IMG/VR virus record: IMGVR_UViG_3300013138_001783
Span: 1 to 31,351 of that record
Origin: a virus
DNA length: 31,351 bases
Reading direction: 5' to 3' (one strand)
The notes below the pieces were generated by a model. It was not told the origin of the DNA, did no database searches, and saw only the letters and a list, made by a program, of their open reading frames with translations. The translations under genes were made by a program, and so were the position numbers. Shown piece after piece: positions 1 to 31,351 of the stretch. Position 1 is the first letter of the stretch; each line of letters starts with the position of its first letter.

Positions 1-375
1 TCAATCACCATCGTCCAACGAGAATAGCCCAATCTTGTCGCCGCCAGCTCCGGTAGCAGGCAGGTTCCAATTCAGCTTATCCAGCACCTTCTGAGCCAGC
101 GCAACATACACAAAGGTGGCAACACCGAATACAGAAGTGGCGACGCTGATCAGCGAGTTGACTACGGCCATTGGGTCGTCCAACTTCAGCGCGATCGTGA
201 GTGTAGGCCACACAAAGACGCCAGCCAGAATAAACGATACACTGGCGCACACCCAGGAGATTTGTGTTTTCGTTGGGCGAAAACCCGCGATCTTAGCAGA
301 AGCCAGCTTGAAAGCCTGGACGATGCACATCGCGGCGATACCGATATAAACCAGTTGAGCAGCAGTCAGTTCCAT
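1..375 (-). CDS. Putative holin (three-TM small membrane protein)
   Basis: A 124-residue protein with three hydrophobic helices at about residues 7-27, 41-62 and 73-95, and a polar C-terminal tail rich in Gly and Asp. Size, topology and place at the downstream end of the tail operon fit a phage holin, which would form inner-membrane lesions that release or activate an endolysin. The ATG is preceded by a strong Shine-Dalgarno sequence (AGAAGGAG, about 7 bases upstream). The stop codon occupies the first three bases of the window, so the gene is complete. No endolysin is seen; it would be expected just beyond base 1. I recognise no specific holin family, and the call rests on topology and context. 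A generic phage membrane protein is the alternative. Confidence 0.6.
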   Translation of the reverse strand: MELTAAQLVYIGIAAMCIVQAFKLASAKIAGFRPTKTQISWVCASVSFILAGVFVWPTLTIALKLDDPMAVVNSLISVATSVFGVATFVYVALAQKVLDKLNWNLPATGAGGDKIGLFSLDDGD

Positions 376-437
376 GAGAGATCTCCTTCTAAGGTTCGTC
401 TTTCTTGGTTCGATTGATAAAACGGATGGCCTGTCAA

Positions 438-554
438 CTACCGTCCGCTAAAGCAGGTGGGGAGTTGACCTTCGCACGCATCGGTATAGTTATCACTGAT
501 CCGTGCAACCAGTTTGCGCAAAGTCAGCGCTGAGTTCTGCCTTTTGCGCCTCAC
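438..554 (-). CDS. Possible 38-aa small ORF between lysis genes
   Basis: A GTG-started reading frame of 38 codons whose start overlaps the stop of the XhlA-like gene in a GTGA arrangement, a common form of translational coupling. The product is basic at the N-terminus (RRKRQ) and has two cysteines near the C-terminus. No good Shine-Dalgarno sequence is seen ahead of the GTG and I recognise no family. It may simply be an open stretch in the gap between the two lysis genes; the rest of that gap (376-437) holds only the ribosome binding site of the next gene. Confidence 0.25.
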   Translation of the reverse strand: MRRKRQNSALTLRKLVARISDNYTDACEGQLPTCFSGR

Positions 555-895
555 TTCATAAACAGGTTGAGGAAGGTGCCAATCATCGTCATGAAGACCG
601 ATATTGCCAGCCCGATCAGGATTTGATTCAAGCGGTCATTTGCTTTCTCGATCGCGTCCAGGCGTTGTTGGACTACCTTCATAATACCGATCAGACCCGC
701 CGAGTCGCCATTATGCCCATATAGCGCCCTTTGCATGGCGTCGGAATCTTTCTCCAGCGCCTCAATTCTCAGCCGGCAGGTCTCGTTCGGTTCACACTTA
801 GAGGTTCTGTCGCTTTCGGTAGCTGCAACGAATGCCCTCGCGGCCGCCTCTAGCGTATTGACAACAGATTCTGGTACGGTTACACAATCAGTCAT
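551..895 (-). CDS. XhlA-like coiled-coil/TM protein (lysis module)
   Basis: A 114-residue protein with an N-terminal alpha-helical region, a predicted coiled coil at about residues 66-92 and one C-terminal membrane helix at about 91-113. This layout, soluble coiled coil followed by a single C-terminal TM and a short basic end, is that of the hemolysin XhlA family, small membrane proteins found with phage holins and lysins. The neighbouring three-TM holin candidate supports a role in host lysis. Cys34 and Cys40 flank a short polar segment. The ATG is preceded by GAGAGGAA about 7 bases upstream. A spanin- or antiholin-like role cannot be separated from sequence alone. Confidence 0.6.
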   Translation of the reverse strand: MTDCVTVPESVVNTLEAAARAFVAATESDRTSKCEPNETCRLRIEALEKDSDAMQRALYGHNGDSAGLIGIMKVVQQRLDAIEKANDRLNQILIGLAISVFMTMIGTFLNLFMK

Positions 896-957
896 CGCGA
901 GTTCCTCTCAAGCTCTAAATCATGTCGGCCTCCAGTTTCAGGATCGTCCTGCACGGG

Positions 958-1371
958 TTATTCTTTCTTGACCAACTGAGCGTCAGCCAGGTGATCGGCC
1001 AGATCGGCAATCGCGCTGATCATAGCCGGCTGGACAAAACCGCCATTGCGCGCGCCGCGCGTGAGCGGATTCCAGTCGTGCTTTTCCAGCTTACTTTGCA
1101 GGAAAATGAGCTGGTTGTCGTCAATCGTGAACTTCTTCAGGAGAGTTTCCGAAAGTTCATCCCAGGTGATCTGCTCGGCTTCTTCGGTTTCTGCGGGGGT
1201 TGCGGGCCGCAGCGCCTTGATCTCTTTCTGCGCGTTGCGGATTTCAAACCGCTTGCGGACTTCGCGCAGGGTTGCGGCGATATCCTGAGTAATCGCCTCA
1301 GGAAAATTCGCCATAAATTGATCTATAAGCAGCCGATCGGCAAGGTTGAGCGATACAATCTTGAGATGCAT
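958..1371 (-). CDS. Hypothetical helical phage protein
   Basis: A 137-residue, charged, mostly helical protein that I do not recognise. Residues about 30-55 are rich in Lys, Arg and Glu (TLREVRKRFEIRNAQKEIK) and may form an amphipathic helix; no signal peptide or TM helix is evident. It is the first gene after the tail-tip cluster and follows an 83-base gap with a candidate extended -10 promoter, so it may open a separately transcribed lysis/end-of-late unit together with the two membrane proteins downstream. The start has an acceptable Shine-Dalgarno (AAAGGGA). Function unknown. Confidence 0.75.
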   Translation of the reverse strand: MHLKIVSLNLADRLLIDQFMANFPEAITQDIAATLREVRKRFEIRNAQKEIKALRPATPAETEEAEQITWDELSETLLKKFTIDDNQLIFLQSKLEKHDWNPLTRGARNGGFVQPAMISAIADLADHLADAQLVKKE

Positions 1372-1419
1372 GAGGGTTCCCTTTCTAATTCAGTTGTAGC
1401 GGGGTGTGATCCCAAAATT

Positions 1420-1443
1420 ATTCTAGCACAAATGATCCAAGAT
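1420..1443 (-). promoter_or_regulatory. Candidate extended -10 promoter for the lysis unit
   Basis: On the minus strand the gap before the 137-aa gene contains TGC-TAGAAT, an extended -10 element, about 50 bases ahead of the ATG. No good -35 hexamer lies at the usual spacing. Upstream of it is ATCTTG-GA-TCA, and a closely similar block (ATCTTG-C-TCA ... GTGCTACTAT) precedes the 93-aa gene at 29251-29273, which strengthens the case that both are promoters of this phage. Confidence 0.4.
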
Positions 1444-1454
1444 ATGTTTCAAAA

Positions 1455-1775
1455 CTAAACATCGCCCACATCCTCCGCGTCGGCAAACCAGTTGCTGACT
1501 GGATCGGATATCTTCGTCTTTACCGCAAGATAAGCCAGTTTGATTGGATTATTAGCGTTGAGCGCCGCCAGCGTAAACGGGAAGTCGCCCAGCGATAACT
1601 CCACGCCCACCGCGCGCAGGGGGTATTTTCCTGCCTGCCTGGAAGCCTGGTCTTTGTAACCGGCCAGTCTTACGGTAGATGTACGATCGGCCCAATTGAT
1701 TGTGATTTCCGTTATCTTCCAGTATTCAAGGCTGATGCCTGTGCCGTCAACCTCAAGCGATTTCCTGAGCGCCAT
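1455..1775 (-). CDS. Small conserved-type tail-module protein, unknown
   Basis: A 106-residue protein, probably mostly beta in its first half (residues about 5-45, alternating hydrophobic strands including ISLEYWKITEITINW). No TM or signal peptide. It lies 10 bases downstream of the receptor-binding fibre gene and is preceded by a near-perfect Shine-Dalgarno (AAGGAGG, 8 bases from the ATG), so it is probably well translated and belongs to the tail-tip operon. Its position suggests a fibre accessory protein, assembly factor or small tail protein, but I recognise no family. Confidence 0.75.
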   Translation of the reverse strand: MALRKSLEVDGTGISLEYWKITEITINWADRTSTVRLAGYKDQASRQAGKYPLRAVGVELSLGDFPFTLAALNANNPIKLAYLAVKTKISDPVSNWFADAEDVGDV

Positions 1776-1785
1776 AAAAGCCTCC

Positions 1786-4587
1786 TTAGTTCCATATTCT
1801 CAGACGCGCGTCCGCTAAGAGCGCATCATAGGTCATCGTGTCAGCCGCATCACTCCCGGTGCGCTGAAGGCATATATGGATAGTGTCATAACCTGTGGGC
1901 CAGGTAAATGACAGGGTTGATTTGCAGGTATAGTTATTGGCTCTACCGGCGGTAACCACAGTGGACATGGTCACTGATTGGTAATCTATTGAGTTGTCCT
2001 TAAAACCTTTTATCCCAAGAGTCCAACGACAATTGCCGGCTCCGCCTATCCAAATAATATCCAGATAAACCGTCCTTCCATCCCAACCTTTAGGGCTTGA
2101 AAAGGACATTTCGACATAATCAGCATAGCCATCCCTGAATTTAAGCCAGTTTATATACCAATTTACCGGAGCGCCGAGTTGACCTGAATACCACATGCCG
2201 TTTCCGATTCCAATTTCATCTACAAACAGGTTGTGCGGTACATTGTGATCGTCTCTGGCCCATAGAGCGCCGCTACGATAGTATTCTCGAATGTAACCCG
2301 CAGTTGGCGCAGCCGGGTCTGCGGATCGTTCTTTGTATTGCACAAACTCATCTACTGTCAGCGCGCCATCGAATATCTCGGTATAGCTCTCTGCTCCAGT
2401 TTGCAAACCGATTCCGCCCTCCAAAGCCAGTTTTGCAAACGTAACTGTTGGCGAGTTGGGAGTATAAATATTCAGCCGATCTACAGTCAGGATTGCTTTC
2501 GCGCCATTGGCGGGTTCGGCTTTTAAGTCGAATGCGCCAGAATAGTTCAGCGTAGCTACGTTTAGGGACAGGTATGCGCCATTTATACTGACCGAGTTTA
2601 CCTGCCATGTGGCAAGCGATCCGGCTGGCGCGTAAGCCGAAGGTTGGATGGTGTGATTCGCAACAAAGTCACGAGTATTGTTATAGACATAGATCCCATA
2701 TTGATAATCTTGCGCGGCAGTATCGTAAAACTTAAGCTGGTTAGCCCAAGGCCCCGTACTGACTGTGGTTGTTTTGACGCTCAAACCGCCCGCATCGAGC
2801 CACACATCGCCCGCGCCGCCGACCAACTTGCCGGTAGTATCTGCATACCATTGCTCTACCCCAGCCGAATAACCGCTTATTTTCCCTATCCCGCCGCTAT
2901 TGAAGACCTTCAATCCTGTTGTCGGAGACGCGAATGTTCCAGTTCCCTGGTAAATACCTCCACTGGTCCCAATTGACAAAATTCCATCTATTGACAACGC
3001 GCCCAGGTATCCTGCGTCGGCCTTGATCTCACCCCGAACTACCAATCCGAGCGTTGTATTGTAGTAAAGATATTTGTTATCGGCATAGCTCCCCATTGCC
3101 ATCCCGTAACCAGTAAGGCCGGCCGATTGCCAACTCGCCAGATCGCCGATGCGCACATTCTCAACATTCGAAGCATAAGACGTTGTTTGCGTTTTTATGC
3201 TGATGCGTGGTGAGTTATAAGCATCAAATTCGATTCTCCCATCCCCATTGTGACCTAACACAACAAAGATCGTATCTTTCGCCCAGGCATAGCCTACGTT
3301 TGAGTGATCCAGCCCGCGCGTGACATTGTAGGTTGTTCCAGTCACAAGCGTCAAAGACTTTATGTATTCGTGGTTCAGAACTCCGCTCGCGTCGCGCGCT
3401 CGAATGAGAATCCAGTCATTTGGCGTAACCGTTTTTCCAAAGTTGATCGTTGATTGAGATGCTGTAACCGCCTCTGGTAGTTGACCTTGATCGTGAGCAA
3501 TCATCGTCCAACCGCCGATCACGCCAATACTCTCCTCTGCCTGCACAACAGAACCGCACATGACCAGCTTTCCACCATCCCACGCCAGGAAGTCTGTTGA
3601 TGGGTCGCCAACGTGCATCTTTGTAAGGCTATTTTCGATACCGGCCCAAAATCCTGATCCGGATAAGTAACCTGTTGCACTACCAAGCGACAAGGATGGA
3701 ATTGAGGCATCGAGAAGCACCTGGTTATTTCCTACTCCACCTGCGCCGAAAGTTGAGTCGCCAAGAACCCAGCCGCCAATCGAGCCAGAAGTCGCTGTAA
3801 TCATACCGGTAATACTCAGGTCTTCGCCATCCCAACTGAGATTATTGCCCGCTGGATCGCCAATATATACCTTCCATGTGTCGTCGTCAGGATCCAGACC
3901 TAACCAAATGCCACTCGCGCCATATTCGACTGCCTGTATTCCGATAAAGGGGGCGTTTCCGGATTTCAGTACAATATCGCCGTCGGCGGCGCTCAAACTA
4001 TCTACCCCCAATTCCCAACCGCCAATGCTTCCCGATGTGCCAAATACCGAACCTTCTTTCTTCACAGAGAATGGGGCCCGTTCGGGATCTTCATTGCCAG
4101 CATAGAGAAAATAATCGAACTCCGGGTCGGAGTTGAGTTGGATATACGAGGTATCCTCTCCGGAAATTAGCGCATATGGCTCTATGTCCCATCCGCCTAT
4201 TGTTCCGGTCGGATTTGCCAAAGAGGTGGCGGCTTTCCTGGCCTCCCCCAATACCGCATTGTAGGAGGTATCCATCAGGTCTTTTACGTCCTGAATGTGG
4301 GTGTACCAACCATTGTGTTGAATATCGTCTACGGTCTTATCCACCTTACCTGGGGCAATGGCGACCGGACGGCGGCTATTCCACCAGGAGATTTGAACTG
4401 TATCGCCCAGGCTGAGCGTGTCAATATCGCCAATGATCTCAACATGCCTCACGATGGTTGGCGAATTGCCGACCTGAATATCAATCGTCGTCATATTGAT
4501 CGCCCGGACGGTGGCGTACTGCGGGCGCTTATCTTTGGCGTTCTTGACTACCCGCTTTGCAATTCTGGCGTTATCAAACGTTCTCAT
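1786..4587 (-). CDS. Receptor-binding tail fibre/tip protein with IGGW repeats
   Basis: A 933-residue protein. Residues about 20-80 look like a small beta-barrel (OB-like) attachment domain. Four IGGW motifs follow, with Trp at 133, 191, 273 and 360; each opens a module of the form G-x-IGGW...W.G...I.G typical of long phage fibre/tip proteins. The central part (about 430-720) is beta-rich and low in charge, and the last ~125 residues form a Trp/Tyr-rich beta-sandwich-like domain that is the best candidate for surface or carbohydrate binding. The gene overlaps the hub gene by 14 bases and has a GGAGG ribosome site. The product is probably a trimeric fibre on the hub, recognising the host. Structural role is likely; the receptor cannot be inferred. 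Confidence 0.8.
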   Translation of the reverse strand: MRTFDNARIAKRVVKNAKDKRPQYATVRAINMTTIDIQVGNSPTIVRHVEIIGDIDTLSLGDTVQISWWNSRRPVAIAPGKVDKTVDDIQHNGWYTHIQDVKDLMDTSYNAVLGEARKAATSLANPTGTIGGWDIEPYALISGEDTSYIQLNSDPEFDYFLYAGNEDPERAPFSVKKEGSVFGTSGSIGGWELGVDSLSAADGDIVLKSGNAPFIGIQAVEYGASGIWLGLDPDDDTWKVYIGDPAGNNLSWDGEDLSITGMITATSGSIGGWVLGDSTFGAGGVGNNQVLLDASIPSLSLGSATGYLSGSGFWAGIENSLTKMHVGDPSTDFLAWDGGKLVMCGSVVQAEESIGVIGGWTMIAHDQGQLPEAVTASQSTINFGKTVTPNDWILIRARDASGVLNHEYIKSLTLVTGTTYNVTRGLDHSNVGYAWAKDTIFVVLGHNGDGRIEFDAYNSPRISIKTQTTSYASNVENVRIGDLASWQSAGLTGYGMAMGSYADNKYLYYNTTLGLVVRGEIKADAGYLGALSIDGILSIGTSGGIYQGTGTFASPTTGLKVFNSGGIGKISGYSAGVEQWYADTTGKLVGGAGDVWLDAGGLSVKTTTVSTGPWANQLKFYDTAAQDYQYGIYVYNNTRDFVANHTIQPSAYAPAGSLATWQVNSVSINGAYLSLNVATLNYSGAFDLKAEPANGAKAILTVDRLNIYTPNSPTVTFAKLALEGGIGLQTGAESYTEIFDGALTVDEFVQYKERSADPAAPTAGYIREYYRSGALWARDDHNVPHNLFVDEIGIGNGMWYSGQLGAPVNWYINWLKFRDGYADYVEMSFSSPKGWDGRTVYLDIIWIGGAGNCRWTLGIKGFKDNSIDYQSVTMSTVVTAGRANNYTCKSTLSFTWPTGYDTIHICLQRTGSDAADTMTYDALLADARLRIWN

Positions 4588-7500
4588 AACCCGTCGCCTC
4601 CATATCTATTGCCGGGGCGTTCCCGCCGGTTATCCCAACCGATATTTCGTCAATCACCATCGGTTTTACGCTTGTGTTGCCGCTGGAATCGACAATTTGG
4701 GCATAGACAATATCGTTCGGCTCGATACGCGGGTCTAACGCGCCGGCAATCGAACATGCTCGCATTTTCCCGATCATATCGGAAAAGATATTGCCGATTT
4801 CGACTTCCATTTCCTTACGGGTGTCAAGCCGTTCTGAGTTTCCGTAATAGAAAACATTGCCATATTCTTTGAGCAGGTCCACATTGAGCGATTCGACGAT
4901 ATCAATGCCATCGAGCATGATCCTGGAAGCGATGTTTGAGTCGGTGATCTGGCTGGAAACGGCAACCCCATTCAGGTAAGGGGCGCTGTCCGAGTTGACT
5001 TTTGCCCTGTTCCTGAAACAACGCAGTTTCCCATCCTGGCTGTCTTGAAAGAAAACCCGTTTTTCTTTGAGCAGCTCAGAGAGCAGCGATAATCCGGATA
5101 CGCCCATATCCAGAATAAAGTTGTCCACCCGATCATCCAGCTCAGACCAGTCTATATTGATCGAAAGTCCATTTGCGTTGTAGGCGTAGAGCCGGGCGTA
5201 TCCCTCCAGGGCATTGTCAACCGGCGAACCCAACGCGTCTCGTAAGGTAAACGACATGACCGATCTTCCGCATAACCAGACGGAGACGATATTCTCCTGC
5301 ACCGAAAATACCAGTTCGGCGTTATTCGGCAGCGGCAGTGGCAACGGCAACGATTCTCTGATGGTAAAGGTGGTTGTTCCAGTTTGCCTCAGATACTGGA
5401 TTTTGTATGTTCCAGAATCGTTCAGCAACCGGAAGATGAGCGACTCTGCCCCATTTCCATGCACAGAAAGTCCAAACGCCGAACCAGAGGCGAGCGCGCT
5501 GACCCACATTTTTACAACATGGTTATTCTTGAATACTCGCCGAGACGAGAACCAGTGTCCGGTAGAATTGACTGCTATCGGCCCATCCATTACGGTTTTG
5601 TATGCTTCCGTCTTGGAGTCGTTAGTGTAGGCAAGCGCATTTTCGCAAGCGACCTCAACCCCGGCCTTGCCGGCGATCTCGGCGATCATATCTTCCAGCC
5701 GCATATCCATTTCGTTGGAAAAATACTCAAACACATTCGATTCGGGAGAATAATCGGTGTATACCGAGAAAGCTTCGCCAAAGGCGTGCGTGACCGCAGT
5801 CGTGCCGTCTACGCCGCGATTGACTTCGATTGTCGGGCAAATGGATATGACCGAAGTGGAGTCCAGCAAGCTGCCAATGTCCGTGTCAATCGAGAACACT
5901 GAAGTATTGTCATTCGCGAGTCCACGATACGCCACGATGCGCGCCTTTTGCCCTCTCCCCTTCCCTTCTGTAATCACAAACGTTGATCCGATATATTTTG
6001 TCGGATCAGTCCACGTCCGGTTGATGTATATCTTGAAGTCAGCCCCTGGCATCGACTCTGTATATACAAGTTTGATGTCCATGCCCGTTCTATTTGCGTT
6101 TTTGATTGACTGATTGCCTAAGTTGAAAGATGATAAGTAATTGAGATATGCATACCAATCATACGGTTGATCGTTCCCACCAATTATTATTGTCGAAAGG
6201 TGACAATCGTGATTGATATAGTTGTTAGCCTCGGAAAACATGATCGAATTGGCGACTGTTCCACGATAAATATAAGTATCAGCCTGACCTTCTGTATCAG
6301 CTTGCCCGCCCTGAAAATACAGTCTGTAAGACGTAAATACGATAGCGTATGTTGCTCCGGCCTCCAACTGCTTCAGATCATTTGTGAAATCAACCAATAT
6401 CCATGGAAGATTGGCGTCCGCAGTCGCTTGATTCCAGGTACTCGCGCCAGCGATTTTGGGTATGCTGACAACTTTGCTTGAGATAAGTCCATTGGCAATA
6501 ACATTGTACGATACCCTGGAATAATCCGCGTTGTTCATGTGCGGCTCGCCATTTGAGGCATGCGTGCCGGAAAGAGGGCAATAAAACTCTTGTTCCGGGA
6601 ATGTCCCTGGATATAGCATGTTTTGCGCGGTTTGGTCGCCCGAACCACCAGGCGCCCACATATATGTTTGCGCTGGAGTAATTTTATACAGTTGAACGCC
6701 AACCTTGTAATAATTATCAAAACCGGGTTTCGCCCGATTGGCGTCCACAACAAATCCGCGAAACTGGAATTGTTGGAGAATGTAATTTTTGTCCGGACGG
6801 AAGTAGTAAGCTATGTTGCTTATTCCGTGTATATTGACTGTTGCGCAAGTTTTGTGAAATTGCTGTGTACCAGGATTAGATGGATCTGTTCCTGGACATT
6901 GAAAAATATCGCGATATGCGCCCATTGCAGTTGGCTGAGACGGCTGCACAGTTACAGTGTTGAGCGTTCCGATTCCAAGACCAGAGACCGTCTCTGTTCC
7001 AACGATATGCACAACTGTCATGTGCTCTGCGCCAACGCCTAAAACCAATCCTGGTTCAACATCTTCAATCGTACTCAGTTGGACAAAACGATCTGACAGC
7101 GAGCAACCGTAGAATAAGCCATTGCCTGTGCCAACGGACATCGAGATTCCGCCACGCCCGACATAATCTTCATGCGGCCAGGGGCTGACGAATATATCGC
7201 CAACGTCAGGATAGTCAATATACGTCCAATCCACAGCAGAATCGAGCCGGTGATAAATCCTAAAAATCCCATCGTGATAGGTCGCCATCATCCAGAACGG
7301 ATTGGTGGTTTGTAAAATTGGGGTAGTTGGGTCCCAATAGTTCATTTCCCCGGCATTATTTCTGCCTATCTTCATGTAATTACTATCTGAGCGTAACAAC
7401 AGATGGAAGTAATGATGCCCATAGTCGGTATCCCGGATTTCGCTGGCTGTTTTCCCAAGCCTGGTCGCCGCTTCTGCCTTTGTCTCTCTCCAATAATTGA

Positions 7501-9199
7501 ATATCAAGCCAACGCTGGTGGCGGTTACGCCAACCGGAAGCGTCGGCATCGTGAATCTGGCGCGCGCCAGCCCCCCGCGCGAGGCGCGCTCTGCCGAGAA
7601 TAATATGCCTTCGGTGTTCAGCGATCCGATTTTTACTTTGGTCTCATCCCCAAACCAGACGCCTGAGCCGCGCACTAACCCACTGAGCGCATTGGCCGTC
7701 GCGCCGACAATGGACAACTGGTTGGATTGCTTTGTTTGACTCCAGTAATCATACGCGCAGTCCGGATTCCATTGCCCTATGCGCTTGGAGGCGAAGGAAC
7801 TCAGGGAGGCGTCTATCGTTTTTCCATTCGGCAATACCTTATTTATGTTTGTCCCCAACTCGAATACATTGTATGGGACGGCGGAGGTCTGTAAAACGCC
7901 ATTCACATATGCCCCATAAAGCAGTTCAAGATCGGCGCGACTGCCCGCGCCAATATAGCCCGGTACTTGCGTGTCGCTCTTGAGCGAGACGGCCATCGAG
8001 TAGAACCCATTGCTCCTTTCGCCTATATTTGCCAGGGCGATTTCGTTTGTGACCTGAAACTTCTTGTTCGGATGGTCATACCCGACCAGCAAGGTGGAAT
8101 CCGCCACACTCACGCCACACAGCCTGACGTAATAGAGTTTGTTGTTGTACGAGAACATTTTCCCGCCAGGGCAACGCATATTATTTTCGTTTTCGGTTGG
8201 CAGGCAAATGAACATATCGCGAGAAAAGGACCAGTGTTCGGGCCCAAAGCTGTAAACGTGCATCGAGCCGCCATAAGTACGGCTGAGAACGCCCGTGGCG
8301 CATAATTTCCCATTGATAAGCGTCACCCCGCCCAATTTGAAAAACACATCATTGTCAACAACGTCCAATGGAATGATTGATTGAATACTGCTGGCGATTT
8401 TGTTTTTAACGGTGATGTACATCGCCCGCCTCGAATCGTATTCGGGGTAAAAGAGATAATCCACTCCGTTGTAAACCACATTGTCAAAGTTGTATTGCAC
8501 CGGTGGAATTTCGGTAACCGGGTCGGGCTGCAAAAACAGATAACTCAGGCCACAGTCCTGGGCAGTCAGGAGCGAACCGTAAGCGCTGGTAATGCTCGTA
8601 TCAATGTATCCAATTTCACTGAATGGATATTCCTGATAAGGAGAACTACTCCCCCTCCGAAACCGCATGTTGGCGTAGAAAACAGTGGCCGACACCGGCA
8701 TGATGGCCGTCCATGTCGGATTCATCTGCCCCTGGTAATCAAACATCTGCCCATCATTATCCCAGGTGGACGTAGCCGGGTTGAACCTGATTCTGCGGAT
8801 ATTCCGATTGGCTGTATCGTGGTAGAAAAGATACCCATAGTTGGCGTCAACGTACAGGCCTGGCATGGAGCCGTCAACCGAATCAATCCCAATGTCCAGC
8901 CAGTCGCCAGTCCACGCCGCGCCTGGGTCGGCCTGATAGTGATAAACCAGATGTTTTGTCTCTCCCGGCGCAGTTTTCATTCCGCATATTCTCAAAATAC
9001 CGCCGGATGGAAACTGTTTTAATGTATACGTCACATTTACATCAGCGTAAACATTGTATGCAATGCCGCCGATGGTAACGGAAGTAGAACACGCCGTCTC
9101 CTCAAAAATAAGCCGTGTGTCTCTAAAAGTGAGCCGCGAACCAATAAGCCGGCCAGATGCCAATGATCTGCTGAGCGCCGTGTTGTCTACAGCCCTCAT
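4574..9199 (-). CDS. Tail hub / tip protein with lectin-like insertions
   Basis: A 1,541-residue tail-tip protein. The N-terminal ~60 residues and the C-terminal ~370 (from about 1163, MDMRLEDMIAEIAGKAGVEV, to the end) resemble the two halves of a gp27-type tail hub; the C-terminus has the usual pattern of a binding domain with a final barrel (EPNDIVYAQI...MVIDEISV). Between them lie about 1,000 residues of beta-rich sequence: a possible propeller (about 80-450), a ConA/LamG-like sandwich at about 520-690 (YWR...YGHHYFHLLLRSD) and further sheet domains. A second sandwich-like segment sits inside the hub half at about 1210-1340. It starts with an ATGA overlap to the upstream gene and has a poor Shine-Dalgarno, so it is probably translationally coupled. 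Propeller and lectin assignments are inferred from residue patterns only. Confidence 0.75.
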   Translation of the reverse strand: MRAVDNTALSRSLASGRLIGSRLTFRDTRLIFEETACSTSVTIGGIAYNVYADVNVTYTLKQFPSGGILRICGMKTAPGETKHLVYHYQADPGAAWTGDWLDIGIDSVDGSMPGLYVDANYGYLFYHDTANRNIRRIRFNPATSTWDNDGQMFDYQGQMNPTWTAIMPVSATVFYANMRFRRGSSSPYQEYPFSEIGYIDTSITSAYGSLLTAQDCGLSYLFLQPDPVTEIPPVQYNFDNVVYNGVDYLFYPEYDSRRAMYITVKNKIASSIQSIIPLDVVDNDVFFKLGGVTLINGKLCATGVLSRTYGGSMHVYSFGPEHWSFSRDMFICLPTENENNMRCPGGKMFSYNNKLYYVRLCGVSVADSTLLVGYDHPNKKFQVTNEIALANIGERSNGFYSMAVSLKSDTQVPGYIGAGSRADLELLYGAYVNGVLQTSAVPYNVFELGTNINKVLPNGKTIDASLSSFASKRIGQWNPDCAYDYWSQTKQSNQLSIVGATANALSGLVRGSGVWFGDETKVKIGSLNTEGILFSAERASRGGLARARFTMPTLPVGVTATSVGLIFNYWRETKAEAATRLGKTASEIRDTDYGHHYFHLLLRSDSNYMKIGRNNAGEMNYWDPTTPILQTTNPFWMMATYHDGIFRIYHRLDSAVDWTYIDYPDVGDIFVSPWPHEDYVGRGGISMSVGTGNGLFYGCSLSDRFVQLSTIEDVEPGLVLGVGAEHMTVVHIVGTETVSGLGIGTLNTVTVQPSQPTAMGAYRDIFQCPGTDPSNPGTQQFHKTCATVNIHGISNIAYYFRPDKNYILQQFQFRGFVVDANRAKPGFDNYYKVGVQLYKITPAQTYMWAPGGSGDQTAQNMLYPGTFPEQEFYCPLSGTHASNGEPHMNNADYSRVSYNVIANGLISSKVVSIPKIAGASTWNQATADANLPWILVDFTNDLKQLEAGATYAIVFTSYRLYFQGGQADTEGQADTYIYRGTVANSIMFSEANNYINHDCHLSTIIIGGNDQPYDWYAYLNYLSSFNLGNQSIKNANRTGMDIKLVYTESMPGADFKIYINRTWTDPTKYIGSTFVITEGKGRGQKARIVAYRGLANDNTSVFSIDTDIGSLLDSTSVISICPTIEVNRGVDGTTAVTHAFGEAFSVYTDYSPESNVFEYFSNEMDMRLEDMIAEIAGKAGVEVACENALAYTNDSKTEAYKTVMDGPIAVNSTGHWFSSRRVFKNNHVVKMWVSALASGSAFGLSVHGNGAESLIFRLLNDSGTYKIQYLRQTGTTTFTIRESLPLPLPLPNNAELVFSVQENIVSVWLCGRSVMSFTLRDALGSPVDNALEGYARLYAYNANGLSINIDWSELDDRVDNFILDMGVSGLSLLSELLKEKRVFFQDSQDGKLRCFRNRAKVNSDSAPYLNGVAVSSQITDSNIASRIMLDGIDIVESLNVDLLKEYGNVFYYGNSERLDTRKEMEVEIGNIFSDMIGKMRACSIAGALDPRIEPNDIVYAQIVDSSGNTSVKPMVIDEISVGITGGNAPAIDMEATGYENV

Positions 9200-9585
9200 A
9201 TAACCACCACCATGGTCGAAATCGCAATATTCATCACGTTGCTGTCTCCATAAACATCCGGAGTAAGGCTGGTTTCGTCAAAACCGTCCAGAATATGCAC
9301 GAACTGTTCTGTCGAACCCGCTTTCATCGTGTAGAACGATACCTTCTGCAATTTTCTCAGGGTCGTCACAATGTCGTCGTAATTGCCCCACCCGGTGGAC
9401 GGCGTCCCCATCGGAACTCTCAACACGCAAGACCAGATTTCATACGGCGCTGGCCCGTAAGAAACGTCTGTAGCGCCGGTGAGCGTCTGCCGGAAATTAC
9501 CAGGCTTGACGGTTCGCTTGCGCAATGTATCAAAGACTACAGCGTACTTTTTCCCGTCTAATTGGAGATAATTATTGGTTGTCAT
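9196..9585 (-). CDS. Small tail-tip protein after the tape measure
   Basis: A 129-residue beta-rich protein lying between the tape measure and hub genes, the place held by distal-tail or minor tail proteins in siphophages. The N-terminus (LDGKKYAVVFDTLRKRTVKPGN) and the segment GPAPYEIWSCVLRVP suggest a compact beta-barrel; there is no TM helix. It is much shorter than typical Dit proteins (about 250 residues), so it would correspond at most to their ring-forming domain. The start lies 4 bases beyond the tape measure stop and the stop overlaps the hub start (ATGA), implying co-translation. Role in joining tail tube and hub is inferred from context. Confidence 0.65.
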   Translation of the reverse strand: MTTNNYLQLDGKKYAVVFDTLRKRTVKPGNFRQTLTGATDVSYGPAPYEIWSCVLRVPMGTPSTGWGNYDDIVTTLRKLQKVSFYTMKAGSTEQFVHILDGFDETSLTPDVYGDSNVMNIAISTMVVVI

Positions 9586-9589
9586 GCCG

Positions 9590-12500
9590 TTATCCTAAAT
9601 TCAACTCCCAGTCTGCCGGCGGCGGGTCGCCGATCCCGCCAGAAGTCGTTGTGCTGCCAGCAGACGCCATGGCCGTATGAATCAAATCAATCAAAGCATA
9701 GACAAACGACGCCGATCCCTGAGCCGTGGCTAATGCATCCGCCAGATTCTTGATCAGGTAGGCTGCCGGAGCAAAACGAGCCAGGGATTCTTGTTTTGCC
9801 GCCAGATCGCTAAACGCATTCGTCGTGTCTCGGACCAGTTTCTCGTAATCCTGTTGCAGCTTGATATTCTCGCCCTGCAACGCCAGTTGCTTCTGTTGTA
9901 TCGCCAGTTGCGCATCCTGGTTTTTATTTCGCAGGTCAATCAGTTCGCCCTCAATCTTATATTGTTCCTGATAAGCCTCGAGCGATTTTTGAAGCTGTTC
10001 CTGTTCTACGGCAAAACTATCTTCGCGTTGTTTTTGGGAGAGTTCAAATTGATCCTGGTCTAATTTGTACAACTCCATACGCTGCGTCTTGGACAACTCG
10101 AATTGCTGCTCGTCCAACGCATCGCTCTCAATGCGGTGCGCCTTTGACAGTTCAAACGCCTCAAGGTCGAGTTGTTGCAGTTTCTTGCGATTGGACTCCT
10201 GAAGGTCAAACGACTTATTTTCCAGCTCAATAGATTTTTCCAGGAACTGCTTTTCCTTCTCGTACTGCTCGTCCTGGCGTTTCCACAATTCACTCTGACG
10301 GTCTCTGCCCTTTTCGATCTGGGTATCCTCAATGCCCTGCGATAACTCCATGCGGTCTTTCTGCTTAATGAGTTGCTTGCGCTGACGCCCATGAGAATAG
10401 CGGATCGCCTCGTTGAGGTCTTCCTCCTGCCACTGGAAATTCAGATTGCGCATTTGATCCTGGTACTGGTAATCTTCGCGCGTCCACGATCGCTGCAATA
10501 ACGCGGTATCCTGATTGAAACCAAGCGACCAGGTTTGTTTCTGCTGGCTCAGAGATTTGGACTGCTGTTGAATCGCAGACATTTGATCTGCCTGACCAAA
10601 ACTGAGCGCCATTTTCTGGTAATTGATGTTTTCTATATTGGCCGAGTACGCCTGGTTCTGCTGCATACGCGTCCAGCTCATTCCCTCTTGCATTTCGGAA
10701 TAAGCATTGCTCAACGTCATGCGCTGTTGCGTGAGGTTTTCTTGCGCGATGCTGTAGTCGTTGCTCCTGTTCAAGCGCGCGCCTTGATAGTCGAAGTTAC
10801 GGATTTGGTTGGCGTAACTGAGACCTCTCAACTGCGCATCCAGCGGACGAGTAGCGGCGATATAAGACAGATCCAAATTCAAGTTCTGCTGCTGCAATCC
10901 GTAAGCAGCCCATTGGTTGTTGTTCTGCTGAGTCTGGGTCCAGATTTGAGCCTGGCGCAATCCGCCCGCGTCAAACGCGCTCGACAGCCCGGCGCTCAAG
11001 CCAATCGGAATATTGGCGGAAACGCCCCAGGCGCTCATCAGAGCTTTATATGCCGTTCCGTTGGTCTGCAATATCGGGTTCATTGACCGGTCGTAGAAAC
11101 GAGACGACGCGTCGCTCATGTTCAGCGACTTCAAAACGTCAGGCTGATTCCACGACGCCCAGGAACGTGCGCCCAGGTCGCCAGAAGCGATCTGATAGGC
11201 TAAACCCACCTGCTGATTCGATAGCCCGGAGAACTTACTGGACAAAGACGCCATAACTTGCGCGGCAGTATTCGGCGCAAGACCAGCCGACAACATCGGA
11301 TTCAGGAACTGAGAGAACATCTCAATGCGCGGCGCGTTCATTCCCCCATACGCACCCATCAAGCCTTGCATCGCGCCGCCCATCGCGCCAGGCGTCATTC
11401 CATAAGCCATTAGCGGAGCAAGCATCCCCTGAGTGACCGCATTCAACGCCGGTGCGCCGTATCTGCGAGACATATCCCCCAGAGATACCGAAAGATTGTA
11501 TGGCATAGTCGGATTTCCGCTGTAAGCGGTATACAAATCGGCGGCATTGGAGTAAGCCGAAATTTCAGCGCTGGCGTCTAACCCATAGCGCCTGCCGATC
11601 TCGCCCGCCCCAGCCATGCCCAGGCCAATTCTCGATGACAACTGAGATGCGAATGCGCCGCCGCCCGCTGTTTGCAGCCAATCCTGTTTCTTCTGGATTG
11701 TTTTCGTCCAGTCAACATATTGTTTACGCCCCATCGCTTCAGGAATATCGGGCAATTCGCCGAATGGCAAACCCAATGCCGTAGCCTGCTCCTGATACGA
11801 ATACCATCCTTTGACGATGCCATAGGCGCGTTCGTTCAGCCGGCCATAATAGGCATAGACGCTTTCCGGAGTAGACCTGGAGGACATTTCAGCCAGCGGC
11901 CCAAGCCCAGCCCATCGCTCGGCGCCCGATTGCATCTGTTCTATCCAGGCTGGCGACTTCCCAACCAGGTTGGAGAATAAATCGCCAAATGCCGCTGTTT
12001 GCCCCGCTATACCCATTCCCGTAGCGGCCGCCATCCGTCGGGCGGTTTCGACGAGCGGAACGCCCTGGGCCATCTGTCCGGACGCGATATCAAACGCCCC
12101 GCCTTTGGTTTTTGATAAATTGAATCCGTATCTGGCTTCGAGTCCAAGCAACTGACCCATTGTCTCAACTGGAGCGCCCATTTGTTGCGACAAAGCCTGC
12201 GCATAACCCGCGAGTCGCTTCGGCAACTCCCCGCCAGACGCCAGGTCGGTATATAACCTTCCGGCATCGGCGCTCTTTTCAAAGTCAACCTGAGCGGCTG
12301 TCTCCTCGCGCACCGATTTACTCAGATAGAAAGGGATTGTTCCGGTGCTGAAATCGAGCGTTTGCCCGATCCTGGCCCATGCGGCTTTCGTCATGTTTAC
12401 CAGACTGGGTTTGTTGAGAAAATCACGCTCAGTTTGCGTTCCAAGAGCAATCGGTTCTCCGAATAAGGCTCCCATTGTCCTCGATCTCGCCGTGTCATAT

Positions 12501-15500
12501 TGACCCTGGCGAATCCGCGTTGCAATGCCGACTGCCGTTTGCTCTGGATTTGCCGCTGCGCCTACAGCCTGCGAAACGCCGGAATATGCCGCTGCGCCAA
12601 CTGCGACATATGGAGCGGCCGCGGCAAGTCCGCTTGCCAATCCACCGGACGCAATCGATGACAACCACATAGACAGCGCGAAACCGGTCGCGCCGGCTTT
12701 GCCCATCTCCAGCGCGCCCACCAGACCCGGCGCGCTTTGAAGCGCGCCAGCCATCAGTCGTTTCTCGGCGGCCGCGCCCCCACCGCCATATACCGCGATC
12801 CGCCTGGCAATCAGTTCATCAGGAGTGATTGCGACCTGACCGGCGCCCAATACAGACCCAATGCCGGCGTTTGCCTGGCCTCGGAGATTGAGTGTCTGCT
12901 GATACCCATAGCCAGCCGTATCCTGGATCGCGCCGAGCATTGATCCAATGTACATCAGGCCAAAACCGCCGAGCGCGCGTCTAGCCATACCGCCGATGCC
13001 CGCCTCGGATTTCTGGTATCTGCGAATGGCGCCGGCTTTGGCCTCGTTGAACGTTGCAGTTTCATATTCCTCCCCCAGGCCGCGCAAGTTGACGCCAAAC
13101 ATCTGTTCCTCAGGGGATAGCTCGCCTCTGGCTTCCCGCGCTGCCAGTTCACCAAGTTTAACGCCCAACCTTTGGCGCACGGCGGCAGCCTGCTCGACGG
13201 TCGCTGGTTGCCTGCTCTCGCCTAGAGCAGTAGACATCCTTGCGCCAACATCAATAATGTCGTTCTGCTCTTTGGTGACGTTCTTTTGACGTTCCAGGTC
13301 CGCCACCGATTCGGTGTTGCGAATCCCTTTTTCCAATTCCTTGTTGAGCGAACGCATCGCCTCCGAAAACTTTTCAAGGTTTGCAGCGCCAACCTGAACG
13401 GCATTGCCAGGCAGCGGGGTAGTCTCTTTTGGCGCGGCGGTGTGGATGCCGGCTGCGCCCAGGAAACTGGATACCCCATAAACATTCTGGAGCATCTCGC
13501 CAATAGGCCCGATGTCTCCATTGACTTCGTTTCCGAGAATAGCGTCAACGCCCGCCGCCATGCTGGGGTCTTCGGTATTGATCCCTAGATTGCGCAATTG
13601 GTCGCGGCTTTTTGCGACGCCGGCGACTTTGCGATAGGCCGTGCCATATTTTCTGATTTCTCCAAATAATGGCCGGAGCGCCTTCTCAGTCATGGCGGGA
13701 TTGGCGGCATACGCAGAGGCAACGGCTAAACCGATATTCCCCATCGGAATTTGATCGGAACCAAGAGTGTCTATCCCAAGCACGGGAGCGACCGCCGCGC
13801 CAATGCGTGTTTGCAGAGTCTGGAAACCAGCCTGACCTGTCCCTTCAGATAATGCATTGACCAGACGCAAAGCGGCTTCCGCTTCAACGCGCGCCTTATC
13901 CGGATTGCCACGCGCGCCGCCCTGGATGGTGGCGTGAACGGTCATACTCTCGAAGAACTGTTTCATCTGCTCGAATGAAAAACCGCCATTGCCTCCACCT
14001 TCAGAACGCGTAGGGGGAACTGGCGGGATTGGCGGAATGATCGGCGGCGCGCCAGCTCCACCTGATTGGGGCTGCGGTTGCGGTACATTGACATGCACCC
14101 GCGCGTTGCCACGCGGCGGCGTTGCCGCGCGGCGAGATAGCGCATCGCCGCCAACCGGCTGAGCTTCGCCCAGGTAAGAGCGCCAGGGAGACACATCCAC
14201 GCCGCGCATTTGGGCTGCATTCAGCAAAGGCGCCGCCCAGGCTCTCAGCATGGGCCTGTTCTTTGGGACTTGGGCGATCTCTTGAATGGCCGGGGCAATT
14301 TGCGTTCTTTGGATCTCGCGCCAATCGCCCTGCTCAGGCGCTTCATAGGCAAAGGCGTTGGAGGCCGGATTATTGCCTGTCGCTGCTCTCACCAGATAGG
14401 TTTGAATGTTCCCGCCTTGGATAGCGTTAAAAATATCCTCATCCGGCGCAAGCGCCACGTTTCCCTGCGCATCGCGGTTGTTGAAAGCGATCCATTCTCT
14501 CAAGCTGGTCTGCTGCTCAGGCGTCCCATTCGCCATTGTCGTCATGCCAACCGCGTTGATCGCCGCCTGCACCTGGCCGTAATAGGCTTGATCCTTACCC
14601 TGCACCATCTTGTGTTCAATCAGCCCAAGCGTACCCGTGTCTGGGTCCCAACTCAACCAGTCCGGTTTTGCGCGCAGGTTGCCGCGATGCTCTGTATCGC
14701 CACCCTGGTAGTCAAATTTCAAGGATAGCTTTTGGCTTGCGTGTTGAAAGCGGGCATTGGGAGCGCCTGGAAGATTTTGTTTCCAGCCGGCCTCGAAAGC
14801 GACGCCCTGCGCGCCAGTCGGACCTTCGAAGGGGTAGATATCTCTCAAGAAATCGTGGCCGGCGCCTTCCGGACCGGAGGCGTTGCGCATCCCCAACATG
14901 CCACCGACGATCTTTTCTTTAGCGTTGTATTTATTGCCGCCAATGTAAGCCGCCAGATCGCCAGCCCAAACTACCGGAGCGCCAGCCAGGTTCTTGTCCA
15001 TCGCCGAGGTAAACGCTATTTCCGACTTACGCACCGCGTACTGGACCAGCTTTTCTTCAAGGTCGGGGGTTGGCGACGTGGCAATCCGGTTGAATACTTC
15101 ATCGCCCAACTGCAACTTCATACTTGCCGCGAGCGACTGCATAGCGGATGGCATAGCCCTGAGCGCAGTCTCGGTCAACGGTTCGCTCGAACCGTCAGAC
15201 CGGACGCCCAACGTCTCGCGCATCCTGGCGATCCCGTGAACCAGATCCATCGCCCGGTTGCTGGTACCGCGCTGCGTCTGGTATCCGAACATCATATTGG
15301 TCAAGTAGATGTACGGGTCATTGTAGATTTGACTCAACGTCCTCAGCCCGCCGCGCCAGGGCAGGCTGATCTCATTTTGCCCGTTGATATACTCGGCGTA
15401 CTTCTCCGGATCGCCGGTCAGGGTGCGATTGATGCCCTGCGCCATCAGCGCCGTGTAGTAGGGCGATGCCTCAGAGACGACGCCCTTTGCCATGCCGGGC

Positions 15501-18500
15501 AGTTGGACATCGCCCATAAGTACGCTGGCGCGCGTGACCTTGCCCCATTGATTGGGGTCGCTGCTCTGCAATTCCCTCAGCTTGCCAAAAACCTGTAAAT
15601 TACTTGCGCCAGCCTGCGCGCTGGGGGCAAACATATAAGCGAGCGTTTCATCGCGGATCGTCCCTTCATTGGCAAAGGCAGTGGCTACGGTCCTCAGCGC
15701 CACCGCGCCGCTGCGCTCATTGCCGGCGCGCATCGGGTCAGCCCAATCCATGCTGTCGTCGTCAATGCCCTTGAGCGAAAAGCCGAACCGGTATTCCCCG
15801 CCTTTCTTGAACACACGCGCGGTGTTGGTCGCGTTGACCAGGGCGATCTTCTCATCCAGCGAAAGGTCAATGGCTTTCTGGTAGAAAGTTTGCAGGGGAT
15901 CAAAAATATTCTGTTCGTATGCTTGCTGGGTAAAGCCAAGCGCCGCAGACGACGCCTCCAGCAACCGCTGCGCCTGATAGACCAGGCCCATGTTGCCCTT
16001 AGAACTGGTATGCGACTTCAGCGCATTAAGATAACCTTCCAACGGTAGATGCTGTCCGTTGGTACCTTTCCCAAGCGCGCCTGCATCGCCGCGATGATCT
16101 GTATCGCCGCCCATTGCCTCCAGATAACCAGCCACCGTAGAGCGCATAATATGATAGGCGTCCGTTTCATTGCCAAATACCTGCCGGAGCGCGCCAAAGG
16201 TGTCTGTTGTCCCGCCCATCGCATGCCCCAGGGCGATTTGCGCAGCTTTATAAGCGGCGTACTGGCGTTGATTATCGGCGGTGAGGATCGGCTTGCCGCT
16301 TCTATCCAGGGCGAAGAAATGCTGTAACGGGTCCCGATCTAGGTCGCCAACGCCGATCGTCGAGAATACAGAAGAAACGCCAGCGTCCATCCAGCCCGAT
16401 TCGAGCGCGCGGATGATCTCCGGACTATAGCCGCGCGCTGCCATTTGATGGGAGGTAATCGCCATAGAGGCCATGACGCCAAACTCGCGCGACACATCCG
16501 GTTGGCGGAACATCATCCCCGGCAGGAACGCATCCGCCAGCTTGTGTTGAGCGGACATCAAGCCAGTAGCCCATTGATCCAGCCGCTTTGCCATTCGGCC
16601 AGCAACCTGCGGCTGCCCATATTGGGGATAATAGGTCTGGAGCAGGTAGCCTTCAAGCTGCTCTTTATTCATCTGGCTTGCGGCGTAAAGATCGTTGATC
16701 GAATAACCGCCGGTCAAGGACTTCATCAGTCTTTGCGCTTGCCTGTTCGAGCCAACCGCCTCGCCGAGCGCGCGCTGCATCTCGCGCTGCGGCAAATAGA
16801 TCTCGCCGTAATTCAACCCGCCAAGCTCTGTGTAACGCTGGAAGGTCATGCCAGGAGCGTCAAAACCGAATACGTCTTTGGCGATGCCCTTGCCTTCGAG
16901 CATGTTGCTCATCATCTTCCGAAAATTGGCTACCTCTCCGATTGCCTGACTTGGGGGAATTTCACTCGCCTCAGCCAGCGTACTGCGCTCAAACGCCGAC
17001 AGCCAGGAGAGCGACACCTTGGCGTTGCTCTCGCCGGTTGCAGGATCGTATGTATCAATCCCCAACATGGTATTCACGCCGGGGAGAAATGCCTTCATCC
17101 CGGAGTACAGCAGCATTTTATTGGGGTCGTAACGAGCGCCAAAGACACTGGCCAACGCGGCGTTGGCGCGCGTCATCCGATCTGCGTCGTTCAGTTCGTT
17201 GAGCGGCGAAACGAGTTTCGCGGACCGTTCCAGCCGTTCACGCCTGTTGGCATCCTCAATCTCCGGCATGGAGGCGAAATCGGTTTCGACGCCATCGCGA
17301 TAGGCGGCGTAAACGCGCGCTGCGTCCTCGCTGGAAATTCTCAGCGCGTCGGATGGGTCGGGCGTTACAAAGCCGGTCCTGGCGCGCGCTTCCATATCGT
17401 AGGTCTCCCACATCTTGACGCGCGCCCAGGCTTGTTTTGCTGGGCTGGATGCGCCGGTCACAGAGGGGGAGCCAACGGTCAGTCCCATTCTCTGAGCCAA
17501 CTCTGGGTATTGTTGAGATAACGACGCGATCTGGCGGTAGTTCAACATACCCCAACCGGTCATTTCGGGGGCGATCTGCGTGCCGAGCGCGGTCAACAGA
17601 CCCTGGTTCACGAAATAGTCAAATTTATAAGCGGTTTGATTTTTGGCGGTTTGGACAGGGGTAAACCGAAACAGCGCGTTATAAGCCGCATCGAGCGAAT
17701 CCAGACTGCGGAAGGTCTGCGCGCCGGCGCGCACCGTCCGGCCCTCTGACAGGGTGTTGGCAAGCATAGCGCGCTGGCTGGACTGGAACTCCATCATCTC
17801 GCTTTGCGAGACCGTGTTCCCATAAATCCACTGCGGAGTATCCACATAGGCTACCCCAAACTTCTGCAACGTTTCCAGCTTGTTTTTATCGCCTGCAAAT
17901 GTGCCTAATAACGCCTCGCTGAAATTCAGCCAGTTCAGCTCGCTCTCGCTGCCGGTTTTGAGACGCGAATATTCCCGTGTGATTTCGTTCAGATCGGTCA
18001 TCTGGCCGTTCTGGTATCTGCTCAGGATAAAGCTCGAAAGATCCTGACCGACCTGGCCGCTGAGACGCGCGGCCATTTGCGCCTGCATTGCGGAGGATTG
18101 CATGCCGAAGTTGGACATAAACGCCATCGGCAGCGATTTGACTTCGGAGCTGGTCTGGTGAACCCGCACCAGGTCGCCGCCCAGATCAACAGTCATCTGG
18201 CCGCCCATGATGGGGGTGAAGCCGGCTTTGAAACCAACGTCCTTCGGCGAGCCGCCAACTTGGGACAGATACTCAATTTGCAGTTCAGGGACTTCTCTGC
18301 CGGCGGTAGTGACGTTGATTCCAAGCGATTTACTCAGTTGTTGGGCGATATTCCGAGCGCTGATCGCTCCCTCAGCCTGATAAGCGATAAACTTCCCGCC
18401 CTCTACGCCGGGGATATAGAACGGCGCGATATTAAGCGTAGCGCCGCTGAGAGTCATGTTGCGCGCGGCGCGCGCCATTCCGATGGGCTGCGCCTCGCCG

Positions 18501-19807
18501 CCAATGACGACCTCTCCCAGAGAATGGAAGCCCCGGCCAGCCTGGACGTTTGTGCCGCCAGCTACATTCAGCCCGGAAAAGTCCGCCTTGCGCAGCGCGC
18601 CGGCGTTGGCGGCATTGGACAGCGGGATACTGGCGATCTGAGGCACAGCAAAGCCCGCGATCTCGTTGTACATCGAAGTATCCACCATAGAAGCGCCAGA
18701 ACCAAACGGCATGGCGGCTGGAATAAACGTCAGCCCAGCCAGAACGCGCTTGGCTGGCGCGTCGCCGCGCCCTTCAGCGTCTGCGCGCTGCTGCCAGGGG
18801 AAATACATTTGCATATTGACGTATGGATTGAAGCCTGGGCCGGCCTGCCACACACCGCCGGACTTTTGAAGGTCGAGATTGAACGCGCCGGGCGACAGGA
18901 CTTGCCCATTCCGCCCGATCAGCAGAGCTTCTTCCCGTTTTTCGCCTACGGCAGCCTGACCGTGCTTGTACTCCTTGGCGCCGACAACCCAGCGCCCATC
19001 CACCAGCTTGACCCCAACGGAGTTATACGATGTTCGCTCCACATAGTTGATGCCATCCTGCGAATCGATCACGGTTTCGCGGACATCGAACGGACCGTGG
19101 ATCAGGCGGGGTAGGGAGGCGCTCGGCTTAAGCGCATAGCCGAAGTATTCAAAACCCAATCTACCCTGCGCAAGACTTTGCTGGATCAGGCCAAAATACG
19201 AGGCGCGCTGGTTGATATCGCGCGGCAGCATCACAGGCACCGACGAACTGACCGCTCGTTCAAGCGATTGGCCGGCATAATAGGGCGTTCCAACCATACC
19301 GCCCACAATCGGAGCGCCGTCGCTCTCACTGTCGTACCTGTGCGAGGCAATTCTTTCAGTACCTTCGCTCAGGATGGAAGTGATCGGTCTGTATTCTGTC
19401 CCGCTTAATGAAGTAACCAGTGCGCGCGCCAATAAGGCTGTGGGGGCAGTTGTTTTAAAACCAGTGACCTTCTCAGCAGTCAAGGTCGGTTCAACCTGAC
19501 CGGTGATCGAGGCTTTATGCGCGCCGCCATGATAGAAAACGTCAATCGCATTGCCGACTCGGCCAAGCTGCTCGCCCATGCGCATGTCAATGACTTCATT
19601 GAAGCCAGTCCGGGTGTTCTTTATTGCCAGGCGCGTGAAATCAACTAACCCGCTGTGCTGGCTGAACTGAACGCTGTATTCACTCCCAACCGCGTTTGGG
19701 CCCAGACCCGACTCGCTGCCGAGTTCCAGCATCAAATCTTCGATAAATGTCCTGGTCTGCGCTTCAGTTGGGTTGAACCCTGTCCGAAATATGGGCCTGG
19801 CTGGCAT
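9590..19807 (-). CDS. Giant tape measure protein with RNAP-like and nuclease-like N-terminal regions
   Basis: A 3,405-residue protein, the largest in the window, in the position of the tape measure between chaperones and tail tip. Residues ~190-1550 resemble a divergent two-barrel RNA polymerase; ~1670-1770 carry a PD-(D/E)XK nuclease pattern; 1906-1943 are a Pro/Gly linker; ~2270-2295 and ~2373-2410 are hydrophobic segments of the kind that insert in membranes during DNA ejection; from ~2960 the chain is Gln-rich and helical, with five 18-residue repeats at 3195-3284; a last hydrophobic patch lies near 3345-3385. Length in such proteins sets tail length, although part of the N-terminus may be cargo rather than ruler. 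The ATG has a GGAGAGG ribosome site; the start overlaps the preceding ORF by 44 bases. Tape measure role is strong; the enzymatic domains are inferences. Confidence 0.9.
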   Translation of the reverse strand: MPARPIFRTGFNPTEAQTRTFIEDLMLELGSESGLGPNAVGSEYSVQFSQHSGLVDFTRLAIKNTRTGFNEVIDMRMGEQLGRVGNAIDVFYHGGAHKASITGQVEPTLTAEKVTGFKTTAPTALLARALVTSLSGTEYRPITSILSEGTERIASHRYDSESDGAPIVGGMVGTPYYAGQSLERAVSSSVPVMLPRDINQRASYFGLIQQSLAQGRLGFEYFGYALKPSASLPRLIHGPFDVRETVIDSQDGINYVERTSYNSVGVKLVDGRWVVGAKEYKHGQAAVGEKREEALLIGRNGQVLSPGAFNLDLQKSGGVWQAGPGFNPYVNMQMYFPWQQRADAEGRGDAPAKRVLAGLTFIPAAMPFGSGASMVDTSMYNEIAGFAVPQIASIPLSNAANAGALRKADFSGLNVAGGTNVQAGRGFHSLGEVVIGGEAQPIGMARAARNMTLSGATLNIAPFYIPGVEGGKFIAYQAEGAISARNIAQQLSKSLGINVTTAGREVPELQIEYLSQVGGSPKDVGFKAGFTPIMGGQMTVDLGGDLVRVHQTSSEVKSLPMAFMSNFGMQSSAMQAQMAARLSGQVGQDLSSFILSRYQNGQMTDLNEITREYSRLKTGSESELNWLNFSEALLGTFAGDKNKLETLQKFGVAYVDTPQWIYGNTVSQSEMMEFQSSQRAMLANTLSEGRTVRAGAQTFRSLDSLDAAYNALFRFTPVQTAKNQTAYKFDYFVNQGLLTALGTQIAPEMTGWGMLNYRQIASLSQQYPELAQRMGLTVGSPSVTGASSPAKQAWARVKMWETYDMEARARTGFVTPDPSDALRISSEDAARVYAAYRDGVETDFASMPEIEDANRRERLERSAKLVSPLNELNDADRMTRANAALASVFGARYDPNKMLLYSGMKAFLPGVNTMLGIDTYDPATGESNAKVSLSWLSAFERSTLAEASEIPPSQAIGEVANFRKMMSNMLEGKGIAKDVFGFDAPGMTFQRYTELGGLNYGEIYLPQREMQRALGEAVGSNRQAQRLMKSLTGGYSINDLYAASQMNKEQLEGYLLQTYYPQYGQPQVAGRMAKRLDQWATGLMSAQHKLADAFLPGMMFRQPDVSREFGVMASMAITSHQMAARGYSPEIIRALESGWMDAGVSSVFSTIGVGDLDRDPLQHFFALDRSGKPILTADNQRQYAAYKAAQIALGHAMGGTTDTFGALRQVFGNETDAYHIMRSTVAGYLEAMGGDTDHRGDAGALGKGTNGQHLPLEGYLNALKSHTSSKGNMGLVYQAQRLLEASSAALGFTQQAYEQNIFDPLQTFYQKAIDLSLDEKIALVNATNTARVFKKGGEYRFGFSLKGIDDDSMDWADPMRAGNERSGAVALRTVATAFANEGTIRDETLAYMFAPSAQAGASNLQVFGKLRELQSSDPNQWGKVTRASVLMGDVQLPGMAKGVVSEASPYYTALMAQGINRTLTGDPEKYAEYINGQNEISLPWRGGLRTLSQIYNDPYIYLTNMMFGYQTQRGTSNRAMDLVHGIARMRETLGVRSDGSSEPLTETALRAMPSAMQSLAASMKLQLGDEVFNRIATSPTPDLEEKLVQYAVRKSEIAFTSAMDKNLAGAPVVWAGDLAAYIGGNKYNAKEKIVGGMLGMRNASGPEGAGHDFLRDIYPFEGPTGAQGVAFEAGWKQNLPGAPNARFQHASQKLSLKFDYQGGDTEHRGNLRAKPDWLSWDPDTGTLGLIEHKMVQGKDQAYYGQVQAAINAVGMTTMANGTPEQQTSLREWIAFNNRDAQGNVALAPDEDIFNAIQGGNIQTYLVRAATGNNPASNAFAYEAPEQGDWREIQRTQIAPAIQEIAQVPKNRPMLRAWAAPLLNAAQMRGVDVSPWRSYLGEAQPVGGDALSRRAATPPRGNARVHVNVPQPQPQSGGAGAPPIIPPIPPVPPTRSEGGGNGGFSFEQMKQFFESMTVHATIQGGARGNPDKARVEAEAALRLVNALSEGTGQAGFQTLQTRIGAAVAPVLGIDTLGSDQIPMGNIGLAVASAYAANPAMTEKALRPLFGEIRKYGTAYRKVAGVAKSRDQLRNLGINTEDPSMAAGVDAILGNEVNGDIGPIGEMLQNVYGVSSFLGAAGIHTAAPKETTPLPGNAVQVGAANLEKFSEAMRSLNKELEKGIRNTESVADLERQKNVTKEQNDIIDVGARMSTALGESRQPATVEQAAAVRQRLGVKLGELAAREARGELSPEEQMFGVNLRGLGEEYETATFNEAKAGAIRRYQKSEAGIGGMARRALGGFGLMYIGSMLGAIQDTAGYGYQQTLNLRGQANAGIGSVLGAGQVAITPDELIARRIAVYGGGGAAAEKRLMAGALQSAPGLVGALEMGKAGATGFALSMWLSSIASGGLASGLAAAAPYVAVGAAAYSGVSQAVGAAANPEQTAVGIATRIRQGQYDTARSRTMGALFGEPIALGTQTERDFLNKPSLVNMTKAAWARIGQTLDFSTGTIPFYLSKSVREETAAQVDFEKSADAGRLYTDLASGGELPKRLAGYAQALSQQMGAPVETMGQLLGLEARYGFNLSKTKGGAFDIASGQMAQGVPLVETARRMAAATGMGIAGQTAAFGDLFSNLVGKSPAWIEQMQSGAERWAGLGPLAEMSSRSTPESVYAYYGRLNERAYGIVKGWYSYQEQATALGLPFGELPDIPEAMGRKQYVDWTKTIQKKQDWLQTAGGGAFASQLSSRIGLGMAGAGEIGRRYGLDASAEISAYSNAADLYTAYSGNPTMPYNLSVSLGDMSRRYGAPALNAVTQGMLAPLMAYGMTPGAMGGAMQGLMGAYGGMNAPRIEMFSQFLNPMLSAGLAPNTAAQVMASLSSKFSGLSNQQVGLAYQIASGDLGARSWASWNQPDVLKSLNMSDASSRFYDRSMNPILQTNGTAYKALMSAWGVSANIPIGLSAGLSSAFDAGGLRQAQIWTQTQQNNNQWAAYGLQQQNLNLDLSYIAATRPLDAQLRGLSYANQIRNFDYQGARLNRSNDYSIAQENLTQQRMTLSNAYSEMQEGMSWTRMQQNQAYSANIENINYQKMALSFGQADQMSAIQQQSKSLSQQKQTWSLGFNQDTALLQRSWTREDYQYQDQMRNLNFQWQEEDLNEAIRYSHGRQRKQLIKQKDRMELSQGIEDTQIEKGRDRQSELWKRQDEQYEKEKQFLEKSIELENKSFDLQESNRKKLQQLDLEAFELSKAHRIESDALDEQQFELSKTQRMELYKLDQDQFELSQKQREDSFAVEQEQLQKSLEAYQEQYKIEGELIDLRNKNQDAQLAIQQKQLALQGENIKLQQDYEKLVRDTTNAFSDLAAKQESLARFAPAAYLIKNLADALATAQGSASFVYALIDLIHTAMASAGSTTTSGGIGDPPPADWELNLG
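9956..10225 (-). repeat. Five 18-residue tandem repeats coding for a straight coiled coil
   Basis: Residues 3195-3284 of the tape measure consist of five consecutive 18-residue units, each opening with a hydrophobic residue plus an acidic or polar pair; the middle three share LDxxxFELSxxxR. Eighteen residues equal five alpha-helical turns, so the hydrophobic face returns exactly. The unit is repeated at protein level but the DNA has diverged, so duplication was not recent. Confidence 0.8.
14498..14800 (-). other. PD-(D/E)XK nuclease-like domain inside the tape measure
   Basis: Residues about 1670-1770. The core reads P1715-D1716, a beta hairpin with a D-P-D-T-G turn, then I1730-E1731-H1732-K1733, giving PD-x14-ExK. 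It is followed by Y1742-Y1743-x-Q1745-V-Q1747, the helix motif typical of RecB/YqaJ/Cas4-type nucleases, and preceded by a possible helix-1 glutamate in GVAFEAGW. Such nucleases cut DNA with one or two metal ions. All four expected elements are present with sensible spacing, so an active enzyme is possible. Confidence 0.6.
15158..19240 (-). other. RNA polymerase-like region inside the tape measure (hypothesis)
   Basis: Residues about 190-1550. Motifs seen in order and their presumed counterparts in Rpb2/beta and beta': LPRDINQ (194-200; SPRNTYQ-like), MPFGSGASMVDTSMYNEI (366-383; GYNxEDS strand region), KADFSGLNVAGG (407-418; KLDxxGL), IPGVEGGKFIA around K472 (IPxxGDKF, first catalytic Lys), VPELQI (506-511; VPDLIINP), FRQPDVSR (1100-1107; LNRAPTLHR) and GDLDRD (D1155, D1157, D1159; the Mg-binding DxDxD). 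A helix with an RG pair at 1513-1514 (MMFGYQTQRGTS) could be the bridge helix. The second catalytic Lys is not seen: E479 lies near its place. These matches are by eye; the order and spacing are the main argument. Confidence 0.45.
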
Positions 19808-20111
19808 TGCCTCTCCGATTCGCTTCGTTGATTAGCTCAAATCGCTTGCGCTCCTGATCGCAGGCCTCGTACTCCATAAGCCAGATATGAGGCTGATCCA
19901 GCAAGCCGCCAGCGACGAGCGGCAGGCCGGTTGACTTACATTGGTCGTAAAGCCTGAGCGCGTCCGGTTTCTCCGGCGCGCGCTCAGGTTTCAAACCCAT
20001 TGCGATCTCATTCAATGCGCCAAGATATTCGCGGATTTGCTCTCGAAGGCGCCCTAAGCGGATAAAAACGAACTGTTCGCCGGAAAGGCCGCTCACTTGA
20101 CCTCCCGGCAT
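19764..20111 (-). CDS. Tail assembly chaperone, second ORF (T-like)
   Basis: A 115-residue, mostly helical protein in the place of the downstream tail assembly chaperone ORF. It begins 2 bases after the stop of the 137-aa ORF and in the -1 frame relative to it; the frame is open back through that junction, which includes a run of five G. It could therefore be made as a C-terminal extension by -1 frameshifting, as in the lambda G/GT system, or initiated separately using the G-rich run as ribosome site. Chaperones of this kind hold the tape measure soluble while tail tube polymerises around it. The end overlaps the tape measure start by 44 bases. Family identity is inferred from position. Confidence 0.65.
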   Translation of the reverse strand: MPGGQVSGLSGEQFVFIRLGRLREQIREYLGALNEIAMGLKPERAPEKPDALRLYDQCKSTGLPLVAGGLLDQPHIWLMEYEACDQERKRFELINEANRRGNASQAHISDRVQPN

Positions 20112-20113
20112 GG

Positions 20114-20527
20114 CTATTCCCCCTGCGGCATCCAGTCGGGATTCAGTTCGAGAACATGGTCGTGGATTTCAATCGCCACAATCGCCGGGAGTTTGCCCCA
20201 GGAGGCGTTGAATTCCACATCCGACATACCGCGCCAGAACATCGCTTTCCCGTTTTCATCTTCGATGTTCGACTCGATGACCGTCAGCATGGCCTGGATG
20301 CGCATCAGCTCAGGAAAGGAAAAGTGCTGGATGAAGGACACCGATTCGTTGCCCAGCTCATTTTCCTCAATGCGCCGGATAAGCGTAGAGTAAATCTTGG
20401 CGCGCCGTTCGTGATCGCGCTGGGTAGCCTGGCGAATGCGAACCAGCGTGCCTTCTGTGCTGTATTGCCGGTCGGTTCGTTCGAGAAGAAATTCCTGTTC
20501 AACGGGGGCGGTTAGTTTGAGAGCCAT
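20114..20527 (-). CDS. Tail assembly chaperone, first ORF (G-like)
   Basis: A 137-residue protein between the tail tube and tape measure genes. It begins with a short beta segment (MALKLTAPVEQEFLLERTD) followed by charged helices (RIRQATQRDHERRAKIYSTLIRRIEENELG), the usual make-up of G-type or XkdN-like tail assembly chaperones. It would bind the tape measure and recruit tail tube subunits. The start has GGAAGGA about 8 bases upstream. The last codons read CAG GGG GAA TAG and directly precede the next ORF in the -1 frame. Confidence 0.7.
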   Translation of the reverse strand: MALKLTAPVEQEFLLERTDRQYSTEGTLVRIRQATQRDHERRAKIYSTLIRRIEENELGNESVSFIQHFSFPELMRIQAMLTVIESNIEDENGKAMFWRGMSDVEFNASWGKLPAIVAIEIHDHVLELNPDWMPQGE

Positions 20528-20549
20528 GAGATTATCCTTCCTGATAGAA

Positions 20550-20572
20550 GGGGAGGGGGGACGCCCCTCCCC
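20550..20572 (-). promoter_or_regulatory. Strong GC-rich hairpin downstream of the tail tube gene
   Basis: A perfect 9-bp inverted repeat, GGGGAGGGG / CCCCTCCCC, separated by a 5-base loop. On the minus-strand transcript it lies 12 bases after the tail tube stop and about 20 before the chaperone start. It is followed by only a weak U-rich tail (UUCUAUC), so it is probably a partial terminator or an mRNA 3'-end stabiliser, which would give more tail tube than chaperone product. Confidence 0.6.
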
Positions 20573-20583
20573 AGGCTGATAGG

Positions 20584-21672
20584 TTATGGCAGGGCGTACG
20601 CGCCGGAATGGGTATTGTGGATGCCGATGGTGACGTAGTTCCCGGACGATGGGGCGAGCGCCGTACCGTTGAGGCGCAGCATCAGGCTCTGGCCCGAACC
20701 CAGGCGCACGCCGCCAACCTGCTGAAGCAGGACGTTCGGGGCGTCCACCCGGATCGCATAAGGGATATTCAGCGGAGTTGTCCCGATCAAGCCAACAGAC
20801 TGCCCCAGGATTGACACCGCGCCAGTGAATGGGGTAGCCGTCCAGGCGGTACCGCCGGCGGAACCAGTGACAATCTGTTGGTACAGGTCCGGGTCATTCC
20901 ATTTGACAAGAATATCGAATGAGACCGAACGCCCAACAATTGTGACCGCCTCCAACTGAGGCGAGCCATACACCTTCTCCATGCGGATATCCAACGGGCT
21001 GTTGACCAGAGCGACCGACGCGCCAACCACCGGCAGGCTTGTACCGGCGAATTTCACATACCCGCCAGCAACGGTAGAGATGGGAGCGGAGTCCCAATCC
21101 TCGTAGTTGGCGTTGTTCCAGGTGTTGGTCAGGTTCTTACCGGTCGAAAAGCCGCAGCCAACCGCATCGACGCGCGCCGAGATCGGGCCGTCATTCGGGA
21201 AAGTGAGGGTCAGACCGACGATTTTACAGTCGGTATAGGTCTCCGTGACCACCTTGGCGGATTCGTCATGCGGGATGACCTTCTTGAAACCCATGTAAGG
21301 GACAAAGCTTGCCGTGGAAGCAAACGCGAAATCATGCCGGATCAGACCAGCTACAGCTAAATCCGTGATCAGACTCTTGCCGGCATTGGTCACGATATCA
21401 TCCGAACCCAACGTGGCAAGCAACAAGGCGCCAATGGTGTCTTTGAGGCGTGGGAAGATCGTTGCCCCACCGCCCGCCATGTAACCAGCTTTATAGGGAA
21501 AAGTCGGGGTCGGAATACCGCCGATCTCAGGGGTTGCCAGGCGCACATCGTCCAGGATCGCCAGGTCAATATCGGCTGAGCGATGCTTGTACCATACCGT
21601 CGGCGCTGACCCCTTGCCGCCCGCAGCGTTCAGGCCCCAACCAAAAATGCCAGAAGTAGCCGTAATAGCCAT
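20584..21672 (-). CDS. Major tail tube protein
   Basis: A 362-residue beta-rich protein with no cysteine-rich or membrane segments, low charge and many Gly, Ala, Thr and Val residues. Position directly after the head-tail joining genes and before the chaperones and tape measure is that of the major tail protein in siphophages. Residues about 20-60 and 145-175 carry strand patterns of a tube barrel (ADIDLAILDDVRLATPEIGG; DCKIVGLTLTFPNDG), and the large size suggests an added domain, possibly the C-terminal ~120 residues, decorating the tail surface. GAAGGA lies about 11 bases before the ATG, with an 18-bp palindrome just upstream. Confident from context; sequence family not named. Confidence 0.82.
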   Translation of the reverse strand: MAITATSGIFGWGLNAAGGKGSAPTVWYKHRSADIDLAILDDVRLATPEIGGIPTPTFPYKAGYMAGGGATIFPRLKDTIGALLLATLGSDDIVTNAGKSLITDLAVAGLIRHDFAFASTASFVPYMGFKKVIPHDESAKVVTETYTDCKIVGLTLTFPNDGPISARVDAVGCGFSTGKNLTNTWNNANYEDWDSAPISTVAGGYVKFAGTSLPVVGASVALVNSPLDIRMEKVYGSPQLEAVTIVGRSVSFDILVKWNDPDLYQQIVTGSAGGTAWTATPFTGAVSILGQSVGLIGTTPLNIPYAIRVDAPNVLLQQVGGVRLGSGQSLMLRLNGTALAPSSGNYVTIGIHNTHSGAYALP

Positions 21673-21692
21673 TTCACACTGTATCCTTCCGT

Positions 21693-21710
21693 GGCGAAAC
21701 TAGTTTCGCC
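21693..21710. promoter_or_regulatory. 18-bp perfect palindrome before the tail tube gene
   Basis: GGCGAAACTAGTTTCGCC is a perfect palindrome. Its right end overlaps the first base of the TAG stop (minus-strand sense) of the preceding gene, and it ends about 20 bases ahead of the tail tube start. As RNA it would form a 7-bp stem with a CUAG loop and no U-tract, so it is not a typical terminator. It could be a protein-binding operator, an RNA processing site or a 5' stabilising hairpin. Confidence 0.7.
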
Positions 21711-22261
21711 TAAGCCTGTTCGACTTGCGTCAAACAGGACCAATAAATCTTGCCTCGCCAGATATACGACTTGGGAGGACCGCCGGATTCGGAGAACGAG
21801 TTGCCGTAGCAGAACAGCTTGATGGCCTTCTCGCTGACGCCATCGGAGAGATCGCTAACGTAGATATGCGTGAGCGCGTGTTCAATACGCCCAAGCGCTG
21901 CGTAGGCATAGCCTGCGGCGATATCCTGAGCGTATTGTTGGTTGATAAAGTAACATCCAAGTTGAATGACCCCGCGCCGCCACCACAGCCTCAGCCCGCC
22001 GATCTCGCCCAGGGGGAAACGGAAACCGATGTTATCCATCTCGTTCAGCGAGATGGCCCCATCCTTGTAGGTTGGATCATCCGGATCTCCGCCAATCACA
22101 GCGGCATAGATATGCTTGATGATCGGTTCGTCCCGGTACCGGCCCCATTGGATGACGTTGGCCCTGGTTGGATCGGTCTCCTGGATGTCCGTGATACACA
22201 CTTTGGTCAGATCAGCGACCATCCTTTGACAAATCAGCGGGACGATCTGCGTCTGCGTCAT
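21710..22261 (-). CDS. Putative tail terminator / tail completion protein
   Basis: A 183-residue protein between the head-tail connector and tail tube genes. Its size and place fit a tail terminator or head-closure protein that caps the tube and docks it on the head. It has an alpha-beta pattern, with helices near residues 1-20 (QIVPLICQRMVADL) and 100-140 and beta segments between (GFRFPLGEIGGLRLWWRRGVIQLGCYF). It starts with an ATGA overlap to the connector gene, so the two are probably translated together. I cannot name the family; head-closure is the main alternative. Confidence 0.6.
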   Translation of the reverse strand: MTQTQIVPLICQRMVADLTKVCITDIQETDPTRANVIQWGRYRDEPIIKHIYAAVIGGDPDDPTYKDGAISLNEMDNIGFRFPLGEIGGLRLWWRRGVIQLGCYFINQQYAQDIAAGYAYAALGRIEHALTHIYVSDLSDGVSEKAIKLFCYGNSFSESGGPPKSYIWRGKIYWSCLTQVEQA

Positions 22262-22914
22262 TGCTGGCCTCTCATCTTGGCCGGGTGGCGGTTCATCTCC
22301 GTCTCAAACCATTTCTGGTAGTAATCCGCCATATCCTTGATAGGGTTATCCTCTGGCGTACCGCTATCGGTGCGCGTGTTATACGGGCGAATCGTGGCAA
22401 CCTGCGTCGCCAGCGAGAGCAGACAATACGCGGTTGCAAAAAGCACAATCCCGGTATGGGCGATCAGCGGCGCGGAGATCGGGCTGTCATCGGCGGTTGG
22501 TTTTGTCCAGAGCGCAGAGTAGTAGATCGTCCCACCGTCTGTGGACAGCGCGCGAGAGAAGGTGATATGCTGGTCCGGATATTCGAGATACCCCATATCC
22601 ACCGTCACATCGGCCCATGGCTGTCTTGGGATCATGCGGGCCATTGGGATAAACTCTTTAGACTTCGCGTCATAAACCGACTCGATCCGGTACAGATCAG
22701 TGGGTAGATCAAACTCCACCCGCTCTCCATCGCCAGTTAGCGTGGCGACCTTAGATTGCGACACCCAGGGCAGGATCGCATCCAGGCCTGCGCAAATCGC
22801 TTCAAGGAGCAAATCGGCGCCCACACGAGCGCCGCCCACGGGAATAAGATCGCTGGCTTCAGGTTCGCCAATCAGCCTGAGCGCCCTGCGCTTGAGTTCC
22901 ACTAAGGTCGCCAC
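22258..22914 (-). CDS. Head-tail connector / adaptor protein
   Basis: A 218-residue protein with an N-terminal helical part (LVELKRRALRLIGE..., then LLLEAICAGLDAILPWV) followed by a beta insert (VEFDLPTDLYRIESVYD) and C-terminal helices, the layout of gp6/gp4-type adaptors that form a ring under the portal. Directly downstream of the capsid gene and overlapping the next gene by ATGA. The start is a GTG without a strong Shine-Dalgarno, so its translation may depend on the preceding gene. Good fit by context and fold pattern. Confidence 0.7.
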   Translation of the reverse strand: MATLVELKRRALRLIGEPEASDLIPVGGARVGADLLLEAICAGLDAILPWVSQSKVATLTGDGERVEFDLPTDLYRIESVYDAKSKEFIPMARMIPRQPWADVTVDMGYLEYPDQHITFSRALSTDGGTIYYSALWTKPTADDSPISAPLIAHTGIVLFATAYCLLSLATQVATIRPYNTRTDSGTPEDNPIKDMADYYQKWFETEMNRHPAKMRGQQ

Positions 22915-22929
22915 GCTAGCACTCGCTCA

Positions 22930-24345
22930 TCAGGGGGCGATTACGCCGCCAGCTTTCGGCAGAGCGACGCTCACAAAATGCAGCTCGAAGTAATTCGGCT
23001 CCCAGACGTTATGGCCCAAGACCATATCGTAGGTGAAGCGCCACACCGAGTTGAAATCGTCAATCGCGACCGGTTCGTAGAAGCTCAGAGGTTGCGCCAC
23101 TGCGCCCTTGATACCGCCGCGCGAGCCGAGGATCAGGCACATACCAATATGACGAGCTTTGGTGACATAGGCGTAGAACGTGCCGGCGGTAGCGCCGGTT
23201 ACCGAAACGCCCGTCATCGGTACATGATAATTAGCCATCACGGGACGATCAAAGCTCAGGCGGTTATTGGTATCGTCAACAGCCACAACCCGGCGCTGGA
23301 TGGCAGTGCCATCGCGCGGATCAACGCCTCCGGTCGCGCCATAGGCGTTTGTGCGCCTGGTATGGATGGTCACAATATCGCTAACCGCAAAGTCGCCTGA
23401 ACTGATGTCTTCCAGTTGGATGTAGTGCGTCGCGTTCTTCTGGCCGACATACCAAACGCCATCTACCGGGGTTGTTTCGGGGTCGGGCGCGCCGTCACCG
23501 GCGTTGATGCGGTCAACCACCCCGTATTGTTTGGTAATCGCGCCGCAGTTGTACAGCACAGCCAGGTTCATGCCGAATTTGTCATTCGGGGCTTCGATGA
23601 AACGAACGCCGGAATACTCGCCAACCTCGTAGTTCAGCGCCTGACCCGCATACAAGCGCGCGTCGCGGAACATGGCCGCCTCATTGCCGGTCGCAGAAGG
23701 CAACGCTTTACGGATCGCGTAGGTCACGCCAGGAGGGACGATGGCAACTTTGGCAGCCGCTACATCGCCGGGGATCACCGGAGAGCCATAGTTGCCCATC
23801 CGGTAATTCCAATCCGGGACGATATCCAACGAGAACACGTGCGCAGCCCCATCCAACGTGGCAAAGTTGGTCGCGTCGCCGCCGTAAGTCCAGCGCGCGC
23901 TGGGCGAGGACAGGTAGATATTGCGCGCCAGGATTTCATGCTTGCGCAGAACATCATTGCCCAGGAGGGAGCGCAGCAAAGGACGCCAGTCCTTCCCGCC
24001 GCTTTTCTGCCATTGGGTAAACACGCTCTCGTACTTGTGAAGTTGTACTTTGCCACCGTAGCGCTTCACTGTGTACGTTCTCTGCCGGCTGTCCACGCCG
24101 GTCGCGTCGATGTACTGCGCGGTCAACGGGATTTCATCCGCGTTGGTGTCGCCTTCCATCAGCTCCGTGACGATGGTACCCATAACCCCCATAGTCTGAG
24201 GGTCGTTAGTCCAGTCAACCAGCGGCGTGTATACGGCGTTGTTGCGAAACTGCAACGCCACTTCGGGGTAGCGATAATCCCACCGGTCCTGGTCAATCAC
24301 GGCGATGGGATTGATATCGTAGTATTGCTCAAAGATGCTAGGCAT
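22930..24345 (-). CDS. Major capsid protein (HK97 fold, N4 gp56-like)
   Basis: A 471-residue protein downstream of the scaffold and decoration genes. The segment around residues 90-150 (YTVKRYGGKVQLHKYESVF ... LRSLLGNDVLRKHEILARNIYL) has the pattern of N4 gp56-type capsid proteins: a strand followed by a long spine helix. Residues about 300-370 contain an extra beta-rich stretch (HYIQLEDISSGDFAVSDIV, NNRLSFDRPVM) that looks like an inserted surface domain. The ATG has an AAAGGAG ribosome site, as expected for an abundant product. It would assemble around the scaffold into the procapsid. MCP identity is strong; the gp56 assignment is by eye. Confidence 0.87.
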   Translation of the reverse strand: MPSIFEQYYDINPIAVIDQDRWDYRYPEVALQFRNNAVYTPLVDWTNDPQTMGVMGTIVTELMEGDTNADEIPLTAQYIDATGVDSRQRTYTVKRYGGKVQLHKYESVFTQWQKSGGKDWRPLLRSLLGNDVLRKHEILARNIYLSSPSARWTYGGDATNFATLDGAAHVFSLDIVPDWNYRMGNYGSPVIPGDVAAAKVAIVPPGVTYAIRKALPSATGNEAAMFRDARLYAGQALNYEVGEYSGVRFIEAPNDKFGMNLAVLYNCGAITKQYGVVDRINAGDGAPDPETTPVDGVWYVGQKNATHYIQLEDISSGDFAVSDIVTIHTRRTNAYGATGGVDPRDGTAIQRRVVAVDDTNNRLSFDRPVMANYHVPMTGVSVTGATAGTFYAYVTKARHIGMCLILGSRGGIKGAVAQPLSFYEPVAIDDFNSVWRFTYDMVLGHNVWEPNYFELHFVSVALPKAGGVIAP

Positions 24346-24362
24346 AGCTCAGGTCTCCTTTC

Positions 24363-24776
24363 TTATTGCCGACCGCTGAACAGCAGCGTGACTTCGTACT
24401 CGCCAGCGGTGGCGTCAGAATTAAATTTCACCGCGATATAGTTGGTCGCAGCGTAATACTTGCCGCCCGCCAATGCAGCGCCTGCGGCAAGGCTATTGAC
24501 AACGTTGCCGGCGGTCTCAATGACGGCGGCAGCGGCGATATAGCCGTCATCATCGTCCTTGTCGCCAAACACAACCGCTGGAGTTACGCCATTCACTGTG
24601 GTAATGCAGCGCGCAATCAGCGCCAGTAGCTGCTGGCCGGCGTCCACAGGGAAATAGACCTTGTAAGCCGCATCCTTATCGGCGGCCCTGGCGGTAAACC
24701 GCAGTTCATAGGGGGAAACAGCCATTCCATCAGCTTGCTGATGGGCTGCCAGACGCGAAACCTTGGTTGCTGCCAC
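24363..24776 (-). CDS. Putative head decoration protein
   Basis: A 137-residue, Ala/Gly/Val-rich protein between the scaffold and major capsid genes, the usual site of head decoration (stabilising) proteins. The sequence alternates short strands and loops (YELRFTARAADKDAAYKVYFP; NYIAVKFNSDATAGEYEVTLLF), suggesting a beta-barrel. The start is GTG and overlaps the scaffold stop by one base (TAGTG), which implies re-initiation. An acidic loop DKDDDD lies near residue 92. A capsid-associated minor protein is the alternative. Confidence 0.65.
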   Translation of the reverse strand: MAATKVSRLAAHQQADGMAVSPYELRFTARAADKDAAYKVYFPVDAGQQLLALIARCITTVNGVTPAVVFGDKDDDDGYIAAAAVIETAGNVVNSLAAGAALAGGKYYAATNYIAVKFNSDATAGEYEVTLLFSGRQ

Positions 24777-25408
24777 TATTTGCTATCTCCTTTCGCAATA
24801 GCCTTGTAGTATTCGTCCGCGAGTTTGTTGTACTCGTCGGTCTTGCCAGCGCGGAAAGCCTCGTTCATGGCCTTTTGCAATTCCTTCGGCCCTTTCGGTT
24901 GGTCTCCGCTCGGGGTAGGCGGGACGCCGCCCTCCAGCTTGTCCTGGATGGCGGACTTCTCGGTTGCAGCCATGAGCGCCTTCAAGTCATTCAACTTCAC
25001 GCGCAACGCGTCGCCGGTATCGGCGGGCAGGAGTCCCTTCACTTCCAGGGAAAACAAGCCAGGGAACTCGCTCACGATCAACTTTTGACGATCCATGGCC
25101 GCCCGTACCGTGTCCAACTCAGCCTTCATCGGACGCAGGGTTTCGATCTCTGCCACCAGGGTCTTACGATGATCGTCCGCGCCAGCCAGAGTGGCCTCAA
25201 GCTCAGAAACGCGTTTGGTTGCGTCCTGCCACTTCAGCAGTTCACGTTGGTACGTGCCTTGCAAGCCAGTAAAGCGCTTCTTCCAGTCTGCGGCCTCCAC
25301 CTGCGCCGCCTCACAAAGAGCCTTATAGTCCGGTTGGTTGCCAGAAGACGCCGCGCCGTCAGCGGTGGCGTCTGTGGCCGTTCCAGCGTCACTCGTAGGT
25401 TCTGTCAT
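24776..25408 (-). CDS. Scaffolding protein (GP20-like)
   Basis: A 210-residue, strongly acidic and helical protein. Residues 1-30 are a disordered Ala/Thr/Asp-rich tail, about 28-118 a coiled coil (KRVSELEATL, RKTLVAEIETL), and 170-208 a basic, helical C-terminus (KELQKAMNEAFRAGKTDEYNKLADEYYKAI), the part that in phage scaffolds contacts the coat protein. This layout and the place between portal and capsid genes match GP20-type scaffolds, which form an internal core and leave before DNA packaging. GAGAGGAG precedes the ATG by about 8 bases. No separate head maturation protease is seen nearby. Confidence 0.8.
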   Translation of the reverse strand: MTEPTSDAGTATDATADGAASSGNQPDYKALCEAAQVEAADWKKRFTGLQGTYQRELLKWQDATKRVSELEATLAGADDHRKTLVAEIETLRPMKAELDTVRAAMDRQKLIVSEFPGLFSLEVKGLLPADTGDALRVKLNDLKALMAATEKSAIQDKLEGGVPPTPSGDQPKGPKELQKAMNEAFRAGKTDEYNKLADEYYKAIAKGDSK

Positions 25409-25410
25409 TG

Positions 25411-25554
25411 CTAAAACTCCTCTCGATTCCTTGTAAAATGGGTGAATACGTCCTTGAACAGCCGCCTGTATCCGAAAAACAGATAGACGAACTGGATCAA
25501 TAAGACGCCCGAAACGCCCACCAGCACGCAGATCGCATCGTTACTGGCTGCCAC
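25411..25554 (-). CDS. 47-aa single-TM small membrane protein
   Basis: A GTG-started frame of 47 codons overlapping the 3' end of the portal gene by 14 bases and ending 3 bases before the scaffold ATG. Its start has an excellent Shine-Dalgarno (AGAAGGA, 8 bases upstream), which argues it is translated. Residues about 7-29 form one hydrophobic helix (AICVLVGVSGVLLIQFVYLF), followed by a basic tail (GYRRLFKDVF...RNREEF), so the predicted topology is N-out/C-in. I recognise no family. In the portal-scaffold position it could help anchor procapsid assembly at the membrane or have a superinfection/host-modifying role. Confidence 0.6.
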   Translation of the reverse strand: MAASNDAICVLVGVSGVLLIQFVYLFFGYRRLFKDVFTHFTRNREEF

Positions 25555-27121
25555 TGGCTTTATCCTTCTTCTGATCCTTCACATCCTGAGGCTTTTGGGT
25601 ATTCGCCTCGCCTTCGGAGACAACCTTAGCGCCGATCTGCTCGACAAAAGTCATCCAATCTTTGATGCGTGTGACTTCGAGCGGCACATTGTCAATATCG
25701 CCGGTCAGGTCAAGCAGATGCTCAATCGAACCCAGGTTGGCGCTGGCGCGCACAGAAAGCTCGTTGACCAACTGCTCACGGTCGCGCGGCAGAATGGGCG
25801 CCCAGCGGTTGGAAATCTCCATGCCGAGATGCTCCGGGCCGATCCCCATCAAGCCCTTGACGGACAGGATTTTGAGGATCATCCGGTTTGCAATACGCAA
25901 GCCAGTAGCCCAGAAAACACGCTCCTGCTTGGTATGGCTGACCAAAGGCCACATGCGCGTCGTTAGCGTGAGCGAACTGCGCTGAGAACCTTCATCCTCC
26001 CCATCCGCCACAGCGGGGACGTTCACTTCGCGCCTGAACTGGTTGTATAGCTCAGTAACGTATTCCAAGGCTGGCTTGGAAGTCTTTTGATAGTTGGGGA
26101 AAGTAACGGTGGGCTGCGCCTCGCCGCCAACAATATTCTGACTGCTGCCAATATTCAGCAGCCGGACGCCCGGGGCCGGCTCGATGACAACCGGAGCGCC
26201 GCGCACGTTGCTCATAATGCCGAACATGTGCGTATCGTCTACTACGGCATCCCCAATATCAGCCTGGCGCGCGTTGATCTCGCGCGTCAAGCCCTTCACC
26301 GCGTCTGTGATGATCCCTTCCCCCCAAAACGATTTGCCATACCGCACATGCGGGATATAGACGAATGGGACAACCCCAAATGGGTTGGTCGCTCCAACGT
26401 TGTACCGGTCATGGTCAATCACAAAGCCAATCTGTACATCGTTGATAAAAATTTCGTAACTGTTCGGCTTCCAATGTTCGATGTAGTAGCCGGTCCCGCC
26501 TGTACCTAGCATAACGCCGTATTCTTCGGCCACCCGCCAATCAATCTCCCGGATCATCCAGGCTTCCCGCAGAGACCAGGGGTCATTGGCATACGGAATT
26601 CCGTAGAACTCCCCCGGCTTCAGAAGTTCAATCTGGATTTTGCTTTCCGTCTGTAGGGTAGGGACATAGGCGACCCGGAAGGCGCAACCGCCATAGATTT
26701 GCGCCACAATCCCGCCTTCCATCTGCATGGCAGTGCCGTTGTTCTCAGCCCAGATATTCTTCAGGACATGCTCAACATGATCGGTGGAAGCGTCCGAAGC
26801 GCCGTCGGGCTTTTTGACCTTCGGGGATACCAGAGTGGCGTAGGCGTCATCCGGAAACTCGCCAAACAGCGCGTAGGCGTGCTTGAGCGCAGCCCCGCGG
26901 ATGGGGTTGATGCGAATGGGGAACTTCTGGATTTTTGCCTTGCCGGCTTTGATGTATTCGTCCAGTACCGCTCCGGTAAACCACGCGTCCAACTCCTTGT
27001 ACAGAGAGACCCGCGCCATGTAATCGGTATAGTAAAAGCTCTCAAGTTGGGAAAGCGAATATTGCGGGTTGGCTACCGTTCTGTACAACTCAGAGATGAC
27101 TTTACTCAATTTCGTTGCCAC
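25541..27121 (-). CDS. Portal protein
   Basis: A 526-residue protein following the large terminase. The N-terminal half has the mixed alpha/beta pattern of portal wings (FPIRINPIRGAALKHAYALFGE; GGIVAQIYGGCAFRVAYVPT; EIFINDVQIGFVIDHDRYN), the middle the stem/clip region (NPFGVVPFVYIPHVRYGKSFWGEGIITDAVKGLTREIN split over about residues 245-290), and the C-terminus a charged helical tail (KPQDVKDQKKDKASG). It forms the dodecameric ring through which DNA enters and leaves. GTG is the likely start; GGGAG lies 10 bases upstream. Its 3' end overlaps the small membrane protein gene. The gene follows a promoter-terminator pair in the 168-base gap. Confidence 0.88.
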   Translation of the reverse strand: MATKLSKVISELYRTVANPQYSLSQLESFYYTDYMARVSLYKELDAWFTGAVLDEYIKAGKAKIQKFPIRINPIRGAALKHAYALFGEFPDDAYATLVSPKVKKPDGASDASTDHVEHVLKNIWAENNGTAMQMEGGIVAQIYGGCAFRVAYVPTLQTESKIQIELLKPGEFYGIPYANDPWSLREAWMIREIDWRVAEEYGVMLGTGGTGYYIEHWKPNSYEIFINDVQIGFVIDHDRYNVGATNPFGVVPFVYIPHVRYGKSFWGEGIITDAVKGLTREINARQADIGDAVVDDTHMFGIMSNVRGAPVVIEPAPGVRLLNIGSSQNIVGGEAQPTVTFPNYQKTSKPALEYVTELYNQFRREVNVPAVADGEDEGSQRSSLTLTTRMWPLVSHTKQERVFWATGLRIANRMILKILSVKGLMGIGPEHLGMEISNRWAPILPRDREQLVNELSVRASANLGSIEHLLDLTGDIDNVPLEVTRIKDWMTFVEQIGAKVVSEGEANTQKPQDVKDQKKDKASGSQ

Positions 27122-27206
27122 GATCCTTTCGCTCCCAGCGCAAATAAAAAAGCCACGGCATTCTTGGATTTTGAATGTCGTGGCCTCGCAACGAACAGCT
27201 AGCCAT
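27102..27206 (-). CDS. Possible 34-aa leader ORF in the portal 5' region
   Basis: An ATG-started frame of 34 codons begins about 17 bases after the predicted transcription start, runs through the terminator hairpin and ends inside the portal gene, overlapping its start by 20 bases. No Shine-Dalgarno sequence is seen. If translated, ribosomes would cover the hairpin and could relieve termination. It may be chance. Confidence 0.2.
   Translation of the reverse strand: MASCSLRGHDIQNPRMPWLFYLRWERKDRGNEIE
27141..27184 (-). terminator. Intrinsic terminator ahead of the portal gene
   Basis: On the minus strand a 12-base stem (GCCACGACATTC / GAATGCCGTGGC, one A-C mismatch) with a 9-base loop is followed directly by TTTTTTATTT, a textbook Rho-independent terminator. 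It lies downstream of the promoter at 27230-27258 and about 20 bases before the portal GTG, so it would act as an attenuator on portal expression or end a short RNA of about 75-80 bases. Confidence 0.85.
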
Positions 27207-27229
27207 CAATATAATGTAATGTCGAGAAA

Positions 27230-27258
27230 ATAATAACAAGCTACGCGCGTCTTGTCAA
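27230..27258 (-). promoter_or_regulatory. Near-consensus sigma70 promoter between terminase and portal
   Basis: Minus-strand TTGACA (27258-27253) and TATTAT (27235-27230) are separated by exactly 17 bases, close to ideal. The predicted start is near 27223. A 6-bp inverted repeat, GTCAAA...TTTGAC at 27254-27270, overlaps the -35 box and could be a repressor site. Such a strong host-type promoter inside a late operon suggests the head genes can be transcribed by the host polymerase. Confidence 0.8.
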
Positions 27259-27289
27259 ATCGTTTTTGACGAAATCACGGTTTGCGCGC

Positions 27290-28915
27290 CTAAGCGCGTT
27301 GCGAGCGATACGCTGAGCGGTATTCAGCCCGTTCCTGACGACGCGCGGCAACGGCTTCTTCCAGATCAAGCTCACTTTGCTTACGGCTGCTGTCAATCAG
27401 GTTGATGTCCACATCAAAATAAGCCCTCAGCACATACGCGCTCATCGCCAGCGTGACGACGATGTCCTGAGCGATATTCTTGTCTCGGGCGGGATCGTAG
27501 TTGGAGAGTTGGGAACGGATGCCAATCACGCTTCTCGGCCAGACCATCAGATGGCTTTCGATAAACATCCTGGCGATAACGAGATACCCGGATTTCTTTG
27601 CGCCGCTGAAATCCAGGCCGGTGATCCCGACTGTTTGGGTATCTACGCTGAAATCGTCTTCGCCCAGGCCCAGAATGTGGATATTGATCATCTCTGCCGT
27701 ATTCCTTTGAGTGCCGGTACTATCCACTCCGCATACAACCGGGGAATAGATCTTCCTGAACTCTAGCAGCTTATCCACAAACGGACTGATGGCTCCGTTC
27801 CCCGCGCCCCACCAAAAAGCGGCTAACTGCGCGGGATGCATTGGGAAATCGAGCGGTACTTTCCACACCATGAGCGTCGGCGCATCGCGCGCTGGCGCGT
27901 CTCCGGTCCCAGGGTCGCCCAATTCGATGTAGAGAGCCCCTTTCTCTGGCGGCATGGTAAAACCTACCACCCCTGCGCCATAGATTTTGTTCAACGAGTA
28001 CCCGCCATGCCCGGCGGTTACATTGTTTTCCACAATCTCACCCAGCAACTGGCTTTCACAGCGGTAAATCGCTTCTTTGGGAAAATATTTACCGCGGCCT
28101 TCTGGTCGCGCGCCGTCGAGAAATTGCTCACGCTCGTTCTCAGGGATACGCTTGATCATTTTCGCAAGCTGCTCTGGCGTGACGTTTCGATTATGCCTCG
28201 TTGAAACAAGCAGCGAAAGATAGTGGTCTGGGTCCGAAATCGCCTGGTCGAAGTAGTACCATAAGTAATCGTTATCCCAACTATTCGTAATCATCGAGAG
28301 ACGCCCCAACCGGGAACGCCCGCGCACACTGCCGCGCAAGCGAGAACCCACAGCCGTAACGATCTCATCGAGATTATCCAACAGTCCCGCTTCCTCGATG
28401 TTGATCCAATCGCCTTCCCACGACAAAATGCCTGTGGCGTCGCGGTCAGCCGACATAAACTCAAGACTTGAATCGCAAACCTGATCCCCAATCTGATATT
28501 TCAAGTATATTGCCGGGAATGGACGCCGGGGTTTCTCCCAAATGAGTTTCTCGAATGGGGTACCGGCAGAAGTCAAGATGATGTAATCGTACATCTGCTT
28601 CGCTTGCCACGACTTGGGGGCCACATTCAAAAACTTGAACCAGGGCATACTCATCGCCCAGGTGCAGGCGCTCATGGCAATACCGCTGGTCTTGCCAGTA
28701 CCGAAACCGCCCACAACTACGATATCGGTCTGCGCCGCGCTGTGGACATCTTTCTGCCACGCGCCTTCGGGGTCGAAGTTTTCATCGAACCGCCAGCCGG
28801 CAGGCGCGCCACGCGGCCTGAACCAGTAATCGGTAATGATATTCGGATCATCCGCGCCGCGCGTGATGATCTCTAGCTCAGAGGGAGACAGCCTGTAGGG
28901 TCGTTTCACAGCCAA
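27290..28915 (-). CDS. Terminase large subunit
   Basis: A 541-residue packaging motor. The ATPase half has Walker A GGFGTGKT (69-76) and a Walker B-type strand with the acidic pair WINIEEAG (E174-E175). The nuclease half has the three metal-binding acids expected of the RNase H-like fold: D334 in ELGDPG, D398 in CGVDSTG and D484 in AQDIVVTLAM. Length is normal for the family. It would cut concatemeric or circular DNA and pump it through the portal. The in-frame start is TTG with no clear Shine-Dalgarno, 12 bases after the previous stop; a GTG two codons downstream is an alternative. No unambiguous small subunit is in view. Confidence 0.93.
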   Translation of the reverse strand: MAVKRPYRLSPSELEIITRGADDPNIITDYWFRPRGAPAGWRFDENFDPEGAWQKDVHSAAQTDIVVVGGFGTGKTSGIAMSACTWAMSMPWFKFLNVAPKSWQAKQMYDYIILTSAGTPFEKLIWEKPRRPFPAIYLKYQIGDQVCDSSLEFMSADRDATGILSWEGDWINIEEAGLLDNLDEIVTAVGSRLRGSVRGRSRLGRLSMITNSWDNDYLWYYFDQAISDPDHYLSLLVSTRHNRNVTPEQLAKMIKRIPENEREQFLDGARPEGRGKYFPKEAIYRCESQLLGEIVENNVTAGHGGYSLNKIYGAGVVGFTMPPEKGALYIELGDPGTGDAPARDAPTLMVWKVPLDFPMHPAQLAAFWWGAGNGAISPFVDKLLEFRKIYSPVVCGVDSTGTQRNTAEMINIHILGLGEDDFSVDTQTVGITGLDFSGAKKSGYLVIARMFIESHLMVWPRSVIGIRSQLSNYDPARDKNIAQDIVVTLAMSAYVLRAYFDVDINLIDSSRKQSELDLEEAVAARRQERAEYRSAYRSQRA

Positions 28916-28927
28916 GCATCAGGGGGG

Positions 28928-29209
28928 CTAGTGGCGCGATGAACACCGGCGCAGGTCGGATTTGAATTTCTCCATCGCCTTCCAGACCTCGTGGATATCC
29001 ACCAGTATTTCCCGCTTGTCCATGTAGGCGCTCACTGTTGCGCCCACTTCGTTGAGATCAAACCAGTAAAACATCACCCCGTCGCTATATTGAATGCCGC
29101 CGCTTTGCAAAGGCTCGAACCCCAATGCCCGAAGCAAGACCATTAAATACATATTCTGGGTAGGCCATTTCTGAACGCCCTCAGAAACGGCTGACGCATT
29201 GTTATTCAT
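28928..29209 (-). CDS. Hypothetical 93-aa protein upstream of the terminase
   Basis: A 93-residue protein with an alpha/beta pattern: a helix (MYLMVLLRALGFEPL), strands (GIQYSDGVMFYWFDLN; REILVDIHEVW) and a basic C-terminal helix (KAMEKFKSDLRRC). It contains no helix-turn-helix that I can see. It begins the packaging operon, 12 bases ahead of the terminase gene, where a small terminase subunit is often found, but 93 residues is short and the pattern does not match known ones. AAGGGA lies about 10 bases before the ATG. Confidence 0.65.
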   Translation of the reverse strand: MNNNASAVSEGVQKWPTQNMYLMVLLRALGFEPLQSGGIQYSDGVMFYWFDLNEVGATVSAYMDKREILVDIHEVWKAMEKFKSDLRRCSSRH

Positions 29210-29525
29210 CTTGAGGTCCCTTTCGCTAATACGATTTTACCTGCTTAGAAATAGTAGCACGCTTGAGCAAGATCGTGTTGCAAAAGTGTACGCAAAGAAC
29301 GGTGTCTGATTTTTGATCATTGGGAATCTCCGTGACACCCGCCAGAGATGGGAGAACTTTTTACAAATCTTTTCCGTTATGCCTGCCATACAAGAGATGC
29401 ATCACGGCAACTCCTCACGTAATTTGTAAAACATGCTTTGATGGGTGAGCTGGTATGATCTGTCTCCAAAAAAATGGCGGATACGGCACAGAAGTACATT
29501 CGCGTACACACACAAAAGTCGAAGG
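29210..29525. other. Intergenic region between AbiE pair and packaging genes
   Basis: About 316 bases without a confident gene. It holds the candidate promoter at 29251-29273 and a 10-bp perfect inverted repeat, TTTTACAAAT (29359-29368) and ATTTGTAAAA (29422-29431), 53 bases apart. Between them on the minus strand is a 13-codon frame (29361-29402) with a strong GAGGAG ribosome site, whose stop lies in the left repeat. I see no clear terminator for the AbiE transcript. Confidence 0.5.
29251..29273 (-). promoter_or_regulatory. Candidate extended -10 promoter for the packaging operon
   Basis: TGC-TACTAT on the minus strand is an extended -10 element about 42 bases ahead of the 93-aa gene. No convincing -35 lies at 17 bases. 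The flanking ATCTTG-C-TCA matches the region ahead of the lysis unit at 1420-1443. Confidence 0.4.
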
Positions 29526-30566
29526 TTATCTACCTTCACACGCCTGGTAAAAATAGTAAAACGCCTCCGGGCTGGTTTTTTTTACCTTATTTAGCCGGTT
29601 ATAGGCCAGGTTATGAATCGCCAAGTCGGCCAGGTTCAACGCAGGATCAAAACGCGCAATAATTGGCTGCCGATTCCCAATTAATACCGTCAAATAAGCC
29701 GCTTTGGCAGCACACAGGATGGCTGAGTCGAGGGTAAAATGCTCCGTATACACAAATCCAGCCATCTTTTTGATGCCATTCAGCAATTCAGTATATTCTT
29801 CAGGGGTGCCATACCCCTTCATGCCAATTAGGCAGGCTGTTGCAAAACTGTCTGCCAGTACATTCGCCGTGGATAAATGGCGCAAGCCGCGGTAGGCAAG
29901 TTCCTGATCCGCAATGGCGTGAAAAGCATCCGAAACCAGTTGCATGTCATGCACAACATCAAAGAGCACGCCCAAATCATAGAGCTGTTTGATGATTTCC
30001 AATTCCTTGTCTTTGCCATAGAGAATACCCGTTGTATGGGGAGCGAACGCGGTCAGCTTATCACCAAGCAAACATTCTGGAGCGGGGCAGGTGATCCAAG
30101 TCGGATCACCCACGGCAACAAGCAAATCCGATTGGATCGCAATAGTCTGGCAAGCCGGGTAGGGATTCGCCTCAAACAAGATGTCCAGTAGGATTGAGCT
30201 TTCCTTCCCTTGAATGGCAGACTGAAAAAAGAACTTGTAATGGCGTTTTGGAACTGCGCCGGACCGTTCATCTTCCTCAAAGCGGTGAAATACCCCTTGT
30301 TGGGTCACCTGCTTAATGGCTTCTTCCAACCTCTGATCCGTTTCCATAACGATATCGAGGTCTATTGAAAATCGCATCGGGGCTCCCAGGATCAATAGCA
30401 ACGAAGTCCCGCCCTTGAAGATGAAATCAATGCCACCAGCGTGTAAGTTTTCGAGCAGGGTCAGCGCCAGGATCATTTTTTCGATCAGAATAGGATCGGT
30501 AGGAATCTGTGAAGTCCCCCGAATCTTCATAATCCATTCTGCCGTACGCGATTGGCCTGAAATCAT
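29526..30566 (-). CDS. abiEii: AbiEii-type nucleotidyltransferase toxin
   Basis: A 346-residue protein of the AbiEii/AbiGii nucleotidyltransferase family. The signature is complete: KGGTSLLL (51-58), RFSIDLD with D69 and D71 (65-71), a third acidic position at D128 in LLDILFEANPYP, and the C-terminal motifs ECLLGDKLTAF (164-174) and KDKELEIIKQLYDLG (185-199). The family's toxins transfer nucleotides to tRNA or other targets, arresting growth. The start overlaps the upstream gene by ATGA, the usual AbiEi-AbiEii coupling. It may be a phage-borne defence or maintenance gene, or belong to flanking host DNA if this is a prophage edge. Confidence 0.85.
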   Translation of the reverse strand: MISGQSRTAEWIMKIRGTSQIPTDPILIEKMILALTLLENLHAGGIDFIFKGGTSLLLILGAPMRFSIDLDIVMETDQRLEEAIKQVTQQGVFHRFEEDERSGAVPKRHYKFFFQSAIQGKESSILLDILFEANPYPACQTIAIQSDLLVAVGDPTWITCPAPECLLGDKLTAFAPHTTGILYGKDKELEIIKQLYDLGVLFDVVHDMQLVSDAFHAIADQELAYRGLRHLSTANVLADSFATACLIGMKGYGTPEEYTELLNGIKKMAGFVYTEHFTLDSAILCAAKAAYLTVLIGNRQPIIARFDPALNLADLAIHNLAYNRLNKVKKTSPEAFYYFYQACEGR

Positions 30567-31351
30567 TCGTCGGCTTCCTTTAGTTGGATCAACTGTATTT
30601 TGGTTTTCTTTTGTATGAACTGGCGGATTTTTTGATCCATCTTGCGGCGCTGTGCGTATCGGAAGATTGCCTTTTGGCTGACCTGATAGCGTTCAAAAAC
30701 TGCTTCAAAAATATGCGCCAGTTCTTCCCCATGGAATATATAGAAGATTTCTTCATTCGCAAAAACATCCACCAGGATCTTCTCCAGCTTGGGTGTAGGA
30801 ACATCTTCTACTTTCTGCCTTGGAGATTGAGTGAATAAGGGAGTGATGAGAATACTATCGGGACGGGTCAAGATATAACGCTCGAAGGTCAGCCAGTCTG
30901 GGCGCAGAAAAACCCTATTAACGAAACGCCCATTCAGAAAATTGAAAACTGATTCGGAGACTTCCTTGTCGGTTTCCAGGACGAACTGGCTCTGGCCGGG
31001 CTGGTGCAACATAAACTCATGAATGAGACGCGTTTCCCATATCAGGTAATCAGCATAGGGAAATTCCGTTTTGACCGCATGAGCGATTTGGTGCAACTCA
31101 GCAGAAAAGGATGGAACAAACTTCTTCAACACATGTGGGGTTGTGTGTCCGTTGGAAAATCTATAAACGCCAGCCTCCACAGGGATAATCTGGTCGCGCC
31201 TTTCCAGTGCATAAAGAATCCTGCGGAAAGCTGATTCGGAAAGCGCCGGGGATCGTTTCTGATAGAAACTCCGTAGATCACCCTTCGCAAAGAACTTGCG
31301 TCCAGAAAAAGCGCCTCTTAATTCAGGGAGGTACAAACTCAAATCGTTCAT
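30563..31351 (-). CDS. AbiEi-like antitoxin/regulator
   Basis: A 262-residue protein paired with the AbiEii toxin. Residues about 15-65 form a winged-helix pattern (KFFAKGDLRSFY, SESAFRRILYALERRDQII, GVYRFSNG), as in AbiEi proteins that bind the operon promoter and repress it. The remaining ~190 residues have the alpha/beta and helical pattern of the antitoxin C-terminal part, ending in a basic helix (RYAQRRKMDQKIRQFIQKK). The ATG is the last codon of the window, so a longer start beyond base 31351 and the promoter cannot be examined. Its 3' end overlaps the toxin start by 4 bases. Confidence 0.75.
   Translation of the reverse strand: MNDLSLYLPELRGAFSGRKFFAKGDLRSFYQKRSPALSESAFRRILYALERRDQIIPVEAGVYRFSNGHTTPHVLKKFVPSFSAELHQIAHAVKTEFPYADYLIWETRLIHEFMLHQPGQSQFVLETDKEVSESVFNFLNGRFVNRVFLRPDWLTFERYILTRPDSILITPLFTQSPRQKVEDVPTPKLEKILVDVFANEEIFYIFHGEELAHIFEAVFERYQVSQKAIFRYAQRRKMDQKIRQFIQKKTKIQLIQLKEADE

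Follow-up and report, generated by a model that had tools for sequence, protein, structure and literature searches.

The tape measure protein (TMP) encoded in the window probably contains, in its first ~1,550 residues, a single-chain, two-barrel DNA-dependent RNA polymerase (RNAP) that is highly diverged and enters the cell with the DNA. We place the probability of this reading at roughly 0.65. The window is the whole of an IMG/VR virus record (31,351 nt). Its TMP is probably a TMP-fused virion RNAP of a new lineage that is unrelated in sequence to gp96 of the Thermus phage P23-45; the fusion of a polymerase to a tape measure is itself already published (PMC10770324). An initial annotation of this DNA had proposed a two-barrel polymerase module fused to a TMP at positions 15158-19240, which correspond to TMP residues 190-1550. 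The fusion it proposed is probable, but the annotation missed a real precedent in gp96, a proven TMP-fused two-barrel RNAP.

The tape measure gene and its relatives

On the minus strand, the gene order begins with AbiEi-AbiEii, a small ORF, terminase, portal, a scaffold-like ORF, a small ORF and capsid. The capsid gene is followed by connector-like ORFs, a tail protein, two small ORFs, a 3,405-aa ORF and more large ORFs.

9590..19807, minus strand: TMP ORF, 3,405 aa, preceded by the portal, capsid and tail protein (phrog_290) genes and by two small ORFs, with a long helical/hydrophobic C-terminal part

The 3,405-aa ORF is assigned as the TMP because of its position, length and composition. Homologues of 4,015 aa and 3,472 aa occupy the equivalent gene position in relatives. 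The two small ORFs that directly precede the TMP (137 and 115 aa; window 19764-20527) are at the site of frameshifted tail chaperones. After the TMP come ORFs of 1,541 and 933 aa (window 1786-9199), both very large, with no Pfam match and a PHROG match that is weak at most. The AbiEi/AbiEii-type pair adjoins the terminase (window 29526-31351; PADLOC AbiEii E 1.9e-121, AbiEi E 2.3e-68), and its first gene matches Pfam DUF6577. As judged from these matches, the pair is a phage-carried abortive-infection/toxin-antitoxin system.

Three further TMPs of the window family were found, and these are 19-33% identical to the window TMP. The near relative, IMGVR_UViG_3300037851_000519, was found in scans with the TMP and capsid; its TMP of 4,015 aa is 29% identical over residues 33-1760. 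Scans with a portal alignment recovered two distant relatives. IMGVR_UViG_3300038461_000101 (L029/L036) is 88.7 kb long and contains a TMP of 3,472 aa, and IMGVR_UViG_3300031873_000403 (L030) contains a partial TMP. The L029 and L030 TMPs are 36% identical to one another and ~20% identical to the window TMP. Scans for relatives that used TMP, capsid or single-protein patterns returned one record only. No relatives were found in GTDB genomes, and among phages and plasmids there was no TMP relative (one weak match, E=0.3). DNA patterns for GVGDxDxDP recovered only already-known members and chance frames.

A further record, IMGVR_UViG_3300027987_000267 (L034), has a portal that is 45% identical. 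Its largest listed frame (1,035 aa) is below TMP size, and the record has no match to the TMP profile. Because a similar portal is found with neither a TMP-size ORF nor a TMP-profile match, the tail module of this record seems to have been exchanged.

The beta'-like region around the aspartate triad

The conserved features on the beta'-like side of the TMP are as follows.

16283..16840, minus strand: residues 990-1175, candidate beta'-like double-psi barrel (DPBB-A), from a model of the homologous L029 segment whose Foldseek and VIA-align matches are mostly or all RNAP beta'/Rpb1/phage RNAP
16790..16804, minus strand: EIYLP, residues 1002-1006, part of the first-strand block R[YF]x(5)Lx(2-3)E[VIM][WYF]L[PG], conserved in four TMPs
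16499..16510, minus strand: FRQP, residues 1100-1103, RxP motif (RQP, RQP, RYP and RFP in the four TMPs)
16328..16354, minus strand: GVGDLDRDP, residues 1152-1160, the most conserved block of the family in the four-TMP alignment
16331..16345, minus strand: D1155-L-D1157-R-D1159, predicted Mg-binding triad, invariant in four TMPs; model end points place it on E. coli beta' D460/D462/D464

Conservation of the three aspartates in homologues, on which the initial annotation had staked its own claim, was found: GDxDxDP is invariant in all four TMPs. GVGDxDxDP is the most conserved 9-mer, with seven of nine columns invariant; over the whole alignment, 84 of 1,116 gap-free columns are invariant. DxDxD occurs exactly once per TMP, at the same aligned position in all four. 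A single occurrence carries little weight, because a shuffled TMP contains 0.27 DxDxD on average. The FRQPDVSR string, previously read as an RNAP motif, is retained as RxP. The near relative has an identical FRQPD, and RYP and RFP appear in the two distant TMPs once these are aligned. In a global alignment of the pre-triad segment, RxP is 48-55 residues upstream of the first aspartate in all four TMPs. An RxP followed by the aspartate triad is present in gp96, gp64, gp66, YonO and E. coli beta'; the spacing is 35-38 residues in E. coli beta' (NRAP) and gp96 (FRNP). The first-strand block resembles, by eye, the beta' pattern SGRSVI..GPxL...GLP and is at the corresponding place.

The AlphaFold model that bears on this region covers residues 885-1066 of the L029 TMP, the relative's segment and not the window's; the alignment behind it also comprised L030 and parts of the remaining two TMPs. 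The confidence of the model is low (pLDDT 50.5; best blocks 64-76; triad region below 50). In a Foldseek search of 350,542 PDB chains, ranks 1-7 are RNAP largest or beta'-like subunits, with AR9 phage RNAP first. RNAP largest-subunit chains make up most of the first 50, and crAss gp66 is at rank 18. The best E-value is 0.85, and none of the E-values is significant on its own. When the 162 best chains were compared with VIA-align, all 50 listed rows were RNAP (Z 3.6-4.5, with 79-108 residues at 3.4-4.7 A). Residues 34-153 of the model align with E. coli beta' 354-471 and with T. thermophilus beta' 630-750. The model triad (142-146) would then fall on the catalytic aspartates, E. coli beta' 460-464 and T. 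thermophilus beta' 739-743, if the last 11 residues are free of gaps; this register is read from the alignment end points and not from printed residue pairs. As a control, a model of window residues 345-1540 (1,196 aa, four sequences; pLDDT 35) was uninformative and matched unrelated helical proteins, without any RNAP catalytic subunit. The enrichment for one family, together with the register, suggests that the segment around the triad is a beta'-like double-psi barrel. We regard this evidence as real but short of conclusive.

Pfam, PHROGs and PDB sequence searches with the TMP show no similarity to RNAP. These results are uninformative, because the proven RNAPs gp96, gp64, YonO and gp66 likewise have no RNAP match in Pfam. 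Profile comparison by hhalign is not significant (P=0.32 against gp96, and P=0.12 against beta', where seven of 100 shuffles are as good). It also says little, since some true RNAP pairs fail the same comparison and the proven phage RNAPs lack a Pfam RNAP match.

Candidate second barrel and other domains

The proposed beta-like half is less clearly defined, and the roles in the first four lines below are predicted from the four-TMP alignment.

18242..18244, minus strand: K522, invariant lysine, candidate second-barrel (DPBB-B) residue
18137..18151, minus strand: SSEVK, residues 553-557 (E555-x-K557 invariant), candidate second-barrel (DPBB-B) lysine
15866..15904, minus strand: FDPLQTFYQKAID, residues 1302-1314, conserved block, possible bridge-helix region
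15623..15643, minus strand: LAYMFAP, residues 1389-1395, conserved block, possible trigger-loop region
14567..14668, minus strand: KPD(x14)EHK...Q, residues 1714-1747, PD-(D/E)XK nuclease-like motif set; P1715, D1716, E1731, K1733 and Q1747 are identical in the near relative

All motif strings quoted in the initial annotation occur in the 3,405-aa ORF (9590-19807, minus strand) at the residue numbers it gave. Only two of its seven motifs, the triad and RxP, survive comparison with homologues, and the other five are not conserved. LPRDINQ, KADFSGL, IPGVEGGKF and VPELQI, which had been read as RNAP motifs, are not conserved across the four TMPs, and GSGASMVD is conserved only as scattered G/S. 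K472, the proposed catalytic lysine, is not conserved in the four TMPs, nor is KHG, and no conservation can be recognised in the proposed bridge helix (1505-1530). Of the proposed two-barrel module, the beta'-like half (RxP, triad and candidate DPBB-A) is supported by conservation and structure search, and K472 and most of the beta-side motifs fail the comparison with homologues.

The best candidates for second-barrel lysines are K522 and K557 rather than K472. The candidate second barrel has no hhalign match to gp96 or gp64, whereas gp96 and gp64 do match one another. AKxYKHGQAA (277-286), which is like the beta motif KxxxRHGxKG, was rejected as a catalytic lysine motif because it is absent from the two distant TMPs. 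The blocks at 1302-1314 and 1389-1395 are in the order expected for a bridge helix and a trigger loop, a correspondence seen at the level of sequence only.

The PD-(D/E)XK-like motif set is located after the candidate polymerase region. It is not seen in the distant TMP that spans this region, and it has no Pfam match. Near its C-terminus, the TMP of the near relative contains a Hint/intein-like domain (PT-HINT E 6.6e-12, Hint_2; L004:9999-13985, residues ~1073-1199 of the piece). The window TMP ends before this domain. The L036 TMP aligns with the Hint/intein-like region of the near relative (30.6% over about 580 aa).

Known systems, alternative explanations and meaning

P23-45 gp96 is an active, TMP-fused virion two-barrel RNAP with a solved crystal structure (PDB 8H2M, 8H2N; Chaban et al. 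2024, PMC10770324). Its N-terminal part extends RNA, is present in virions within the full-length TMP and binds the left-end, pre-early genes (PMC10770324). Both gp96 and the window protein are siphophage TMPs with an RNAP (predicted in the window) in the N-terminal part and hydrophobic segments in the C-terminal TMP part. Both have one DxDxD in the N-terminal part with FRxP upstream (FRNP...GVDFDGD in gp96 and FRQP...GVGDLDRD in the window). The triad is at 779-783 of 5,002 aa in gp96 and at 1155-1159 of 3,405 aa in the window. The usual G before the last aspartate, present in the DFDGD of gp96, is R/Y in the window family, where P comes after the last aspartate; both departures count against the polymerase reading. 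A metallopeptidase domain is present in gp96, and the PD-(D/E)XK-like motif set in the window TMP. P23-45 also has gp64, whereas among the listed ORFs of the 88.7-kb relative (all of at least 200 aa, plus any of at least 120 aa with DxDxD and an upstream RxP, in a record that may be incomplete) no protein other than the TMP has DxDxD, so no second polymerase of the DxDxD kind is seen among them.

Other two-barrel RNAPs are more distant in organisation. The gp66 of crAss-like phage phi14:2 (PDB 6VR4), which is among the structure matches, is a single-chain virion two-barrel RNAP with a DFDID triad after RIP, but it is a separate virion protein and not a tape measure. The non-virion RNAPs of AR9 and phiKZ both provide VIA-align matches for the barrel, and AR9 is the top Foldseek match; unlike the window candidate, they are multisubunit, made after infection and not fused to a ruler. 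SP-beta YonO is a single-chain two-barrel RNAP whose RSPHLFREHGV resembles the window RQPDVSREFGV by eye. It is not a virion ruler and has no significant profile match to the window TMP. Substantial tblastn matches to gp96 are found only in Thermus phages, and a full-text literature search, judged on titles and abstracts, returned no other polymerase-tape measure fusion.

Three other explanations compete with a virion polymerase. GDxDxDP may belong to an unrelated TMP domain and serve there in metal binding or folding, for example as a calcium loop, with the RNAP resemblance an AlphaFold guess prompted by DxDxD. The low model confidence, Z below 5, E near 1 and the lack of profile-level similarity to RNAP are consistent with this. 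However, the Foldseek and VIA-align matches cluster on one fold family and one position over ~120 residues, including strands far from the triad, and RxP and the first-strand block are conserved as well. We regard this explanation as rather unlikely.

It is distinctly improbable that the segment descends from a two-barrel polymerase, has lost catalysis and now serves the ruler in a structural or DNA-guiding role. In line with such a loss, the sequence outside the triad is poorly conserved overall, KxxxRHGxKG is missing and no second barrel could be recognised. Against it, no block of the alignment is better conserved than the one that holds the three aspartates, a pattern typical of a retained active site and not of a relic. 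A by-eye coincidence in a long protein would account for the five unconserved motifs and is in keeping with the DxDxD frequency of a shuffled TMP, but it does not explain why all four TMPs share an invariant triad and an RxP. As an account of the whole, coincidence is highly improbable: conservation brings it close to refuted for the beta' part, while it stands for the beta-side motifs.

If the TMP is a virion polymerase, D1155, D1157 and D1159 would hold the catalytic Mg2+, and a second barrel around residues 400-570 would supply one or more lysines, of which K557 and K522 are the likeliest. By analogy with P23-45 gp96, the TMP chain would be packed in the tail tube and enter the cell end with the DNA. 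The N-terminal polymerase, at the cell end of the TMP channel, would transcribe the leading end of the genome on arrival, and the C-terminal part would form the DNA channel, as proposed for gp96.

In the literature and phage records searched, as far as titles and abstracts reveal, polymerase-bearing TMPs are confined to P23-45 and its relatives among Thermus phages. If uncultured viruses have a second family, unrelated in sequence, then the polymerase-tape measure fusion is general and the two-barrel polymerases gain a highly diverged branch. Tentatively, and at less than even odds, such TMPs may be a widespread siphophage strategy and not a Thermus oddity, with the window representing an independent or very anciently diverged lineage that has a D-x-D-[R/Y]-D-P active site and a ruler that may also carry a nuclease domain. 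If so, the ruler would deliver both transcription and DNA-processing activities. One conserved DxDxD with an RxP in a giant TMP would offer a way to find more such polymerases.
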